In this document: one piece after another, positions 1 to 64,000 of the stretch
Layout: the number at the start of each line of letters is the position of its first letter
How positions within the stretch are numbered: the first letter of the stretch is position 1
Source: Nocardioides marmoribigeumensis
GTDB taxonomy: Bacteria; Actinomycetota; Actinomycetes; Propionibacteriales; Nocardioidaceae
Direction of reading: 5' to 3'
Assembly: GCF_031458325.1 (NCBI RefSeq)
Contig: NZ_JAVDYG010000001.1
Coordinates: 1,612,001-1,676,000, forward strand
DNA: 64,000 bases
Program-made: the position numbers and the translations under genes
Notes under the pieces: generated by a model
Databases searched by the model: none
Told to the model about the DNA's origin: nothing
Seen by the model: only the letters and a program-made list of their open reading frames with translations

Positions 1-588
1 CGTCGGGGCACGGCCGGGGACATGGGTGAGCCGACCATCCGCCCCCTCCCGACGCTGCTGGTCGGCGCCCTCGGCGGCCTGCTGGTCGGCGTCACGAGCG
101 TCGGCTCGGGGTCGGTGATCATGGTCGCGCTGCTGATGCTCTACCCGGCGCTCTCCGCCGTTCGCCTGGTCGGCACCGACCTGGTGCAGGCGGTCCCGCT
201 GGTCCTCTCGGCCGCGATCGCCAACATCATCGCCCAGGGCGGGCTCGACCTGTCCCTCACGATCCCGCTGGTCATCGGCTCCGTGCCGGGCACGGTCCTC
301 GGCTCGCGCCTGGCTCCGCGTGTGCCGCAGTCGGTGCTGCGCCGCGGCATCGTGATCGTGCTGACGATGTCGGGCGTCGCGCTGCTCGACAAGGCCGGCT
401 GGGCGCCGCTCGGGGCGGGCGAGGACGAGACCCACCCGATCCTCATCGCCGGCATCGGTGTCGCACTGGTGGTGCTGGTGCCGATCGTCTGGGGCTTCCT
501 GCGCAAGACCGAGGGCCTGCCCTTCATGGGCTCTCCCACGGTCGCCGAGATCGAGCGGGAAGAGCGCCGCCCCCGCACAGCTCGGTGA
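1..588 (+). CDS. Sulfite exporter TauE/SafE family permease, 5' partial
   Basis: Integral membrane permease of the TauE/SafE (DUF81) type, a family linked to export or import of sulfite, sulfoacetate and other small organic anions. The frame is open from the window edge, so the N-terminal half lies outside; about 195 residues are visible against the usual 250-300. Seen: a Gly/Ser-rich segment near position 90 (GVTSVGSGS), typical of the second TauE repeat, hydrophobic helices, and a charged C-terminal tail rich in Arg and Glu. An ATG at 22 exists but lies inside the likely continuous frame, so it is not taken as the start. It ends 34 bases before the convergent cupin gene, with a dispersed repeat in between. 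Substrate not determinable. Confidence 0.8.
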   Translation, partial: RRGTAGDMGEPTIRPLPTLLVGALGGLLVGVTSVGSGSVIMVALLMLYPALSAVRLVGTDLVQAVPLVLSAAIANIIAQGGLDLSLTIPLVIGSVPGTVLGSRLAPRVPQSVLRRGIVIVLTMSGVALLDKAGWAPLGAGEDETHPILIAGIGVALVVLVPIVWGFLRKTEGLPFMGSPTVAEIEREERRPRTAR

Positions 589-622
589 TCGAGCAGCGAG
601 CGAAGCGAGCGATCAGTCGAGA
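589..622 (+). repeat. Dispersed repeat, copy 1 (TCGAGCAGCGAGCGAAGC type)
   Basis: A 34-base sequence directly after the TauE stop codon. It recurs with a few changes at 31909-31947 and 34632-34664 (opposite orientation) and at 54820-54853. It fills the gap between two convergent genes and carries a TGATCG/CGATCA inverted pair at its ends, so it might act as a bidirectional transcript end. Such intergenic repeats are common in some actinobacterial genomes; the role here is inferred. Confidence 0.7.
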
Positions 623-1006
623 TCACTCCTCGTCGGCGTGCCGCCCATAGTCGTCGTCCAGCCGCACGATGTCGTCCTCGCCGGTGTAACCCCCGCGCTG
701 GACCTCGATGATCACCAGGTCCTCGCTGCCGTTGTTGACCAGCCGGTGCTTGGCGCCGAGCGCCACGTCGATGGAGTGACCAGGGCCGATGACCTGGGTG
801 ACGTCGTCGATGATGCAGGTCGCGACGCCGTAGAGCACGACCCAGTGCTCCGACCGGTGCGCGTGCAGCTGGTAGGACAGCCGCTGCCCCGGCGCCACGT
901 GGATGCGCTTGACCTTGTAGCCGGCGCCCACGTCGAGCACGTGCCACGACCCCCAGGGCCGCTCGCACGACTCCATCTCACGCGTCGTCGTGGTGCTGTC
1001 GGTCAT
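623..1006 (-). CDS. Mannose-6-phosphate isomerase type II cupin-domain protein
   Basis: A 127-residue single cupin domain matching the C-terminal isomerase part of bifunctional ManC/AlgA-type proteins. Seen: ERPWGSW near residue 15, PGQRLSYQLHAHRSEHW around residues 40-55 with the metal-binding His/Glu set, and a second cupin half near GPGHSIDVALGAKHRL. It would interconvert fructose-6-P and mannose-6-P, feeding GDP-mannose for surface glycans, and fits the GDP-mannose SDR genes at 53842-55817. The start is an ATG with a GGAGGAG ribosome site just upstream. Last gene of a short minus-strand group with the phosphatase and the DUF4012 gene. The guanylyltransferase half is absent, so the role could also be sugar binding. 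Confidence 0.85.
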   Translation of the reverse strand: MTDSTTTTREMESCERPWGSWHVLDVGAGYKVKRIHVAPGQRLSYQLHAHRSEHWVVLYGVATCIIDDVTQVIGPGHSIDVALGAKHRLVNNGSEDLVIIEVQRGGYTGEDDIVRLDDDYGRHADEE

Positions 1007-1027
1007 CGCTCCTCCATCCGCCTGACT

Positions 1028-1582
1028 CTAGGGTGCCTGGGAGGCGGCGAGCGCGCGGGCGATCACCGTGACCGCCTCGTCGATCTCGGCGGCGACTCTG
1101 GCGTAGACCTCCGCCGGCTGCCCCATCGGGTCCTCGGTGTCGAGATCGAGGCCAGCGACCTCCCCCCGCCTGGCAGCGGCGTCGGCAACCAGAGCGGCTG
1201 CAGAACCTGCGGTGCGCCCGTCGACCAGCGCAGCGAGCTCGCGCCAGGTGAACGTACGCCGAAGCGCGCCCGGCGCCTCCTCCAAGGCAGTACGCCGGAC
1301 CGCGGTCGTCGCGGTGAGCACCAGGTCCGCGGCCCGCACCATGCTCTCGTCGAGCCGTCGCGCCACGAAGCCATGCGCCGACCCGCCACGCTCGCCGAGC
1401 TGGACCAGAGACTCGTCCGTCATCGCGTGGCCGACGAGGGCACGGGTGCCGGCCGAGGCGACGGAGAAGCATTGGGAGGCGGCCCCGAACTCCGCAAGCC
1501 GGAGCTGGAGGAGCCGCTCCGCCACGGGTGATCGGCAGACGTTGCCGATGCAGACGGAGAGCAGACGGAATGGTTCAGCCAC
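1028..1582 (-). CDS. Low molecular weight protein-tyrosine phosphatase (Wzb-like)
   Basis: A 184-residue cytoplasmic phosphatase. The P-loop C-X5-R motif (CIGNVCRSP) sits near residue 11, and a DP-containing acid loop (TEDPMGQ) lies near residue 150, as in LMW-PTPs. Such enzymes dephosphorylate tyrosine-rich tails of BY-kinases that control polysaccharide chain length; the likely partner is the kinase at 26417-27943, about 25 kb away on the same strand. Start is GTG at 1582; the P-loop position rules out a much later start. The ribosome site is weak. It is 22 bases from the cupin gene and 23 bases after the DUF4012 gene, so probably one transcript. Slightly longer than the usual 150-165 residues. 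Confidence 0.88.
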   Translation of the reverse strand: MAEPFRLLSVCIGNVCRSPVAERLLQLRLAEFGAASQCFSVASAGTRALVGHAMTDESLVQLGERGGSAHGFVARRLDESMVRAADLVLTATTAVRRTALEEAPGALRRTFTWRELAALVDGRTAGSAAALVADAAARRGEVAGLDLDTEDPMGQPAEVYARVAAEIDEAVTVIARALAASQAP

Positions 1583-1605
1583 GACGAGACGTTATCCGGA
1601 CCCGG

Positions 1606-3450
1606 TCAGCAGGCCGACGGCCCGATGGTGCCGACCCCGTCGGTCTTCGCCCCCGGCGTGGTCAGCAGGTGGGCCCGCCCGCTCTGCCCGCGCGCGGAGT
1701 ACATCGTGTACTCGATGACGTGTTTGCCACCTCTGGGGATGTCCACGGTCACCGAGCCGACCGGTCGCCCGGCGTCAGTCATCGAGTTGACCGGGCGCGC
1801 CTTGCCGTCCACTCGGAGCGCGTCGACCCGACCGTCCACCGGACCGTATGCGTAGACCGTGATACGCATGTCCCCGAGCGGGAGCCCCTCCGATCCAGGA
1901 CCGACGACGAACGGTGTCAGCGGTCCAGGGGGAACCTTCGAACTCAGCACGGTTCGCACCGTCAGGCGCTGGGCGCCGAGATAACAACGGTCGGCCGTGA
2001 CGTCGGTGCGGTAGTTCAGGTAGTAGGTGAGCTTGTCGAAGCCCGCGTCGTTCAGGTAGACCCCAACCTCTGGTCTACGCTCATCGCTGGTCGGAAGGAC
2101 CCCTCCGATTTCCGTCGCGGCGAGCTGTTTCTGTTCGCGCGGGATCTGCGAGAACGCCAGCACGCGGCGCTCCTCAACGCCTCTGCTGAGTGCCTGGGCC
2201 AGCTGGGTGGCGTCGAACTTGCCTGTGGAGAGACGGCCGAACAGCTGTCGCACAAGTTCGGCAAAGAAGGCGTTCTGCGCTTGATCTGTCGGGACCTGGA
2301 GGTAGACGTCACGAAGCAAGGTGTCGACAGCGTTCTGTTCGGTGAGCGTGCGCCCCCCGACCGTCACCGGCCCGGTGGCTCGCAAAAGGTAAGCCAGCGC
2401 CACCGGATCTACCGCGACGACCCCGTCGATCTGCTGCCCCTGACTGCGTCGCCACATTTCGGCAAGCACTCGCGCCCCGCGAGGGAAGTCAGGATCGCTC
2501 AAGGCATTCTGACTCTGGGTGAACGGCTTCATCCCGAGCACGGCCAGTTGCCCTGGCGACGGCTTGAGCACGGGTCGCCCGAACTCCCCAACTTCGGCGG
2601 GCCGCGAGGTCCGCGTCAACTTGATGCGTCCGTCATCTGCCTCGACGATGGCGAACGCGCCGCCCAATCCGCCGAGGGACTTGATCTCGGCGTTGTTCTG
2701 AAACACGAGGAAGTAGGTTCGGGGCGCTCGTTCGCCAAGCATGTCGGGCAGCAGCCGAGTCACCGCCGCCGACTCCGTGACGACTGTGGACGCGCGAACG
2801 AGCTTCTCCTTCAACCCACTCACGGGGCCCCTGATCTGGGGAAGGAGGCCGCCGGTCTCGATGTCACTGACCTGGTTCGCCTGTGCTTCGAGCTCCTCAC
2901 CACCCTCGGCTAGGGATGGCGCGATCCTTCGGATCGGAGCCAGCGGAACCTTGCCGCCGCTCGGCTTGAGAAGCGTCCCGCTCAAGGTGGAGCCGGCCTT
3001 GACGAGCTGCGGCAACGTGGAGGCGGTGAGGTCACGCGATACCACGGCGACCGTTCGCACCGCGGCGATGTCATCACCGAGGACAGGCAGGTGGGACCCG
3101 ACCCACCACACGGGGCCACGGGTGTTGCGATACGCAGACCGTGCCGCCGCGGCGCCCAACCCAAGCTCTTTCTGCGCGGCCGTTGTGTCTGCTCGCGACA
3201 CAGCCGCGTTCATGGAGGTGAGGTGCTGCTCGACGGCAACCAAGGCCGATCGAGCCCGCGACGCCTGCCAAGCCGTGAAGGCGATAGCAAGCACGCACAC
3301 GAGTACGGCGAGCCCGAGGGCCCGCCGTACTCGTGTCTGGCGTCGCCAGCGACGCCTGCTCAATGCGACAACTGCATTAGCTTGCGATTGCTGAGCCCGA
3401 GGTCGTTGTGCCCTTGTAGTTGAGGCCCACTGCCACGTACGTGCCAGCAA
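1606..3450 (-). CDS. DUF4012 domain-containing membrane-anchored protein
   Basis: A 614-residue protein with an Arg-rich cytoplasmic N-terminus, one transmembrane helix at about residues 44-62, and a large extracytoplasmic part of DUF4012 type, a family common in actinobacterial polysaccharide loci with no known biochemical role. Seen: the family-like stretch LVFQNNAEIKSLGGLGGAFA near the centre. Start is uncertain: the farthest in-frame ATG (3450) overlaps the upstream surface-protein gene by 74 bases, while a TTG at 3363 just inside the upstream stop would give about 585 residues and still keep the membrane anchor. Base composition is less GC-rich than the cysDN genes. It may help attach or organise the polymer on the wall; this is inference. 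Confidence 0.82.
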   Translation of the reverse strand: MLARTWQWASTTRAQRPRAQQSQANAVVALSRRRWRRQTRVRRALGLAVLVCVLAIAFTAWQASRARSALVAVEQHLTSMNAAVSRADTTAAQKELGLGAAAARSAYRNTRGPVWWVGSHLPVLGDDIAAVRTVAVVSRDLTASTLPQLVKAGSTLSGTLLKPSGGKVPLAPIRRIAPSLAEGGEELEAQANQVSDIETGGLLPQIRGPVSGLKEKLVRASTVVTESAAVTRLLPDMLGERAPRTYFLVFQNNAEIKSLGGLGGAFAIVEADDGRIKLTRTSRPAEVGEFGRPVLKPSPGQLAVLGMKPFTQSQNALSDPDFPRGARVLAEMWRRSQGQQIDGVVAVDPVALAYLLRATGPVTVGGRTLTEQNAVDTLLRDVYLQVPTDQAQNAFFAELVRQLFGRLSTGKFDATQLAQALSRGVEERRVLAFSQIPREQKQLAATEIGGVLPTSDERRPEVGVYLNDAGFDKLTYYLNYRTDVTADRCYLGAQRLTVRTVLSSKVPPGPLTPFVVGPGSEGLPLGDMRITVYAYGPVDGRVDALRVDGKARPVNSMTDAGRPVGSVTVDIPRGGKHVIEYTMYSARGQSGRAHLLTTPGAKTDGVGTIGPSAC

Positions 3451-4405
3451 CCGAGTAGCTCGTGCTCTTCACGTAGCTCCCTGCCACCGTGCACGACGCC
3501 ACGCCGGTGTTGCTGCCAGAGGACCCAGTCGTCGCGGTGCACGAGTACGTCGTGCCACCGCTGGTGGCCTTGAGGGTGACGTTCCGTCCGCCCAGCAGGG
3601 TGGCATTCCCATCGTCCGTGACGAACTTGGCACTCAACTGCCCGTTCGACTTCAGAGCGAAGTCCGTGAACTTGGTAGCGGTGCCGATGCTGAAGGACGT
3701 CGTTCCAGATGAAGCCGCATATGAGCTCGTCTGGGCGAAGTTCGTGGTCAGCGTGTAGTCCCCAGCCAGGGTCAGATCGGTCATGTCCAGGGTGACCGAG
3801 TTGCTGCCACTGAGAGCCTTGCTTCCGGTGCGCGCATCGGGACCGGCGAGGCTGAACGTGACGGTGCCGGACTGCGGGTTGGGTGCGTTGGTGTTGTCGG
3901 CCCCGGCCACGGAAGTCACAACGGCGGAGAAGTTCGCCGACTGATAGGGGGTTGCCGCCGACGCAGACGTGCTGGTGTTGCGGCGGAAGACCGTGACAGA
4001 GAACGTGTCGCTGGAGGACCCAAAAGTGGAGTTGCCGGCGTACTGACCCAGCACGGAGTAACTTCCGACGGCATCGTTCACGAAGGTGTAGCTAGCACTC
4101 GACCAGTTCGGGTGCCCGGAAACCGGACCAAGGGAGACATCCGTACCTGTTCCAGTCGGCGAACCACCGGTGGGGTAGCGCTTGACGTTGACCGTGCCCG
4201 TCGGCCGCGTGTTGGCGTCCGCGGTGTTCTTCACCACAAAGGTGATGGTCTGGCTCGTGCCGTACTGATCGAACGCGTTGGCCGACGTCGCGTCCGTGCT
4301 CGTCGCCACCTGCGTGGCTTCGGACGCGACGGCGACGCCATTACCGACAAGCGCGATGCCGACGAGTCCGAGAACGGCCGAACGCAGCGCAATTTGAGTG
4401 CGCAT
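3377..4405 (-). CDS. Secreted Ig-like repeat surface protein
   Basis: A 342-residue exported protein. The signal peptide (MRTQIALRSAVLGLVGIALV and following Ala-rich site) covers about residues 1-28. The mature part is rich in Ser, Thr and Gly and has at least two beta-sandwich-like repeats of bacterial Ig-like type (for example TGTVNVKRYP and SGTVTFSLAGP as matching strands), plus two Cys (TYSC and ASCTV) that may form a disulfide. The open frame extends upstream to 4783, but the ATG at 4405 is chosen because it begins the signal peptide and follows GGGGGAAG. No catalytic motif was seen; an adhesin or wall-matrix component is plausible. It precedes the DUF4012 gene and may share its transcript. 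Confidence 0.8.
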   Translation of the reverse strand: MRTQIALRSAVLGLVGIALVGNGVAVASEATQVATSTDATSANAFDQYGTSQTITFVVKNTADANTRPTGTVNVKRYPTGGSPTGTGTDVSLGPVSGHPNWSSASYTFVNDAVGSYSVLGQYAGNSTFGSSSDTFSVTVFRRNTSTSASAATPYQSANFSAVVTSVAGADNTNAPNPQSGTVTFSLAGPDARTGSKALSGSNSVTLDMTDLTLAGDYTLTTNFAQTSSYAASSGTTSFSIGTATKFTDFALKSNGQLSAKFVTDDGNATLLGGRNVTLKATSGGTTYSCTATTGSSGSNTGVASCTVAGSYVKSTSYSVAGTYVAVGLNYKGTTTSGSAIAS

Positions 4406-4412
4406 CAAACTT

Positions 4413-4417
4413 CCCCC
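4413..4417 (-). promoter_or_regulatory. G-run leader before the surface-protein start
   Basis: On the minus strand this reads GGGGGAAGTTTG and then ATG. Similar G5-6 runs lie 8-16 bases before the starts at 23335, 24969, 45038, 48703 and 50023, all exported or membrane proteins. It may simply be a degenerate ribosome site. Confidence 0.35.
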
Positions 4418-4551
4418 ACTTCGGTCGCTCGGCTGTTCCCCTGCAGTGCGAACGACAGACCGAGCAAAGTCACCATATGCCGAGCTTTCGCGATACCTCA
4501 ACCTGCTGGAGCTGATATGACCGAATGGACAAGTCGCTCGGGACGTGAGTC

Positions 4552-5190
4552 CTACGTCAGCGGACGTGCTGGCACGCCCCCGACCGTGACCTGGGGCGCG
4601 ACGTCGCGAATAACCACAGCCCCGCTGCCGACCACGGCGCCCGCTCCGACCGCCAGCCCCGGGTTCACCTTCGCGCCGGTGCCGAAGAAGGCTGCGCGGC
4701 CAGCCGTGACGAAGCCCGACAACGCAGTCGTCGGGGAGACCTCCACGTAGTCGTCGAGGTGAACGTCGTGGCCGATGGAACACCCGACGCTGACATGGAC
4801 GTGCCGCCCCGTCACGACGTGATTCATGAAGGTCGCGTGAGCGGCGACCATTGTGCCCGGGCCGAGCGTTACCTCCCGGGCCAGCACGGCGGTCGGGTGG
4901 ACGAGCACCGGGCAGGGCCGTCCGGCTGCCAGCGCGTCGATGCGGGCCCTAGCCCGGGGAGAGCCGATACCGATCGCATAGCCGACCTCGGCGGGCATGG
5001 ACTCGAGGCGAGCCACTGGACCCAGGTGCTCCAGCCCGTACGCCGCAAGCTTGCCCGCGTCAGGCGAGCCGTCATCGAGGACACCTAGGACGTCGATCTC
5101 CTGCTGGCCGGACCTGTTGATTGCCTCGACCACGTCGAGCATCTCCCGGCCGGCTCCACTCCCGCCGATCACGACGATCTGCACCGGCAC
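4552..5190 (-). CDS. PglD/NeuD-family sugar O/N-acyltransferase
   Basis: A 212-residue acetyltransferase of the NeuD/PglD family: an N-terminal Rossmann-like nucleotide-sugar binding part (IVVIGGSGAGREML at residues 5-18) followed by a left-handed beta-helix of hexapeptide repeats. The catalytic-type His lies in CSIGHDVHLDD near residue 135. Known members acetylate the 4-amino group of UDP-4-amino-sugars or sialic acid hydroxyls. With the PglF-like dehydratase (21440), DegT aminotransferase (20310) and PglC-like transferase (19690) it could complete a bacillosamine-type pathway, although it stands apart and is transcribed alone. ATG start at 5190 with AGGAGGTG-like sequence upstream. Divergent from cysD across 130 bases. 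Confidence 0.85.
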   Translation of the reverse strand: MPVQIVVIGGSGAGREMLDVVEAINRSGQQEIDVLGVLDDGSPDAGKLAAYGLEHLGPVARLESMPAEVGYAIGIGSPRARARIDALAAGRPCPVLVHPTAVLAREVTLGPGTMVAAHATFMNHVVTGRHVHVSVGCSIGHDVHLDDYVEVSPTTALSGFVTAGRAAFFGTGAKVNPGLAVGAGAVVGSGAVVIRDVAPQVTVGGVPARPLT

Positions 5191-5320
5191 CTCCTGGGCA
5201 AAATCACAGACGGCTCACGCCTGATTGTCGACTCGCCGGGTATGTATTGGCCGCCTCCGAGCGCCCCCGACCCCAACGGCTAGCATGACGCAGGTTCCCT
5301 GACGAAGGATTCCTCCCTCC

Positions 5321-6235
5321 ATGACCGACACCCACAGCGACTACCGGCTGAGCCAGCTCGACGAGCTGGAGGCTGAGTCGATCCACATCTTCCGCGAGGT
5401 CGCGGCCGAGTTCGAGAAGCCGGTGCTGATGTTCTCTGGCGGCAAGGACTCCATCGTGATGATGCGGCTGGCGGAGAAGGCCTTCTACCCGGCCAAGATC
5501 CCGTTCCCGGTCCTCCAGGTGGACACCGGCTACGACTTCCCCGAGGTCCTCCAGACCCGGGACAACTGGTGCGGCCGGCTCGGGGTGAAGTTGATCGTGG
5601 CCAGCGTCGAGCAGGCCATCAAGGACGGGATCGTCGTCGACGACGGCAAGACCCCGCGCAACCGCCTCCAGATCGGCACCCTGCTCAACGCCCTCGAAGA
5701 GGGCCAGTTCACCGCTGCCTTCGGTGGTGGCCGCCGCGACGAGGAGAAGGCGCGGGCCAAGGAGCGCGTCTACTCCCACCGTGACGAGTTCGGCCAGTGG
5801 GACCCCAAGAACCAGCGCCCCGAGCTGTGGTCGCTCTACAACGGCCGGCTGCACGAGGGCGAGCACATGCGCGTCTTCCCGCTGTCCAACTGGACCGAGC
5901 TCGACATCTGGACCTACATCGGCCGCGAGGAGATCGAGATCCCCTCGATCTACTTCAGCCACCAGCGTCGCGTCTTCGAGCGCGACGGCATGCTGCTCAG
6001 CGAGTCGGAGTACAACCCGCTCAGGAAGGGCGAGGAGGTCAGCGAGCGCCAGGTCCGATTCCGCACGGTCGGGGACCTGACCCTCACCGGCTGCCTCGAG
6101 TCGGACGCCGACACGATCGAGAAGATCATCGAAGAGGTCGCCATCGCCCGCGTGACGGAGCGCGGCGCCACTCGCGGCGACGACCGATTCTCGGAGTCCG
6201 CCATGGAGGACCGCAAGAAGGAGGGGTACTTCTGA
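5321..6235 (+). CDS. cysD: Sulfate adenylyltransferase subunit 2
   Basis: A 304-residue ATP sulfurylase small subunit. It adenylates sulfate to APS together with the CysN GTPase. Seen: the PP-loop SGGKDSIVMM near residues 39-48, DTGYDFPEV near residue 68, and the CysD signatures RRDEEKARAKER and FPLSNWTELDIW. Length and C-terminus (MEDRKKEGYF) are normal for the family. ATG start at 5321, preceded by a weak GAAGGA. The stop overlaps the cysN start by one base (TGATG), so the two are coupled. No APS kinase or PAPS reductase gene follows. Confidence 0.97.
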   Translation: MTDTHSDYRLSQLDELEAESIHIFREVAAEFEKPVLMFSGGKDSIVMMRLAEKAFYPAKIPFPVLQVDTGYDFPEVLQTRDNWCGRLGVKLIVASVEQAIKDGIVVDDGKTPRNRLQIGTLLNALEEGQFTAAFGGGRRDEEKARAKERVYSHRDEFGQWDPKNQRPELWSLYNGRLHEGEHMRVFPLSNWTELDIWTYIGREEIEIPSIYFSHQRRVFERDGMLLSESEYNPLRKGEEVSERQVRFRTVGDLTLTGCLESDADTIEKIIEEVAIARVTERGATRGDDRFSESAMEDRKKEGYF

Positions 6236-7515
6236 TGTCGGAGACCACCGAGGTCATGAAGCAGATGGACCTGCTGCGGTTCGCCACCGCCGGGTCCGTC
6301 GACGACGGCAAGTCCACCCTGATCGGGCGACTGCTGCTCGACTCCAAGTCGATCTTCGAGGACCAGCTCGAGGCGGTCCACGCGACCAGCCAGTCGCGCG
6401 GCTACGACTACGACGACCTGTCGCTGTTCACCGACGGCTTGCGGTCCGAGCGCGAGCAGGGCATCACCATCGACGTGGCCTACCGCTACTTCGCGACGCC
6501 CGCGCGCAAGTTCATCATCGCCGACACCCCCGGGCACGTGCAGTACACCCGCAACATGGTCACCGGCGCCTCGACGGCCGACCTTGGCCTCGTGCTCGTC
6601 GACGCCCGCAACGGGATGACCGAGCAGTCACGCCGCCACGCGGTGATCCTGTCGCTGCTCCGGGTGCCCCACCTTGTGCTCGCGGTCAACAAGATGGACC
6701 TCGTCGACTACAGCGAGGAGGTCTACGAGAAGATCCACGCCGAGTTCACGCAGTTCGCCACCAAGCTGTCGATCCCTGACCTCGAGGTCATCCCCATCTC
6801 GGCGCTCAAGGGCGACAACGTGGTGACCCGCAGCGAGCACATGCCGTGGTACTCGGGCCCCACGCTCATGCACCACCTCGAGCACGTCCACGTCGCCTCC
6901 GACCGGGACATGATCGACACCCGCTTCCCGGTGCAGTACGTCATTCGCCCCAAGTCCGACGCCCACCACGACTACCGCGGGTATGCCGGTCGCGTTGCCG
7001 GCGGCGTGATGAAGGTTGGCGACGAGGTGCTCGTGCTGCCCTCAGGCATGACCAGCAAGATCAAGGGCATCGACCTCTTCGACAAGGAGATCTACGAGGC
7101 CTACCCGCCGATGTCGGTCACCGTCCGACTTGAGGACGACGTCGACGTCTCGCGCGGCGACATGATCTGCCGAGTCAAGAACGCTCCGAAGGTCAGCCAG
7201 GACATTGACGCGATGATTTGCTGGATGGTCCCTGATCCCATGCGCATCCGTCAGAAGCTCGCGATCAAGCACACGACGCGCGCCGGGCGTGCCTTGGTCA
7301 AGGACATCCAGTACCGACTCGACGTCAACACGTTGCACCGAGACCAGGAGACCAAGGAGCTCGGGCTCAACGAGATCGGCCGCGTCCAACTGCGCACTAC
7401 GGTTCCGCTGCTATGCGATCCCTACAGCAAGAACAGGACGACGGGCTCCTTCATCCTCATTGATGAAGCGTCTGGAGTGACCGTAGGCGCGGGCATGATA
7501 AACGCCACGGATTGA
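6235..7515 (+). CDS. cysN: Sulfate adenylyltransferase subunit 1 (GTPase)
   Basis: A 426-residue EF-Tu-like GTPase subunit of ATP sulfurylase; GTP hydrolysis drives APS formation by CysD. Seen: G1 loop GSVDDGKSTLIG near residues 19-30, G3 DTPGHVQYTRNM near residue 97, G4 NKMDL near residue 152, then the two beta-barrel domains. There is no C-terminal APS-kinase (CysC) fusion, so PAPS supply would need another gene. The start is fixed by the TGATG overlap with cysD. The last third (from about 7150) uses noticeably more A/T at third positions than the first part, which suggests a recombination boundary running into the low-GC region that follows. Confidence 0.96.
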   Translation: MSETTEVMKQMDLLRFATAGSVDDGKSTLIGRLLLDSKSIFEDQLEAVHATSQSRGYDYDDLSLFTDGLRSEREQGITIDVAYRYFATPARKFIIADTPGHVQYTRNMVTGASTADLGLVLVDARNGMTEQSRRHAVILSLLRVPHLVLAVNKMDLVDYSEEVYEKIHAEFTQFATKLSIPDLEVIPISALKGDNVVTRSEHMPWYSGPTLMHHLEHVHVASDRDMIDTRFPVQYVIRPKSDAHHDYRGYAGRVAGGVMKVGDEVLVLPSGMTSKIKGIDLFDKEIYEAYPPMSVTVRLEDDVDVSRGDMICRVKNAPKVSQDIDAMICWMVPDPMRIRQKLAIKHTTRAGRALVKDIQYRLDVNTLHRDQETKELGLNEIGRVQLRTTVPLLCDPYSKNRTTGSFILIDEASGVTVGAGMINATD

Positions 7516-7665
7516 GTCCTATCGACCCAAGTTATACGACTCCGTCGACCAAAATGTTAGGGCCCCAGATGAGGACGCGCGGTCACGAGTCTGTTCTCTA
7601 GCCGCGCCATCCAGAACTCACAGCAGGAGTCGACCGATGCCGTGTTGCAGACCTAGAGTGGCGAG

Positions 7666-8145
7666 GTGCACAGAGCCCTAGTCTTCTACCGTCTCGCGCG
7701 GTGGCTCCACCTCCGCGGGTTCAAGTCGCTGGCCAAAATGCTCACAGTGCTGGGTCGCCTTGCTACTGGGGCGTGGGTGCCCGCAAGCGCCGACATCGGC
7801 GCAGGTACGACTCTCGGTTATGGCGGCAGCGGCGTTGTAATACACAGTCAAGCCATCATTGGGAAGAATTGCATTATATGTCCGGGCGTCCTGGTAGGGG
7901 GGCGAGGGGAACCCCGCGCCGGTAGACCAATGGCGCCAGTGATCGGAGATAATGTCAATCTATGGCAAGGCGCCAAAATACTTGGACAGGTGCAGATTGG
8001 TGACAACGTCGAAATTGGTGCCAATGCGGTGGTCATCCACGATGTCCCCACCGGAGGACGCGTCGTTGCACCTCTCGGCCGCCTCCTGGACCCGGAGCGA
8101 GGAGATTCTGGCAGCGCTGCAAACGACGCTGTGCGTAAGTGGTGA
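7666..8145 (+). CDS. Serine acetyltransferase-like hexapeptide acyltransferase
   Basis: A 159-residue left-handed beta-helix acyltransferase of the CysE/LacA/NodL superfamily. Seen: a short alpha-helical N-terminus (FYRLARWLHLRGF), then hexapeptide repeats with a helix-spanning loop (VGGRGEPRAGRPMAP), and VIGDNVNLWQGAKILG and IGDNVEIGANAVV as typical rungs. The N-terminal domain is much shorter than in housekeeping CysE, so transfer of an acetyl group to a polysaccharide sugar is more likely than O-acetylserine synthesis, in spite of the cysDN neighbours. GTG start at 7666 with GGCGAG upstream. It converges on the low-GC exopolysaccharide operon. Confidence 0.75.
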   Translation: MHRALVFYRLARWLHLRGFKSLAKMLTVLGRLATGAWVPASADIGAGTTLGYGGSGVVIHSQAIIGKNCIICPGVLVGGRGEPRAGRPMAPVIGDNVNLWQGAKILGQVQIGDNVEIGANAVVIHDVPTGGRVVAPLGRLLDPERGDSGSAANDAVRKW

Positions 8146-8374
8146 CTCCGGGCTTCCGGTCGCGCCCAAGACTGCTAGCCCGCCGCCGGCGACTGTCACT
8201 CACGAGTCCTTCACGCACCAGCCAGGCTCCTCGCCGACTAAATCGTCGTGATTCAAAGAAGATAGTGCTCTCTTGCGGGTTCGTCGGTCGCTCGCTCGGA
8301 ATGCCGCCCGTCGTGGGCCTCCCTCGCTGCCTCATAGGGGTGCGAAACGCGTACGTCACCTCGTAGCCGCTCAT
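8033..8374 (-). other. Unassigned open frame after the flippase gene
   Basis: A 113-codon frame whose ATG directly follows the flippase stop (TGAATG), the coupling pattern seen throughout this operon. It begins MSGYEVTYAFRTPMR and is then strongly Arg-rich. Its last third lies antisense to the acyltransferase at 7666-8145. No family was recognised. It could be the remains of a gene cut by recombination at the cassette edge, or chance. Confidence 0.25.
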
Positions 8375-9721
8375 TCACTGGCTGAACAACTGGAGTGCTA
8401 TGAAGCTAATCAACATGGCCGGAACGCAGGCGGCCACAAGCAGTCGCACGTCGTGACGAAGGAATCCCAGCGGAGGACTGGACGTAGCTCGACCCATCTC
8501 TTGGGCGCGCCACCACCAAGGCGCGGTCTCAGCGAGTAGAACACCCAAGGCGACGCCGGGCGTTCCAGCGGCAAGGGCGGCGCAAGGGATGAACAGGCAG
8601 CCCGCAAGCAGACGTTGCACGTAAAGCGAACGGATCGACTTGCTATCCCCGATGGCATTGAGTGCAGCGATGCCGGTGGCGCTTAGCACCGCCGCTATGC
8701 CGAACGGGATTAGGCAGTTGACCACAATCGCGACGTTGTGTGGATGATCGATATTGAGCTGCTCGGCGAGTGGCAGACTCACGACACCAACCGTGGTGAC
8801 GCCAGTACCCGCACCGAGCACAGCGAGACCTTGCGCCCGTGAGTGCGAAGCGCCCACTTGGACTCTCTCAAGGCGGGCGAAGTTTGCTAGCAGCACCGGG
8901 CCGAGAGCCGAAGCGCAAACATCTACAACGGCATAGACCAAGCGGTATGCAATGCTGTAGGCCCCCACCGCGGCAGGACCAAGCAGTGCGCCGATGAACA
9001 ACTGATCAAGGCGAAGGCTGAATCCCCATGTAAGCGAGCCGCGCGCGAGGTTCCAGTAATCCGGCCATGGGAAATCGGCGGTCCCTCCGCGTAGTCGCAG
9101 AGGATGCCTGCGGATGTGCAGATACAATCCTAAGGCCGTCAGTGCGTTTGTCCACGCCGATTGCAGCAACAGGGACAGTTCCGGCAGCCCACATGCTGCA
9201 ATCCCGACGGTAATGAGCGCTCCAATTACGCCAGCCGCCGTGGCAACTCTCGAAAAGTCCGCGATCCGAAGTTCGCGCTTCAAACTCGCCTCAAGGCTTG
9301 TACTTAGTGGCGCACTAACGAGTGATACGCCAGCCACCCCAAGCATCCAGGAGAGGACGGAAAGTTTCGTTACAAACACCAAAATAAGGCTGGCGGAAAG
9401 AACTATGAGATAGGAGCCAACCGCCAACCGGAAAAGTGCACTGCGTACCTTGCCCAGACTCAAAGTTTCTGAACTTCGGATGCAAGTGATCACCACCGGC
9501 TGCAGGCAGGAGGCCTGCGCCACCCCGATTAAGCTGAGCGTCAAACTAACCCAACCCAACGTAGTTAGGTCGAGGTGGCTGGCGACAATTAAAAAGGTCA
9601 ACAGCCCGAGACCACGACCAGCGAGTGACTGCACCAAGGACCAGCCAACGCTCGACCCATGATGTCGCCACGCCACGCGGGACAAGCGAATCGCGTCGCC
9701 AAGCAACAACTTCAGCGCCAT
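8375..9721 (-). CDS. Wzx-type polysaccharide flippase (MOP superfamily)
   Basis: A 448-residue integral membrane protein with about 12 predicted hydrophobic helices, of the oligosaccharide flippase (RfbX/Wzx) family. It would flip the undecaprenyl-linked repeat unit across the membrane before Wzy polymerisation. Seen: amphipathic N-terminus followed by VQSLAGRGLGLLTFLIV, a central DQLFIGALLGPAAVGAYSIAYR segment that is characteristic of the family, and a charged loop near residue 210. Last clearly coding gene of the operon, 35 bases after a glycosyltransferase. GC content is clearly lower than in the 18-64 kb genes, as is usual for Wzx genes that are exchanged with the glycan-specific cassette. 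Confidence 0.88.
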   Translation of the reverse strand: MALKLLLGDAIRLSRVAWRHHGSSVGWSLVQSLAGRGLGLLTFLIVASHLDLTTLGWVSLTLSLIGVAQASCLQPVVITCIRSSETLSLGKVRSALFRLAVGSYLIVLSASLILVFVTKLSVLSWMLGVAGVSLVSAPLSTSLEASLKRELRIADFSRVATAAGVIGALITVGIAACGLPELSLLLQSAWTNALTALGLYLHIRRHPLRLRGGTADFPWPDYWNLARGSLTWGFSLRLDQLFIGALLGPAAVGAYSIAYRLVYAVVDVCASALGPVLLANFARLERVQVGASHSRAQGLAVLGAGTGVTTVGVVSLPLAEQLNIDHPHNVAIVVNCLIPFGIAAVLSATGIAALNAIGDSKSIRSLYVQRLLAGCLFIPCAALAAGTPGVALGVLLAETAPWWWRAQEMGRATSSPPLGFLRHDVRLLVAACVPAMLISFIALQLFSQ

Positions 9722-9756
9722 GAAAGCGTCACCCTTAAGTGTCCAGATCGCCTAGA

Positions 9757-10854
9757 TCAAGTGCAACTGGCAACGGCTCGCTCATAAACTTGGACCGTCT
9801 GCAACGCGACCGCCCTTGGGCGTCGATCCTGAACACTTTCCCGCAACTCGCTGCCCGCGAGCGTCGGCGAGGCGGGGCAGGATGCCAAGGCCGCAGCCAG
9901 GTCATCCACCCCCGAATGAAGAGGCAACACAATGCCGAACTTATCGGTCAACACTTGTTGCCGGGCGGTGCCTGCATCCAAACACACCACCGGACAATTT
10001 GCCGCGAACGATTCGCTCAAGGCTATCGACGAGGTCTCGCGCCGCGAAGCAGACACACTCACCCGCGCGCTACCCAGCAGCTGCGCTACCTCCCGGCGGG
10101 CCAGCGCTCCCAAGAAGTGCACTCGCTCGGCACACTGTGAAGCCTCCCGCCGACACTGGACGCCGTACTCTCCGTCCACCTCGCCACCTACAAGCAGCAG
10201 GTCGCCATCCCCACCATTCTGAACGTATCGAGCAAAGGCTCGAATTAGGGTGAGCTGGTTCTTCCGAGGGATGAGATTACCTACCGAAATAAAGTCATTT
10301 CCAGGTCTCCTCTCGACGGAAAAAAACTCATTCGCGATCGGGTTCGGAATGCGGACCACCGTCACGCCTTCGCGAGTGGCGGCTGCAGCCGCTTCGTCAG
10401 AGATTGCGATGACTCGAGAAGCGGATTGGACACCAGCCCGGAATACAGTTCGCAGAGCGCGCGACCGCACGTATCCGGCTGCGACGTTGTGACGCAACTG
10501 ACTTTCGAAGTGAGGGAACCCGTGAATAGTCAAAACAGTGACCGGATGTGCCTGCCCGTATTGCATGCCGAGATGGGCGTGCAACACATCGACCTGTGAG
10601 TCTCGGATTGCTCGCCTTACCATGGGGGGTATGAGGGTAGTGCCGGCCCATATCGGTCTAAGGCGCGGGAGTCGCTGAACCTCTAGGCCGCGCGGCAAAT
10701 CAACACTATTTGAATACCCAGTAAACGGGTCAATTACCGTCACGGAGACACCCCGATCGACTATCTCCGTGGCAAGTATCTCCATCGCGGCTTCGACGCC
10801 TCCCCGAGGCTGCCCAGGCGTCAGAGGGTACGGGCCGAGCAGTCCAACCTTCAA
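9757..10854 (-). CDS. Glycosyltransferase family 4
   Basis: A 365-residue cytoplasmic GT-B enzyme. Seen: an N-terminal acceptor domain starting VGLLGPYPLTPGQPRGGVE, DVLHAHLGMQYG near residue 90, then SVGNLIPRKNQ near residue 190 opening the nucleotide-sugar domain, and a degenerate EX7E region (SSIALSESFAANCPVV). It probably adds one sugar of the repeat unit; donor and linkage cannot be told. 31 bases separate it from the upstream gene and 35 from the flippase. Confidence 0.85.
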   Translation of the reverse strand: MKVGLLGPYPLTPGQPRGGVEAAMEILATEIVDRGVSVTVIDPFTGYSNSVDLPRGLEVQRLPRLRPIWAGTTLIPPMVRRAIRDSQVDVLHAHLGMQYGQAHPVTVLTIHGFPHFESQLRHNVAAGYVRSRALRTVFRAGVQSASRVIAISDEAAAAATREGVTVVRIPNPIANEFFSVERRPGNDFISVGNLIPRKNQLTLIRAFARYVQNGGDGDLLLVGGEVDGEYGVQCRREASQCAERVHFLGALARREVAQLLGSARVSVSASRRETSSIALSESFAANCPVVCLDAGTARQQVLTDKFGIVLPLHSGVDDLAAALASCPASPTLAGSELRESVQDRRPRAVALQTVQVYERAVASCT

Positions 10855-10885
10855 CGAAACTGTCCTATCTCAAAATTGCGGGGCA

Positions 10886-11941
10886 TTATAGCGAGGCCCA
10901 ATTACGACCGTAGATGTCGAGCAGGTTCTCGGCCCAAAGCTCAACACCCATCTTCGACGCTACCCACGATCGAACTTCCTCGCGCGGAGGGGCATGAGCC
11001 ATCGCACGCATGACAGTCTCAGCGAGTCGGGGCCCGTCGTGTGCCTCGGCGACAAAACAACCAGCGGCCTGGTCCGCGAGCATGCGATGGCCATCAATCG
11101 GAGTCAGTGCTGCTGGGAGGCCAGTAGCCAGCGCTTCGAGCACAGCAAACGGCATGCCTTCTGCCGAACTGCTGCCAAGTAAGACATCGGCGGCCGCGTA
11201 CAGTGTCCAGACATCGTCTGTTTGAGGGACCACTGTAAGTCTCGAACGGCCGTCGAACCCCTCGAGCCGCGCAGCGTCCGTTCCTACTGTTAGGCAGTGC
11301 GCATCGGGCAGCAAGTCAAGGGTATGCAGCATCAGCGCGCCTCCCTTGACTTCCCAATCACGTCCAAAGTGCAGAAGAACGGGCACAGATTCTGGAAGTC
11401 CGAGTTGTTCACGCGCCAATCTGCGCTGCTCAACTGTAGGGATTGGAAAACGGCTGACGTCAACCGCATTAGGCATCACTTGGGTCCGTCGGCCGAACCG
11501 TCTCCGGATTTCGTGCTCGACCGCGGGACTAACGCAAAAATTGGCTGCGATGCCGTGAAGCATCAACCCATAGCGTACACGATTGCGGACTTGCGACCGC
11601 AGCGCGCTAGATGGCGTGGTGTGGCTGTGCACGAACGCTGTAACGGACGGCACGCGCCGAGCGGCCGCGGCGCATGCAATGTCGAATCCACTAAAGTGGC
11701 TATGAAGAACAGTGGGGAGACGTCGCGGCGGCAGCACAAACGAATCCAAGTCCTTGGGCTCCATGAACGACACGGGAAAGTCTTCCACCAGCCGCAGCCA
11801 CTCACGGCCCCGAGCAAGGGGGGTGAAAATGAGTTCGAAACTCCACCCGCGTCGCTCGGCCGCAACACCGACAGCACGCAACAACGGAATGAAAGAGCCA
11901 GGGTAGGGACCGCCATAGTCAGCCAAATGGATCACGTGCAT
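10886..11941 (-). CDS. Glycosyltransferase family 4
   Basis: A 351-residue GT-B glycosyltransferase. Seen: N-terminal LADYGGPYPGSFIPLL, a helical segment with HSHTTPSSALRSQVRNR near residue 108, NAVDVSRFP near residue 160, HFGRDWEVKGG near 190, and the EX7E motif within SSAEGMPFAVLEALATG near residue 262. The sequence pattern resembles enzymes acting on lipid-linked repeat units in exopolysaccharide clusters. Its start overlaps the Wzy gene by 10 bases, so translation is probably coupled. Specific sugar unknown. Confidence 0.86.
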   Translation of the reverse strand: MHVIHLADYGGPYPGSFIPLLRAVGVAAERRGWSFELIFTPLARGREWLRLVEDFPVSFMEPKDLDSFVLPPRRLPTVLHSHFSGFDIACAAAARRVPSVTAFVHSHTTPSSALRSQVRNRVRYGLMLHGIAANFCVSPAVEHEIRRRFGRRTQVMPNAVDVSRFPIPTVEQRRLAREQLGLPESVPVLLHFGRDWEVKGGALMLHTLDLLPDAHCLTVGTDAARLEGFDGRSRLTVVPQTDDVWTLYAAADVLLGSSSAEGMPFAVLEALATGLPAALTPIDGHRMLADQAAGCFVAEAHDGPRLAETVMRAMAHAPPREEVRSWVASKMGVELWAENLLDIYGRNWASL

Positions 11942-13206
11942 TCTGAGGGCTCCGTTCGACCGCGTCGCGGTAGACCTGAGCCAGACTCCGCAGTATGAAC
12001 ATCTCCGGCAACTGTCTCAGCTCCGCGCTTCCCGGACGAGTTCAATCTTCGCTCCAGCAGGACCAGTGACAGGATAAGCCAAGGCAACTTCCGGTGATCC
12101 CACGACAACAACGCCATGTTGATGACCAAGACCAATTCGGCAAGCAAGAATCCTAGGCGCAAACCAGGATCGCTGGCGCGCCAGGCTGCCTGCATCCCAG
12201 CGAAAATAAGAACAACTAGGATAGCCCCGCCAAAGATACCAAGCTCAGCGAGAACACTAACGCCGGTATTGTGAGCCGCGTCCCGGACTCCGATATGCCT
12301 GAAGGCTATTTCTGGAAAGGAGCCTGACCCCCAACCCGTAAGAGGTCGGTCGAGCCATCCCTCGATTCCTGCCCGCCACAAGGGCACCCGCGCGTTCAAA
12401 TCGCCCGCCGCCACCGAATCGCCTGTTCCTCGCAAACGATCTAGAATTCGCAAGTCAACGGCTGACAGCACGAAGAACGCGCATGCGCCAAGCGATGCCA
12501 AGGTAAGCAATCTGCGCCCGAGGCGCTTTGCTCCCCACGAGGTGCCGACCACCACTGCCACCAACACACTTGCAACAGCTGTGCGAGAGGCGGTGAGCAC
12601 CGTGGCTCCGAAGCAGACGAGTGCAACTGCCAAATAGAGGTAAGACGTTCTGCGCTGCGTCTTTAGCGCTATCCCCAGTACGAGTGCACCAACGACGGCA
12701 AACAACGCCGCGAGGTCGTTCGCGTTGGCGTGCGCGGCGGACGAGCGGATCTCGTCGTTGATTTGAAATACTTGCGTCTCATACCCCCGCAAGACTTGAA
12801 AGGCCGCCAAAGTCGCTCCAACCGACAAGCCTCCAATCGCGGCCTTCACGGAACGGTGCGTTCCGAGCATAATCAGCAGGGCAGTAATGAGACCAAGAGA
12901 TGCATAGGTAAGGGACTTTTCCACCGTGGCAGACGGGTCGACGCTCCAAAAATAGCTAGCTAGGGCAAGCATCCCCGGAGCGAAGATCAGGGGAGGGATC
13001 GTGAATGAAACTCCTGGCCTAATCAAGGCAATGATTCCCCCGACGACTGTAAGCACAAGTCCGGGAATCCGAGCTAATCCGATCCCAGAAACGGAGATCG
13101 ACTCGAATGGGAGCAAAGAGGCATAGACGAACACGAGGGATGCGAAAGCTCGGTCGCCGATCGGCGCGGCGCGGCGCCGGCTGTGCGCAAACCGGTCGTC
13201 ATTCAC
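11932..13206 (-). CDS. O-antigen ligase/polymerase family membrane protein (Wzy-like)
   Basis: A 424-residue membrane protein with roughly ten helices and a larger periplasmic-side loop, matching the Wzy_C/O-antigen ligase superfamily. Seen: LTASRTAVASV near residue 205, and PLTGWGSGSFPEIAF followed by AAHNTGVSVLAELGI near residues 293-325, the usual conserved loop with its His. In this operon it is best read as the polymerase joining repeat units outside the membrane. It overlaps the upstream glycosyltransferase by 4 bases and the downstream one by 10. The hydrophilic C-terminal tail (about 40 residues) is longer than usual. Confidence 0.85.
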   Translation of the reverse strand: MNDDRFAHSRRRAAPIGDRAFASLVFVYASLLPFESISVSGIGLARIPGLVLTVVGGIIALIRPGVSFTIPPLIFAPGMLALASYFWSVDPSATVEKSLTYASLGLITALLIMLGTHRSVKAAIGGLSVGATLAAFQVLRGYETQVFQINDEIRSSAAHANANDLAALFAVVGALVLGIALKTQRRTSYLYLAVALVCFGATVLTASRTAVASVLVAVVVGTSWGAKRLGRRLLTLASLGACAFFVLSAVDLRILDRLRGTGDSVAAGDLNARVPLWRAGIEGWLDRPLTGWGSGSFPEIAFRHIGVRDAAHNTGVSVLAELGIFGGAILVVLIFAGMQAAWRASDPGLRLGFLLAELVLVINMALLSWDHRKLPWLILSLVLLERRLNSSGKRGAETVAGDVHTAESGSGLPRRGRTEPSECT

Positions 13207-14129
13207 GACACAACCCTTCGATGTCCGAGCGCGGCCAAGATCTCATGAGAGATGGGAAGGCCCAGCCCTAACCCGTCGCTTACTTCACCCCTGGTAATGA
13301 GCGCACGGATAAGACCCGGCACGGTGCCGTCGAACAACTCGACTCCCTCTGGCCGCGGCACGACATCAGTCGCTATGACCCTGAGGCCAGCATCTAGCGC
13401 CTCACGCACAATCATCGCATCGCCATCGGCAGTCGTCGGACGCAGTAATACTTCGTGCTCACCAAGCACCGCAGCAACCTGTTGAGCATCGAGGTTCCTA
13501 TAAACTTTGCAGCCTTCGAGCTCTGCCCGCGCACGGGCCGCAGCGCAAGAACTTTCCTCGCCGTAGACGACGACGGCCCATGACCACTCGACCAAACGGT
13601 CGTCGCGCTTCGCTGCTAAAGCTGCTTCCAGGCCATATAGAGCGTGTCCGTTACCAACAAACAAGACTGCGGAGTTCGGTCTGCGGCGACCCTCGACTGC
13701 GGTCGGGGTCGCGGAGTACGGCGACACAACCTTTACCGTGACACCAGTGGCGTCCCCGATCGCGTCTGCTAGTGATGCGTTCGTGGCCCAGACTCCGTCA
13801 ACGAACCGAAATCCCCACTTTGCGATGCGTTGGCGAAGCGGATGGCGTAACTGATCGAGAAGGGTCCCCGAGTGGAAGAAGACAACCGTACGCGCGCCAC
13901 TAAGCACCTGAGCAGCAACTACAACTAAAAGTCGCAGGACATTAGACACGTTGTGTACGTGCAGCGCTCTACGCTCGATGAGCGTGGCGCGCACTGCGGC
14001 GCGCTCGCGCCAATCAACAACCATGTGATCCACGCCCGCTGCTGCCAGCGCCTCGCTTAGGCCTTGGACGCAACGGGTAACACCACCCAACGGGGGGGGA
14101 CGACGTCCCCACACGACAACCTCAGCCAT
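13203..14129 (-). CDS. Glycosyltransferase (GT-B, GT4-like)
   Basis: A 308-residue protein, short for the family. Seen: MAEVVVWGRRPPPLGGVTR at the N-terminus, a typical Gly-rich start of GT4 enzymes, FFHSGTLLDQL near residue 85, AVLFVGNGHALYG near residue 153, and RPTTADGDAMIVREALDAG near residue 228, which carries an EX7E-like motif with Asp in the first position. The start overlaps the upstream glycosyltransferase by 8 bases and the stop overlaps the Wzy start by 4. Function as a repeat-unit glycosyltransferase follows from fold and context. Confidence 0.78.
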   Translation of the reverse strand: MAEVVVWGRRPPPLGGVTRCVQGLSEALAAAGVDHMVVDWRERAAVRATLIERRALHVHNVSNVLRLLVVVAAQVLSGARTVVFFHSGTLLDQLRHPLRQRIAKWGFRFVDGVWATNASLADAIGDATGVTVKVVSPYSATPTAVEGRRRPNSAVLFVGNGHALYGLEAALAAKRDDRLVEWSWAVVVYGEESSCAAARARAELEGCKVYRNLDAQQVAAVLGEHEVLLRPTTADGDAMIVREALDAGLRVIATDVVPRPEGVELFDGTVPGLIRALITRGEVSDGLGLGLPISHEILAALGHRRVVS

Positions 14130-15318
14130 GTGGCATTACCTCCGAAAACATATCGGATAGGCGCTGGGCCATCGCCGATCGGGATTGGTTGCGGCGCAAC
14201 CACACCTGGCCCGAACGCCCCCGTTCTGCACGACCGGCCTCACTCTCTGCGGCGAAGCAGCGAAAGGCGTCTGCGAGTTTGTCCGGCTCGACTGACCAGC
14301 CACAACCAGCACGATCGACCCAGTCCCCCACCAATCCCGGGGAATTTGTGATCACCGGCAAGCCGGCAGCCATGTAGTCGAACAACTTGTTGGGACTCAC
14401 CGCACTCCGGAACAATTCGACGTCCGCTAGTACGTGTAGACCGAGATCAGCCGCATGTAGTATGTCGACAATCTCCGCCTTTGGCACCGGATCCAAGAAG
14501 CGTACGTTCTCTAGATTTCGCTCAATGGCTCCGCTCTGCAAGCTCCTCTTCATTACGCCACTGCCCACCAGAACAACGTCGATACCCAAGTCCGCAACCT
14601 CCTCGGCAGCTTTCAAGAGGAGGTCCAACCCGTTCGCTGGCCCGTGAGCACCTGCGTATACGGCCGTGGGTCGCTTGAACTCGTACCGTGCACGCAGGTC
14701 CTGCCTTGAGGCAGTAGGCACGAAATCCTCTGGATCCGCGGCGTTCGGTATGTAAACAATCTTTTCCCTCGGGACTCCGCGTGCAACAAGATCGGTCTCG
14801 GTGCCCGGCGCCATCACGACAATTCGATCTGCGTGGGCGTAGAGCAGTTCCTCTAAGGCAGTCAGGGCACGGTACACCAAACTGGATGCGCTCATCTGCC
14901 CCATATACACCAAAATATGGGGCCAGAGGTCGCGTACCTCCAGCACGAACGGAATCCGTCGGAGCCTAGCCAGAATCAATCCTGCTAAACCTGCAAGGAG
15001 ATGTGGGGATGACGCGTAAACGACGTCGACCCGCTGCTGCCTTAACCCTGCGAACAATGCAGTCCAGGCATAACTTGCCCAATTCAAGATACGGCGCATC
15101 CCATTTGAGGTATAGCTCGCGGTTGGCACAGGAAGGAAGCCGGGTTCGGAGTAGACCATCTCGCCGGTCTGGTAGTTCCTATTAGCAGCGACAATCAGAT
15201 ATTCCCATCCATTCAGACGGGAGAATAGTTCCGCGTGCCGGGTGCCCCCAGCCTGTCCACGCGACACAGCGAAGTGGTTGAGGACCAGTACACGCCGGCT
15301 CCCTGAAGAGGCTGGCAT
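14122..15318 (-). CDS. Glycosyltransferase family 4 (WbuB-like)
   Basis: A 398-residue GT-B enzyme resembling WbuB-type glycosyltransferases. Seen: LVLNHFAVSRGQAGGTRH at residues 10-27, VLEVRDLWP near residue 133, NAADPEDF near residue 198, YAGAHGPANGLDLLLKAAEE near 225, and AVSPNKLFDYMAAGLPVI near 315, the WbuB-type acceptor/donor region. The reading frame is open to 15477, but the ATG at 15318 is chosen: it lies 2 bases after the lyase stop and follows GGGAG. WbuB-like enzymes often transfer 6-deoxy amino sugars such as L-FucNAc; this is only a hint. Confidence 0.87.
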   Translation of the reverse strand: MPASSGSRRVLVLNHFAVSRGQAGGTRHAELFSRLNGWEYLIVAANRNYQTGEMVYSEPGFLPVPTASYTSNGMRRILNWASYAWTALFAGLRQQRVDVVYASSPHLLAGLAGLILARLRRIPFVLEVRDLWPHILVYMGQMSASSLVYRALTALEELLYAHADRIVVMAPGTETDLVARGVPREKIVYIPNAADPEDFVPTASRQDLRARYEFKRPTAVYAGAHGPANGLDLLLKAAEEVADLGIDVVLVGSGVMKRSLQSGAIERNLENVRFLDPVPKAEIVDILHAADLGLHVLADVELFRSAVSPNKLFDYMAAGLPVITNSPGLVGDWVDRAGCGWSVEPDKLADAFRCFAAESEAGRAERGRSGQVWLRRNQSRSAMAQRLSDMFSEVMPHG

Positions 15319-15320
15319 GA

Positions 15321-17252
15321 TTAAACTCCCACAGCCGTCAGCATCAGCGGAGAGCCAGATCCGGAAAGGCGCGCCTGAACCGACGAGTCGCCCCAACGAA
15401 AATCTACTTGAACGTTCGAGATTTCCCCTACCCCCCAGCGCCCCTGATGCTCGGATGGCCCGGATACCTGCGCCCAAGTCGAACGTTCCCAGCGCCCGTA
15501 AGTTGGACTACGCCACCCGAGCCATGGTGATTCCTCACCACGGTGACAGACCAAGTCGGTGAGTCCGAAGAACTCTTCGACTGACGCATCAGGCCCTAAC
15601 GGCAGGGTCATCGTCCAGCCGCCCCGAGCCTCTTCCACGGCGTCTACTACCGTGACCCCGCCCGGTCCCGCGAGCACGACACGAGCAACACGACCGTGTT
15701 CGGTTTGAAAGGCGTTGTGTACCGACAGCACAGCGACACAGTCATCAACCCGCCCAGCACTAGATGCGGCGCTTCGCACCGAACGTAACCACCTGAAGGC
15801 GCGATGCGGGAGCAACTGATCGCCACCCAACGGTACGCGAACCGTGTGGGCAGCGGACGTCCGGAAGCCGTTGCGGATGTGGAGAGGTCCGTTGTAGGTG
15901 CCCGTGCCAGGGTCCTCGAGGAGCCACCGCTCACCGTCGCGGATCCACACCGATGAAAGGTCTGCATGCTGATGACTGGGGCCACCACCGATCTTGAACC
16001 AGAGACGCCGCGCCCCCGCGTCGAGGCGGACGAAGTACCCAGCTTGCACGCATCCCTCATCCAAGCTCGGCAGGGGTCGGTGCCCACGTTCCGGGCCGAG
16101 GTACCACGCTAGCTCGTCGTACTCGTCGGCTGTCGAAAGTGGCACGTCGAACCCACTGAGTGCCAGCGAGGCCCAAGCGCTACCCGCTGTGCTACCCGCG
16201 GGGCCTGAATCAACAAGGATCCGCCCCTCGTCCCAGTCGCCGAACTGGGGAACGGGTCCGTCGAGAACGCCAAGCCGCAACAGGCCTATTCCGGCAGCCT
16301 CCATCGCACACCGTAACTCATCCGGCGCACCTCCCAATAGGTAGCGCACTATAAGCATCTCAAGCACGAATCGGTGATACGAGAGCGAGTCTTCAATCAT
16401 GAAACCGTCGGGTCGCATGTGTCGGCGCAACTGCATCAACATCAGTCGGTCGCCAATCTTGCGCCAATTCTTGCCGCGCTCAGGAAACATCAACCCAAGC
16501 ACCACCAGACCCAGCCCGTCGCCGAGAAGGTGGTTGTTTTTCATGCTGCTAAACGTGTACGGCAGTTCCACCAAGATGTGGCGGGCACTAGCCATCAATT
16601 GATGGTCCATGCGAGCACGGAGATCAGGATGAAGTCGGTCCCCAACCAAAGCAATCACTTGCGCCCAAGCGACCGCACGTAGCGCCAGCTCAAGGCTCGA
16701 ATACCAATGAATGCCTCGCTCGGGACGGCACTCCCGTACCCAGCGCTCCACCATCAACACCATGTGGTCGAACCACGGTCCCACCGGATCCAGCACGGAC
16801 GCGCGAGCGAGCACTACAAGGTCGCGATGGCGTCCAGCTTCCCAAACGTACTTGACGTCGGACAGTCGAGCTTCGGAGCGGATGTCAATCTGCCACCACG
16901 GCGTGGTCTCGGGCCACACCTCGCCTGTCAGCGGGTCGGTTCCCCATTCAGCGCGTGCACCCGTCGGTACCCGGCGTCCGAATACTCGCGTTCCTTGATT
17001 CACAACTTGGCGGGCGTCGTCCAAGCAGCGCGTGCGGGCGGCGACTCCCTCCGGTACCTGGTCTCCCAGCGACAGCACCACGCTGGTCGGTACCGATGCG
17101 GGATCTATCTCACGGAAAAGCAGCCGGTGGAAATTGCTTCGCTTTGATGCCTCGTAGGCGGCGCGCAGTGGTGCCGAATATCCCAAAGCCCGCAGGTCGC
17201 CCATCATGCGAGCCACCCGCGCACACATCGAACCGCTTGGCGAACCTGTCAT
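15321..17252 (-). CDS. Heparinase II/III family polysaccharide lyase-like protein
   Basis: A 643-residue protein with an alpha/alpha-toroid N-terminal half and a beta-sandwich C-terminal half, as in heparinase II/III and alginate-lyase-like enzymes. Seen: NNHLLGDG at residues 239-246, SYHRF at 291-295, and HQHADLSS at 427-434, the expected Asn, Tyr/His and His positions. These enzymes cleave uronic-acid glycosidic bonds by beta-elimination; the preceding wecC gene makes the matching uronic acid, UDP-ManNAcA. No signal peptide was seen, so export or a cytoplasmic or nascent-chain role is open. The ATG at 17252 follows GGGAGGAG; upstream extension to 17411 overlaps wecC and is rejected. Confidence 0.85.
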   Translation of the reverse strand: MTGSPSGSMCARVARMMGDLRALGYSAPLRAAYEASKRSNFHRLLFREIDPASVPTSVVLSLGDQVPEGVAARTRCLDDARQVVNQGTRVFGRRVPTGARAEWGTDPLTGEVWPETTPWWQIDIRSEARLSDVKYVWEAGRHRDLVVLARASVLDPVGPWFDHMVLMVERWVRECRPERGIHWYSSLELALRAVAWAQVIALVGDRLHPDLRARMDHQLMASARHILVELPYTFSSMKNNHLLGDGLGLVVLGLMFPERGKNWRKIGDRLMLMQLRRHMRPDGFMIEDSLSYHRFVLEMLIVRYLLGGAPDELRCAMEAAGIGLLRLGVLDGPVPQFGDWDEGRILVDSGPAGSTAGSAWASLALSGFDVPLSTADEYDELAWYLGPERGHRPLPSLDEGCVQAGYFVRLDAGARRLWFKIGGGPSHQHADLSSVWIRDGERWLLEDPGTGTYNGPLHIRNGFRTSAAHTVRVPLGGDQLLPHRAFRWLRSVRSAASSAGRVDDCVAVLSVHNAFQTEHGRVARVVLAGPGGVTVVDAVEEARGGWTMTLPLGPDASVEEFFGLTDLVCHRGEESPWLGWRSPTYGRWERSTWAQVSGPSEHQGRWGVGEISNVQVDFRWGDSSVQARLSGSGSPLMLTAVGV

Positions 17253-17283
17253 CTCGACTCCTCCCGCAACGCGTCTCGGACTT

Positions 17284-18534
17284 TCATCCGCGCCGAGGCC
17301 AGAGGCCCCTGGTGTCGATGACGGTCTTGCCCTCCAGACTCTCAGAATCGAGACGCTTGAAGACCTGGTGGTCGACCAACAGCGCGACAGTCTGGCTGCG
17401 GTGGATGGCATCGGTAGCGGCGGTCAGGATGACGCTGTCGTGCGGCAAGAGATCTCGCGGGAGCGACTCGACATGAGGCTCGGCCGCGAGGATCCGCAGG
17501 TCGGGTCTTGCTTCAGCGAGTCCCGCCACCACATCCATTGCGGGGCTTTCGCGCAGGTCATCGACGTTTGCTTTGAACGCGAGACCCAGGCAGGCCACGG
17601 TGCTGCCCTGTGGGGCGGCACCGGCGATCCGCGTGACCACGGCGGCCGGCCGCGCGTCATTGATCTCCCGGGCGGAGCGGATCAGGCGTGTGTGCTCCGG
17701 GGCCGCGTCCACGATGAACCACGGGTCGACCGCGATGCAGTGCCCGCCGACACCGGGACCGGGGGAGAGCACGTTGACGCGCGGGTGCTTGTTGGCCAGC
17801 TTGATGACCTCCCACACGTCGAGATTCATCGACTCGCAGACCGTGGCCAATTCGTTGGCGAAGGCGATGTTGACGTCGCGGAAACTGTTCTCCACCAGCT
17901 TGGCCATCTCGGCAGTGGGTGCGTCGGTCAGCACCACCTCGCCCTTGCAAAACAAGTGGTAGACCTCGGCCGCGCGTGCAGCGCAGTCCGGCGTCAGGCC
18001 TCCGACCAGACGGTCGTTGGTCACGATCTCGACCATGATGCGACCCGGCAGGACACGCTCAGGACAGTGAGCGACATGGACGTCAGGCGCGTGCGGCGCG
18101 TCGTGCGGCAGCTTGAGGTCCGTGCGCTGCTCGGCAATCCACCTGCTCACCCGCTCGGTCGTCCCCGGGGGGCTGGTGGACTCGAGGATGACGACCTCGC
18201 CCCCGCGGAGCATGGGCGCGATTGCTCGCGACGCAGCCTCCACGTAGTCGAGGTCGGGCTTCTTACCGTCCTTGAACGGGGTAGGCACGGCGATCAGGTA
18301 GGCGCTCGCCTCCGGCATCTGGGTCGTCGCCGAGAGGTTGCCGCGCGCCACAGCACCCGCCACCGCGACATCGAGATCCGGCTCGACGATCGGGACTCGT
18401 CCCTCATTGATCGCGGCGACCGTGTCGGCGTTGATGTCCACGCCGGTGACCTTGATCCCCTGCGCTGCGATGGCGGCGCTCGTGGGCAGCCCGATGTACC
18501 CCAGGCCCACGACAGCGATCCCGCGATCAAACAT
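17284..18534 (-). CDS. wecC: UDP-N-acetyl-D-mannosamine dehydrogenase
   Basis: A 416-residue NAD-dependent UDP-sugar 6-dehydrogenase that oxidises UDP-ManNAc twice to UDP-ManNAcA. Seen: N-terminal Rossmann VVGLGYIGLPTS near residues 8-19, STSPPGTTE near residue 150, VENSFRDVNIAFANEL near 220, and the catalytic Cys in GVGGHCIAVDPWF near residue 260, whose DPWF form is typical of WecC rather than UDP-Glc dehydrogenase. The start overlaps wecB by 8 bases, so the two steps are coupled, which supports the substrate call. Confidence 0.93.
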   Translation of the reverse strand: MFDRGIAVVGLGYIGLPTSAAIAAQGIKVTGVDINADTVAAINEGRVPIVEPDLDVAVAGAVARGNLSATTQMPEASAYLIAVPTPFKDGKKPDLDYVEAASRAIAPMLRGGEVVILESTSPPGTTERVSRWIAEQRTDLKLPHDAPHAPDVHVAHCPERVLPGRIMVEIVTNDRLVGGLTPDCAARAAEVYHLFCKGEVVLTDAPTAEMAKLVENSFRDVNIAFANELATVCESMNLDVWEVIKLANKHPRVNVLSPGPGVGGHCIAVDPWFIVDAAPEHTRLIRSAREINDARPAAVVTRIAGAAPQGSTVACLGLAFKANVDDLRESPAMDVVAGLAEARPDLRILAAEPHVESLPRDLLPHDSVILTAATDAIHRSQTVALLVDHQVFKRLDSESLEGKTVIDTRGLWPRRG

Positions 18535-19693
18535 CGTGCCCTCCGTTGGTCGATGGAATGAACTCAGCCAGGCGGCGCCCGGCGCCCAGCAGCTGCGCGA
18601 CCGCCGCCACTGAGCGCGCTGCGGCGTGACCGTCGCCGTAGGGATTCACCGCATTGGCCATGGACTGATAGGCGACTCGGTCGGAAAGCAGAGCATCGAG
18701 CTCATCGGCCACCCGAGCCATGTCCGTTCCGATCAGCTTGACGGTGCCCGCATCGACGGCTTCTGGACGTTCGGTGTTGTCACGCATGACCAGTACGGGC
18801 TTGCCAAGGCTCGGTGCCTCCTCCTGCACGCCACCCGAGTCCGTCAGGCACAGGTGGGAGGCGCGCATCGCGTGGGCGAACTCGTGGTAGGACATAGGCT
18901 CGGTCAGCAGCACCTGGTCGATGTCGCCGAGCTCGGCTTGGAGCACGTCGCGCACGACGGGGTTGCGGTGCATCGGGATCAACCACCGGACGTCGGGCCG
19001 TGACTCGGCGACCTTGCGCAGGCCCCTCATAGCATCGGCCATGGGCTGTCCCCAGGATTCCCGTCGGTGTGCTGTCACGAGCACCATGGGGTCCCCGGAG
19101 CCCCGCATCTCGTCGATGCGCTTGTCGGTGAACTCCACCGGCCGCTCGACGGCCCAGAGCAATGCGTCGATCACCGTGTTGCCGGTCACCGTGACGGCGT
19201 CGTCCGGGATGGCTTCGCGGAGAAGGTTCGCCCTGGAGGTCGCAGTGGGTGCCAGGTGGAGCGCGGCCAGCGGTGAGATCAACCGGCGGTTCGCCTCCTC
19301 CGGGAACGGGGACTCCAGGTTGCCCGTGCGGAGCCCCGCCTCGATGTGCACGACGGGCACCTGCCCGTAGAAGGAGGCGATGGCTGCCATGGCAGCCGTC
19401 GAGGTGTCGCCCTGAACCATCACCACGTCGGGCCGGACGTCGGCGATCGCCGAGCCGACCTCCTTGAGGGCGCGGCTCGAGAGATCGGCCAGGCCCGCAC
19501 CAGGGACCATCACGTCGAGATCGATTGCCGGGACGATGCCGAACAGCTCGTTGACCTGGTCGAGCATCTCCCGATGCTGGCCCGTGACCACCGGCACGAC
19601 CTCGAAGCCCTCAGCCGAGCGCAGGCGTTCGATGACGGGAGCGACCTTGATCGCCTCGGGACGGGTTCCGTAGACCACCATCACGCGCTTCAC
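18527..19693 (-). CDS. wecB: UDP-N-acetylglucosamine 2-epimerase (non-hydrolysing)
   Basis: A 388-residue GT-B-fold epimerase that converts UDP-GlcNAc to UDP-ManNAc. Seen: VVYGTRPEAIKVAPVI at residues 7-22, VTGQHREMLDQV near 37, HIEAGLRTGNLESPFPEE near 120 with the conserved Asp/Glu/His set, and DSGGVQEEAPSLGKPVLVMR near 285. It supplies WecC in the next gene and overlaps the phosphoglycosyltransferase gene by 4 bases. ManNAcA made by this pair is probably one sugar of the polymer; the substrate of the wecC step is inferred from this pairing. Confidence 0.95.
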   Translation of the reverse strand: MKRVMVVYGTRPEAIKVAPVIERLRSAEGFEVVPVVTGQHREMLDQVNELFGIVPAIDLDVMVPGAGLADLSSRALKEVGSAIADVRPDVVMVQGDTSTAAMAAIASFYGQVPVVHIEAGLRTGNLESPFPEEANRRLISPLAALHLAPTATSRANLLREAIPDDAVTVTGNTVIDALLWAVERPVEFTDKRIDEMRGSGDPMVLVTAHRRESWGQPMADAMRGLRKVAESRPDVRWLIPMHRNPVVRDVLQAELGDIDQVLLTEPMSYHEFAHAMRASHLCLTDSGGVQEEAPSLGKPVLVMRDNTERPEAVDAGTVKLIGTDMARVADELDALLSDRVAYQSMANAVNPYGDGHAAARSVAAVAQLLGAGRRLAEFIPSTNGGHDV

Positions 19694-20313
19694 GACTGCG
19701 CCACCTCCTCGCCCATGAACTCGGGCATCGTGACGTCACCCTCGGCAGCGATCCCCCGCCTGGTGATAGTCACCAGGAACGTGCGGGCGACGATCGCAAG
19801 GTCCAAGCGCAGGCTGCGCGAGTCGACGTACTCGACGTCGATCTTGAACTTCTGGTCCCACGTGAGCGCGTTGCGGCCGCTGACCTGCACCAACCCGGTG
19901 ACGCCCGGACGGACCTCGTGGCGCCTGCGCTGTGACTCGCTGTAACGGGACAGGTACTGGACCAGTAGCGGCCTGGGGCCGACGAGGCTCATGTCTCCCT
20001 TGAGCACGTTCCAGAGGGTGGGCAGCTCGTCGAGGCTGGTCGACCGCAGCGTGGCGCCGAACGGCGTGATCCGGTCGGCGTCGGTGACCAGACCCCGCTC
20101 GGGATCCTGGTCGCGCATAGTCCGGAACTTCACGAGCTCGAAGATCTGCTCGTCCTTGCCGGGCCGCGGCTGACGGAACAGGACTGGCGAGCCGAGGTTG
20201 CGGCGGACAAGGACGGCGATGATCGCCTGAAGTGGAGCGGTGAGCGCCAGGCCAACCGTCGCGACAACGATGTCGATCGCCCGCTTGAGCGGGTCGTAGG
20301 CCGCGCCCCTCAT
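19690..20313 (-). CDS. Initiating phosphoglycosyltransferase (PglC-like sugar transferase)
   Basis: A 207-residue bacterial sugar transferase (PF02397 type), in the short monotopic form of PglC rather than the long WbaP/WcaJ form. Seen: a re-entrant hydrophobic helix near residues 10-35 after KRAID, ELVKFRTMRD near residue 60 with the basic patch, STSLDELPTLWNVLKGDMSLVGPRP near 92-115 including the catalytic Asp-Glu pair, and RPGVTGLVQVSGRN near 140. It moves a phospho-sugar to undecaprenyl phosphate, starting the repeat unit. Encoded between the aminotransferase and wecB with 4-base overlaps on both sides. The donor may be a UDP-diNAc-bacillosamine-like sugar. Confidence 0.9.
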   Translation of the reverse strand: MRGAAYDPLKRAIDIVVATVGLALTAPLQAIIAVLVRRNLGSPVLFRQPRPGKDEQIFELVKFRTMRDQDPERGLVTDADRITPFGATLRSTSLDELPTLWNVLKGDMSLVGPRPLLVQYLSRYSESQRRRHEVRPGVTGLVQVSGRNALTWDQKFKIDVEYVDSRSLRLDLAIVARTFLVTITRRGIAAEGDVTMPEFMGEEVAQS

Positions 20314-21443
20314 GTGCTCAGGACCTTGCGCTGGATGACCTCGACCACGCCGTCGAACTGGTCGTCGGTCATGCCCGAACCGGACGGGAGCGTGATGCCC
20401 GTGGCGAAGAGACGATCCGCGGCCCCGGACAGGGTGCTGGCGTGGTCCGCAAACAGCGGCTGCAGGTGCATCGGCTTCCAGACAGGTCGGGACTCGATGC
20501 CGGCGTCAGTGAGCACAGAGGCAAGGTCTGACGCGCTCCAGGGTGACTGCTCAGGGTCAACCGTGAGGGCCGTGAGCCAGCAGTTGTCCTGCACGTCGTC
20601 CGTCCCCCCTAGGATCTCCACGCCCTCAGCTCCAGCGAAGAGCTGACGGTATTGGTCGCGCCACCCGCGTCGGCGCGCGATCATCGCGTCGAGTCTGCTC
20701 AGCTGCGCGCGACCGAGGGCTGCGAGCAGATTGGAGAGCCGGTAGTTGAAGCCGAGCTCCGCGTGCTCGTAGTGCACTGCAGGCTCGCGTGCCTGAGTCG
20801 CCATCTTGCGCACATGAGCGGCCAGGGCTGCGTCGTCGGTGAGGAGCATGCCGCCACCGGAGGTTGTCATCACCTTGTTGCCGTTGAACGACACGACGGC
20901 GACATCGCCGTGAGCGCCCGCGGGCACGTCTGCGTGGCTTGCCCCCAGGGACTCAGCAGCGTCGCTCAGCAAGCGCGCGCCGTGACGGTCACACACCTCC
21001 TGGAGACGGGTGTAGTCCGCTGCTTTGCCCAGCATGTCGACAGCGACCACGACCGGCACGCGCGAACCCTGCGATGCGAGGTCGTCGAGCGCCTGATCCA
21101 GCAGGTGGGGGTCAAGATTGCCCGTGGACATCTCGCAGTCCACGAAGTAGGGGGTCGCCCCGGTGTAGATGACAGCATTCGCCGTGGCGACGAAGGTGAA
21201 CGTCGGGACGACCACCACGTCACCCGGCCCAACTCCCCATGAACGGAGGACGAGGTGGAGGCCCGCAGTCCCAGAGGCGAGGCCGACGGCGTAGCCCACT
21301 CCGACCCGCTCCGCCATTTCCTGCTCGAACGAGTCCAGATCAGGACCGGCGGGCGCAGCCCAGCCGGACCTCAGGGCACGGACGAGATACTCCTCCTCGA
21401 GCGCCCCGACATCGGGTGCGGACAGGTAGACATCGAAACTCAA
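20310..21443 (-). CDS. DegT/DnrJ/EryC1-family sugar aminotransferase
   Basis: A 377-residue PLP-dependent aminotransferase acting on nucleotide 4-keto (or 3-keto) sugars. Seen: N-terminal YLSAPDVGALEEEYLVRALR with SGW, PTFTFVATANAVIY near residue 85, and SFNGNKVMTTSGGG near residue 185 with the PLP lysine. The start is set at TTG 21443, where TTGA overlaps the stop of the dehydratase gene by 4 bases; upstream extension would have poor sequence. Following a PglF-like dehydratase and preceding a PglC-like transferase, it most likely acts as PglE, giving a UDP-4-amino-4,6-dideoxy-GlcNAc-type sugar. Confidence 0.9.
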   Translation of the reverse strand: MSFDVYLSAPDVGALEEEYLVRALRSGWAAPAGPDLDSFEQEMAERVGVGYAVGLASGTAGLHLVLRSWGVGPGDVVVVPTFTFVATANAVIYTGATPYFVDCEMSTGNLDPHLLDQALDDLASQGSRVPVVVAVDMLGKAADYTRLQEVCDRHGARLLSDAAESLGASHADVPAGAHGDVAVVSFNGNKVMTTSGGGMLLTDDAALAAHVRKMATQAREPAVHYEHAELGFNYRLSNLLAALGRAQLSRLDAMIARRRGWRDQYRQLFAGAEGVEILGGTDDVQDNCWLTALTVDPEQSPWSASDLASVLTDAGIESRPVWKPMHLQPLFADHASTLSGAADRLFATGITLPSGSGMTDDQFDGVVEVIQRKVLST

Positions 21444-23335
21444 GCTCCGGCACCCACCGACTGACTGGCAGGCGACGCCGCCCGCTGACCCGGGATGCGC
21501 ACGCTCAGGCTCGTTGCGTGCTTGCGGAACTCCGCGATGACCTCGCGCTTGGACGCCCACGGGTCGAGCTCACGCGCGATCGTCGGAGCGAACGCCGGGA
21601 CGGGTGTGTGAGACACCAGCGGGTGGGCGGGGCGAAGGTCGGGCTCCCCGTCGCCCCACAGCTCCTCGTGCATCTTCTCGCCCTCACGGAGGCCGGTGTA
21701 GACGACCTCGACGTCCTTGCCGGACAGGTCGATGAGCTGGCGGGCGACGCCATCGATCGAGACCGGCTCCCCCATGTCGAGCACGAGGGCTTCGCCGTCG
21801 CGACCGATCGCGGCGGCCTGGATGACGAGCTGGACGGCTTCCTGCACGGTCATGAAGTAGCGCGTGACCGACGGGTCGGTCACCGTCACGGGGCCACCGT
21901 TGGCGATCTGCGCCGCGAAGGCTGTCAGCACGGAGCCGCGGCTGCCGAGCACGTTGCCGAAGCGGACCGAAAGGTAGGTGCCGTCGGCCTGCGGAGCGAT
22001 CGCAGCCGTGAGGCCTTCGGCGAGGCGCTTGGAGTAGCCGAGCACGCTGCACGGGTTGGCGGCCTTGTCGGTGGAGATGTTGACGAACCGCTCGACCCCG
22101 TGGGCCTTGGCCGCCTCGAGGATGCTCAGGGTGCCCCAGACGTTGGTCTTGATGGCCTCGCCCGGGTATTGCTCCAGCATCGGAAGGTGCTTGAGCGCGG
22201 CCGCGTGGAACACTACGTGCGGCTTGCGCTGCTCGAACAGCGTGTCGATGAAGAGCGAGTCGCGGATGTCGGCGAGCACGACGTCGTCGGAGTCGAGCAT
22301 CGCCTTGCCATAGATGGAGAGCTGCACCGCGTGCAGGGCCGACTCGTCGCGGTCGAGCATGATCAGCTCGTCGGGGCCGAACTTCGCGATCTGACGGCAG
22401 AGCTCCGAACCGATTGAGCCTCCGGCGCCCGTGACCAGCACGCGCTTGCCGGTGAGGTAGCCGGCGACGGCCTCGATGTCGGTGTCGATCTGGTGCCGAC
22501 CGAGCAGGTCGGTCACCTCGATGTCGCGGATGTCGCTGATCTCGACGCGCCCGGCGTTCATCAGCTCGGCAGTCGCGGGGAGGACCTTGACGGCGACGCC
22601 GGCCTCCAGGCCGAGGTCCTGGAGCTCACGCACCAGGTCGGCCCGGGCACTGGGGATCGCGATCACGAGCGCATCGGCTTCGTGGCGACGGGCCGTGTCG
22701 GCGAGGGCCTCACGTCCACCGAGGACGCGCACGCCGCGGATGCGACGGTGGCGCAGGCTCTGGTCGTCGTCGAGGAGCGCGACCGGGCGCCAGGCCGCGG
22801 CCGGATCGCGCAGCATCGAGGTGATGAGCTGGCGGCCGGCGTTGCCGGCGCCGAAGACGATCACGCGTCGCGCGCCCGCGTCGACCGCACCGCGAGCCGG
22901 ACGGAAGTCGAGGTCGGCGGCGCTGCGGTAGAAGCCGCGCACCCAGCACATCATCAGCAACGCCAGGATCGTTGCGACCGGGGGCACCGTGCCGGGCACC
23001 AGACGGTGGCCGATCAGGTTGGCGACCGTCAATGCTCCGCCCACGGTGGTGGCGACGAGGCTCAGGACCATCAGCTCCTCGAGGGCGCCGATCTGGTAGC
23101 GGCCCTGCTGGAGCTTGAACGTCGACCCCAGTGCCAGATGGCCGCAGGTGGCGACCACCGCGAAGAAGACGAGCATTCCCCAAGGCGCCATCGTCGCGGC
23201 ACTCGAGAGCGAAGCCCCCTCGAGGACGTAGCGAATGAATCCGTAGGTGAGAAAAGCGATGGTCCAGAGCACTCCGTCGATGGCGAAGAGCACTGTGGCC
23301 CGCCGGCGCCTGAGAGCGGCGACCATGTGCGACAT
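21440..23335 (-). CDS. Membrane-bound UDP-sugar 4,6-dehydratase (PglF/WbpM/CapD family)
   Basis: A 631-residue protein with four N-terminal transmembrane helices (about residues 15-140), a CoA-binding-like Rossmann domain (VIVFGAGNAGRQLI near 163) and a C-terminal SDR domain (VTGAGGSIGSELCRQ near 295). Active region: ISTDKAANPCSVLGYSKRLAE near 420-440. The canonical Tyr of YxxxK is a Leu here (LGYSK); in many large dehydratases it is Met. The family makes UDP-4-keto-6-deoxy-GlcNAc or related sugars, first step to QuiNAc or bacillosamine. The ATG at 23335 is preceded by GGGGGGAA; an upstream ATG at 23404 is less likely. Confidence 0.9.
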   Translation of the reverse strand: MSHMVAALRRRRATVLFAIDGVLWTIAFLTYGFIRYVLEGASLSSAATMAPWGMLVFFAVVATCGHLALGSTFKLQQGRYQIGALEELMVLSLVATTVGGALTVANLIGHRLVPGTVPPVATILALLMMCWVRGFYRSAADLDFRPARGAVDAGARRVIVFGAGNAGRQLITSMLRDPAAAWRPVALLDDDQSLRHRRIRGVRVLGGREALADTARRHEADALVIAIPSARADLVRELQDLGLEAGVAVKVLPATAELMNAGRVEISDIRDIEVTDLLGRHQIDTDIEAVAGYLTGKRVLVTGAGGSIGSELCRQIAKFGPDELIMLDRDESALHAVQLSIYGKAMLDSDDVVLADIRDSLFIDTLFEQRKPHVVFHAAALKHLPMLEQYPGEAIKTNVWGTLSILEAAKAHGVERFVNISTDKAANPCSVLGYSKRLAEGLTAAIAPQADGTYLSVRFGNVLGSRGSVLTAFAAQIANGGPVTVTDPSVTRYFMTVQEAVQLVIQAAAIGRDGEALVLDMGEPVSIDGVARQLIDLSGKDVEVVYTGLREGEKMHEELWGDGEPDLRPAHPLVSHTPVPAFAPTIARELDPWASKREVIAEFRKHATSLSVRIPGQRAASPASQSVGAGA

Positions 23336-23343
23336 GTGAAGTT

Positions 23344-23349
23344 CCCCCC
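23344..23349 (-). promoter_or_regulatory. G6 leader before the dehydratase gene
   Basis: Minus-strand CACGGGGGGAACTTCAC followed by ATG at 23335. It closely resembles the run before the glycosyltransferase at 45038 (ACGGGGGTACTTGCGAC). It may be an atypical ribosome site or part of a shared control element. Confidence 0.35.
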
Positions 23350-23407
23350 GTGATGGGAATCGCCGCGCCCCCCGGCGTGACGACCTTTCAACGATAAAGG
23401 ACATTCG

Positions 23408-23423
23408 CGGTTAGGCATAACCG
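23408..23423. other. Perfect inverted repeat CGGTTA-GGCA-TAACCG
   Basis: A 6-bp stem with a 4-base centre in the 152-base gap between the nucleotidyltransferase-like gene and the dehydratase gene, 73 bases upstream of the dehydratase start. The gap suggests a separate promoter here, and the palindrome could be an operator or a weak transcript end. No protein partner can be named. Confidence 0.35.
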
Positions 23424-23487
23424 GGCGAAGCGTCCCCAATCAGGCTAGAGAACGGGCCCCGCCGCGTCTTCCAGCGGTCGTCCTCGA

Positions 23488-24444
23488 TCAGTCGCCCGTT
23501 CGGCCAGCGCGATGTGGACCGGATTGGTGCCAATGGTCCCGGACGAGCAGGACCGCCCTCGGGAGAGCCCTGAGCCCGGTCCACCACCGGTCGACCCACA
23601 TGCCAATCAGGCCCAGCCGTCCGGGGCGAGCCGCCGGATAGCGCGTCCTCAGCTCGCCCTCGGTCAGCCACAGCGCTCGCCACAGCAGGGCGGGCCAGCA
23701 GCGCAGCGGCGTCCGCCGGAACGTGACCAGCCAGCCGACGGTGTGCTCCGCGCCGAGGTCTCGGACAAGGTCCCAGGCGGTACTAGCTTCCTGGTCGGCT
23801 GACGCGGCTCGAGACGATGTCACCCCTAAACGCATCAGCGAAGACCTTAGCGGCCCAGCCGCCCCGGTCGCGTCGGCGATCACGGCCAGTTGCTGGCGCT
23901 CGGGCGTGGTCAGCGCAGCGCTGAGGTGGGCCAGGAGACCCTCGAGCTCTGCGACGCGGCGCTCACCTCCCCGCAGCAGGTGGAGGAGCCCCACGGCGGC
24001 GGCTGCGGGCCGCGACGGGACCCGCACTGGCTGGCCGGCGACCTTCATCGTGGCGCGCTCCCGCCACAACGCGTCGAAGACCACCTCCGGCGGGGCGAGG
24101 AACCCGGGGAAGTAGTGGTGAACGTCGATCTCCTGCGGCCAGGCGGGGTGCGACATCGACACCGAGTGGGGCGGGATCACGTGCCCACCGGTGGCAGAGA
24201 CGGCCGGGGGTGACCACCCGGCGCCTGCGAGCACCTCGAGCAGGTCGTCGAACCGTCCGGGTTCGACGAGCACGTCGACGTCCAGCGACTGGCGCGGAGG
24301 CCTCAGACCCAGCTCCTCCAGGGTCGGCCCCTTGATGGCCAGCGCGCGGATGTCGTGGTCAGCAGCCAGACGCGCGACGAGGGCATACCCAAGGGGTACG
24401 CCCTCGTCGAGGTCGAGGCGGTCTGCGCCAGGAGACGCGGACAA
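23488..24444 (-). CDS. Nucleotidyltransferase-fold protein (NTP_transf_5-like)
   Basis: A 318-residue protein of the uncharacterised nucleotidyltransferase family. Seen: AIKGPTLEELGL near residue 37 and SLDVDVLVEPGRFDDLLEVL near 53-72; the D-x-D pair and the preceding KG motif fit the Pol-beta-like active site. The rest is helical with a positively charged tail. The start is TTG at 24444, directly after the stop of the Tat-exported protein gene (TGATTG), so coupled. Homologues occur beside HprK-like kinases and PqqD-like proteins in some lasso-peptide and exosortase/exopolysaccharide loci, matching this cassette. Substrate unknown. Confidence 0.75.
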   Translation of the reverse strand: MSASPGADRLDLDEGVPLGYALVARLAADHDIRALAIKGPTLEELGLRPPRQSLDVDVLVEPGRFDDLLEVLAGAGWSPPAVSATGGHVIPPHSVSMSHPAWPQEIDVHHYFPGFLAPPEVVFDALWRERATMKVAGQPVRVPSRPAAAAVGLLHLLRGGERRVAELEGLLAHLSAALTTPERQQLAVIADATGAAGPLRSSLMRLGVTSSRAASADQEASTAWDLVRDLGAEHTVGWLVTFRRTPLRCWPALLWRALWLTEGELRTRYPAARPGRLGLIGMWVDRWWTGLRALPRAVLLVRDHWHQSGPHRAGRTGD

Positions 24445-24969
24445 TCAGCTGGACGTGGTCGAGCCGGAGGTCGCCGAGGCGTTGGGCGAGGAGGCGACGT
24501 AGGTGTAGGCGCCGGTCGGGCAGGACTGCGTGGGGATCGACAGCATGAAGCCGAGCGCACCGGTCGACTGGTTGGGCTTGAGCGCACCCGTTCGCGACAC
24601 GAAGGTGTAGCTGTCGCCGCTCTTGCCGGCGTAGGTCCAGTTGTTCTGCACGCCCTTGTCGTAGGGCTGGGCCATGGTCGTGCCCGAGCCTGCCGGAGCG
24701 GAGACGACCGTGGTGACCGGACCACCCGTGCTGCTCGAGCCCGTGTTCTTGATCGGGCCGACCAGGACGTGAACGCGCTTCTGCTTGGGCATGCACTGGA
24801 CCTTGAAGGCACTGCCCTGGAGCGTCGCCTGGCCCGAGACGGCCAGCGCCGGCGCTGCCGTCGCGATGGAGATGGCCGGCACCGCCCAAGCGGCGTGCGC
24901 CCCCGCGCGGACCACCGTGCGCCTGGAAATGGCGCGCTGCGCGCCTGGAGTGGTGCTACCCCGAGTCAT
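24445..24969 (-). CDS. Tat-exported small protein of unknown function
   Basis: A 174-residue protein with a twin-arginine signal: SRRTVVRAGA at residues 15-24, a hydrophobic stretch, and an Ala-rich cleavage site (APALA, about residue 43). The mature part is about 130 residues, beta-strand-rich, Gly/Ser/Thr-rich, with two Cys (KVQCMPK and TQSCPTG) that might pair. No family was recognised. ATG at 24969 is preceded by GGGGGG; the frame could start at 25008 but that would spoil the signal peptide. It lies between the second PqqD-like gene and the nucleotidyltransferase-like gene and is the only obvious exported partner of the cassette, hence a candidate substrate. Confidence 0.75.
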   Translation of the reverse strand: MTRGSTTPGAQRAISRRTVVRAGAHAAWAVPAISIATAAPALAVSGQATLQGSAFKVQCMPKQKRVHVLVGPIKNTGSSSTGGPVTTVVSAPAGSGTTMAQPYDKGVQNNWTYAGKSGDSYTFVSRTGALKPNQSTGALGFMLSIPTQSCPTGAYTYVASSPNASATSGSTTSS

Positions 24970-24977
24970 CGATGAAA

Positions 24978-24983
24978 CCCCCC
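24978..24983 (-). promoter_or_regulatory. G6 leader before the Tat protein gene
   Basis: Minus-strand ATCGGGGGGTTTCATCG followed by ATG at 24969, within an 89-base gap after the PqqD-like gene. It shows the same G-run placement as other exported-protein genes in the window. Confidence 0.35.
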
Positions 24984-25058
24984 GATATAACAAATGGTGC
25001 ATGTGCACCCTACGTGACCGGTCACGGTCTTGAACAATCCCCCGAACGGATATCAGCC

Positions 25059-25358
25059 TCAGCCGGGACCTTCGGCACGGTCGTGCCGACTGAGCACCCC
25101 CTCCTGCTCGAGCTCCAGCAAGGTGCCGAGGGTCAGCTGTCCGGAGAGATCCTCACCGTCCTCGCCGGTCGCCACCCCGAACCTCTCCACCAGGATCGCG
25201 GCGAGGTCCTCCGCCGCGAGATCCGTGTCGCGCAGGGCAGTCACGAGCGTCCAGGCGAGGCTCGAGAGGGCGAGGACCCGGCCGTCGAGCAGCATCACCA
25301 CGCCCTCGTCGTCCTCGCCGAGCTCGTCGAGGAACGGTGCGCGGCCCCACGTCGTCAT
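25059..25358 (-). CDS. PqqD-like small protein (distal copy)
   Basis: A 99-residue protein resembling the PqqD fold (RiPP recognition element type). Seen: a two-strand start with GVVMLLDGRVLAL near residues 19-31, a helix SSLAWTLVTALRD near 32-44, and helices ending LEQEGVLS near residue 90. PqqD-like domains bind peptide leaders or act as adaptors for a modifying enzyme. The ATG at 25358 overlaps the kinase stop by 4 bases (ATGA). Less typical than the copy at 26130-26408, so it may have a different partner. Confidence 0.72.
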   Translation of the reverse strand: MTTWGRAPFLDELGEDDEGVVMLLDGRVLALSSLAWTLVTALRDTDLAAEDLAAILVERFGVATGEDGEDLSGQLTLGTLLELEQEGVLSRHDRAEGPG

Positions 25359-26137
25359 GCTTCGACCCCCAGGTGCTCCTCGACGAGCGGGGCGAGGTGG
25401 ACCGCCTCGGCGTAGGTGACCACCTGGAGCCCGCCGACCGCGTGGACCAGGTCGGCCACCCGGGCGAGGGGCCGCTCGAGCTGGGTGAGGTAGGAGGTGT
25501 GCTCGGCGAGCAGGGCGACCGCCCGCGCCGTCGAGACGCGCTCGACCGTCGGCTCGCCCGCGCCCGGATCGCGGCGCAGCAGGACCAGGCCCGCCGGTGT
25601 GGTCCGCTCGGCGCACGGGGTGAGCCCGAGCTCGGTCGGAGCGACCTGGGTCTTGGCCGGGCCGGCGCCGATCACGGAGAGAGGCTTGGGGAACGGCGTC
25701 ACCCGCCCGTCGCCGGCGACCGAGACGCACTCGTCGGTGACGTAGGACCAGCGGCGGCCCAGGACGGTGGCGACCGTCGTCTTGCCCATGCCGGACGGGC
25801 CGACGAGGACCACCGACCTGTCGCCGCGGGCGACCGCGCAGGCGTGGAGCATCAGCCGCTGACCGGCGAGCGCCTCGATGGCGGTCACGGTGAGCGCCTG
25901 GGTGAGGTGCTCGAGGCCGGCTGCTAGGTCGTCTTGAGGTTTCGAGGCTCCGCTAGCGCCTCGCACCTCAACCTGCGAGTCGGTGCGGTCGGGCTCGATC
26001 ACGAGGTCCGGCACGGCCGCGGACGTGTCCAGAAGACAGGCCGACCAGGCTCGGCGTACCTCTGCGGCGAGCTGCTTGTCGTCGAGGGTGACCTTGGCGG
26101 TCAGACCAAGGACGTGGAGCCAGATCTCGTCAGGCAT
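25355..26137 (-). CDS. HprK-like serine kinase family protein
   Basis: A 260-residue protein related to the C-terminal kinase domain of HPr kinase/phosphorylase and to the HprK-related kinases of peptide-modification and exopolysaccharide loci. Seen: RLMLHACAVARG near residues 94-105, Walker A GPSGMGKT at 113-120, DE at 135-136, and a Gly/Pro-rich loop (PFPKPLSVIG) near 148. The HPr phosphorylation partner (PTS) is not in the window. It overlaps both flanking PqqD-like genes (8 and 4 bases), which strongly suggests a complex. Residues about 56-68 are encoded by a dispersed repeat (25938-25973). Target unknown; the Tat protein is one candidate. Confidence 0.8.
   Translation of the reverse strand: MPDEIWLHVLGLTAKVTLDDKQLAAEVRRAWSACLLDTSAAVPDLVIEPDRTDSQVEVRGASGASKPQDDLAAGLEHLTQALTVTAIEALAGQRLMLHACAVARGDRSVVLVGPSGMGKTTVATVLGRRWSYVTDECVSVAGDGRVTPFPKPLSVIGAGPAKTQVAPTELGLTPCAERTTPAGLVLLRRDPGAGEPTVERVSTARAVALLAEHTSYLTQLERPLARVADLVHAVGGLQVVTYAEAVHLAPLVEEHLGVEA
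25938..25973 (-). repeat. Dispersed repeat inside the HprK-like coding region
   Basis: Minus-strand GGTTGAGGTGCGAGGCGCTAGCGGAGCCTCGAAACC, with a GAGGC/GCCTC stem. It looks like the REP-type repeats usually found between genes in related actinobacteria, yet here it is translated in frame (VEVRGASGASKP). Confidence 0.5.
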
Positions 26138-26408
26138 CCGTCACCCCCTCGATGAGGCCGCGGGAGGCCAGGTCCTCGAGGAACGCATGGACCGACGGAC
26201 CGATGACGGCTTCCTCCTCTGCGTAGAGGTCGACCAGCTCAGCGACGATCGCGGTGTGGTCGCGCACGCCGTCGATGCGCTGCCAGATCTCCGCGGCCGA
26301 CCCCTCGAGCACGAAGGGCGGGTGGTCGAGGTGGTCGAGGTCGAGCAGGGCCGAACGGCCCTCGCGGTCGACGTACGCCACCGACGCGCCTCGGCGCCAC
26401 ACCGTCAT
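26130..26408 (-). CDS. PqqD-family protein (proximal copy)
   Basis: A 92-residue PqqD-family protein. Seen: N-terminal beta strands (SVAYVDREGRSALLDL), then SAAEIWQRIDGVRDHTAIVA at about residues 37-56, a very typical PqqD helix with the 'DG' turn, and FLEDLASRGLIEG at the C-terminus. ATG start at 26408 lies 8 bases after the tyrosine-kinase stop and its stop region overlaps the HprK-like start. Two PqqD-like genes flanking one HprK-like gene suggests two adaptor or recognition subunits. No lasso cyclase, radical-SAM or PQQ genes are nearby, so a classical RiPP or PQQ role is not supported. Confidence 0.82.
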   Translation of the reverse strand: MTVWRRGASVAYVDREGRSALLDLDHLDHPPFVLEGSAAEIWQRIDGVRDHTAIVAELVDLYAEEEAVIGPSVHAFLEDLASRGLIEGVTDA

Positions 26409-26416
26409 GACCCTGG

Positions 26417-27943
26417 TCAGGAGTCGCCGGGACCGTCGCCGTCGGCCTCGCGGTCCTTGGCGAGCGCCTCGAGCTTCGCGCGCTCGGCCCTGGGGGTCGA
26501 GCTGCGCCGGAACAGCGAGCGCCAGCCGGACCTCTGGGTGAGCGACCGGCGCGAGGTGTAGTCGTCGGAGTAGTAGCCGTAGTAGCCGCCGTAGGCCCCG
26601 GCGCCCCTGCGGGGCACCTTGTTCATGATCACCCCGAGTGCGCGGCCCCGCACGGCCGTGAGGTGGTTGAGCGCCGTGTTGAGCTCGGCGTCGACCGTGC
26701 GCCCGGCGGAGATGACGACGAGGGCTCCGTCGGCGTTTGCGGTCAGCAGGGCGGCGTCGGTGACCGGGAGGAGCGGCGGGGCGTCGAGGATGACGAGGTA
26801 CTTCTCCCCGAGCTCCGCCACCAGTGAGCGCATCGCGTTGGAGCCGAGCAGCTCGCTCGGGTTGGGCGGGATGCGGCCGGCGGCCATCACCCGCATGTGC
26901 TCGCGGCCCGACACCTCCTGCAGGGCGTCGATCGCGTCGACCCGGCCGGTGAGCACGTCGGTGAGGCCGACCCCCTCGACCAGTCCGAGCGAGTCCGCGA
27001 CGGAGGGACGACGCAGGTCGGCATCGATCAGCACCACGCTCTGACCACCGGCCGCGACGGCGGCGGCGAGGTTGGCCGACACGGTCGACTTGCCGTCGCC
27101 GGGGCGAGGGCTCGTCACGACGATCACGCGCGGCGGGTTGTCCACGTCCATGAAGGCCAGGTTGGTCCGCAGCTTGCGGAAGGCCTCGCCCGACGCGGCG
27201 TCGTCGGAGGCCTCGGTGCGGCCCTGGAGGGCAAGCTTGGCCCGCTCCCCCTTCTTGTGCTCCAGCAGGTCCGAGACCGGCACCATGCCGACGACACTGA
27301 CCGGGAAGCGCTGCTCGACCAGGTCGGCGGTCCGCAGCCGGCGGTCGAGCACGTTGCGCACCATCGCGTAGCCGAAGCCGAGCATGAGGCCGAGGACGAG
27401 GGCGAGCGCGAGGTTGCGCTCCGGGCGCGGAGAGACCGGTCGGGTCGGGAGCGCCGCGGACTCGACCGGGACGATGTGCGGCACCTTGTTGGCGTTCTTG
27501 TTCTGCGGGTCCTCGATCGACTGCACCTGCTCCGCGAGCGCGGCGACCCAGGCGTTGGCGAGTTCCTGCGCGTCCTTCGGGCTCCCGGCCCGTGCGGTGA
27601 TCTTCAGGAGCACGGTGTCTGGCGGCTGCACCACGTCGATGCGCCCGACCAGTCCGGCCGGGTCCTGGTCGAGGTTGAGGAGACGGTTGACCTCCTGCGC
27701 CGTCGCGCGGGACTTGGCGATGTCGACGTACGACGTCGCGCGGCTCTTGGCGAGCTGGTCGTTGAGCGAGCCCAGGGCCGGGTTCTCGCTGCCCCCGATG
27801 GCGACGAACCCGCTGGCGTCCGCGGCATAGACCGGGACCCGCGTGAAGGTGTAGGCCGAGGCTGCGCCGATGGTGAGGATCGTGATGAGGAGGACCCCGA
27901 GCCAATGGGCGCGCAGGATCCTCAGGTAGTCGCGAAGCTCCAC
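26417..27943 (-). CDS. Chain-length determinant/tyrosine autokinase (Wzc-like, BY-kinase)
   Basis: A 508-residue fusion of a Wzz domain and a cytoplasmic BY-kinase. Seen: transmembrane helices at about 14-34 and 178-196 enclosing the external Wzz loop, Walker A PRPGDGKST near 279-287, Walker A' VVLIDADLRRPSV at 303-315, Walker B YLVILDAPP at 382-390, and a tyrosine cluster at residues 451-462 (six Tyr). Autophosphorylation of this cluster normally regulates polymer length and export; the LMW phosphatase at 1028-1582 would reverse it. First gene of the main operon, ATG at 27943. The chain-length role is by analogy. Confidence 0.95.
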   Translation of the reverse strand: MELRDYLRILRAHWLGVLLITILTIGAASAYTFTRVPVYAADASGFVAIGGSENPALGSLNDQLAKSRATSYVDIAKSRATAQEVNRLLNLDQDPAGLVGRIDVVQPPDTVLLKITARAGSPKDAQELANAWVAALAEQVQSIEDPQNKNANKVPHIVPVESAALPTRPVSPRPERNLALALVLGLMLGFGYAMVRNVLDRRLRTADLVEQRFPVSVVGMVPVSDLLEHKKGERAKLALQGRTEASDDAASGEAFRKLRTNLAFMDVDNPPRVIVVTSPRPGDGKSTVSANLAAAVAAGGQSVVLIDADLRRPSVADSLGLVEGVGLTDVLTGRVDAIDALQEVSGREHMRVMAAGRIPPNPSELLGSNAMRSLVAELGEKYLVILDAPPLLPVTDAALLTANADGALVVISAGRTVDAELNTALNHLTAVRGRALGVIMNKVPRRGAGAYGGYYGYYSDDYTSRRSLTQRSGWRSLFRRSSTPRAERAKLEALAKDREADGDGPGDS

Positions 27944-27996
27944 GAGCGCTAGCCGCCTTCCGTCCCCCTGGCCGCCGGCCCCCTACGGACGGCAGC

Positions 27997-28020
27997 GCTG
28001 GGCAATTTCCCCCGCCCAGC
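27997..28020 (-). promoter_or_regulatory. Stem-loop upstream of the tyrosine-kinase gene
   Basis: On the minus strand, GCTGGGC and GCCCAGC pair (7 bp) around a loop of GGGGGAAATT, 54 bases before the operon start. It lies in the likely 5' leader of the exopolysaccharide operon and could be a regulatory hairpin or an operator. Confidence 0.4.
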
Positions 28021-28054
28021 ATGCCGCGACACCTTAACGCGCGCGGTCACATGC

Positions 28055-28513
28055 TCACAAAGCGGCCAAACGGGCATTTGTGCGCCGCCGACGCCTCAGG
28101 CGCCTCACCTGTTCCACGACGACCGTGCACACGGCCCCGAGGCCGAAGCCCAGCGTGTTGGCCCAGACGTCGCGCCAGGTCGCCGAACGGGCGTCGAGGA
28201 AGCCCCACTGGAGGAGCTCGATCGCACCGGAGACGACGAAGCCGGCTCCGAACCAGGCCCACCAGGGGACGCGCGGGACGAGCAGCCGCAAGGTGGCGCC
28301 CGTCGGGACGAAGAGCGCGATGTTGCAGACGAACTCGACGACGTCACCGTCCGCGAGCGCGTCCGGGACGCCGTGCCCGCTCAGCCAGCCGCTGATCTCG
28401 AGCACGGCCCTGCTCGGAGCGGCTGGGCTCGGGTTGAGCACGAGCCAGGCCGTGACCGCGGCCTCGACCACGAGGGCGACCAGGAGCGCCGCGTGCCACC
28501 AGCGGGGCGTCAC
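28055..28513 (-). CDS. VanZ-like family membrane protein
   Basis: A 152-residue membrane protein with four hydrophobic helices of VanZ type. Seen: FVCNIALFVPTGATLRLL near residues 61-78, VVSGAIELLQWGFLDAR near 93-109, and an Arg-rich cytoplasmic tail. VanZ confers low-level teicoplanin resistance in some Firmicutes, but most homologues have no known role. Transcribed alone between the operon leader and ygfZ. ATG start at 28513. Confidence 0.8.
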   Translation of the reverse strand: MTPRWWHAALLVALVVEAAVTAWLVLNPSPAAPSRAVLEISGWLSGHGVPDALADGDVVEFVCNIALFVPTGATLRLLVPRVPWWAWFGAGFVVSGAIELLQWGFLDARSATWRDVWANTLGFGLGAVCTVVVEQVRRLRRRRRTNARLAAL

Positions 28514-28541
28514 GCGACGACCCCGGGCCCGAGAGCGGGCA

Positions 28542-29474
28542 TCAACGCAGCTTGGGGCGGACGTGCAGGCCGACCTCGGGGTCGACCAGGACCTCCTGGC
28601 CGGCGGGCATGCCGTCGACGACCAGCTGGGCGTCGACCGGGACGTTGCGCTTGATCACCGCGAGGGCGATCGGGCCGAGCTCGTGGTGGCGGGCGCTGCT
28701 GCCGACGAATCCGACGGGGCGGCCCTCGTGGGTCACCTCGGCGTGGGCTGTGGGGAGGCGGTTCTCGGTGCCGTCGAGGTGGAGGAGCGTCAGGCGGCGG
28801 GGCGGGCGGCCGAGCGTGTGGACCCTGGCGACGGTCTCCTGGCCGCGGTAGCAGCCCTTGTCGAGGTGCACCGCCGGGCCGATCCAGCCCATCTCGTTGG
28901 GGATCGTGCGGTGGTCGGTGTCGATGCCGAACCGCGGCTCGCCGCGCTCGATCCGCAGCGCGTCGTACGCCCAGAGGCCGGCGGCCGGGCCGGCCGCCTC
29001 GGCGTACTCGTGGAGGCGTGCCCGCGGGACGAGGTCGAACTTGCCGCTCGGGCGCCAGCAGACGGCGAGCTCGGCGGTGGCGTCGGTGATCTCGACGCGC
29101 ATCATGAACTTCATCCGGTCGAGGAACTCCGCCAGCGTGGCGGCGCGGCCGGGCTCGGTGTGCGCGAGGAGGACCTCGCCGTCGTCGACCGCGTGGAAGT
29201 GGTGCTCGACGTGACCCTGCGGCGACAGCACGAGCGCCTGGGTGGGGGTGCCGGGCGCGAGGTCGAGGAAGTGCTGGCTGGTGATGTTGTGCAGGTAGGC
29301 CAGCCGGTCGGGACCGGCGATCCGCAGCACCTCGCGGTGGGACAGGTCGACGAACCCGTCGCCGCCCACCAGCGTGCGCTGCTCGCCGTGGAACGAGCCG
29401 TAGTGCGCGGCGACCGGCGCGTCGACGCCGTTGCCGGCGACCGCGCCGGGCAGGGAGAGGAGCGGGCTGGTCAT
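28542..29474 (-). CDS. ygfZ: Folate-binding protein YgfZ (GcvT-like)
   Basis: A 310-residue GcvT-fold protein. The diagnostic YgfZ motif KGCYRGQE is present near residue 206, with its reactive Cys. YgfZ proteins bind tetrahydrofolate and support assembly or repair of certain Fe-S proteins. Seen also: DLSHREVLRIAGPDRLAYLHN near residues 43-63. ATG start at 29474; 71 bases lie between it and the Fur-family gene, which is read in the same direction. Confidence 0.92.
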   Translation of the reverse strand: MTSPLLSLPGAVAGNGVDAPVAAHYGSFHGEQRTLVGGDGFVDLSHREVLRIAGPDRLAYLHNITSQHFLDLAPGTPTQALVLSPQGHVEHHFHAVDDGEVLLAHTEPGRAATLAEFLDRMKFMMRVEITDATAELAVCWRPSGKFDLVPRARLHEYAEAAGPAAGLWAYDALRIERGEPRFGIDTDHRTIPNEMGWIGPAVHLDKGCYRGQETVARVHTLGRPPRRLTLLHLDGTENRLPTAHAEVTHEGRPVGFVGSSARHHELGPIALAVIKRNVPVDAQLVVDGMPAGQEVLVDPEVGLHVRPKLR

Positions 29475-29545
29475 GCCCCGAGTCTAGGTCGCGGAGACAG
29501 GACGAACGGCACCCGCGGGACCCGCTCGACGGCTACTGGTGCGAC

Positions 29546-29968
29546 TCAGTCCCGGACCCCGCACGTGCCGCAGAGTCCGAAGACGGTCAGGTGGCCCAGG
29601 TCGACGGTGAAACCGTGCTCGACGGTGAGGGACTCCAGCATCGGCGCGAAGAGCTCGGGATCGGCCTCGGTGACCTCCCCGCAGGAGCGGCACTTGAGGT
29701 GGACGTGGTCGGGGCCCGTGGTCGAGTGGTAGGTCGGCGCGCGGTCGCTCAGGTGGGTGTGCCGCACCAGGCCGAGGCTCTCGAGCAGCTCGAGCGTGCG
29801 GTAGATCGTCGAGATGTTGACCGCCTCGGACTGCTCCCGCACCGCGTGCAGGATCTCGTCGGGGGTCCCGTGGCCGAGCCGCTCGACCGCCGCCAGGACG
29901 AGCTCACGCTGCGGCGTCAGGCGGTAGCCCTGGGCGCGCAGGCGCTCCTGCCAGTCGGTCGTGGTCAC
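29546..29968 (-). CDS. Fur-family metal-dependent regulator
   Basis: A 140-residue Fur/Zur/PerR-family repressor. Seen: winged-helix start GYRLTPQRELVLAAVE at residues 14-29, ISTIYRTLELLESLGLV near 52-68, HVHLKCRSCGEV with a CxxC near 87-98, and a second CxxC in GLCGTCG near 131-137. The two CxxC pairs are the structural zinc site. Position next to ygfZ hints at iron or zinc control, but the metal cannot be assigned. GTG start at 29968 overlaps the MazF stop (GTGA). Confidence 0.92.
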   Translation of the reverse strand: MTTTDWQERLRAQGYRLTPQRELVLAAVERLGHGTPDEILHAVREQSEAVNISTIYRTLELLESLGLVRHTHLSDRAPTYHSTTGPDHVHLKCRSCGEVTEADPELFAPMLESLTVEHGFTVDLGHLTVFGLCGTCGVRD

Positions 29969-30330
29969 CTGACGAGTCTAGGAGCGGGTCGGGGGAGGTC
30001 GAGCAGCAACGCCAACGTCTCGCGGACCTGGCGCAGGACCGTCGCTCCCACGTTGCCTCGCCTTGACCCCAGGCGAGAGGCCGCCACGGCTCTGACGTGC
30101 TGACACTGGGCGGCTGATGCGCCGGTCAGGCCGTTCGCCTCGTCAGGAGCGATCACGACCTCGGACATGAAACCGCGCAGCGTCGACGTCAGGGGAACGA
30201 CCTGCACGACGGAGGGGTCCCCGTCCAGAACTCGTTGAGCAGTGACCACCACCGCCGGATGGCTGGACCCCGCCTCTCGCCCCTGGGGGATGCCGAGGTC
30301 GAGCGAGACGACGTCACCCGAGGTCAGCAT
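29965..30330 (-). CDS. MazF/PemK-family toxin (endoribonuclease)
   Basis: A 121-residue PemK/MazF-like toxin, expected to cut single-stranded RNA. Seen: the SGDVVSLDLG start, SSHPAVVVTAQ near residues 22-32, VVPLTSTLR near 44-52 and GLTGASAAQCQHVRAV near 67-82, the standard MazF core positions. It overlaps the antitoxin by 17 bases and the Fur-family gene by 4 bases, so all three are probably made from one message. Start ATG at 30330. Confidence 0.88.
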   Translation of the reverse strand: MLTSGDVVSLDLGIPQGREAGSSHPAVVVTAQRVLDGDPSVVQVVPLTSTLRGFMSEVVIAPDEANGLTGASAAQCQHVRAVAASRLGSRRGNVGATVLRQVRETLALLLDLPRPAPRLVR

Positions 30331-30508
30331 CGAGCCAGGCTCGCTCGTCGGCGCGGAGGTCCTGGCTCAGCTCCGCCCCCAGCACGTCCTGGCGCAGCGA
30401 CCTGACCGCCAAGGTGACGGTGTTGCCCACCGTCGTGTGCAGGCGCTCGGCAAGGAGCTTCAGCTCCTCATGAGTTTGCTGGTCAATGCGCACACTCGTG
30501 CTGTGCAT
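30314..30508 (-). CDS. Ribbon-helix-helix antitoxin (MazE/VapB type)
   Basis: A 64-residue antitoxin. Seen: STSVRIDQQTHEELKLLAERL at the N-terminus, a ribbon-helix-helix DNA-binding pattern, then an acidic C-terminal tail (LSQDLRADERAWLDADLG) that should wrap the toxin. Three closely spaced ATGs (30520, 30514, 30508) are possible starts; the last is used because the RHH strand follows it directly. Not clearly preceded by a ribosome site. It begins the antitoxin-toxin-Fur gene series. Confidence 0.8.
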   Translation of the reverse strand: MHSTSVRIDQQTHEELKLLAERLHTTVGNTVTLAVRSLRQDVLGAELSQDLRADERAWLDADLG

Positions 30509-30958
30509 GCACATCAGCATACAGCTGGGGGCACCCCTCGACAGGGGCCGCGAGGTCGACGGCGAACGGGAGCATGTCGGTGTCCATGCCCATCCAGTCC
30601 GCGATCTCGCTCGGCAGCGGCTCCCATGCCATGGGGCCAATCGGACCAGATCTGCCGGCCGTTCGGGCGGAGGCTCTCGGAAGATGCCCCACCAGCACTG
30701 GTCCGGCGGTGCCCCCTTCGCATAGCGGGGTGAAACAGGGGCCGCGGCAGGCCACCAGGGCCGGATCGCATCGGGCTGGTTCCGACGGAGTTGTCAACGC
30801 CTCGTTTCCAGAGTCCGTGACCCTCCACACCACAAGGGATCGGCAAGGAATGCCGTCGTGCTGGCATGGACGATTCTCGGGCCACACGATTCTCGTGACG
30901 AGGGGGGCAGACCACGGACGCAGGGTTTGTCACACCTATCCGCGAAGGGGCCGGCGCA
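30509..30958. other. 450-base stretch without a recognisable gene
   Basis: Only overlapping short frames exist here, none with a recognisable family or ribosome site. Base composition is less GC-rich than on either side. The part next to 30508 must hold the antitoxin promoter. A minus-strand frame running through 30887-30483 ends in plausible protein-like sequence but overlaps the antitoxin start; it may be a decayed gene. Confidence 0.5.
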
Positions 30959-31891
30959 CTACCGGGCGGCCTCGTCGAGGAACCACTGGACCGTCTCGCG
31001 CAGGCCCTGCTCGATCGGGACGGGCTCGACGTCGGGGAAGAGCGTCTTGAGAGACGTGGCGTCGGCCTGCGAGTGCGGGACGTCGCCGACGCGGGCAGGG
31101 CGGCGGTCGATCTCGACCGGACGCCCGAGGCCCCGCTCGATCTCCGCGATCAGCTCCTTGAGCGACGTGCGGCCGCCGAGCGCGAGGTTGACCGGCTCGA
31201 GGTGGCTGACCCCGCGGTGGACCGCCTCGGCGAGCACCCGGGCGACCGTGCCGACGTAGATGAAGTCGCGCGTCTGTGACCCGTCTCCCTCGAGCGGGAG
31301 CGCGCGCCCGGCGACGGCGGCGTCGACGAAGGCCGGGATCACCGCGGCGTAGGCGTGGTCGGCCGGCTGCAGCGGACCGAAGACGTTGAAGAAGCGGAAC
31401 GCGATCGTGCGCATGGCGTAGCAGTGGGCGAACGCGATGGCGTACTCCTCCGTCGCCACCTTGCTCACGGCGTACGGCGTCATCGGCGCGACCGCCATGC
31501 GCTCGTGCTTGGGCAGCTCGGGGTTGGCGCCGTAGACCGCCGCCGAGGACGCCACCACGACGTGGTCGACCCCTGCCCGGCGGGCCGCCATGAGGACCTC
31601 GAGGGTGCCGGTCGCGTTGCGGGCGTGGTTGTCGAACGGGTCCTCCACCGACCACGGGACGGAGACCAGCGCCGCCAGGTGGACCACGGAGTCAGCGCCG
31701 GGCAGCACCTGGTCGAGGGCGTTGCGGTCGAGGATCGAGCCCTCGTGCAGCTCGACGTGGAGGCCCTCGAGGTTGCGCCGGTCGCCCGTGCTCAGGTCGT
31801 CGAGGACGACCACCTCGTCGCCGTCCGCGAGCAGCTGCTTGCAGAGGTTGGCCCCGATGAACCCGGCTCCCCCGGTGACGACGACGCGCAT
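30959..31891 (-). CDS. NAD-dependent nucleotide-sugar epimerase (UDP-glucose 4-epimerase-like)
   Basis: A 310-residue extended SDR enzyme. Seen: Rossmann motif VVTGGAGFIGANL at residues 4-16, SSAAVYG near 114-120, YAVSK (catalytic YxxxK) near 139-143, and RFFNVFGP near 165. Resembles WbpP/GalE-type epimerases that invert C4 of UDP-sugars. ATG start at 31891. It is read alone and ends next to the gene-poor interval. A dispersed repeat lies 18 bases upstream of the start. Confidence 0.88.
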   Translation of the reverse strand: MRVVVTGGAGFIGANLCKQLLADGDEVVVLDDLSTGDRRNLEGLHVELHEGSILDRNALDQVLPGADSVVHLAALVSVPWSVEDPFDNHARNATGTLEVLMAARRAGVDHVVVASSAAVYGANPELPKHERMAVAPMTPYAVSKVATEEYAIAFAHCYAMRTIAFRFFNVFGPLQPADHAYAAVIPAFVDAAVAGRALPLEGDGSQTRDFIYVGTVARVLAEAVHRGVSHLEPVNLALGGRTSLKELIAEIERGLGRPVEIDRRPARVGDVPHSQADATSLKTLFPDVEPVPIEQGLRETVQWFLDEAAR

Positions 31892-31908
31892 CCGGCCAGG
31901 TTAGTGGC

Positions 31909-31947
31909 CTCGACTGATCGGTCGCTCCGCTCCCTGCTCGACCACCG
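31909..31947 (-). repeat. Dispersed repeat, copy 2
   Basis: Reverse orientation of the element seen at 589-622, extended by GCTCGACCACCG. It exactly fills the space between the glycosidase stop (31948) and the epimerase leader. Confidence 0.65.
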
Positions 31948-33153
31948 TCAGCGGGTGAAGAGGCGCACCGCCTTCTTGAGCCGGCGCCAGGCGGGCTTGG
32001 GGGTGCCGTCGGCGCGGAAGAGGCCGTAGTGGGCCTGCTTGCCGGAGCGGTCGGGCAGGTCGACGTCGGTGTACCAGACCAGCATCTTCACCCGCGGCGT
32101 CACGACCGCGGTCGCGACGGAGTCGAAGGCGATCTGGGCCTGGCGCTTCTCGGTGACGTGGTCGACCACCCCGGCCTGCAGCGGGATCGAGCCGTCGGAG
32201 GCCCGGCCGTTGCCGCCGGTGGGGGCGCCGAACTCGGTGATCCAGATGGGCACGTGGTGCAGGCCGTAGGCGTCCAGGATCCTGGCCAGCGAGTCGTCGC
32301 TGTCGGCGATGCGGGTCCACGGGGCGTCGTACCGGGTGGGGTGGCTGGCCAGGTCGGGATAGGTGTACGGGTGGTAGGCGAAGACGTCCATCTCCTTGCA
32401 GACCCCGAGGTCGCAGACGGCCCGGAGGAACGCCCGGGCCTCGATGACGCGGTTGGTGGGAGGCAGGGCGGCGAGGCCGCCGAAGACGATGGTGGCCTTC
32501 GGGTCGACGGCCCGGATCGAGTGGGCCGCCTGGTCCAGCATCGCGGCGTACGCCTTGGGGCGCGGACGCAGCCAGAAGAGCCAGATGTTCGGCTCGTTCC
32601 AGATCTGCCACGTCGTGACGCCGCGGGAGGTGTAGCGCGCGGCCGCCGCCTCGGCGAAGTCCGCGTAGTCGCCGACGTCGCCGGGCGGGCACGCGAGCCT
32701 GCCCGAGCAGGACTGCTTGCGCGCCCAGGGCGGGGTGCCGAGCAGGACCGGCAGGAGCTCCAGGCCGCGGGACTCGACCGCGTCGACCACGCGGTCGAAC
32801 GCGCTCCAGTCGTAGACCCCCGGGGACCGCTCGATCAGTCCCCAGATCATGTCGGTGCGGATCCAGTGCGCCCCCAGGCGGACGGCGCGGTCCAGGGACG
32901 CGGCGAGCTCGGCGTCGTCCATGAACATCAGCCGGCCGCCGTAGGACATGCCGACCTGGAGGTTCTTCTCGCGAGCCAGACGCTGGGCCTGCGCGATCGG
33001 GGTCGTGGCGAGGGGGTCGGGCGCGGTCCTGTCGCCCAGGAAGACCAGGGTCGCCACCACCGTCGCGATCACCGTCCCGGCGACGACCGCGAAGCGGGTC
33101 AGCGGGCCGTAGTCCGCAGCACCGCGCCGTGCTCGGCCCGCGTCGTCGAGCAT
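31948..33153 (-). CDS. PslG-like/GH-A clan glycosidase, membrane anchored (paralog 1)
   Basis: A 401-residue protein with an N-terminal transmembrane helix (about residues 19-40) and a TIM-barrel glycosidase domain. Seen: GMSYGGRL at 68-75, acid/base Glu187 in WNEPN, and nucleophile Glu307 in ITEFGAP, the clan GH-A pattern, as in the GH39-like PslG that trims exopolysaccharide in Pseudomonas. Two further paralogs lie at 47279 and 48881. Likely acts outside the membrane on the polymer made here; substrate not determinable. ATG start at 33153, weak ribosome site, divergent from the CDP-ribitol synthase gene. Confidence 0.85.
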   Translation of the reverse strand: MLDDAGRARRGAADYGPLTRFAVVAGTVIATVVATLVFLGDRTAPDPLATTPIAQAQRLAREKNLQVGMSYGGRLMFMDDAELAASLDRAVRLGAHWIRTDMIWGLIERSPGVYDWSAFDRVVDAVESRGLELLPVLLGTPPWARKQSCSGRLACPPGDVGDYADFAEAAAARYTSRGVTTWQIWNEPNIWLFWLRPRPKAYAAMLDQAAHSIRAVDPKATIVFGGLAALPPTNRVIEARAFLRAVCDLGVCKEMDVFAYHPYTYPDLASHPTRYDAPWTRIADSDDSLARILDAYGLHHVPIWITEFGAPTGGNGRASDGSIPLQAGVVDHVTEKRQAQIAFDSVATAVVTPRVKMLVWYTDVDLPDRSGKQAHYGLFRADGTPKPAWRRLKKAVRLFTR

Positions 33154-33242
33154 GGCAAAAGGCTAACGAGAGATGGGTCCTGACATGGGGGAACGCGGCA
33201 ATCGCCCCAGGTCAGGAGCGTGAGGACGGTATACATGCGCCC

Positions 33243-34634
33243 ATGACCCCTGCGCCCAACGTCGTCGTGATCCTCGCCGGCGGCGTCGGCCAGCGCATGG
33301 GGCTCGAGGTCCCCAAGCAGCTGCTCAAGGTCGCCGGGCGGACGATCCTCGAGCACACCGTCGCCGCCTTCGAGGCGCACCCGGCCGTCGACGAGATCCT
33401 GCTCGCGATGGCCGAGGGTCACCTCGACTCCGCGCGGCAGATCGTCAAGGCGGGCGGCTACGGCAAGGTCGTCGACATCATCGAGGGCGGCGCCACCCGC
33501 ACCGAGACCACCTCCAAGGCGCTGGCCGCGATCCGGCACCAGGACGGCAACGTGCTGTTCCATGACGCGGTCCGCCCGCTGGTCACCGCCCGGATCATCA
33601 CCGACTGCTTCGAGGCCCTCGCGACCCACGCGGCCGTCGACGTCGCCATCCCCTCCGCCGACACGATCATCGAGGTCGACGACGACCAGACGATCCGCGA
33701 CATCCCCCCGCGCGCCCGTCTCCGTCGCGGGCAGACCCCGCAGGGCTTCCGGCTGCCGGTCATCCGCGCGGCGTACGACGTGGCGCTGCGCGACCCCGAC
33801 CTCCAGGCGACCGACGACTGCACGATCGTGATGCGCTACAGCCCCGGCACGCCGGTGTACGTCGTCCCCGGCGACGAGCGCAACCTGAAGGTCACCGAGC
33901 CGATCGACCTCGTGCTGGCCGACAAGCTGTTCCAGCTCAGCGCCCAGGACCAGCCGCCGCTGCTCGGCGACGCGGCGTACGCCGAGGCGCTCACCGGCAG
34001 GGTGATGGTCGTCTTCGGCGGCTCCTACGGCATCGGGCAGACGATCGGCGACCTCGCCACGTCGTACGGCGCCCACGTGCGGGCCTTCAGCCGCTCGATC
34101 ACCCGCACCCACGTCGAGCGGCGCGACGAGGTCCGAGCGGCGATCGCGGAGGTGCTCGCCGAGCACGGGCGGATCGACTACGTCGTCAACGCCGCCGCGG
34201 TGCTGCCCCGCGGTGACCTGGTCGACGCCACCGACGAGCTGGTCCACAGCTCGACCGATGTGAACTACCTCGGCCCGATCTTCGTCGCCCAGGAGTCCTT
34301 CGAGGCACTGGCCGAGACCGAGGGGTCCCTCCTGCTGTTCACCTCCAGCTCCTACACCCGCGGGCGGGCCGGCTACGCGCTCTACTCCTCCGCCAAGGCC
34401 GCGGTCGTCAACCTCACCCAGGCGCTGGCCGACGAGTGGAGCGGCGCCGGGGTGCGGGTCAACTGCATCAACCCCGAGCGGACGGCGACGCCGATGCGCA
34501 AGAAGGCGTTCGGCGACGAGCCGCCCGGCACGCTGCTCGAGGCCGAGGACGTGGCGCGCTCGTCGCTGACCGTGCTGATCTCGCGCGACACCGGGCACAT
34601 CATCGACCTGCGGCGCGAGACGCCGTTCGAGTGA
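33243..34634 (+). CDS. Bifunctional ribitol-5-phosphate cytidylyltransferase/ribulose-5-phosphate reductase (Bcs1-like)
   Basis: A 463-residue fusion. Residues 1-235 are an IspD/TarI-type cytidylyltransferase (VVILAGGVGQRMG at 7-19, Lys in PKQLLK, HDAVRPLV near 107). Residues about 250-463 are an SDR reductase (VVFGGSYGIGQTIGDLA near 258, YSSAK as YxxxK near 382). Together they would make CDP-ribitol from ribulose-5-P and CTP, as Bcs1/Acs1 do in Haemophilus capsules. Partner of the CDP-glycerol/ribitol phosphotransferase at 36145. ATG at 33243 with no good ribosome site; a TATACAT about 7 bases upstream may mean a leaderless transcript. Confidence 0.85.
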   Translation: MTPAPNVVVILAGGVGQRMGLEVPKQLLKVAGRTILEHTVAAFEAHPAVDEILLAMAEGHLDSARQIVKAGGYGKVVDIIEGGATRTETTSKALAAIRHQDGNVLFHDAVRPLVTARIITDCFEALATHAAVDVAIPSADTIIEVDDDQTIRDIPPRARLRRGQTPQGFRLPVIRAAYDVALRDPDLQATDDCTIVMRYSPGTPVYVVPGDERNLKVTEPIDLVLADKLFQLSAQDQPPLLGDAAYAEALTGRVMVVFGGSYGIGQTIGDLATSYGAHVRAFSRSITRTHVERRDEVRAAIAEVLAEHGRIDYVVNAAAVLPRGDLVDATDELVHSSTDVNYLGPIFVAQESFEALAETEGSLLLFTSSSYTRGRAGYALYSSAKAAVVNLTQALADEWSGAGVRVNCINPERTATPMRKKAFGDEPPGTLLEAEDVARSSLTVLISRDTGHIIDLRRETPFE

Positions 34635-34664
34635 TCACTCGCTTCGCTCGCTGCTCGACCACCG
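34632..34664 (-). repeat. Dispersed repeat, copy 3
   Basis: Reverse-strand form of the 589-622 element (TGATCACTCGCTTCGCTCGC then TGCTCGACCACCG). It begins at the stop codon of the CDP-ribitol synthase gene, so the element supplies or overlaps the TGA. Confidence 0.65.
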
Positions 34665-34738
34665 TGAGGGCGCCTAGTCATTCCGGGTCACCGAACCCGG
34701 GACCTACGGCCCACTAACCCGCCGTCGGAGTCGGTCGT

Positions 34739-35863
34739 TTGACCCGCATGCCGAGCTCCCGCTTCGCCTACCTCGATGGGATCCGTGCGGTCGCCATCAC
34801 CTGCGTGGTCGCGCTGCACTGGCTGCTCTGGTACTCCCCGCTCTTCCACGGCGGCTCCATCGGCGTCGACCTCTTCTTCGTCCTCAGCGGCTTCATCATC
34901 ACCACCGTCCTGTGGCGCACCCCGACCACCGGCACGGCCGCGCGCGCGTGGACGTCGTTCGTCCGGCGGCGCGTCGTCCGCCTCTACCCGGCGCTCATCG
35001 GGCTGGTCGTGGGGTCGGTCGTGCTCTACGCGCTCATCCCCGCCGGCGGCGTCGCCGGTGGCGAGGTGGGCCGCCGCGGCGCCCTGGTCCTGGCCCAGAC
35101 CTCGTCGATCTGGACCGCGCAGCAGGACGGCAGCTTCCTCTTCTCCGGCATCAAGCCGTTCGGGCACACCTGGTCCCTGGCGGTGGAGTGGTACTTCTAC
35201 CTGCTCTGGCCGGCCGTCGTCCTCGTCGCCCGTCGCCGCGGGTGGGCGCCCGCCCGTCTCGCTGCCGCCAGCGCGGTCGTCGGAATCGCCTGCTACGTCC
35301 TGACGCTGCCGCTCAACGCGTTCTGGTTCTACTACGGCCCCACCGCCCGCTTCGGCGAGCTGCTCGCCGGCGGCGCGCTGGCCCTCGCCATGCAGTCCCG
35401 GCCGGCCGACGCTCCCCCGCTGCGCCTGCCCGCCCGGCTGCCTGTCGTCGCGCTCGGTGCCGTCGGCCTCTGGACGCTCCTCGGGCCGGACGCGGACAGC
35501 GACCCCTACCGGTACGTCGGGCTGCCGCTCGGCGTGGCCGCCGCGCTCGTGCTCGTGGTCAACGGCTACACCGCCGCCCCCGGCCCCGTGCACAGGTTGC
35601 TCAGCCACCCGTGGGTGGCCTACCTCGGCCGGCTCAGCTACAGCCTCTACCTGTGGCACTTCGTGCCGTTCCTGCTGCTCGCCGACGTCGCCCTGCCCAA
35701 GCCCGTGCTGGGGCTCGCCGCGGTGGCGATGACCGTGGCGCTGACGCTGGCGAGCTACTACCTGCTGGAGAAGCCGTTCCTCAGGCCGCGCTCGGACGTG
35801 CTCGGCCCCCGGCGTACGGCGCCGGCGAAGCGCTCCCTGGTCGAGCAGGGCTCGGCCGGCTGA
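34739..35863 (+). CDS. Membrane O-acyltransferase (acyltransferase 3 family)
   Basis: A 374-residue integral membrane protein with about ten helices, of the acyltransferase-3 (OafA/OatA-like) family, which acetylates surface glycans. Seen: FAYLDGIRAVAIT at residues 9-21, HWLLWYSPLFHGGSIGVDLFFVLSGFI near 27-53 with the catalytic-type His, and HTWSLAVEWYFYLLWPA near 143-159, the conserved family segment. Start may be TTG 34739 (GGAG 8 bases upstream) or ATG 34748. Lacks a C-terminal SGNH domain. Confidence 0.88.
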   Translation: MTRMPSSRFAYLDGIRAVAITCVVALHWLLWYSPLFHGGSIGVDLFFVLSGFIITTVLWRTPTTGTAARAWTSFVRRRVVRLYPALIGLVVGSVVLYALIPAGGVAGGEVGRRGALVLAQTSSIWTAQQDGSFLFSGIKPFGHTWSLAVEWYFYLLWPAVVLVARRRGWAPARLAAASAVVGIACYVLTLPLNAFWFYYGPTARFGELLAGGALALAMQSRPADAPPLRLPARLPVVALGAVGLWTLLGPDADSDPYRYVGLPLGVAAALVLVVNGYTAAPGPVHRLLSHPWVAYLGRLSYSLYLWHFVPFLLLADVALPKPVLGLAAVAMTVALTLASYYLLEKPFLRPRSDVLGPRRTAPAKRSLVEQGSAG

Positions 35864-35954
35864 GCTGGTCCACTGCTCGACCGGGCTCGAGCTCGGCGGA
35901 TCCGGGACCTGTTCGGCGGACGCCGACCTGCCCGAGCCGGCTGTCGGTGTCGTC

Positions 35955-35994
35955 ATCCGCCGAGCTGTGGCCCGATCCGCCGAACTGTTGCCCG
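35955..35994 (+). repeat. Two tandem 20-bp units
   Basis: ATCCGCCGAGCTGTGGCCCG followed directly by ATCCGCCGAACTGTTGCCCG, identical at 18 of 20 positions. It adjoins the GCTCGACCACC array that follows. Confidence 0.8.
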
Positions 35995-35995
35995 A

Positions 35996-36147
35996 GGTCT
36001 CGACAAGCTCGACCACCCCTCCGCTCGACCACCGCTCCGCTCGACCACCGACTCCGCTCGAGCACCGACTCCGCTCGACCACCGACTCAGCTCGACCGCC
36101 GACGCTGCTCGAGGTCTCGACAAGCTCGACCAGCGCAGCGCCGATCA
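35996..36147 (+). repeat. Array of degenerate GCTCGACCACCG units
   Basis: Starts and ends with GAGGTCTCGACAAGCTCGACC and has seven or so diverged units of about 16-18 bases in between, in the gap between the convergent acyltransferase and phosphotransferase genes. The GGTCTCGACAAGCTCGACCACC core is a common dispersed sequence in related actinobacteria. Not a CRISPR: units are adjacent with no unique spacers. Confidence 0.75.
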
Positions 36148-37296
36148 GAGGTGGAGGACGCCTCGCCCGACCAGCGCGTCGAGGAGGTCGTCGGCCGCCA
36201 CGCGGGTCCGGGCCAGGCCGATCCGGTCGGCCACGTCCTTGCGCACAGCCGCGTCGAGGCGGCCGCCGGCGTCGAGGTCGGCGGCGAAGCGCGCATAGGG
36301 CTCGGTGTCGCCGACCAGCTCGCCCGGCAGCCAGTCGAGGACGTCCGCCGGGGCCAGCCCGCGGGAGTAGGTGTCGCGGTCGGGCACGAAGAACGCCATC
36401 GGCCGGTCGAGCAGCAGGAAGTCGACCCACACGCTGGAGTAGTCGGTGACCAGGCCGGAGGCGGCACCCATCAGGGAGTAGAGCGGCACGCCGAGCCGCG
36501 CGAGGTCGTCGTTGGTGACCGTGACGACGCCCGGGCCGCGGCGGTCCTCCGCGTCGAGCGGATGCGGCTTCACCACCAGCTGCATCCCGCGTGAGGCGAG
36601 GTGGTCGAGCAGCGGGGCCACGTCGTCCACGCCCACCCGCGCCCCGCCCTCGGTCCAGGCCCGGGTGACGCCGGTCGCCGCGGTCGACCGGAAGGTCGGC
36701 ATCCACAGCACGAAGTCACCGGTGATCCCCAACGAGGCAAGGGCATCCGGCGACGGCGGGCGCCACAGCAGGTCGGTGCGCGGGTTGCCCGTGACGAGCA
36801 GCCGGTCGACCGGGATCTCGAAGGCCTTCGCCTTGAGCTCGCCGAACAGCCGCGTCCCGGAGACGAGGTAGGTGCTCGGGATGAGCGAGCCGGCGCCCTT
36901 GCCGGGCCGCGTCGCCTTGGGGCCGTCCCCGTGCCACAGGTTGACCAGCGGCTTGCGGCGCGAGGGCCGCGGGCTGCCGTAGAGGCCGTGGGTGAAGAAC
37001 ACCGCCTCGGCGCGGAGGTAGGCCCAGACCCCACCCAGCGACGCCTTGTCGCGTACGGCGAGCCGCGGGTGGTCGGGCAGGTCCGCGTGCGGCCCGGACG
37101 GCTCGCGCAGCCACACCACCCGGCCGTCGTAGCGCCGCAGCAGCGCGGCGAGCGTCTCGGTCGCGTTGCCCTCGGTCTCGGGGAAGCCGGACACGAGCAC
37201 CTGCCGCGCCTGCGGCACCATCCCCGACAGCACCCGCAGACCGACGCGCACGCCCCACTGCGCGAGCACGATCAGCGCGTTGCGCACCCGCGTCAC
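36145..37296 (-). CDS. CDP-glycerol/CDP-ribitol poly(alditol-phosphate) transferase (TagF-like)
   Basis: A 383-residue GT-B-like enzyme of the CDP-glycerol glycerophosphotransferase family. Seen: NLWHGDGPKATRPGKG near residues 146-161 (family WHG motif), VTGNPRTDLLW near 197, VVKPHP near 273, and VTDYSSVWVDFLLLDRPMAFFVPD near 313-336. It polymerises alditol phosphate units, as in teichoic acid or capsule synthesis. Ribitol phosphate is the likely unit given the Bcs1-like gene. The start is GTG 37296, overlapping the flippase stop by 4 bases (GTGA); a longer frame upstream is antisense-like and rejected. Confidence 0.87.
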   Translation of the reverse strand: MTRVRNALIVLAQWGVRVGLRVLSGMVPQARQVLVSGFPETEGNATETLAALLRRYDGRVVWLREPSGPHADLPDHPRLAVRDKASLGGVWAYLRAEAVFFTHGLYGSPRPSRRKPLVNLWHGDGPKATRPGKGAGSLIPSTYLVSGTRLFGELKAKAFEIPVDRLLVTGNPRTDLLWRPPSPDALASLGITGDFVLWMPTFRSTAATGVTRAWTEGGARVGVDDVAPLLDHLASRGMQLVVKPHPLDAEDRRGPGVVTVTNDDLARLGVPLYSLMGAASGLVTDYSSVWVDFLLLDRPMAFFVPDRDTYSRGLAPADVLDWLPGELVGDTEPYARFAADLDAGGRLDAAVRKDVADRIGLARTRVAADDLLDALVGRGVLHL

Positions 37297-38609
37297 AGCG
37301 CGGTCACCGGTCCCACCACGTCGGTCTCCTCCGTCGTCGCCCCGACCGGCGGGAGGTCGCGCAGCGGCGCGACCGTCCGGCTGATCACGTAGCCCACCGA
37401 GCCGCCCAGCAGCTGGCCGATCCCCCACGCCGCCGCCACCCACACCGTGCCGTGCGGGGCCGCGAGCACGCACAGCGTGAGGACCAGCGCGGCGCACGCC
37501 AGCTGGGCCCCCACCATCGCGAACGGGCGGTGGGCGATGCGCAGCCGCATCGCGACCCAGTAGTTGAAGCCGAGGCCCAGCACCCCCAGCGACAGGACCC
37601 GCAGCGTGTCGGCGCCCTGGTCGGCGTACGCCGAGCCGAAGACGTGCAGCAGCAGCGGGGCCGCGAGGATCACCGGCACCGCGCCCGCCAGCCCGGCGAG
37701 CATCATCGTCTGGCCGCCCCGCCGCACCACCTGGGTGCGGCGCTCCGGGTGCCGCTCGCTCTCGGCGTACATCGAGCTGCCGACCGCGAGCAGGATGGCG
37801 TTCTGCAGCGCGATGATCTGGCCGCTGACGAAGAAGAACGCCCCCGCGGCCGGCCCCTGCTCGTTGATCACGATCAGCGGCAGCACCATCTGCGGCAGCA
37901 GGGTGAGGGCGAACGTCGCGTAGCCGGCGCCGGCGAAGCCGCGCGCGTGCAGCAGCGCCTGCGAGGGCCGCCACGAGGTCGGGCGCTGCAGGCGGCGCAG
38001 GATCATCGCGAGGCTGGCCAGGCCGCACAGCAATGCCGCGCCGCCGGCCGAGCCGTAGAGACCCATCACCCCTGCGCCCGCGAGCGCGAGGGGCAGCGAG
38101 CACTTGGCGACGCCGAGCACGAAGCCGTTGAGCCAGAAGTAGGACCGCACGCGGTCGATCGCCAGGAAGACGTTGTCGCTCAGGACGTTGACCGCGGTCC
38201 CGGCCACGAGCAGGACGAACACGAGGTCCGCCAGCGGCGAGTCCAGGGCCTGGTGCAGGCGCGGCGAGGTCAGCGGCAGCAGCAGCACGAAACCGCCGGC
38301 GAAGACCGCCGCGGCCGTGGCCACCACGCCGACCGAGGCGACCACGTCGGCGGCCTGGCGGTCGCTGCGCGGCATCGTGCGCACCAGCGCGATGTTGAGC
38401 CCCAGCTGGGCGAACAGCGCGAGCGTGTCGGAGGTCGCCACCAGCGAGCCGGCGAGACCGACGGTCTCCGGCGACTGCAGCCGCGCGGCCAGCACCCAGA
38501 ACATCGCCCCGAAGCCCGCCATCAGCACGCTGGTGCCGAACAGCAGCACCGAGTTGCTGAGCATGCGGTCGCCCCGGACCCGCGCCACGGCGCCCGTCAC
38601 GGCCTTCAC
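37293..38609 (-). CDS. Second polysaccharide flippase (Wzx/MOP-like)
   Basis: A 438-residue membrane protein with about 12 helices of MATE/Wzx type. Seen: LSNSVLLFGTSVLMAGFGAMFWVLAARLQSP-type N-terminus (residues 17-47), NIALVRTMPRSDRQ near 72, and FFFVSGQIIALQNAILLAVGSSMYAE near 239. It would export lipid-linked units of the second locus. ATG at 38609; its stop overlaps the phosphotransferase start by 4 bases and it begins 13 bases after the DUF2206 gene, so the three form one transcript. Confidence 0.85.
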   Translation of the reverse strand: MKAVTGAVARVRGDRMLSNSVLLFGTSVLMAGFGAMFWVLAARLQSPETVGLAGSLVATSDTLALFAQLGLNIALVRTMPRSDRQAADVVASVGVVATAAAVFAGGFVLLLPLTSPRLHQALDSPLADLVFVLLVAGTAVNVLSDNVFLAIDRVRSYFWLNGFVLGVAKCSLPLALAGAGVMGLYGSAGGAALLCGLASLAMILRRLQRPTSWRPSQALLHARGFAGAGYATFALTLLPQMVLPLIVINEQGPAAGAFFFVSGQIIALQNAILLAVGSSMYAESERHPERRTQVVRRGGQTMMLAGLAGAVPVILAAPLLLHVFGSAYADQGADTLRVLSLGVLGLGFNYWVAMRLRIAHRPFAMVGAQLACAALVLTLCVLAAPHGTVWVAAAWGIGQLLGGSVGYVISRTVAPLRDLPPVGATTEETDVVGPVTAL

Positions 38610-38622
38610 GTCCTGCTCCCGG

Positions 38623-41088
38623 TCACCGGTAGACCCTGCTGTTCCCGGCGCAGTAGACGAGGTTCATCAGCCGCCCGATCTGGCCCAGCGGGTAGCGGTA
38701 GGTGATCCGGTCGCCCTGGTAGAAGATCGTGTCCCGCCGCTCGCGGGTCATCAGGGCGTCGGCGAAGAGGTAGGAGTCGACGTTGAGCACGGTCGGGTAG
38801 GTCCGGTCCGCGACCTCGGTCGCCGGCACCCCGGCCTGCACCAGCCGCACCGCCTGGTGCCGCGGCGCGAGCACCTTGGGCAGCGCGCCGCTCAGGTCGG
38901 GCGCCTGCGCGATCCGCTCCGCCGCGAGCCGGTCGGAGTCGGGCACGACGTAGCGGTCGTAGTAGAGGCCGGCGTTGGCCAGCGCCGGCTTGGCCGGACC
39001 GCCACCGATCAGCGACGGCAGCGCGGAGGTGAACACCGCGACCACGACGACCGTCACCGCGGTCAGCCACACCGTCGTACGCCGGCCGATCCAGCCGAGC
39101 ACGACCCACAGCCCGAGCGCCGCGACGGGAGCGAGCACGAACATGCTCTGCAGGAAGGCGCGGAGGACGCCGTACTCCACCGACAGGGAAGGTACGACGA
39201 CCACGAGCGCGAGCGCGCCCATCACGCCGAGCACCAGGCACACCTGCTCGCTCGAGACCCGGAGCCCGAGCCGGACCGTCCGGGCGGAGTGGGCCGGCAG
39301 GGACGGGACCTGGGGCGGTGCCGCCAGGCTGCGTCGCCGGAACCGCTCACGGACCATCCACCACAACCCGATCAGCAGCAGCAGCTGGATGAGCACGGCG
39401 CACAGCAGCCGAGCCGCGTTGGTCAGCGAGCCGAGGTCGACGCCGACCTTCTCGAGCACCGTGCCGACCGGGGTGACCGGGGCCGCGGACGGCTCGACCA
39501 GGGCCGGACGGGTGTCGGCCGGCCCGGGGTCCTTGACCAGCGCGAGCCGCCGCGGGAACTCCTTGCGGGCGGCCAGCGTCGCGTCGACGAACTGGTCGAG
39601 GCGCTCCCGCTCGCTCACCTGCTTGCCACCGAAGATGAAGAAGTTGCGGTCGGAGGAGCCGACGTCCTTGGCGTCACGGTCGAACATCGACGTGATCGCG
39701 TCCCGCGCCACGTCGATCGGGTGACCCCCGGTGTGCGTGACCGGGCCCGTCCAGATCAGGGCGGTCAGGGCCAGCAGCAGCACGGTCGCGGGGTGCAGCA
39801 GCACGAGCGGCCGCTCGGTCTTCCTCCCGCGACGGCGGTCGGCCAGCACCAGGATGCCGAGCAGGACCAGCGCGCCACCGAGGGCCAGCCCCAGCAGGTA
39901 GGTGGTGGAGTAGTGCGACAGCACGACCCCGAGCCCGAAGGTGACGACCAGGATCCGCTGGGTCCACTGCCACATCGCCGGCTCCGTCGCGACCAGCAGC
40001 ACCAGCGCGAGGAACAGGAAGGCGACCTCCTGGCGGACCAGGTAGGGCATGTCGGTGTTGAACGTCGGGAACGCCACGACCAGCGCGACCGAGACCAGCG
40101 CCAGGCGGCGCGACAGCAGGCGACGGAAGGTGAGGAACAGCAGCACCGGCGCGAGGGCGAAGGCGACCTGCAAGCCGATCTTGAACCAGAAGACGCCGGA
40201 CAGCCCGGTCACGTTGGTCAGCAGCGTCGGCAGCAGGGTGACGCTGAGACAGGCGGTGTAGGCGTTCTGCAGCAGGTCCATCGACCAGTGGTGCGCGTCC
40301 GCGGTCAGCGAGAAGACGTAGTACTCCGCCTGCACGTCGTGGCCGGTGATGCCCCAGCCGCGCAGCGAGGTCGCGAGCAGCAGCGCCAGCGACACCAGGA
40401 AGACCGTCCAGGCGTCGCGCGAGAGCGAGCCCTCGCGCAGCATCAGCGCGAGCAGGGCGCCGATGGCGAGCAGCAGCGCGAGGACGGCGACCTGGCCGCC
40501 GGCCCCGTTGTTGAGGCGTACGGCGCCCACGACCGACAGCAGGAGCGCCAGGACCCCGAGGGCCTGCGCGGGCTCGACCCGCGCGTCCCACGCCCGCTGC
40601 CGCAGGCCGGCGAGCTCCTCACGGGTCGCGAGGGGCACGTCGCGGCGCCACGCCAGCAGCAGCCCGTCGACGACGAACCACGCGAACGCGAGGACGGGAG
40701 CGGTGAGCGGCTCGTCGGTGCCGACCACCGGGACCACCCAGTTGACCGTCAGGCCGACCACGAGCAGCAGGAGCAGCGAGAGGCCGGCGGCGTAGGCGAA
40801 CCGCGACGCGCCGTTCTCCGCCTGCAGACGGGTGCGCCGGTGGACCAGCAGGGCCGGCAGCGCGACGAAGGTGGTCAGCGCGACCAGGGGCCGCACGACC
40901 GGGAGGTCGACGTCGAGCGCGATCACCATCTGGAGGACGGCGAGCACGACGAGCTGGACGCCGAGGCCCTTGACCGGCTTGCGCGTCTTGTCGGCCCGCC
41001 GAGCGCCTGGGCGCGTGACCGGCTCGCGCACCGCCGCGCCGTCGGCGGAGCGGTTGGCGGCGGACCCGATGGCAGCGACGTCGCTCAC
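38623..41088 (-). CDS. Large DUF2206-like integral membrane protein
   Basis: An 821-residue membrane protein with an estimated 17-20 helices, of DUF2206 type. Members resemble GT-C or polymerase-like proteins of envelope loci; their biochemistry is unknown. Seen: HDVQAEYYVFSL near residue 264, a likely external acidic motif after an early helix, and PTFNTDMPYLVRQEVAFLFL near 341. Residues 1-40 are cytoplasmic and polar. GTG start at 41088 overlaps the acyltransferase stop by 4 bases (GTGA), so coupled. May polymerise or glycosylate the second locus polymer; inferred only. Confidence 0.78.
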   Translation of the reverse strand: MSDVAAIGSAANRSADGAAVREPVTRPGARRADKTRKPVKGLGVQLVVLAVLQMVIALDVDLPVVRPLVALTTFVALPALLVHRRTRLQAENGASRFAYAAGLSLLLLLVVGLTVNWVVPVVGTDEPLTAPVLAFAWFVVDGLLLAWRRDVPLATREELAGLRQRAWDARVEPAQALGVLALLLSVVGAVRLNNGAGGQVAVLALLLAIGALLALMLREGSLSRDAWTVFLVSLALLLATSLRGWGITGHDVQAEYYVFSLTADAHHWSMDLLQNAYTACLSVTLLPTLLTNVTGLSGVFWFKIGLQVAFALAPVLLFLTFRRLLSRRLALVSVALVVAFPTFNTDMPYLVRQEVAFLFLALVLLVATEPAMWQWTQRILVVTFGLGVVLSHYSTTYLLGLALGGALVLLGILVLADRRRGRKTERPLVLLHPATVLLLALTALIWTGPVTHTGGHPIDVARDAITSMFDRDAKDVGSSDRNFFIFGGKQVSERERLDQFVDATLAARKEFPRRLALVKDPGPADTRPALVEPSAAPVTPVGTVLEKVGVDLGSLTNAARLLCAVLIQLLLLIGLWWMVRERFRRRSLAAPPQVPSLPAHSARTVRLGLRVSSEQVCLVLGVMGALALVVVVPSLSVEYGVLRAFLQSMFVLAPVAALGLWVVLGWIGRRTTVWLTAVTVVVVAVFTSALPSLIGGGPAKPALANAGLYYDRYVVPDSDRLAAERIAQAPDLSGALPKVLAPRHQAVRLVQAGVPATEVADRTYPTVLNVDSYLFADALMTRERRDTIFYQGDRITYRYPLGQIGRLMNLVYCAGNSRVYR

Positions 41089-41996
41089 GACTCCCCCTCC
41101 GGCGGCAGGCCCCAGTGGGACAGCGGGATGTCGTAGAGCTCGGGCCACTGCCGGAGGTAGGGCTCGTGCACCTCGAGCATCGCCTCGAGGAGCTCCTGGG
41201 GGCCCGCGTAGTCCTCGGCCCACAGCGGCGGGTGGATCCGCATGAGGGGCCTGACGTCGTCCGGGTGCTCGAGCTCGGAGGTCATGATGACGACCGGGGC
41301 ACCGGTGGCGATCGCGAAGCGCGGCGCCCCGAAGGAGCCGATCACGTCGCGGCCGAGCAGCCGCATCGGCGTGCGACCCGGGACGTCCACCGCGATCGAC
41401 AGGGTGTGACCCGCCTGGAGCTCCTCAAGCAGCCCCTGGGAGCCGCGGGCGGCGCTGATCATCACCGAGCCGCCCATCGCGGCGATCTTCAGGTGCTGGC
41501 GCAGCCAGGCCGGGAGGGCCCCGAACAGCTTCTCCGCCCCCACCTGGCGCATGTGGAAACCCGCGTCGGCCAGCGGCTTGGCGGTGGCCTCGACGTGACC
41601 GTGATGCATCCAGTTGAAGACCACGCCCTTGCCGTGCGCGACGGCCTTCTCGAGGTGCTCCAGGCCCTCGAACCGCAGGTCGGTGGTCAACGACGGGTGC
41701 CAGCGCAGCTCACCGCGCAGCGCCTGGCGGTAGACGTAGCGCCTTGCTGCGGCCTCGATGTCGGCCGAGGGGTCGGAGTGCTCGAGCAGGAACGCCATCT
41801 GCCTGCGGGCGTCGGCACGCACCCCCTCGTTGCGCCAGCCCACCCACGCGCGCAGCCGGGCCAGGGCGACCATGAGCGGCACGGGCAGGAGGCCCCGCAG
41901 GCGTCCGGCGACGACGCCGGCCACGACGACCGGGGTGGCGTCGGTCATGTCGACCCCGAGCACGCGGGTCAGTGCCTTCTCGACGACGGCGTTCAC
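41085..41996 (-). CDS. LPLAT-superfamily (LpxL-like) acyltransferase
   Basis: A 303-residue acyltransferase related to lipid A/PIM acyltransferases. Seen: FNWMHHGHVEATAK near residues 126-139, an HX4-E variant of the HX4D catalytic motif (H-HGHVE), and ISAARGSQGLLEEL near 180 and DVPGRTPMRLLG near 204. In actinobacteria such enzymes acylate lipid-anchored mannosides; here the locus suggests a glycolipid anchor of the surface polymer. Overlaps both neighbours by 4 bases. Substrate unknown. Confidence 0.75.
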   Translation of the reverse strand: MNAVVEKALTRVLGVDMTDATPVVVAGVVAGRLRGLLPVPLMVALARLRAWVGWRNEGVRADARRQMAFLLEHSDPSADIEAAARRYVYRQALRGELRWHPSLTTDLRFEGLEHLEKAVAHGKGVVFNWMHHGHVEATAKPLADAGFHMRQVGAEKLFGALPAWLRQHLKIAAMGGSVMISAARGSQGLLEELQAGHTLSIAVDVPGRTPMRLLGRDVIGSFGAPRFAIATGAPVVIMTSELEHPDDVRPLMRIHPPLWAEDYAGPQELLEAMLEVHEPYLRQWPELYDIPLSHWGLPPEGES

Positions 41997-42508
41997 CGGC
42001 CGGCCCCCTTCTTGGCGGGCTTCGCACCGGGCCGGGTGGCGGCGCAGTGCACGCGCAGCGCCTCAGGGCGGTCCTGGATCCTGACGGCGACGTCGTAGGC
42101 CCCCCGCGCCGGCGCCACGAGCCGGGTGCGGAGGCTGCGCGTGGCACCGGGGGCGATCTCGACGGCGGCGCGCCGCGCGAAGCGCTTCTGGCCCGCGAGG
42201 GCCGGGTCCGCGGCGACGGTGAAGCGCAGCGTCTCGGCGGCGGCGAGTTGGCTGACCACGCTGAAGCGCAGCAGCGGGCGGCGCGCGGCGCACAGCTGCA
42301 GCGGCGACCGGGTCAGCGCGAGCTCGACGAACGGCTGCTCCTGGCGCGTGGTCGAGAGCCTGATCTGCTCGTCGGACTGTCCGAGGACGACGACGAGCGA
42401 GGTCAGCAGGAGGGCCAGGCCGGTCACCGGCAGCGCACGCTGCCACCAGCGCGGAGCCGGCCGGCGGGTCGGCTCCTCGGGCGCGAGGGCATGACTCTCC
42501 CTGGGCAT
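41993..42508 (-). CDS. Single-pass membrane protein of unknown function
   Basis: A 171-residue protein: a polar N-terminus, one transmembrane helix (about residues 28-45), and a 120-residue external part with two Cys (LQLCAARR and RVHCAATR), then a Lys/Ala/Pro-rich tail. No family was recognised. ATG at 42508 follows GGAGGAG. The stop overlaps the start of the LPLAT gene by 4 bases, so it likely serves in the same pathway. An upstream frame to 42580 adds low-quality sequence and is rejected. Confidence 0.72.
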   Translation of the reverse strand: MPRESHALAPEEPTRRPAPRWWQRALPVTGLALLLTSLVVVLGQSDEQIRLSTTRQEQPFVELALTRSPLQLCAARRPLLRFSVVSQLAAAETLRFTVAADPALAGQKRFARRAAVEIAPGATRSLRTRLVAPARGAYDVAVRIQDRPEALRVHCAATRPGAKPAKKGAGR

Positions 42509-42619
42509 GCGGACTCCTCCGGGGTCGAACTTGAGGGGGCGGCCGTCTCTCTCCCCCTGGCCGCGAGGTTGCACTGTCAACGCGTCCGAGCAGACGAGGT
42601 TACGCAGGTCAGAGGGCCC

Positions 42620-43816
42620 CTAGGGGGCGAATGAGCGAAGGAACGACCGCACCCAGGCGTCGTACCTCGCGGGCCCCTGGTTCCACGACTCGACGTGACC
42701 GGCACCGGGGACGACGTGCAGCTCGACGTCCCGGGGCTCCAGCCGGGCCAGCCGCTGCGACGACCCCACCGGCACGTCGGGGTCGGACTCCCCGTGCATC
42801 ACCAGCACCGGCACCTTGACCCACGAGCGGTCCGCCACGTGGTCGACCGCGTCGAGGTCCTGGTCGGTGCGCATCTCGGCCAGGCGCAGGCCCCAGCTGG
42901 TGAGGACGTCCGGGGCCGGCAGCCCGACCAGCGGCAGCGTCGCGTCCGCCTCCTTGTGCTCGATCGCCTCGCGTACGTCGAGCAGGGGCGCGTCGAGCAC
43001 GACGGCCGCCACGCGGGCCGAGAGCGGGGAGCGCTCGAGGAAGCTCGCGATGATCGAGCCGCCCATGCTCGCGCCGAGCAGCACCACCCGCCGAGCGCCA
43101 CGCTTGTGCGCCAGGCGCACGGCGGACTCGAGGTCCGCCCACTCCGTCGCGCCGAGGTGGGCGGTGCCGCCGCCGTTCTCGGGGTCGGCGCGGTAGCCGA
43201 TGTCGAGCGAGGGCAGCCCCATCGCGACGGTGGTGCTCATCAGCCGGAACATCTCCGACCGCGCCGCACCGCGGCCGTGCACGAGGATCGCCCAGGTGTC
43301 GCCCCGGCCGGGCACGAACCACGCCGGCAGCCCGGTGGAGGGCCCGTCGACCACGACGGTCCGCACGTGCGGGAAGACGCGCCGCGCGTCGCGCGGGTAA
43401 CCCTCGCGCGTGAAGCGAGCGGTCTCCCCGCTCCTCGGCCGCGCTCCGCCCAGCACCCGCAGCATCCGGGTGGCGCGCTCGTCGTCGCCCTCGACCACCT
43501 TCGTCACCTGGCCCCAGCCGCGGCCCCAGTCCAGGCCCCACGCGCGGCCGGCCCGCAGCCAGGTGGGACCGCCGGGGACCTGCTTCAAGGTGACCGTGGA
43601 GCGGTCCGCGGCGACGATCTCGACGTAATCTTTCCAGAACTCGGCCGGCACGTGGATCGCGGTCTCCACGTCGTCGGAGACCCGCCAGACCTGCCGTGCA
43701 CCCAGGCCGACGCCCACCACGACCACGAGCGCCAGCACGGTGGCGAGCGGCCGCACGACACGTGCCGCCCACGGGCGAGGCTGCCGCCGACGTCCCCCTC
43801 GTCTAGCCCCCGCCAC
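42620..43816 (-). CDS. Alpha/beta-hydrolase, membrane anchored
   Basis: A 398-residue protein with one N-terminal helix (about residues 24-42) and an alpha/beta-hydrolase fold. Seen: HGRGAARSEMF near residue 178 (oxyanion region), nucleophile Ser in LLGASMGGS near 243, VMHGESDPDVP near 335 with the acid, and HVVPGAGHVESW near 367 with the His. Typical for secreted or surface esterases; could remove acyl groups from the polymer. The GTG start at 43816 is preceded by a very strong GGAGGAGGT and overlaps the glycosyltransferase stop by 14 bases. Confidence 0.8.
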   Translation of the reverse strand: MAGARRGGRRRQPRPWAARVVRPLATVLALVVVVGVGLGARQVWRVSDDVETAIHVPAEFWKDYVEIVAADRSTVTLKQVPGGPTWLRAGRAWGLDWGRGWGQVTKVVEGDDERATRMLRVLGGARPRSGETARFTREGYPRDARRVFPHVRTVVVDGPSTGLPAWFVPGRGDTWAILVHGRGAARSEMFRLMSTTVAMGLPSLDIGYRADPENGGGTAHLGATEWADLESAVRLAHKRGARRVVLLGASMGGSIIASFLERSPLSARVAAVVLDAPLLDVREAIEHKEADATLPLVGLPAPDVLTSWGLRLAEMRTDQDLDAVDHVADRSWVKVPVLVMHGESDPDVPVGSSQRLARLEPRDVELHVVPGAGHVESWNQGPARYDAWVRSFLRSFAP

Positions 43817-44945
43817 CGGCGACCTCCTCCAGGACGGCCTCGAGCACGTCGAGGTGAGCGTTCCAGGTCGGGATCGTCCGGGCCACCTCCTGGCCACGCG
43901 CACGCAGCGTGTCGAGCGCGACCGGGTCGCGGGCGAGGTCGGTGAGGAGGTCGCGCAGGGCGTCGGGGGTGACCTCCAGCTCCACCACGCCATCACCGAG
44001 GCCGAGCGCCCGCATCGCGGGGTCGGCGTTGACCACGACCGCCTCCCCGCACAGCAGCGCCTCCATCGGGGTCATCGGCCCCTCGCCGACGCTCGCGCAC
44101 ACGAAGACGTCGCACGCGCGGTAGGCGTCGGCGGTCACGTCGGGATCGAGCGCGCCGAGGTAGAGGCGGTGCTCGGACTCGGGCACGTCGGCGGGACGGT
44201 CGCCGCCGACGAAGACCAGCCGGTAGGCCTCACCGATCGCGCGCGAGACCACGTCGTACCCCTTCTTGGGCACGAAGCGGCCGACGTAGAGCACGAGCAC
44301 CTCGTCCTGCGGGAGGCCGAGGAGGCGGCGCAGCTCCTCCTTCTCGCCGGGGCGGGGCGGGCGGAAGCGCGTGCGCTCGACGCCGTTGCGCAGCACCTGC
44401 GTGCGGGTGCGGGGCAGCTTCGACAGGGTCCACTGCTCGATGACCGGGCTGATCGGGAGCACCCGGGCGGCGCCGGTGAGCACGAGGGTGCCGACGGTGC
44501 GCAGCACGAGCCACTGCACGAGGCGGACCACCCGCGAGGGGTGCTCGACCATGCCGACGTGCTGGGTGACGACGTACGGCGTGCGCGTGAGCCGGCACAG
44601 CAGCGCGGCCACCCACGAGGAGACGTAGAGCATGTCGTGCACGTGCACCACGTCGGCCCGGCGTACGGCGGCCCACGCGTGCCGCAGCAGCGATGGGCCG
44701 AAGATCGGGAACGGGATGCCGCGCCGCTCGAACCAGTTGGCCACCCGCATCCGGCGCACCACGACCCCGTCCTCGACGGTGCGACCCACCCGGCCGGGCG
44801 AGGCGCTGGTCAGGACCTCCACGCGGTGCCCCCGGGCCGCCAGACCGCTCGCCACGCGCTGCGCCACGACCTCGAGACCGCCCACGTGCGGGGGATAGAA
44901 GTGGGCAAACACCGCGATTCGAAGGCCACTCGGTCGGCTGTCCAA
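43803..44945 (-). CDS. Glycosyltransferase family 4
   Basis: A 380-residue GT-B enzyme. Seen: AVFAHFYPPHVGGLEVVAQR at residues 11-30, DVVHVHDMLYVSSW near 98, RNGVERTRFRPP near 186, YVGRFVPKKGYDVV near 219, and EGPMTPMEALLCGEAVVV near 288 with the EX7E motif. Very similar in layout to the enzyme at 46111-47277, which suggests duplication. The start TTG 44945 is chosen from the position of the first beta strand; no strong ribosome site. Divergent from the GT2 gene across 92 bases. Confidence 0.86.
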   Translation of the reverse strand: MDSRPSGLRIAVFAHFYPPHVGGLEVVAQRVASGLAARGHRVEVLTSASPGRVGRTVEDGVVVRRMRVANWFERRGIPFPIFGPSLLRHAWAAVRRADVVHVHDMLYVSSWVAALLCRLTRTPYVVTQHVGMVEHPSRVVRLVQWLVLRTVGTLVLTGAARVLPISPVIEQWTLSKLPRTRTQVLRNGVERTRFRPPRPGEKEELRRLLGLPQDEVLVLYVGRFVPKKGYDVVSRAIGEAYRLVFVGGDRPADVPESEHRLYLGALDPDVTADAYRACDVFVCASVGEGPMTPMEALLCGEAVVVNADPAMRALGLGDGVVELEVTPDALRDLLTDLARDPVALDTLRARGQEVARTIPTWNAHLDVLEAVLEEVAGGGG

Positions 44946-45022
44946 ATCTTTACTCTACTGGCGCGTAACGTCGGCCACATCGGGCTCGTTGCCCTCCCGA
45001 CACCACCAGACATGGGAGTGAC

Positions 45023-45027
45023 GGGGG
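45023..45027 (+). promoter_or_regulatory. G5 leader before the GT2 gene
   Basis: ACGGGGGTACTTGCGAC followed by ATG at 45038. Compare CACGGGGGGAACTTCAC before the gene starting at 23335 on the other strand: same G-run and CTT spacing, though the genes belong to different loci. Confidence 0.35.
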
Positions 45028-45037
45028 TACTTGCGAC

Positions 45038-46075
45038 ATGACGTTCACGCTACCGGAGCAGCACTCGCGCGGCAGGGGCTCGCAGATCCTCGGCTCCACC
45101 GACGCGCCGTCCGCGGCCCCCGCCCCGGAGGCCGACGAGCCGATCTGGGCCGGCTACCGCGTCGCCGCCATCGTGCCGTGCCACAACGAAGCGCTGAGCA
45201 TCGGCAAGGTGGTCCGCGACCTCAAGCGGCACGTGCCCGGCATGGTCGTCTACGTCTACGACAACTGCTCCACCGACGCGACCGCCGAGGTCGCCCGTGA
45301 GGCCGGCGCGGTCGTGCGCCACGAGTCGATGAAGGGCAAGGGCAACGTCGTGCGCCGCGCCTTCGCCGACATCGACGCCGACATCTACCTCATGGTCGAC
45401 GGCGACGACACCTACGACGCCGCGGCGGCCCCCGACATGATCCGCGCCCTCATCACCGGCCACCACGACCACGTGCTCGGCATGCGCGCCCCGGTCGAGG
45501 AGGGCGCCTACCGCCCCAACCACGAGCTGGGCAACCGGGTCCTCAACGCCGTCGTCGGCACGGTCTTCGGCACCAACGTCGGCGACATGCTCAGCGGCTA
45601 CCGCGTGTTCTCCCGCCGCTTCGTCAAGAGCTTCCCCGCGGTCTCGAAGGAGTTCGAGATCGAGACCGAGCTGACCGTCCACACCCTGTCGCTGCGCACC
45701 CCGACCGTCTCGCTGCCGGTCGGCTTCAAGGACCGCTGCGAGGGCAGCGAGAGCAAGCTGCGCACCTACCGCGACGGCTTCCGCATCCTCAAGCTCATCG
45801 CCGACCTCGCCCGCCACGAGCGCCCGCTGGCGTTCTACGGCGTGCTCGCCTCGATCAGCCTGGTGCTCTCGATCGTGTTCGCGGTGCCGGTCCTCGCGAC
45901 GTACTTCGACACCGGCATGGTGCCGCGCCTGCCCACGCTGGCCGTCTCGATCGGCCTCGGCGTCATCGCCTGCCTGGAGATGACCGCCGCGCTGATCCTC
46001 GACGGGATCCGCAAGACCCGCCACGAGCTGAGCCGGCTGTCCTATCTTCAGCACCGGGCGGTCAACCCCGTCTGA
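45038..46075 (+). CDS. Glycosyltransferase family 2 with C-terminal membrane helices
   Basis: A 345-residue GT-A enzyme of the DPM1/GtrB-like group. Seen: AIVPCHNEALSIGKVV at residues 44-59, DNCSTDATAEVAREAG near 76, MVDGDDTYDA near 127 (DxD), SGYRVFSRRF near 187, then two transmembrane helices near residues 272-295 and 305-325. Likely makes a polyprenyl-phosphate-linked sugar or extends a lipid-linked chain. ATG at 45038. The GT4 gene follows after 35 bases and is probably co-transcribed. Confidence 0.88.
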   Translation: MTFTLPEQHSRGRGSQILGSTDAPSAAPAPEADEPIWAGYRVAAIVPCHNEALSIGKVVRDLKRHVPGMVVYVYDNCSTDATAEVAREAGAVVRHESMKGKGNVVRRAFADIDADIYLMVDGDDTYDAAAAPDMIRALITGHHDHVLGMRAPVEEGAYRPNHELGNRVLNAVVGTVFGTNVGDMLSGYRVFSRRFVKSFPAVSKEFEIETELTVHTLSLRTPTVSLPVGFKDRCEGSESKLRTYRDGFRILKLIADLARHERPLAFYGVLASISLVLSIVFAVPVLATYFDTGMVPRLPTLAVSIGLGVIACLEMTAALILDGIRKTRHELSRLSYLQHRAVNPV

Positions 46076-46110
46076 GGGGCCACTCCCCTCCCGGCCAGGA
46101 GGGAGCCCGG

Positions 46111-47277
46111 GTGTCCGCACCGATCCGCGTCGCGCTCGTGACGCCGTACTTCCCGCCCAGCGTGGGAGGCCTCGAGCGCTACACCCACCGCGAGGCGCTG
46201 GCCCTGCGCGACGACCCGGACTTCGAGGTCGTCGTCGTCACCACCGGCACCTCGCGGCGCACGTCCGTCGCGGAGGAGGACGGCGTCACCGTCGTCCGGC
46301 TCGCCCCGTGGCTCAAGGTGTCCAACAGCCCGGTCAACGGCTGGTGGCCCGTGCAGCTGCGCCGCCTGCTCGCCCACCACCGCATCGACCTCGTGCACGC
46401 CCACGCGCCGACGCCCTACCTCGCCGACGTCGCGGCGTACGTCGCCGGGCGCCGCCCGGTCGTCCTCACCTACCACTCCGGGTCGATGGTCAAGGGCGTC
46501 GGCGGGGCGGTCGACGCCCTGCTGACGACCTACGAACGTGCCGTCCTGCCGCGCGTGATGAGGCGCGCCGACCGGCTGGTCTCGGTCTCACCGGTGGCGT
46601 CCACCGAGGCGACGGGCCGAGCCGTCGTGGTCCCGCCGGGCGTCGACTCCGACGTGTTCGTGCCCGGGGGCCCGCCGGCCGGCCAGGACGTCGTCTACGT
46701 CGGCCGCCTCCAGCGCACCTCGCGCTGGAAAGGCGTGGAGACGCTGCTCGAGGCCCTCGCCCGGCTCTCCTCCCCCGAGGCCCGGCTCGTGCTCGTCGGC
46801 GACGGCGACGACGTGCCGTGGCTGCGCTCGCGCGCCACGGACCTCGGCATCGCCGACCGCGTGGTGTGGCGCGGGAGCCTGCACGGCGACGACCTCGTGC
46901 ACGCCTACCAGGATGCGGCCGTCGTCGTGCTGCCCTCGCTCACCGAGTCGGAGTCGTTCGGGATGACGCTGATCGAGGCGATGTCGTGCGGACGGCCGGT
47001 CGTGGGCAGCGCCGTCGGCGGCATCCCCTACGTCGTGCGTGACGGCGTCGACGGGCTGCTCGTGCCGCCCGGCGACGCCACCGCCCTCGCGGCCGCCCTC
47101 GACCGCCTGCTGTCCTCGCCGTCGGAGCGGATCCGCCTCGGCGACGCCGGCCGCGCGGCCGCGGTCGAGCGGTGGGACTGGCGCCACAGCCTCGCCGGGA
47201 CCCTCGGGGTGCTCCGGGACGCCGCGACCGCGCGCCCCCCGCAGGAGGGGACGCACGGCCGGTCTGTGCTGCGGTAG
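46111..47277 (+). CDS. Glycosyltransferase family 4
   Basis: A 388-residue GT-B enzyme. Seen: ALVTPYFPPSVGGLERYTHR at residues 8-27, DLVHAHAPTPYLADVA near 93, VVPPGVDSDVFVPG near 170, YVGRLQRTSRWKGVETL near 195, and ESESFGMTLIEAMSCGRPVV near 276-295 with the EX7E motif. Start GTG 46111 follows CCAGGAGGGAG. Paralog of the enzyme at 43803-44945. It ends one base before the convergent glycosidase gene, leaving no room for an intergenic terminator. Confidence 0.88.
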   Translation: MSAPIRVALVTPYFPPSVGGLERYTHREALALRDDPDFEVVVVTTGTSRRTSVAEEDGVTVVRLAPWLKVSNSPVNGWWPVQLRRLLAHHRIDLVHAHAPTPYLADVAAYVAGRRPVVLTYHSGSMVKGVGGAVDALLTTYERAVLPRVMRRADRLVSVSPVASTEATGRAVVVPPGVDSDVFVPGGPPAGQDVVYVGRLQRTSRWKGVETLLEALARLSSPEARLVLVGDGDDVPWLRSRATDLGIADRVVWRGSLHGDDLVHAYQDAAVVVLPSLTESESFGMTLIEAMSCGRPVVGSAVGGIPYVVRDGVDGLLVPPGDATALAAALDRLLSSPSERIRLGDAGRAAAVERWDWRHSLAGTLGVLRDAATARPPQEGTHGRSVLR

Positions 47278-47278
47278 G

Positions 47279-48703
47279 TCAGCTCGCCTTGGCGGCGGCC
47301 ACCGCGTTGCGGAAGGCCTGCCACGACGGCTTCGGGGTGCCGTCCAGGTGCCGCAGACCGAAGGAGGCCTCCTTGCGCGTGCTCGCCGCGAGGTCCTGGT
47401 TGGTGTACCAGAAGAACGACTGCACGTAGGGGTCGGCGTCGGCCTTCGCGACCGCGTCCTTGGCGATGGAGGCCTGCCAGGCCTCGGTCACGTGGTCGGT
47501 CGTGGCGGTCGTCGTGGCCCAGGTCCCGTCCCCGGCCATCCCGTCACCGTCGGTCGGGGCGCCGTACTCCGTCACCCAGATCGGCATGGTGCCGAGGCCG
47601 AAGGCGCCGAGGACGGTGCGCAGCGACGTGGGGGTCGCGCTCATCTTGCTCCACGCCGACCAGGTCGCGTAGTAGCTCGCCAGGTAGGGGTAGGTGTAGG
47701 GGTGGTAGCTCACCGCGTCCGCGCTGGTGCAGGCGCCGGTGAGGCAGACCGCGTTGAGGAACTCGCGCGGCCCGATCGACGGGGCGGAGTTCTCCAGGGC
47801 GGCCAGGCCGCCGACCAGGACCGTCGCCTGCGGGTCGGCCTTCTTGATCGCCGCCGAGGTCGTGGTCAGCAGCGTCGCGTAGCGCACCGGGTCCGGGGTG
47901 GGCCAGAACTGGTTGAGGTTGGGCTCGTTCCAGACCTCCCACGTGGTGACGCCGTACGACGAGTAGCGCGCGACCGCGGCGCTCGCGAACGCGGCGAACT
48001 GGGCGGGGTCGCGCGGCGGGCACGAGAACCGGGTGCAGTCGGCGTCGCGGGCCCAGGCCGGGGTGTAGGCCAGGATCGGCAGCACCTTGAGCCCGCGGGC
48101 CTTCGCGGCGAGCACGACGCGGTCGAAGCCGCCCCAGCTCCAGCTGGTCGGCCCGCCGCCCTGCACGGTGGTCCACGACAGGTCGGCGCGGATCCACCCG
48201 AGGCCCAGCGCGGTGGCGTCGTCGAGGGTCGCGTCCAGGTCGGCCTGGCTCATGCGGCTCAGCCGCTCGCCGTACGACATGCCGAAGCGGGGGGCGGTGC
48301 CGGTGGTGGCCGTCGCAGGCGCCGTGCTCGTGGCGGGCGCCGTGCTCGTCGTGGGCGCCGTGCTCGTGGCGGGCGCCGTGCTCGTCGTCGCGCTGGTCGT
48401 GCTGGTCGGCGCGGGCTCCGTGGTGGTCGTGGTCGGCGAGGAGATCGTCGTCGTCGTGGTGGCGACCGTCGTGGTGGAGGCGGTCGGCGAGCTGGTGGCC
48501 GTGCTGGTCGGCGTGCTCGTGCTGGTGCTGGTCGACGCGGTGGGGCTCGCGCTGATCGTGGTCGTGGTCGTGGTGGCCGACGGCTTCTTGGCGCCCTTGG
48601 CCGCGGAGGCCGCGGACATGGAGAGCCCGGCGACGATCGTGGCGAGCAGGACGGCGAGGCCGAGGAACGCTGCAAGGGCAGCGCGGAGCGAGGTGGATCG
48701 CAT
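47279..48703 (-). CDS. Secreted PslG-like glycosidase with Ser/Thr-rich linker (paralog 2)
   Basis: A 474-residue exported glycosidase. Residues 1-34 are a signal peptide, 42-137 a Ser/Thr/Ala/Pro linker with four TSTAPA-type 6-residue repeats (18-bp DNA repeats near 48300-48380), and 139-474 the TIM barrel. Seen: GMSYGERLSRMS at 141-152, acid/base Glu260 in WNEPN and nucleophile Glu379 in VTEYGAP. Closely related to the next gene, less so to the one at 31948. ATG 48703 after GGGGGAAGGGAA. The linker resembles O-mannosylated regions in actinobacterial secreted enzymes; that is inference. Confidence 0.88.
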   Translation of the reverse strand: MRSTSLRAALAAFLGLAVLLATIVAGLSMSAASAAKGAKKPSATTTTTTISASPTASTSTSTSTPTSTATSSPTASTTTVATTTTTISSPTTTTTEPAPTSTTSATTSTAPATSTAPTTSTAPATSTAPATATTGTAPRFGMSYGERLSRMSQADLDATLDDATALGLGWIRADLSWTTVQGGGPTSWSWGGFDRVVLAAKARGLKVLPILAYTPAWARDADCTRFSCPPRDPAQFAAFASAAVARYSSYGVTTWEVWNEPNLNQFWPTPDPVRYATLLTTTSAAIKKADPQATVLVGGLAALENSAPSIGPREFLNAVCLTGACTSADAVSYHPYTYPYLASYYATWSAWSKMSATPTSLRTVLGAFGLGTMPIWVTEYGAPTDGDGMAGDGTWATTTATTDHVTEAWQASIAKDAVAKADADPYVQSFFWYTNQDLAASTRKEASFGLRHLDGTPKPSWQAFRNAVAAAKAS

Positions 48704-48880
48704 GGTGGTGGGTTCCCTTCCCCCGATGGGTAAGTGAAAGGTAAAGGGCAAATCCGGCTATCCCGGTCGTTCTGGGACTCGGTCAGGACACGGCCGACGG
48801 GACTGGTGGCCAAGGTCCCGGCGGCCCCAGGACGGGCGTCCGGGGGTGCCTGTCCGATCGGTGGAGCCCAGGCCCCCGGG

Positions 48881-50023
48881 TCAGCCCCGCGAGGCCACCG
48901 GAGCCGCCGCGACCGCGGTCCGCCAGGCCAGCCAGGCCGGCTTGCGGCTGCCGTCGAGGCGGCGCAGGCCGAAGGACGACTCGCGCAGGCTGGTGTCCGC
49001 CAGGTCGCGGTCGGTGTACCAGAACAGCGCGGTCACGTCGGCGTTGCGGACCGCCTGCGTCACCACGTCGGTGGCGACGATCGCCTGGTAGGCCTCGCTC
49101 ACGTGGTCGGTGCCCGGCAGGACCTGCGTGCCGTCGGTGCCGAGTCCCAGGCCCTTGGTCGGCGCGCCGTACTCGGTCACCCACACGCGCTTGTGGCGGT
49201 AGCCCCACCGGTTGAGGATGCTGCGCAGCGACCACGAGGTGTGGTTGATCTTGCTCCACGCCGAGGTCGACGAGTCCTGCCCGGCGAGGTAGGGGTAGGT
49301 GTAGGGGTGGTAGCTCACCGCGCTCATCGACCCGCACCCGCGGGCCTTGCAGACCGCGGTGAGGAACTGGCGGGGACCGATCGACGGCGGACGGTTCTCC
49401 AGCGCCGACAGGCCACCGAGCAGCACGACCGCCCTGGGGTCGACCGACCGGATGCCGCGGAACGTCACGCGCAGCAGGGTCGCGTAGCGCTGCGGGTCCG
49501 GCGACGGCCAGAAGATCGAGAGGTTGGGCTCGTTCCAGACCTCCCAGTGGTGGACGCCGCGCGACTTGTAGCGCTGCACCGCCGCCTTGGCGAAGGTCGC
49601 GAACCGGCCCGCGCGGTGCGGCGGGCACGAGAACCGCACGCAGCCGGCGTCCCGGGCCCAGGCCGGGGTCCAGGTGAGGATCGGGAGCACGCGCAGGCCG
49701 CGGGCCCGGGCGCCCTTGACCACGCGGTCGGTGCCGGACCAGTCGTACGACGACGGGCCGGCGGCCTGGATCGTGGTCCAGGAGAAGTCCATCCGGATCC
49801 AGCGGATGCCGAGCCGCTGGGCGTCGTCGAGGGTCGCGTCGAGCCGCTTCTGGCTCATCCGGCTCAGCCGCTCGCCGTACGAGACGCCGAAGACGGTGGC
49901 CGGCTTGGTGGTGGCCCGAGACCGCGTGGTGGGTGCGGCGGTGGCCGAGGTGGACAGCACGAGAAGGCTGACCACCAGGCTGCCGAGCACTGCCGCCAGG
50001 ACGGCGCGCAGCACAGGCTTCAT
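48881..50023 (-). CDS. Secreted PslG-like glycosidase (paralog 3)
   Basis: A 380-residue exported glycosidase. Signal peptide at about residues 1-30, short basic linker, then the TIM barrel. Seen: GVSYGERLSRMS at 46-57, acid/base Glu165 in WNEPN, nucleophile Glu284 in VTEYGAP, and four Cys in the same places as in paralog 2 (for example FSCPP). ATG 50023 after CGGGGGAGGGAG; the immediately preceding TTG is a possible alternative start. Probably a tandem duplicate of the gene at 47279, which retained the core but not the long linker. Confidence 0.87.
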   Translation of the reverse strand: MKPVLRAVLAAVLGSLVVSLLVLSTSATAAPTTRSRATTKPATVFGVSYGERLSRMSQKRLDATLDDAQRLGIRWIRMDFSWTTIQAAGPSSYDWSGTDRVVKGARARGLRVLPILTWTPAWARDAGCVRFSCPPHRAGRFATFAKAAVQRYKSRGVHHWEVWNEPNLSIFWPSPDPQRYATLLRVTFRGIRSVDPRAVVLLGGLSALENRPPSIGPRQFLTAVCKARGCGSMSAVSYHPYTYPYLAGQDSSTSAWSKINHTSWSLRSILNRWGYRHKRVWVTEYGAPTKGLGLGTDGTQVLPGTDHVSEAYQAIVATDVVTQAVRNADVTALFWYTDRDLADTSLRESSFGLRRLDGSRKPAWLAWRTAVAAAPVASRG

Positions 50024-50101
50024 CAAGGTCTCCCTCCCCCGACGGATTGCCCTCGACGCTAGCGGCCCGACGCCCGGTCTGTCCGGGTTTCGGGACTTTC
50101 C

Positions 50102-50596
50102 TCAGAGGCGGACGAGCTTGCCCCACAGGTGGGGCTGGAGCTCCTGGCCGACCGCGGCCATGTCCATCGCGAACCACAGGTCGCCCTCGACCAGGCCGTA
50201 CATCCGCTGCCCGGCGGTGACCTCCTTGGCCGTGCCGGCGCGCATCACCGCGTCGGTGGTCAGGTGCAGGCGGGCGCCGTCGACCTTGCCGTGCCACAGC
50301 TCGCTGATGCCGATGTTGTGGGTGAGCAGCCACTCCACCTCGCCGCCCTCGTGGCAGCGCAGGAAGCCGGTCTCCTGGGCGGCGTCGCGGACCTTGTTGC
50401 CCTCGGCGTCGGTGACCCACGAGCGGGCCATGTAGTGGAAGAAGGGCCGGCCGTCCTGCTGGAAGATCAGCTCCTGGCCCCAGGTGAACTTGTCGATCGT
50501 GGGGTAGTCGCCCTCGCCGTTGCCGCGCCAGCCGCCCAGCAGCCAGGCCAGGGGCGCGCAGTTGGGGTGGATGTTCTCGGGGATCTCGAAGGGCAC
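50102..50596 (-). CDS. Nitrobindin/THAP4-like heme-binding beta-barrel protein
   Basis: A 164-residue protein of the actinobacterial nitrobindin (FABP-like) family, a ten-stranded barrel binding heme and acting on peroxynitrite or NO in known members. Seen: LAWLLGGWRGNGEGDYP near residues 13-29 (family GxWxGxG core), FMHY-like FFHYMARSW near 50, and a His in LLTHNIGISELWHG near 85-98. GTG start at 50596 begins PFEIPENIHPN, the typical N-terminus; the longer open frame upstream is rejected. A 34-codon membrane-protein frame precedes it. Confidence 0.85.
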   Translation of the reverse strand: MPFEIPENIHPNCAPLAWLLGGWRGNGEGDYPTIDKFTWGQELIFQQDGRPFFHYMARSWVTDAEGNKVRDAAQETGFLRCHEGGEVEWLLTHNIGISELWHGKVDGARLHLTTDAVMRAGTAKEVTAGQRMYGLVEGDLWFAMDMAAVGQELQPHLWGKLVRL

Positions 50597-50627
50597 GCGG
50601 TTCTGTCTCTCGTTTGCTCGGGGCCGG

Positions 50628-50732
50628 TCAGCGGTCGTGCTGGCTGTCGACGGCCTTGCGGAGGAGGTAGAGCGCCACGACGCCACCCAGCAGGAGCAGG
50701 ATGACCATGAGGGCGACGAGGACGGGCTCCAT
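50628..50732 (-). CDS. Small single-pass membrane protein (34 residues)
   Basis: A short frame MEPVLVALMVILLLLGGVVA followed by LYLLRKAVDSQHDR: one hydrophobic helix of about 20 residues, then a short basic/polar tail. Located 31 bases before the nitrobindin gene on the same strand. The helix-plus-basic-tail pattern and gene order favour a real small protein, but no ribosome site is obvious and no family was recognised. Confidence 0.5.
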   Translation of the reverse strand: MEPVLVALMVILLLLGGVVALYLLRKAVDSQHDR

Positions 50733-50765
50733 CCCGAGGATCGTACCGGGGCTAGCGTTCTCGGC

Positions 50766-51134
50766 ATGACGTCCCAGAGGTCGCTCGTGGTCAAGCTCAC
50801 CGCCGGTGCTTCCGAGCCCGAGCGGGCCAACCAGGCGTTCACGGTCGCCGCGACCGCCGCCGCGTCCGGGGTGCCGGTCTCGCTGTGGCTGACCGGCGAG
50901 GCGGTGTGGTTCGCCGTCCCGGGGCGGGCCTCGTCGTTCCACCTCGAGCTCGCCACCCCGCTGGCCGAGCTGCTCTCCGCCGTCCTCTCGCTGGGCACCG
51001 TGACCGTCTGCGGCCAGTGCGCGGCCCGCCGCTCGCTCGCGCTCGAGGACCTCGTGGAGGGTGCCCGCATCGCCGGGGCGGCGACGTTCGTCGAGGAGTC
51101 CCTGGCCGAGGGGGCCCAGGCGCTCGTCTACTGA
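50766..51134 (+). CDS. DsrE-like family protein
   Basis: A 122-residue DsrE/DsrF-like protein. Seen: SLVVKLTAGASEPERANQAF near residues 6-25, AATAAASGVPVSLWLTGEAVWF near 29-50, and GTVTVCGQCAARR near 77-89 with two Cys in the position of sulfur-relay cysteines. May carry persulfide or be a small structural relative. ATG at 50766. The gene's 3' end is duplicated downstream: the GCGCTCGTCTACTGAC end recurs at 51287, within a 130-base direct repeat. Confidence 0.8.
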   Translation: MTSQRSLVVKLTAGASEPERANQAFTVAATAAASGVPVSLWLTGEAVWFAVPGRASSFHLELATPLAELLSAVLSLGTVTVCGQCAARRSLALEDLVEGARIAGAATFVEESLAEGAQALVY

Positions 51135-51249
51135 CGCACCCCGGCCCTGCGGACCGGCACGACGCGGGGCGCGAGGACCCTGCCCCGCTCGGGTCGGCCG
51201 GCCCGGGGCGGTTGTGCCGGTCCGGGCGGTCGGCGCCGCGAGGTGACCC
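51120..51249 (+). repeat. 130-bp direct repeat, unit A
   Basis: Begins with GCGCTCGTCTACTGAC, the last codons of the DsrE-like gene, and ends AGGTGACCC. Unit B at 51287-51415 is nearly identical. It contains an 11-bp inverted pair CGGACCGGCAC (51150-51160) and GTGCCGGTCCG (51214-51224). Confidence 0.85.
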
Positions 51250-51286
51250 GACCGGCTGCACGGGGCCCGGGTCGGGCCCCGCCCGC

Positions 51287-51415
51287 GCGCTCGTCTACTG
51301 ACCGACCCGGCCCTCCGGACCGGCACGACGCGCGGCGCGAGGACCCTGCCCCGCTCGGCTCGGCCGGCCCGGCGCGGTTGTGCCGGTCCGGATGGTCGGC
51401 GCCGCGAGGTGACCC
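51287..51415 (+). repeat. 130-bp direct repeat, unit B
   Basis: Second unit, 167 bases downstream, starting GCGCTCGTCTACTGACC. The inverted pair is preserved (51316-51326 with 51380-51390) while many other bases changed, so the pairing may be functional. It ends 16 bases before the dtd start. Confidence 0.85.
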
Positions 51416-51431
51416 GGGGCAGACTGCCCGC

Positions 51432-51857
51432 ATGCGTGCGGTGGTCCAGCGGGTGAGCTCGGCGTCGGTGACGGTCGCCGGTGAGGTGGTCGGGTCGATC
51501 GAGGGGCCGGGGCTGCTCGTCCTCCTCGGCGTGACCCACTCCGACGGCCCGGCCCAGGTCGCGTGGACCGCGCGCAAGGTCTGGGAGACCCGGCTGTTCC
51601 CCGACGAGCGGTCGGCCTCCGAGATCGGGGCGCCGGTGCTCGTGGTCAGCCAGTTCACGCTGTACGGCGACGCGCGCAAGGGGCGGCGACCGACCTGGGC
51701 CGCGGCGGCCCCGGGGCCGGTGAGCGAGCCGCTCTACGAGGCGGTGTGCGAGGAGCTGGCCCGGCTCGGGGCGCACGTGGAGCGCGGGGTCTTCGCGGCC
51801 GACATGCAGGTGGCGCTGGTCAACGACGGGCCGGTCACCCTGGTGCTCGACACGTGA
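51432..51857 (+). CDS. dtd: D-aminoacyl-tRNA deacylase
   Basis: A 141-residue Dtd enzyme that removes D-amino acids from mischarged tRNAs. Seen: N-terminal [30 protein letters not shown] near residues 76-90 (catalytic SQFTL motif) and [11 protein letters not shown] at the C-terminus (NxGPVT motif). Length and termini are normal. ATG at 51432; no clear ribosome site because the upstream DNA is the direct repeat, which must also hold the promoter. Confidence 0.95.
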
Positions 51858-51891
51858 CGCCTCGGGCCCGTGGGGCTCAGACCCGGAGCGC

Positions 51892-52212
51892 TCAGACGGC
51901 GAGGGAGAGGGTCTCGCGGGCGCCGAGCTCGAGCTCGACGGGGTGGGAGCGGACCGGGCGGCCGGGCGCGAGCACGCGCAGCTCCCAGGGCCCGGGGGCG
52001 GCGAAGAACCGGAAGCCCCCGTCGGGCCCGGTCGGCATCTCGGCCACGAACTCGCCGTCGGGGTCGACCAGCCGCACGTAGGCGCGGGCGAGCGGCTCGC
52101 CGTACGCCGTGACCGTGCCCTGGACGACCGTCGCGCGCGCGGCGACCGCGTCGGGCAGCGTGTCGAGGTCGAGGCCGCCGGGAGGGGCCGCGCAGCCGAC
52201 GGGGAGCGTCAC
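51892..52212 (-). CDS. DUF1416 protein (SseC-like)
   Basis: A 106-residue beta-sandwich protein of DUF1416, found next to rhodanese-type sulfurtransferases in actinobacteria (the sseC/cysA pairing of mycobacteria). Seen: VVQGTVTAYGEPLARAYVRLVD near residues 29-50 and GGFRFFAAPGPWELRVLAPG near 61-80, like a carboxypeptidase-regulatory fold. One Cys in the N-terminal region (VGCAAPP). GTG start at 52212 overlaps the sulfurtransferase stop by 4 bases. Role in sulfur transfer inferred from this fixed neighbourhood. Confidence 0.88.
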   Translation of the reverse strand: MTLPVGCAAPPGGLDLDTLPDAVAARATVVQGTVTAYGEPLARAYVRLVDPDGEFVAEMPTGPDGGFRFFAAPGPWELRVLAPGRPVRSHPVELELGARETLSLAV

Positions 52213-53060
52213 AGCACGTCCCCCGGCTCGCTGCCGCGGGCGATCGGGACGCCGACGAGGGAGCCGTACTCGGTCCACGACCCGTCGTAGTTCTTCACCC
52301 CGGACAGCCCGAGCAGCTCCGAGAGCACGAACCAGGTGTGCGCCGACCGCTCGCCGATGCGGCAGTAGGCGATGGTCTCGCGCTCGGGGTCGAGCCCGGC
52401 CCCGGTGTAGATCTCGCGGATCTGCTCGTCGGTCTTGAACGTGCCGTCCTCGTTGGCCGCCCGGCTCCACGGCACGTTGATCGCGGTCGGGATGTGGCCC
52501 GCGCGCTGCGCCTGCTCCTGCGGCAGGTGGGCGGGGGCGAGGAGCCGGCCGGAGTACTCGTCGGGCGAGCGCACGTCGATCAGGTTGGCGGTGCCGATCG
52601 CGGCGATCACCTCGTCGCGGAACGCGCGGAGGGCGGGGTCCTGCACGGCGGCGTCGTACGACGTGGCCCGGCGCGCGGGGACCTCGGTGGTCAGCGGCCG
52701 CGCCTCGAGCTCCCAGCGCTTGCGGCCGCCGTCGAGGATGCGGACGTCGCGGTGGCCGTAGAGCTTGAAGTACCAGTAGGCGTAGGTGGCGAACCAGTTG
52801 TTGTTGCCGCCGTAGAGCACGACGGTGTCGTCGTTGCCGATGCCGTGCTCGGACAGGAGCTTGGCGAACTGGTCCTGGTCGACGAAGTCACGGACCACCT
52901 GGTCCTGCAGGTCGCGGGTCCAGTCGAAGCGCAGCGCGCCGCGGATGTGGCCGTGGTCGTAGGCCTCGATGTCCTCGTCCACCTCCACGAGGACGACGTC
53001 GTCGTCGTCGAGGTGCTGCTCGACCCAGTCGGGGTCGACGAGAACGTCAGCGCGAGCCAT
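52209..53060 (-). CDS. Thiosulfate sulfurtransferase (rhodanese, CysA2/SseA-like)
   Basis: A 283-residue double-domain rhodanese. Seen: N-terminal domain ([20 protein letters not shown] near residues 28-47), [21 protein letters not shown] near 82-102, and the active loop [14 protein letters not shown] near 231-244 with catalytic Cys. It transfers sulfane sulfur from thiosulfate. ATG start at 53060 with AGAGGCACCC-like sequence upstream. Overlaps the DUF1416 gene and follows the DUF4395 gene by 39 bases. Confidence 0.93.
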
Positions 53061-53099
53061 GGGTGCCTCTCGGTGGGGACTCTGTGAACGGGGGGCGGG

Positions 53100-53609
53100 T
53101 CAGTGGACCGCGGAGTCGCGGAGCAGCGTCGCGGCGTGCGACAGCCGGTCGCGCGGGACCAGCCTCAAGCCGAGAAGGTACATCTCGCAGCCGAGGCAGA
53201 AGCCGAACGCCGCGTTGAGGAAGGCCGCGGCGAGCGCCATCCCCGCGGCGACGAGGACGACGAGGGTCGACCCGGCGAGGGCGCCGAGCAGGGCGACGGC
53301 CGCGAAGACGAGGCCCACGCCCTGTGCGAAGCGGGGCGGCAGCGCGGACTCGGTCTCGGCCGGGGCGCCGAGGCGCGGGCGGACGAACGTGCGGAACAGC
53401 CAGGAGTACGGCGTCCGCGCCGGGCCGAGCGCGACGCCGCTGAGGAAGACCAGCCCCTGGGCCACGAGGAGCGCGGTGGTGAGCGGCGACGGGGCGGAGA
53501 CGAGGACCGCGACGAGGACGGCGGTGGTGAGCCAGGCGGCGAACCGCTGGCCGCGGGGGTCGATCTGGGGGGTGGTCGCGACAGGGTCGACCGTGCGGGT
53601 GCTGGACAT
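53100..53609 (-). CDS. DUF4395 membrane protein with CxxC
   Basis: A 169-residue membrane protein with three to four helices. Seen: [12 protein letters not shown] near residue 17, [21 protein letters not shown] near 75, and a CxxC in [13 protein letters not shown] near 145-157. The DUF4395 family is often encoded with thioredoxin-like and rhodanese genes and may take part in thiol transfer across the membrane. ATG at 53609 with AGGAG upstream. Divergent from the GDP-mannose dehydratase gene across 232 bases, a region likely to hold two promoters. Confidence 0.85.
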
Positions 53610-53841
53610 GCGGGAGCTCCTGCGAGTGGGACAACGGGTGGCGGAGGTCAGGCTCCGCGACACAGCGACGAGCGCACGCGGCAGTGGTCCACTGCGCGGC
53701 GGCGGGTCAGCAGGGTCGTCAGCACCCTCCCACGGTAGGTCCTCACGCGGACGTGAGGCCATCTCGGGTCCACGATCCGGATGGAGCGTCCACTTCCCGG
53801 ACACGTATCCTCGGAGCCTCTCGCTGACCGAAGGAGCCCCC

Positions 53842-54819
53842 GTGCGCCGAGCGCTCATCACCGGCATCACCGGCCAGGACGGCTCCTACCTCGCCGAGCT
53901 CCTGCTGGAGAAGGGCTACGAGGTCCACGGGCTGGTGCGTCGCTCCTCGTCGTTCAACCGCGGCCGCATCGACCCGCTGTGGTTCGCCCCGGGGGGCGAC
54001 CGGCTGCACCTGCACTACGGCGACATGACCGACGGGGTCAGCCTGGTCAACCTCGTCCACTCCGTGCGCCCCGACGAGGTCTACAACCTCGCCGCGCAGA
54101 GCCACGTCAAGGTGTCCTTCGAGATGCCGGAGTACACCGCCTCCGCCGACGCCGTCGGCACGATCCGCCTGCTCGAGGCGATCCGCACCGCCGGGCTGAC
54201 CGACTGCCGCTTCTACCAGGCGTCCACCTCGGAGATGTTCGGTGCGACGCCGCCGCCGCAGGACGAGCGCACGACGTTCCACCCGCGGTCGCCGTACGGC
54301 GCGGCCAAGCTGTTCGCGCACTGGACGACGGTCAACTACCGCGAGGCCTACGGGCTCTACGCCGTCTCCGGGATCCTGTTCAACCACGAGTCCCCGCGGC
54401 GCGGCGAGACGTTCGTGACCCGCAAGGTCACCCGCGGCGTCGCCCACATCAAGGCCGGGCTCACCGACCGCCTCGTGCTCGGCAACCTCGACGCGGTGCG
54501 TGACTGGGGCTACGCCAAGGAGTACGTCGAGGGCATGTGGCGGATGCTCCAGCAGGACTCCCCGGACGACTACGTCCTCGCGACCGGGGTCGGCACGACC
54601 GTGCGCGACTTCGTGCGGATGTCGTTCGAGTGCGTCGGGCTCGACTGGGAGCAGTACGTCGACCACGACTCGCGCTACGAGCGGCCCACCGAGGTGGACG
54701 CGCTGATCGGCGACGCCTCCAAGGCCGAGCGCGAGCTGGGCTGGCGGGCCGAGACCAAGGTCGAGGGGCTGGCCCAGCTGATGGTCGAGGCCGACCTCGC
54801 CGCGACCGCCCAGGGCTGA
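53842..54819 (+). CDS. gmd: GDP-mannose 4,6-dehydratase
   Basis: A 325-residue extended SDR that makes GDP-4-keto-6-deoxymannose, precursor of GDP-fucose or GDP-rhamnose. Seen: [20 protein letters not shown] at residues 6-25, [12 protein letters not shown] near 32-43, STSEMFG near 130, [12 protein letters not shown] near 149 with YxxxK, and [15 protein letters not shown] near 177-191, the GMD signature. GTG at 53842 follows AAGGAG, giving a normal length. Probably uses GDP-mannose from the pathway that includes the cupin at 623. Confidence 0.95.
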
Positions 54820-55817
54820 CCGAGCAGCGAGCGGAGCGAACGATCAGTCGGGACCAACCGGCCCTCGTCACCGGGGTCACCGGGCAGGACGGCGTCTACC
54901 TCGCGCGGTCGCTGCGCGCGCTCGGGGTTCCCGTGGTGGGGACACGCCAGGACACCGCCCTCGCGCGGGCCCGCGCCTCGGCGTACCTGTCCGACGTGGA
55001 CGTCTGGGTGCTCGACCTGCTCGACCCGATGGGGTTCGGGCCACTGCTCTCGGAAGTGCGGCCGAGCCGGGTCTTCCACCTGGCGGGGTCCACGTCGGTC
55101 GCGGCGAGCTGGGACGACCCCGCGGGCACGGCCGCGGTCAACGACCACGCGGTGGCCCGCCTGCTGGCCGACGTGCGCGCGCACCGCGACCGCACGGGTG
55201 AGGACGTGCGGGTCTTCGTGGCGTCGACCGCGGTCGACGACCCCTCGCCGTACGCCCGGTCCAAGCGGGCCGCCGAGGAGCACGTCCGCGCCGCCCGCGC
55301 GGCGGGGCTCTGGGCCGTCTCCGCGCGGCTGCACAACCACGAGAGCCCGCTGCGGGAGCCGCAGTTCGTCACCCGCAAGATCTCCCGGACCGCGGCGGCG
55401 ATCGCGCTCGGCCGCGCCGACTCGCTGACGCTGGGGAACACCGCCGTACGCCGCGACTGGGGCCACGCGCGCGACCTCGTCGAGGGGGTGCGCCGGATGC
55501 TCGAGCAGGAGTCGCCGACCGACCTCGAGCTCGGCACCGGCGTGGCCCACGGGCTGCTCGACCTGGTCACCTGCGCCTTCGCGGCCGCCGGGCTCGGCGA
55601 CGCGACGCCGTACCTCCGGACCGACGAGACCCTCCTGCGCCCCGGCGACGCCGCCGAGCAGGTCGCCGACCCCGCCCCCGCCCTCGCGGCCCTCGGCTGG
55701 CGGGCCACCACACCGTTCGCGCGGATGGTCACCCACCTGGTCGAGACCGACCTGGCCCGCCTCCGGACCGGGGTCGACCACTCCCCGGCGTACCTGTGGC
55801 CGGAGCAGTTTCACTAG
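54816..55817 (+). CDS. GMD-like NAD-dependent epimerase/dehydratase, start unclear
   Basis: An SDR protein related to GMD, about 320 residues if read from just after gmd. Seen: [39 protein letters not shown] with Yxxx[16 protein letters not shown] and [18 protein letters not shown], all in GMD order, but the family loop around residues 35-50 is different. No ATG, GTG or TTG lies in frame between the gmd stop and the Rossmann motif; CTG 54816 (overlapping the gmd TGA) is given as a provisional start. It may be translated from a rare start, by frameshift from gmd, or be inactive. The stop TAG lies inside a palindromic element. Confidence 0.72.
54820..54853 (+). repeat. Dispersed repeat, copy 4
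   Basis: CGAGCAGCGAGCGGAGCGAACGATCAGTCGGGA, the 589-622 element, starting just after the gmd stop codon and running into the next coding frame. It occupies the place where the next gene's start and ribosome site would be. Confidence 0.7.
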
Positions 55818-55873
55818 GTACCTAGTGACTTTGGCACTCCCCGAGCGAAACTTCGCTCGGGGAGCGACAACAT
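55811..55873 (+). repeat. Palindromic element, copy 1
   Basis: Consists of the 18-bp perfect palindrome TCACTAGGTACCTAGTGA (55811-55828), a spacer, a hairpin and GAGCGACAACAT. It lies between the convergent SDR and thioredoxin genes. The stop TAG of the SDR gene (55815-55817) is inside the palindrome. Copy 2 is at 58594-58671. Confidence 0.85.
55839..55862. terminator. Perfect hairpin CCCCGAGCGAA-AC-TTCGCTCGGGG
   Basis: An 11-bp stem with a 2-base centre (a larger loop is likely in RNA) between convergent genes, so it may end both transcripts. No T-run follows, so the terminator reading rests on position and stem strength. Confidence 0.55.
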
Positions 55874-55885
55874 TGCCGCCGCAGC

Positions 55886-56383
55886 TCAGTCCAGGACCGG
55901 CGCGAGGGCGGCGAGCACCTGCTCCTTGCGGGGAGCGCCGACGGCGCGGGAGACCTCGCGGCCGTGGGCGTCGAGCACCAGCGTGGTCGGGGTGCGGTGC
56001 ACCTCGAGCCGGCGGACGGTCTCGAGGTGCTCCTCGGCGTCGATCTCGACGTGACTGACCCCGGGCACGATCTCGGCGATGTCCGCGAGGACCCGGCGAG
56101 TGGCCCGGCAGGGAGCGCAGAAGGCGGAGGAGAACTGCAGCAGCGTCGCCCGATGCCCGAACTCGTGGTGCTCGCCCACCATCGTGCGCACGCTCGCGTC
56201 GTCGGCCTCCGGGGCCGGTGCCCCGGGCTCCTCACGGAGCGGGGTCGAGTCGCCGGACCAGGCCCCGTCACTCGCAGCCTCCGCGGCCGTGCCGCGGAAC
56301 CGGCCGTCGGTGCGGGCGCGCCACAGGCCGAACGCGCTCGCCACGACCAGCACGGCGAGGACCACCCAGGCACCAGGACTCAT
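55886..56383 (-). CDS. Membrane-anchored thioredoxin-like protein
   Basis: A 165-residue protein with one N-terminal helix (about residues 5-22) and a thioredoxin fold. Seen: active site FCAPCRATRRV near residues 86-96 (CAPC in place of CGPC) and VHRTPTTLVLDAHG near 128-141 with the cis-Pro. Oriented toward DUF4395 and rhodanese genes, from which it is now separated by the two GDP-mannose genes. ATG 56383. Probably a thiol-disulfide reductase facing outward; its partner could be DUF4395. Confidence 0.88.
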   Translation of the reverse strand: MSPGAWVVLAVLVVASAFGLWRARTDGRFRGTAAEAASDGAWSGDSTPLREEPGAPAPEADDASVRTMVGEHHEFGHRATLLQFSSAFCAPCRATRRVLADIAEIVPGVSHVEIDAEEHLETVRRLEVHRTPTTLVLDAHGREVSRAVGAPRKEQVLAALAPVLD

Positions 56384-56540
56384 GGGGCAATTCTCCCTCA
56401 GCGGGACAAGAGGTCCGGACCTGCGCCAGGACGTGGGAGTGCCGACCGCCCCGATCCCCCGACGGGACGGTCGGCATGCTGTGCAACGACGCGGCCCAGA
56501 CGTGGTTACGGTCACACCCGAGGAATGTTCACAAAAGCGG

Positions 56541-56568
56541 ACGAGGACCCGCCCCCGCAGGTCCTCGT
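56541..56568. terminator. Hairpin ACGAGGACC-loop-GGTCCTCGT
   Basis: A 9-bp perfect stem with a 10-base loop, in the 296-base gap between the MoaD/ThiS-like gene and the thioredoxin gene, both on the minus strand. It probably ends the MoaD message; the rest of the gap should hold the thioredoxin promoter. No other feature was seen in this gap. Confidence 0.5.
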
Positions 56569-56679
56569 CGTGCTGAGCAACGGACTGAGATCCCCCCGCG
56601 GAACGTCAGTTCGTCGATGTACCAACGACCTCACCGGCGCTCGGTCACGTGCGCTCGACGGCCTCGGCCCCCGGTCTGG

Positions 56680-56970
56680 TCAGCCTCCGGCGAACGGGGG
56701 CAGGAACTCCACGTCGACGCCCTCCGGCACGGGCACCGACCCCGCGTCGCCGGCCCCGACGGGACGGTCGCCCACGATCGCCGAGCAGACCGCGAGCACC
56801 CGGGGCAGGTCGGGCCGGTCGGGCAGGGACGCGAGCACGGCCCGTCGTACGTCGGCCACGGACGGGTCGCGCTCCCCCTCCACCGCGACCGTCGCCTCCG
56901 CCTGACCCGCGGCAGCGCGGGCCGCCGCCCAGAGCCGGACGTGGACGAGACGGGGAGTCGCAGGTGCCAT
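56680..56970 (-). CDS. MoaD/ThiS-family sulfur-carrier protein
   Basis: A 96-residue ubiquitin-like sulfur carrier. Seen: [18 protein letters not shown] near residues 11-28, and the C-terminus FLPPFAGG, whose terminal Gly-Gly is the thiocarboxylate site. In actinobacteria such stand-alone carriers lie near rhodanese/DUF1416 genes and may serve molybdopterin or other thiolation. ATG start at 56970, divergent from glnR across 35 bases, so the two promoters must overlap. Confidence 0.88.
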
Positions 56971-56993
56971 GTCCGATATCCTGCCAGCACTGG

Positions 56994-57000
56994 AAGGAGG
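56994..57000 (+). promoter_or_regulatory. Strong ribosome site fixing the glnR TTG start
   Basis: AAGGAGG, 5 bases before TTG 57006. It decides in favour of TTG rather than an upstream ATG at 56649. Confidence 0.75.
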
Positions 57001-57005
57001 CCCGG

Positions 57006-57716
57006 TTGCGCGCGATCCTGCTGCTCACGGGCAGCCTTCAGCCCTCTGCTGAGGTGCTCCCCTCCCTCGGCCTCCTTCCCTTCACCGTCCGGGTCCTGCC
57101 TGCCGAGGGCACCGCTCTCCTGGACTCCCCGCCGGTCGACGCGGTCCTCGTCGACGGCCGCAGCGACCTGGCCAAGGCGCGCGACCTCGGGCGCCTGATC
57201 CGCACGCTCGGCACCACCACCCCGACGCTGCTCGTGGTCACCGAGGGCGCACTGCCGGTGGTCGCGGTCGACTGGGGGTACGACGACCTGCTGCTCACCA
57301 CGATCGGCCCGGCCGAGCTCGACGCCCGGATCCGCCTGGCGATCGGGCGGCTCGCGGAGGGCAGGCCCGACGACCCGGAGTCCCACCTGATCCGGTCGGG
57401 CGAGGTGACCATCGACGAGGCGTCCTACACCGCGCGGCTCGGGGGCCGGGCCCTCGACCTGACGTTCAAGGAGTTCGAGCTGCTGAAGTACCTCGCCCAG
57501 CACCCGGGCCGGGTCTTCACCCGCGAGCAGCTGCTCCAGGAGGTGTGGGGCTACGACTACTTCGGCGGCACCCGCACCGTCGACGTCCACGTGCGCCGCC
57601 TGCGCGCCAAGCTCGGCACCGACAACGAAGCCCTGATCGGGACGGTCCGCAACGTCGGCTACCGCTTCGTCGTGCCGCCGGCGGAGTCGCGCGACGAGGA
57701 GCGCGTGGACGCGTGA
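57006..57716 (+). CDS. glnR: Nitrogen-metabolism response regulator GlnR
   Basis: A 236-residue OmpR-type orphan regulator that controls nitrogen assimilation genes in actinobacteria. Seen: N-terminal [20 protein letters not shown] at residues 5-24, [16 protein letters not shown] near 43-58, then the winged-helix domain with [19 protein letters not shown] near 157-175 and [16 protein letters not shown] near 195-210. The receiver domain lacks the full acidic phosphorylation pocket, as in GlnR. TTG start fixed by AAGGAGG. The stop overlaps mshD by 4 bases. Confidence 0.94.
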
Positions 57717-58606
57717 GCCGTCACCTGACCAGCCTCACCGAGGCCGACGTCGCTGCCGTGCGCGCGGTGGTCGACGCCGCCGAGCACGCCGACCACGTGC
57801 GCCCCGTCGACGAGGCCGTCGAGCTGCTGCTGGCCCGGGGGCTCGGGTCCGGCGCCGCCCTGTGGCTCGACGAGGGCGGGTTCGCCCTGGTCCGGCCCGG
57901 CGAGCCGCGCGAGCTCGACCTCGTCGTACGCCCCGACGCGCGGCGGGCCGGCCTCGGCGCGGCACTGGCGCGGGAGGTCCTGGACGACGGGCCCTGGGCC
58001 GCCTGGTCGCATGGCGACCACCCCGGGGCGCGCGCCCTCGCGGCCCGGCTCGGCTTCCGGGCCGAGCGCTCGCTCTGGGTGATGCGGCTCCCCGGCGACG
58101 TCTCCCTCCCGCAGGCGCCCTCCGAGGGTCCGACGCTGCGTGCCTTCCGTCCCGGTGAGGACGACGACGAGCTGCTGCGGGTCAACCGCGAGGCCTTCGC
58201 CCACCACCCCGAGCAGGCCGGGCTCGACCCGGCGGGGCTCGAGGAGCGCATGGGGCAGCCGTGGTTCGACCCCGCGGGCCTGCTGGTGGCCGATGCCGGC
58301 GGGGGCCACCTGGTCGGCTTCCACTGGACCAAGGTGCACGAGGCCTCCGACGACGCGCCCCGGCACGGCGAGGTCTACGTCATCGGCGTCGACCCGTCCG
58401 CCCAGGGTGGCGGCCTCGGGCGGCGCCTGCTCGTCGCGGGGCTCGCTCACCTGCGCTCGGTCCTCGGCGACGACGCGGAGGTCGTGCTCTACGTCGAGTC
58501 GGACAACGACCCGGCGGTCGCGATGTACGCGAAGTTCGGGTTCGCCCACGCCGCCCGGGACACGCACGTGCAGTATCGGCGGGGTCCAGTTTTACTAGGT
58601 ACCTAG
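57713..58606 (+). CDS. mshD: Mycothiol synthase (GNAT family)
   Basis: A 297-residue protein with two GNAT domains, catalysing the last step of mycothiol synthesis, acetylation of Cys-GlcN-Ins. Seen: [19 protein letters not shown] near residues 67-85 (first domain acetyl-CoA loop), [17 protein letters not shown] near 157-173, [21 protein letters not shown] near 219-239 (second domain), and [16 protein letters not shown] near 262-277. GTG 57713 overlaps the glnR stop. The last residues (GPVLLGT) and TAG come from the palindromic element. Confidence 0.93.
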
Positions 58607-58671
58607 TGAACCTGTCACTTCCCGAGCGAAGTTTCGCTCGGGGAGCGACAACATCACTAGGTACCTAGTGA
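58594..58671 (+). repeat. Palindromic element, copy 2
   Basis: ACTAGGTACCTAGT palindrome (58594-58607), hairpin (58621-58642), GAGCGACAACAT, then the 18-bp palindrome TCACTAGGTACCTAGTGA (58654-58671). The element is thus flanked by the same palindrome. Between convergent mshD and esterase genes; supplies the mshD stop. CTAG, a tetranucleotide usually scarce in GC-rich bacterial DNA, occurs twice in each palindrome. Confidence 0.87.
58621..58642. terminator. Hairpin CCCGAGCGAA-GT-TTCGCTCGGG
   Basis: A 10-bp stem. Its centre is GT, while copy 1 has AC in the same flanking orientation, so the hairpin is either inverted or altered by two changes. Likely ends transcripts from mshD and the esterase gene. 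Confidence 0.55.
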
Positions 58672-58677
58672 AACCGA

Positions 58678-59772
58678 TCAGCCCAGCCCGTCCCGCAGGG
58701 CGCGGGTCGCGCGGCGCACGGCCTCGAGCCCGGGGCTCTCGAAGGACAGCACGTTGGCGAAGCCGTGGATCTCGCCCGGCTCGAGCCGGTGCTCGACCGT
58801 GGCGCCCGCCTCCTGCAGACGGCGGGCGTAGGCCTCGCCCTCGTCGCGGAGGGGGTCGAAGCCCGCGGTGACGAGGTACGCCGGCGCGAGGTGGCGTACG
58901 ACGGCCTCGCTCAGCTCGGCGTGCAGCACCGAGGCGCGGGGGTCGGTCGGGTCGGCGCCGGCGAGGTAGGCGGTCTCGGCCCGGTCCATGAACTTCCTGG
59001 TGAGGAAGAAGCCCTCGGCGAACGTCGACCGGCTCGGGCGCTGGCTGAACATCTCGGTCATCGGGTAGATCAGCAGCTGGAACTTCAGCGGCACCTCCTC
59101 CTGCGCGGCCCGCAGCGCGGTCGCCGCGGCGAGGTAGCCGCCCGCCGAGTCCCCGGCCACCGCGAGGCGCGTGGGGTCGGCGTCGTAGTCCGCGGCGTTG
59201 CTCGCCAGCCACTCGTAGGCCGCCCAGGCGTCGTCGACCCCAGCGGGGAAGACGTGCTCCGGGGCCAGGCGGTAGTCGACCGAGAGGACCCGGGCACCGG
59301 TCTCCTCGGCGAGGAACCGGCACAGCGCGTCGTGGGAGTCGAGGTCGCCGTAGACCATGCCGCCGCCGTGGAAGAACATCGTCAGCGGACCCGGGTCGAC
59401 CGTGCCGCGGGGGACGTAGAGCCGCGCGCGCAGCGGCCCGTCGGCACCGCGGACCGTGCGCTCGTGCACCTGCCCGATCGGTTGGCGGCCGCCCCCCAGC
59501 CGCGCCTGCCGCAGCACGACCCCCCGGCCGTCGACGAAGTCCTCGTGGTCCTCCGCCGGCCGCGGGAACACCACCTTCATCAGGCGCAGCAGCAGCTGGG
59601 TCCCCGGCGACAGCTCGTGGCCGTCGACGCGGACCGGCGGCCCGGCCAGGCGGCGTACGCGTGCCTCCGGCTGGCCGAGCACGCGCGGCATGGCCGCGGC
59701 CATCACCTGGTCCGTGCGGCCGCGGGCGAGGCCGAGGAGGTCGGAGGGGGTGCGACGGGGCGAGCGAGGCAT
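58678..59772 (-). CDS. Hormone-sensitive-lipase-type alpha/beta-hydrolase (esterase)
   Basis: A 364-residue esterase of the HSL family (bacterial type IV lipase). Seen: FFHGGGMVYGDLDSH near residues 133-147 (HGGG oxyanion motif), AVAGDSAGGYLAAA near 204-217 with nucleophile Ser in GDSAGG, GFDPLRDEGEAYARRL near 306-321 with the Asp, and IHGFANVLSF near 337-346 with the His. Substrates are typically short-chain esters. ATG 59772, divergent from ppk across 61 bases. Confidence 0.9.
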   Translation of the reverse strand: MPRSPRRTPSDLLGLARGRTDQVMAAAMPRVLGQPEARVRRLAGPPVRVDGHELSPGTQLLLRLMKVVFPRPAEDHEDFVDGRGVVLRQARLGGGRQPIGQVHERTVRGADGPLRARLYVPRGTVDPGPLTMFFHGGGMVYGDLDSHDALCRFLAEETGARVLSVDYRLAPEHVFPAGVDDAWAAYEWLASNAADYDADPTRLAVAGDSAGGYLAAATALRAAQEEVPLKFQLLIYPMTEMFSQRPSRSTFAEGFFLTRKFMDRAETAYLAGADPTDPRASVLHAELSEAVVRHLAPAYLVTAGFDPLRDEGEAYARRLQEAGATVEHRLEPGEIHGFANVLSFESPGLEAVRRATRALRDGLG

Positions 59773-59833
59773 GGCGGAACCGTAGCGAGAACGAGTTCAC
59801 CCCTGGTTCACCGCCGGGTGGGACGATGACCAC

Positions 59834-62020
59834 ATGAGCCCCGAGACGTCCCTGCTGCGCGAGTCCCTGACGGATCCCCTCACCCACGAGGACGTCACGG
59901 CTTCCACGGTGGGCGCGGTGGACGTCTTCGACGTCGACCCGGCGTACGACGCGACGCTGGGCGAGCTGCCCGACGACCGGTTCCTCGACCGCGAGGTGTC
60001 GTGGCTGCGGTTCAACCAGCGGGTCCTGGAGCTCGCCGAGGACGAGTCGGTCCCGCTGCTCGAGCGGGTGCGGTTCGCCGCGATCTTCGCCAGCAACCTC
60101 GACGAGTTCTTCATGGTCCGCGTGGCCGGCCTCAAGCGCCGCATCGCGGCCGGGCTCGCGGTGCCGAGCGCCTCGGGCCTCCAGCCCCGCGAGGTGCTCG
60201 ACCTGATCTGGCAGCGGACGACCGAGCTCATGCAGCGGCATGCTTCTTGTTTCCGCGACAAGATCATCCCGGCGCTCGCCGAGCAGCAGATCCAGCTGCA
60301 GCGGTGGAGCGACCTCGACAAGGAGCAGCAGCGCAAGCTCAAGAAGCTGTTCAAGGAGCGCGTCTTCCCGGTCCTCACGCCGCTGGCGGTCGACCCGGCC
60401 CACCCGTTCCCCTACATCTCCGGGCTGTCGCTCAACCTGGCCGTGCTGGTGCGCAACCCCAAGACCGGCAAGGAGCACTTCGCACGGGTCAAGGTGCCGC
60501 CGAAGTTCGACCGCTTCATCGCCGTCGACGAGCAGCGCTTCGTGCCGCTCGAGGACGTCATCGCCGAGCACCTCAAGCCGCTGTTCCCCGGCATGCAGGT
60601 GGTCACCGTCCACACCTTCCGCGTGACCCGCAACGAGGACCTCGAGGTCGAGGAGGACGATGCCGAGAACCTCCTGCACGCACTGGAGAAGGGGCTGCAG
60701 CGCCGCCGCTTCGGCCCGCCCGTGCGGCTCGAGGTCGAGGAGAGCATCGACGCCCACGTGCTCGACCTGCTGGTCACCGAGCTCGGCATGAGCGCCTCCG
60801 AGGTCGTGTCGGTGCCGGGCCCGCTCGACCTGCGCGGCCTGCACGACATCGCCGACCTCGACCGGGCCGAGCTGAAGTACCCCGCCTTCCTGCCCTCCAC
60901 CCACGCCCTCCTCGCCGAGGTCGAGTCGGCCTCGCCGGTCGACATCTTCGGCGCGGTCCGCGAGCGCGACGTGCTCCTGCACCACCCCTACGACTCGTTC
61001 AGCACCTCGGTGCAGCGCCTCCTCGAGCAGGCCGCGGCCGACCCGCACGTGCTCGCGATCAAGCAGACGCTCTACCGCACCTCGGGCGACTCCCCGATCA
61101 TCGAGGCCCTGATCGACGCGGCCGAGGCCGGCAAGGAGGTCCTCGTCATCGTCGAGATCAAGGCACGGTTCGACGAGCGCGCCAACATCAAGTGGGCGCG
61201 CAAGCTGGAGCAGTCCGGCTGCCACGTCGTCTACGGCCTGGTCGGGCTCAAGACCCACTGCAAGCTCGCGCTCGTGGTCCGCGACGAGCCCGACGGCATC
61301 CGCCGCTACGCCCACCTCGGCACCGGCAACTACAACCCCAAGACCGCGCGCCTCTACGAGGACCTCGGCCTGCTCACCGCCGACCCCAACCTCACCGACG
61401 ACGTGGCCCACCTGTTCAACAACCTGTCCGGCTACGCCCGCCACCCGTCGTACGAGCACCTCCTGGTCGCGCCCCACACGGTCCGCGACGGGCTGGTCGA
61501 GCGCATCCGCCGCGAGGTCACCCACCACGAGGTCGGGCGACCCGCGCGCATCCGCATCAAGGCCAACTCGGTGGTCGACGAGGTCGTCATCGACGCGCTG
61601 TACGACGCCTCGCGGGCCGGGGTGCCCGTGCAGCTGCTCACCCGCGGGATCTGCGCGCTGCGACCGGGCGTCCCCGGGCTCAGCGAGATGGTGGAGGTGC
61701 GCTCGATCCTCGGCCGCTTCCTCGAGCACAGCCGGGTCTTCTGGTTCGAGAACGCCGGCGACCCGGAGGTGCTCATCGGCTCCGCCGACCTCATGCACCG
61801 CAACCTCGACCGCCGCGTCGAGGTGCTCACCCCCCTGCTGGCGCAGGCCACCAAGGACGAGGTCGGTCGCATGCTCGACGTCTCCTTCGCCGAGGGCACC
61901 TCGGCCTGGCACCTGCAGTCCGACGGCACCTGGCAGCGGCGCACCACCGACGACGGCGGCCAGCCGCTGCTGGACCTCCAGGAGTGGCTGATCCAGCAGT
62001 CCCGCCGCCGCAAGGCCTGA
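59834..62020 (+). CDS. ppk1: Polyphosphate kinase 1
   Basis: A 728-residue PPK1 that reversibly polymerises ATP gamma-phosphate into polyphosphate. Seen: [23 protein letters not shown] near residues 46-68, [23 protein letters not shown] near 79-101, [22 protein letters not shown] near 415-436, and [24 protein letters not shown] near 490-513 with the phosphohistidine loop; a second His motif lies near residue 645. Four-domain length is normal. ATG 59834. The gene is followed by an 18-bp tandem array. Confidence 0.96.
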
Positions 62021-62031
62021 GGTCTCGACAG

Positions 62032-62133
62032 GCTCGACCACCGATCGACGCTCGACCACCGATCGACGCTCGACCACCGATCGACGCTCGACCACCGATC
62101 GACGCTCGACCACCGATCGACGCTCGACCACCG
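62032..62133 (+). repeat. Tandem array: five full 18-bp units plus a partial
   Basis: Unit GCTCGACCACCGATCGAC repeated without change at 62032, 62050, 62068, 62086 and 62104, then a partial unit. Preceded by GGTCTCGACAG. Located in the gap between convergent ppk1 and the secreted-protein gene. Confidence 0.92.
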
Positions 62134-62146
62134 GTCCCGCCCAGGG

Positions 62147-63214
62147 TCAGCAGGTCGCGAAGAGCACCGCGCCCTGGCCGAGGTCGGACATCAGGGTGTC
62201 GCGCGCCTTCACGTCGAGCCGCACGAGCCGGCCGTCCTGCACCGCGCGGGTCACCGAGAACCGGTCGCCGAAGGTGCCGCCCTGCCCGGGCGCGGCCCCC
62301 CGCGCCAGGTCGGTGCGCGGCTGGAGGTCGTCCTCGGCCTGCGCGTCGGTGGCGAACCACATCCCGATCGTCGCGGCACGCCCGGTCCGCCGCGCCAGGA
62401 CCAGCCCGTCGAGCGGGTGGACGCCCCCGACCTTGTCGGTGAGGCGGTCCCCCTCCTGCCGGTCGACCGGGTCGGCCTTGGACATCGCGAGGTCCTCGCA
62501 GGCGAAGTCGCCGACCCACAGCTGGGCCGAGCGGACGTCGTCGCCGGCGGCCGCGACCAGCTGGGAGACCCCGTCCTCCGCCATCACCGAGTCCTCGTCG
62601 CCGGTCCCGACCGGGATCGACTGCTCGAGGAAGGTCGGGTCGTCGGCCATCAGCAGCAGCCGCTGGTCGTGCAGCACCGCGACGTTCTTCTGGGTGGTGG
62701 TGAGCGGCTCGTCGAGCGTCGCGACCAGGTCGCCGCTGCCGACCCACACCCCGTCGGGGTCCTTCGGCTCGGCGTACCCGGTCTCGCGCAGGTGGTCGAC
62801 CAGCGCGTCCAGGTCGACCTCGTCGCGCAGCTTGAGCACGTCGACCGCGCCCTGGCGACCCTGGCCGTAGGCCTCCCACTCGGCGTCGGCCGGCGTGAGG
62901 CCGTAGTTGGCCGACATCCCGGCGAACGAGTCCACCAGCGCGGAGGTCGTCGTGACGTCGGCGTCATAGCTGCGGCCGAGGAACGCGGTCAGCCGGTCCT
63001 CGTCGAGCGCGGCCTTGCCCCGGGGCGCGTCGAGCGAGGCCGACACGTCGCCCCAGTCGGTGAACCCCAGCCGCAGGCTGTCCTCGGGCAGGGTGCGCAT
63101 CGCGTCGGCGAACGCCGAGGTCGGTCCGCGCTCCTCGACCCACCACAGGACGCCCCCGGTGGCGACCCCCAGGACGAGGAGCGCGACGAGCCCGACGAGC
63201 AGTCGCTGGCGCAC
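62147..63214 (-). CDS. Secreted or membrane-anchored DUF3352-like protein
   Basis: A 355-residue protein with an N-terminal hydrophobic helix (about residues 5-25) as signal or anchor, and an external part of mixed alpha/beta character. Seen: AFADAMRTLPEDSLRLGFTDW near residues 34-54 and two Cys in the C-terminal half (DFACEDLAMS and the final FATC). Probably the DUF3352-type family; function not known. GTG start at 63214 follows GAAGGGAG. A longer frame to 63412 lies antisense to mutT1 and is rejected. Confidence 0.7.
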   Translation of the reverse strand: MRQRLLVGLVALLVLGVATGGVLWWVEERGPTSAFADAMRTLPEDSLRLGFTDWGDVSASLDAPRGKAALDEDRLTAFLGRSYDADVTTTSALVDSFAGMSANYGLTPADAEWEAYGQGRQGAVDVLKLRDEVDLDALVDHLRETGYAEPKDPDGVWVGSGDLVATLDEPLTTTQKNVAVLHDQRLLLMADDPTFLEQSIPVGTGDEDSVMAEDGVSQLVAAAGDDVRSAQLWVGDFACEDLAMSKADPVDRQEGDRLTDKVGGVHPLDGLVLARRTGRAATIGMWFATDAQAEDDLQPRTDLARGAAPGQGGTFGDRFSVTRAVQDGRLVRLDVKARDTLMSDLGQGAVLFATC

Positions 63215-63263
63215 CCGGGGTCTCCCTTCACCTCGTCCCGTTGGGTGATGTGACACTAGCCGC

Positions 63264-64000
63264 ATGGCACCACGTGGTCCGGTCCTCGCGGCCGGCGCGG
63301 TCACCCTCCGACGACGTCGCGGCACCAGCGAGGTGCTCCTGGTGCACCGCCCGAAGTACGACGACTGGTCGTTCCCCAAGGGCAAGCTCGAGCTGCACGA
63401 GTCCCCCCGCACGGCCGCGGTGCGCGAGGTGCTCGAGGAGACCGGCGTCCGCGTCCGGCTCGGTCCGCCGCTGGGCTCCCAGGCCTACCTGGTCGAGAAC
63501 GGCACGGGCCGGCTCAAGCACGTGCACTACTGGGTCGGCCGCGCGCTGGGCGACCACGACGTGTCGTCGTACACCCCCAACGAGGAGGTCGACGAGGTCC
63601 GGTGGGTCACGGTCGAGGACGCCCCCGGGCTGCTCACCTACGACTACGACCGCCAGACGCTGGCCGAGGCCGCGCCGTACGCCAAGCGCAGCGTGCCCCT
63701 CGTCGTCCTGCGCCACGCCCAGGCCGCGGCGCGCAGCCGCCACAAGGGGGACGACCGGCGGCGCGGGCTCACCGTCGCCGGCGGGCGCCAGGCCGAGCGG
63801 CTCGTCCCGATGCTGCAGGCCTACGGCGTCACGATGGTCGTCTCCTCCAGCAGCGACCGCTGCTGGCGCACCGTCGCGCCGTACGCCGCCGCGCGCGACC
63901 TCGGCATCGAGGTCACCCACGGGCTGTGCGAGGAGGACGCCTCCGCCGCCACCGTGGTGCACGAGGTCGCCCGGCTGCTGGAGGAGCGGGTCCCCGCGGT
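63264..64000 (+). CDS. NUDIX hydrolase with C-terminal histidine phosphatase domain (MutT1-like), 3' partial
   Basis: The frame runs off the window end (245 codons visible, of a usual 310 or so). N-terminal NUDIX domain: LVHRPKYDDWSFPKGKLE near residues 28-45 and the NUDIX box GKLELHESPRTAAVREVLEE at about 42-61, followed by TGV. C-terminal part: VVLRHAQAAARSRHKGD near residue 150 (RHG-type phosphatase motif with catalytic His) and SSSSDRCWRT near 195. The mycobacterial MutT1 of this layout hydrolyses 8-oxo-GTP/dGTP and Ap(n)A. ATG 63264, divergent from the DUF3352-like gene across 49 bases. Confidence 0.9.
   Translation, partial: MAPRGPVLAAGAVTLRRRRGTSEVLLVHRPKYDDWSFPKGKLELHESPRTAAVREVLEETGVRVRLGPPLGSQAYLVENGTGRLKHVHYWVGRALGDHDVSSYTPNEEVDEVRWVTVEDAPGLLTYDYDRQTLAEAAPYAKRSVPLVVLRHAQAAARSRHKGDDRRRGLTVAGGRQAERLVPMLQAYGVTMVVSSSSDRCWRTVAPYAAARDLGIEVTHGLCEEDASAATVVHEVARLLEERVPA

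Follow-up and report, generated by a model that had tools for sequence, protein, structure and literature searches.

A PqqD and HprK-like gene set of Nocardioides marmoribigeumensis that appears to read a short tag in the Tat signals of secreted proteins

The window analyzed here is a stretch of 64,000 nucleotides of the Nocardioides marmoribigeumensis genome (contig NZ_JAVDYG010000001.1, positions 1,612,001 to 1,676,000). Between positions 23488 and 27943 it carries six genes, all on the minus strand and each with a single terminal stop, in the order Wzc/Wzz, PqqD1, HprK-like kinase, PqqD2, Tat-exported protein and NTP_transf_5 nucleotidyltransferase (NT5) (Table 1). The junctions from Wzc to NT5 are an 8-base gap, an 8-base overlap, a 4-base overlap, an 89-base gap and no gap; the first-pass annotation had described six co-directional genes with 4-8 base overlaps or near-zero gaps and 89 bases before the Tat gene, and both points were borne out. 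A scan for promoters and terminators gave nothing useful. The identical order, running on into FlaA1, was found in a genome of the same genus (G002, locus L029), and the set is thus more than a chance arrangement.

Table 1. Features of the gene set, in window positions.
Feature	Position	Strand	Evidence
Wzz/Wzc-type polysaccharide co-polymerase with tyrosine autokinase domain and Tyr-rich tail	26417..27943	-	TIGR01007 152 bits (cut-off 108); Wzz PF02706
PqqD1, predicted PqqD/RRE-type leader-binding protein	26130..26408	-	PF05402 46.4 bits (cut-off 23.4)
HprK-like kinase (His98, GxGKTT, Asp135-Glu136)	25355..26137	-	TIGR04352 E 2.4e-10, below cut-off; invariant residues
PqqD2, divergent PqqD/RRE-type domain (by homology)	25059..25358	-	alignment with kinase-fused PqqD domain of relatives
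Tat-exported protein, proposed substrate	24445..24969	-	profile A5 1.8e-20
Twin-arginine pair of Tat signal (residues 16-17)	24919..24924	-	read from sequence
WAVPAI, the WxxPx[VI] motif (W-16, P-13, I-11 from AxA site)	24871..24888	-	family geometry
Ser at +2 of predicted mature protein (residue 45), putative acceptor	24835..24837	-	S/T at +2 in 73/89 family members; cleavage site by pattern
NTP_transf_5 nucleotidyltransferase (NT5)	23488..24444	-	PF14907 44.2 bits (cut-off 31.2), 2.3e-11
FlaA1/CapD-type nucleotide-sugar dehydratase, next polysaccharide-operon gene (context)	21440..23404	-	PF02719 2e-99

The kinase is only distantly related to HprK, scoring 40 bits with TIGR04352 (cut-off 200) and 12.3 of 33.3 bits (E 0.13) with PF07475, the domain of bona fide HPr kinase/phosphorylase. 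Its His98, GxGKTT and Asp135-Glu136 are retained despite these weak family scores, and its structure model, a poor one (pLDDT 55), retrieves PEPCK and HPrK/P in structure comparison. When PDB sequences were searched with the kinase profile, the 60 matches listed of 241 were P-loop proteins, mostly ABC transporters, with no HPrK/P among them. The catalytic His-Lys-Asp(-Glu) is preserved in 66 of the 68 kinases compared (65 by script, L101 by eye) and degenerate in those of L119 and L142; the loss of catalytic residues across relatives, which the first-pass annotation had named as evidence against its proposal, is not what these kinases show. The fourth catalytic residue of these kinases is Glu and not Asp, a point that counts against the explanation favored below.

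A PqqD domain lies within 4 kb of the kinase in 67 of the 68 HprK-like loci, and in 23 (about a third) it is part of the kinase reading frame. PqqD1 scores above the cut-off of PF05402, which places it in the RRE fold, and is the only match to that family in its own genome at E 1e-3; PF05402 also fails on the PqqDs of G002. With TIGR04353, the HPr-rel-A PqqD family, PqqD1 reaches 20.2 of 35 bits and PqqD2 has no match, nor has PqqD2 a PqqD match of its own in Pfam or NCBIfam. We regard it as PqqD-like, by way of a fused homologue only, because it aligns with the domain fused to the kinase C-terminus in relatives, which in the model of L022 resembles the RRE TbiB1 (5v1v; TMt 0.70, E 7.9e-3). 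L022 is a locus of the soil bacterium Pseudarthrobacter chlorophenolicus and combines PqqD1 and an HprK-PqqD2 fusion with Wzc, NT5 and a Tat protein.

The Tat protein has no Pfam or NCBIfam family, and alternative in-frame GTG or ATG starts of its gene are possible up to 25008. A Tat profile (A5; 14 rows, the window sequence among them) has this protein as the single match in its own genome. The signal family follows the pattern RR..WxxPx[VI]..AxA, with x[ST] after the cleavage site. Tryptophan stands at -16 in 84 of 89 family members, W-16, P-13 and [VIL]-11 occur jointly in 80, and Ser or Thr occupies +2 in 73 (Thr in 10), although part of the agreement at +2 and in the W spacing comes from ascertainment, as the profile covers these columns. 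Among generic Tat signals, S/T at +2 was found in 1/15 and [WY]xxP in 0/17, in a small control of 17 of 18 generic matches, some of them poor, with sites assigned by pattern. A first crude control for Ser at +2 (5/66) was discarded, since many of its sequences were not signal peptides, and a regex Tat match in L085 was a false positive and left out of the counts. WxxP lies in a hydrophobic segment on which Tat and signal peptidase also have to act, and this counts against a leader role. RREs, namely lasso-type PqqD/RRE proteins, bind [Y/W]xxPx[L/V/I/F/A] (PMC13381572, available in part).

Beyond the signal, the family is diverse. Any one Pfam or NCBIfam family matched at most 3 of the mature parts of 76 Tat proteins; at E 0.01 no PEP-CTERM family was among the families listed for these 76, and up to 3 proteins matched LPXTG-type anchor families. 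The proteins reach 550 residues among those read, and their genes often lie elsewhere in the genome, scattered or in some cases in small groups, with 22 copies in G227, 14 in G065 and 13 in G072, and one in N. marmoribigeumensis. The proposed substrate is a multi-copy family, which goes beyond the first-pass annotation, as does an acceptor that probably lies beside the cleavage site.

The Tat signal family tracks the kinase. In 294 genomes of the same family, with a strong kinase taken as HprK above 100 bits and a Tat-family match as E<=1e-5, the kinase was found in 70, the Tat family in 74 and both in 68, so that the signal family is present in 68/70 strong-kinase genomes versus 6/224 of the others. 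After dropping the 14 profile-building genomes, the counts were 54, 2, 6 and 218 (both, kinase only, Tat only, neither; Fisher 2.9e-48, uncorrected for shared ancestry). In a class sample of 393 genomes, HprK at 1e-6 was present in 23 of 25 Tat-positive genomes versus 47 of 393 overall, and in 11 of the 14 Tat-positive genomes outside the family of the window the Tat gene lay at most 1.5 kb from an HprK match (coordinates compared by eye). A wider Tat profile, A10, was also applied to this sample. It matched 0/61 HprK-negative genomes and 15 of the 19 HprK-positive genomes missed by A5 that were retested (7 marginal ones being left out); three of the 15 (G665, G490, G150) had supplied rows of A10, and four genomes (G588, G335, G369, G381) still gave no Tat match. 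In the Tat-positive genomes G120, G128, G182 and G273, a strong HprK match and a PF05402 match are both missing. PqqD alone does not predict the Tat family, since PF05402 matches occur without it in the kinase-negative genomes G007 and G010 and marginally in G008 and G114 (four such genomes tested). The module is patchy, with the kinase at 1e-6 in two of five same-genus genomes (G000, G002) and absent from three, and PqqD, HprK and Tat sets were also found in distant actinobacteria.

WxxPx[VI] could reflect Tat or signal peptidase in a single family of exported proteins of these lineages, its RRE likeness being convergence. Its position in the h-region, a part of the signal expected to contain hydrophobic and helix-breaking residues, fits this view, as does the confinement of own-family positives to 6 of 25 genera. 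However, the motif occurs in none of the 61 HprK-negative class genomes and none of 20 own-family negatives; of the latter, 9 were searched for generic Tat signals and 6 had them. Furthermore, the distance from RR to W varies (7, 10, 13), whereas that from W to the cleavage site is almost constant. We consider convergence improbable.

PqqD, HprK and NT5 are a known tailoring set of lasso clusters and of those for linear polyphosphorylated peptides (LPP) (PMC9266682; PMC13381572, both available in part). The genes could accordingly make an unseen small RiPP, LPP-like or lasso-like, with the Tat protein a co-inherited surface protein and not a substrate; small precursor genes are easily missed, and the floor of the gene caller was 45 residues. 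Nevertheless, PF13471, the lasso B2 leader protease, has no match in the own genome and is present in 7 of 57 module genomes. Its shortest distance from a strong module kinase of the same contig is about 47 kb (G294). A PF13471 match of G164 lies 0.4 kb from a further HprK-like match, a weak one, and therefore likely belongs to a separate lasso-type cluster. A lasso reading of the module was rejected on this distribution, and, judged by this marker, the regular linkage to lasso or other RiPP precursors that would have spoken against the first-pass annotation was not seen. The SipW-type peptidase TIGR02228 is remote as well: its only own-genome matches, at 1803355 and 2096837, fall outside the window (1612001-1676000), the nearest about 166 kb off, and in 17 module genomes searched the nearest seen on the same contig was 41 kb away (G131). 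No MsbA-like exporter was found among the six genes or among 28 window proteins scanned with Pfam. Moreover, the Tat family tracks the kinase even with copies elsewhere in the genome, and itself bears the RRE motif. A hidden small RiPP is thus unlikely.

Polysaccharide genes are frequent neighbors. A Wzc-type kinase lies within 4 kb in 51 of the 68 loci and within 2 kb in 42, of which 33 have it on the opposite strand, nearly all divergent; LMW-PTP lies within 9 kb in 16/68 and NT5 in only 50/68. The residues Lys38-Gly39, Ser53, Asp55xAsp57, His93 and His99 are invariant in six NT5 sequences. From such neighbors it could be argued that the kinase and PqqD regulate polysaccharide assembly through Wzc or the phosphatase, the Tat protein being a structural part of the polysaccharide layer. 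We find this quite unlikely, as the PqqD, HprK and Tat sets L158, L160 and L164 show no Wzc-profile match in the stretch read and the RRE motif of the Tat signals is left unexplained. Since some sets lack a Wzc or NT5 profile match in the stretch read, the exopolysaccharide tie proposed in the first-pass annotation holds as a frequent association and not as an essential one.

The closest parallel is with LPP, encoded by lppABKNSD and described as confined to Bacillota (Popov et al. 2026, PMC13381572, available in part, as for all LPP statements here). The LppA leader has Y-16, P-13 and V-11, the spacing of W-16, P-13 and [VI]-11 here, and the HprK-like LppK phosphorylates Ser3. A discrete RRE, an HprK-like kinase and an NTP transferase are all present in the window (PF05402, HprK-like alignment, PF14907), and a polysaccharide-rich context, a Ser near the cleavage site and signal-peptidase-type cleavage, predicted here, are shared. 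On the other hand, the LPP leader motif YxxPxVLxHQxIxFETxxS is absent, the window reading WAVPAISIATAAPALA followed by VS after the cleavage site and agreeing only in [Y/W]xxPx[V/I] and its spacing. The proposed acceptor is at +2 and not +3, with Thr in 10/89, whereas LppK rejects Thr. LPP clusters encode a dedicated SipW-like peptidase, an MsbA-like exporter and precursors of 35-200 residues; here, in actinobacteria, a Tat signal would serve as leader, the six genes include neither peptidase nor ABC exporter, and the putative substrates reach 550 residues among those read and are often encoded at a distance. Deletion of the LPP NTP transferase had no effect in the test host.

Lasso tailoring of the paeninodin and pseudomycoidin type (PadeK, ThcoK, PsmK, PsmN, B1) likewise combines a PqqD-like B1, an HprK-like kinase with a His-Lys-Asp site and a nucleotidyltransferase, PadeK phosphorylating a precursor Ser and PsmN adding hexose (PMC9266682, PMC8498205, available in part). 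The module differs in having no B2 protease nearby and protein-sized proposed substrates. The Tat proteins show no conserved C-terminus, and a paeninodin-like C-terminal Ser acceptor was therefore rejected. The HPr-rel-A system (TIGR04352 kinase, TIGR04353 PqqD, nucleotidyltransferase) follows the same gene logic, but membership of the window proteins was rejected, their scores being below the NCBIfam cut-offs. Five plasmid records matched it: three from one Vibrio species (one read), one Sphingomonas and one Methylosinus, the last not counted for want of an annotated PqqD or nucleotidyltransferase beside it. In both Gram-negative species read, Sphingomonas and Vibrio, a Tat-signal protein (by eye) adjoins the kinase-nucleotidyltransferase locus, though its signal lacks WxxP; Asp-Glu is also present in the Sphingomonas kinase. 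PEP-CTERM/exosortase and other many-to-one sorting systems share a short common signal on unrelated mature proteins, a polysaccharide link and detectability by phylogenetic profiling (PMC1569441, available in part), whereas here the signal is an N-terminal Tat signal, phosphorylation is proposed and no membrane protease is. Among the literature matches listed, none linked Tat signals to PqqD/HPr-kinase sets, which is no proof of absence.

Taken as a whole, the gene set seems to recognize a short tag within the export signals of secreted proteins, and these proteins are probably modified by it before export. On balance we favor a module for protein modification, with the Tat signal serving at the same time as a RiPP-type leader. 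A protein would be made with WxxPx[VI] in the hydrophobic part of its Tat signal, and a cytoplasmic PqqD/RRE protein would bind this motif in the way that lasso B1 and LppB bind theirs. The HprK-like kinase, linked to PqqD2, would then phosphorylate Ser/Thr at +2, just beyond the cleavage site, and NT5 may place a nucleotidyl or sugar group on that phosphate, much as PsmN is reported to add hexose. Tat would export the folded, tagged protein, and signal peptidase would cut the leader, leaving the modified N-terminus outside. The first-pass annotation suggested that the Tat protein may be presented to the kinase by the two PqqD proteins, and this gains support from the co-occurrence and the RRE-type motif. 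Coupling of the tag to surface polysaccharide is suggested by the frequent Wzc neighbor and by LMW-PTP and glycosyltransferases in some loci.

A wider reading, which we put forward tentatively, is of a genome-wide many-to-one modification and sorting system of actinobacteria. A Tat signal peptide with a RiPP leader motif inside it would bring entire proteins, already folded, to a complex of PqqD and HprK, in some cases with NT5. Before export, this complex would equip the mature N-terminus with (poly)phospho- or phosphoglycosyl-Ser/Thr, linking the protein to surface polysaccharide, and the orphan Gram-negative HPr-rel-A systems would form one branch of this machinery.

Peptides are the known targets of RRE-guided modification. 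In the present case leader and export signal appear to be merged, and they sit on full-size proteins with many different folds; direct testing is possible because the recognition motif has already been described in a related system. If true, the use of Tat would be explained, as modification needs cytosolic ATP and the folded product is then exported, and orphan PqqD-HprK-nucleotidyltransferase cassettes in polysaccharide loci would gain a function. The module would then represent a new way of tagging proteins, tied to the genes of surface polysaccharide, and its targets would make up a new class of actinobacterial surface proteins with post-translational tags.

Re-reading the window sequence bore out the first-pass annotation, which had described six genes in one direction, in the order Wzc-like kinase (Wzc/Wzz), PqqD-like (PqqD1), HprK-like kinase, PqqD-like (PqqD2), Tat-signal protein and NTP-transferase-like protein (NTP_transf_5, NT5), together with their junctions. 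All six lie on the minus strand. Wzc, PqqD1 and NT5 pass curated family cut-offs (Pfam, NCBIfam), the kinase, distantly related to HprK, scores under them, and PqqD2 and the Tat protein have no relevant match in these collections. The organism's own genome holds one HprK of the module kind (two further matches are weak), one PF05402 match and one match to the Tat-family profile. A polysaccharide cluster surrounds the six genes, and the PAPS-reductase-domain/GTPase pair inside it, which we take to resemble CysD/CysN, may hint at a sulfated polymer.

Features of the module, of the surrounding polysaccharide cluster and elsewhere in the window
Feature	Position	Strand	Setting
Wzc/Wzz	26417-27943	-	six-gene set
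PqqD1	26130-26408	-	six-gene set
HprK-like kinase	25355-26137	-	six-gene set
PqqD2	25059-25358	-	six-gene set
Tat-signal protein	24445-24969	-	six-gene set
NT5	23488-24444	-	six-gene set
FlaA1/CapD dehydratase			polysaccharide cluster
DegT aminotransferase, Bac_transf transferase, UDP-GlcNAc 2-epimerase, UDP-glucose dehydrogenase			polysaccharide cluster
Wzy_C, glycosyltransferases, Polysacc_synt_3 protein			polysaccharide cluster
Heparinase II/III-like protein (PF07940)	15321-17207	-	polysaccharide operon
Low-molecular-weight (LMW) phosphotyrosine phosphatase (PF01451)	1028-1582	-	polysaccharide cluster, ~24 kb from module
PAPS-reductase-domain + EF-Tu-type GTPase gene pair	5321-7515	+	inside polysaccharide cluster
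Presumed cytidylyltransferase fused to short-chain dehydrogenase	33243-34634	+

A kinase profile started from relatives (A2) was run on 294 same-family and 393 class genomes (overlapping samples), and 69 loci picked among the stronger matches were read, a few genomes supplying two or three. In the 68 loci with a kinase score >= 150, PqqD lies within 4 kb of the kinase in 67 and in the kinase frame in 23, Wzc within 4 kb in 51 and within 9 kb in 56, an LMW phosphatase within 9 kb in 16, and a Tat gene within 4 kb in 16 (a pattern-based count, with the false L085 removed and the pattern-missed L029 added). Wzc genes within 2 kb number 42; the opposite strand carries 33 of these, almost always in divergent arrangement. 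The whole gene order is kept in one genome of the same genus (G002), and a kinase match at 1e-6 is absent from three others (G001, G003, G004). Some loci of distant actinobacteria (e.g., L158, L160, L164) combine PqqD, HprK and Tat genes but match neither the Wzc nor the NT5 profile over the stretch examined, so the first three appear to form the core, with NT5 and Wzc as frequent partners.

The His, Walker Lys and Asp-Glu residues are kept in 66/68 kinases (65 by script, L101 by eye); L119 (G082) and L142 (G287) are additional copies with degenerate active sites. For a natural kinase-PqqD2 fusion, that of Pseudarthrobacter (L022), model quality was fair (pLDDT 71). In a structure search its kinase part matched PEPCK, at a best E of 1.4e-4, and HPr kinase/phosphorylase, at 3e-4; its C-terminal part matched lasso-leader-bound TbiB1 (TMt 0.70, E 7.9e-3) as well as PqqD (TMt 0.66). 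The window kinase alone was modeled poorly (pLDDT 55), with PEPCK as top match, HPr kinase/phosphorylase lower and low TM-scores. Kinase matches in G289:C10, G284:C1 and G150:C1 each contain one in-frame TGA, possibly reflecting two adjacent genes or a frameshift.

Most of the Tat proteins carry WxxPx[VI] in their signals, and a profile (A5) built from 14 signal regions encoded close to the module was run on whole genomes. At E 1e-3, a first test on 40 genomes matched 20/20 module-positive genomes, 14 of which had built the profile, and 0/20 negative ones. Among the 294 same-family genomes, HprK exceeds 100 bits in 70 and the Tat signal (1e-5) occurs in 74, both being present in 68; G110 and G150 have the kinase without a Tat match, while G026, G120, G128, G182, G210 and G273 have a Tat match without a strong kinase, G026 and G210 showing a weaker HprK. 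With the 14 profile-building genomes left out, both, kinase only, Tat only and neither were found in 54, 2, 6 and 218 genomes (Fisher 2.9e-48, which overstates independence because the genomes are related). Of the 25 Tat-positive genomes in the class sample, 23 belong to the 47 that are HprK-positive (1e-6); the exceptions are G120 and G351, and in the latter a PqqD gene adjoins the Tat gene at a contig end. Outside the window's family, Tat gene and HprK match are no more than 1.5 kb apart in 11 of the 14 Tat-positive class genomes (coordinates compared by eye), nine of these HprK matches being weak (<80 bits). A wider profile of 43 rows (A10), in a retest leaving out seven marginal HprK-positive class genomes, matched 15/19 HprK-positive genomes missed earlier (12/16 without row contributors G665, G490 and G150) and 0/61 HprK-negative class genomes.

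Farther afield, in two Gram-negative species, an annotated HPr-rel-A set of Sphingomonas parapaucimobilis and an HprK-related kinase A with a nucleotidyltransferase of Vibrio alfacsensis each adjoin a protein that by eye has a Tat signal (L220:10948-11433 and L221:4878-5690, plasmid records, annotated only as hypothetical). WxxP is absent from both signals. These two species suggest a Tat link wider than actinobacteria, not a rule.

Several observations count against the reading that the Tat signal doubles as a RiPP-type leader for PqqD and the kinase. Some PqqD-positive genomes lack the Tat family, in some genomes with the kinase no Tat protein was detected, and NT5 lies within 9 kb in 50/68 loci, leaving 18/68 without it at that distance. 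In addition, G120, G128, G182 and G273 each encode one Tat-family protein but lack a PF05402 hit and any strong match to the kinase; these may represent orphans, losses or undetected divergent partners.

Tat-family copies reach 22 per genome (G227), with 14 in G065, 13 in G072 and 12 in G289, and such genes are scattered, partly in small groups. Twenty stretches were retrieved from three of these genomes. A set of 89 Tat proteins was assembled, and a family scan covered 76. No family matches more than 3/76, TIGR01409 matches one, and the mature parts comprise, among others, beta-propellers (DUF5122, RCC1), Big_1, DUF11, CBM_2 and a small number of LPXTG anchors. Brief N-terminal similarity shared by otherwise unrelated proteins is the pattern that sorting signals show. 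Counted from the AxA site, Trp occupies position -16 in 84/89, jointly with P-13 and [VIL]-11 in 80/89; RR-to-W spacing is 7, 10 or 13 residues (steps of three) in 83/89, and W-to-cleavage spacing is nearly fixed. Ser/Thr occupies +2 in 73/89 (63 Ser, 10 Thr), although cleavage sites were predicted by pattern and the profile spans the motif and +2 columns, an ascertainment that weighs against the leader reading. In a generic Tat control (18 hits in 9/14 genomes, 17 parsed), [WY]xxP was found in 0/17 signals and Ser/Thr at +2 in 1/15 with an assignable site. The window signal reads WAVPAISIATAAPALA up to the predicted cleavage site, followed by VS.

According to PMC13381572, linear polyphosphorylated peptides (LPPs) of Bacillota, often encoded within capsular polysaccharide loci, employ a leader-binding RRE, an HprK-like kinase, an NTP transferase, a SipW-like peptidase and an MsbA-like exporter. 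[Y/W]xxPx[L/V/I/F/A] is the motif that such RREs recognize; LppA has Y-16, P-13 and V-11, and the complex is weakened by Y-16A and by P-13A. LppK adds one to four phosphates to Ser3 of the core, refusing Thr and Tyr there, and lppN deletion caused no change in the host used. Motif, spacing and enzyme set agree with the Tat family, and this match played no part in finding it. However, the proposed acceptor is +2 rather than +3, and some Tat proteins have Thr there, which LppK refuses. PMC9266682 and PMC8498205 describe how PadeK/ThcoK, with a His-Lys-Asp-Asp site, phosphorylate a precursor Ser and how PsmN adds hexoses to the phosphate. The last residue of that site is Glu in the module kinase, a further point against the leader reading. 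PF13471 adjoins a weak HprK-like match in G164:C1 (~1004150-1005018) and PF05402 matches in G031:C19 (~82464-86041) and G131:C17 (~58397-60981), probably separate lasso-type clusters inside module genomes.

The analysis shows the gene set, its conservation, the co-occurrence and the signal geometry; the mechanism that we propose goes beyond these. PqqD would bind WxxPx[VI] of the unexported Tat signal, and the kinase, linked to PqqD2, would modify Ser/Thr at +2, with both acceptor and chemistry putative; in loci that have NT5, this enzyme may build on the phosphate. The folded product would presumably then be exported by Tat, and signal peptidase would release the tagged N-terminus, a process for which we infer a tie to polysaccharide.
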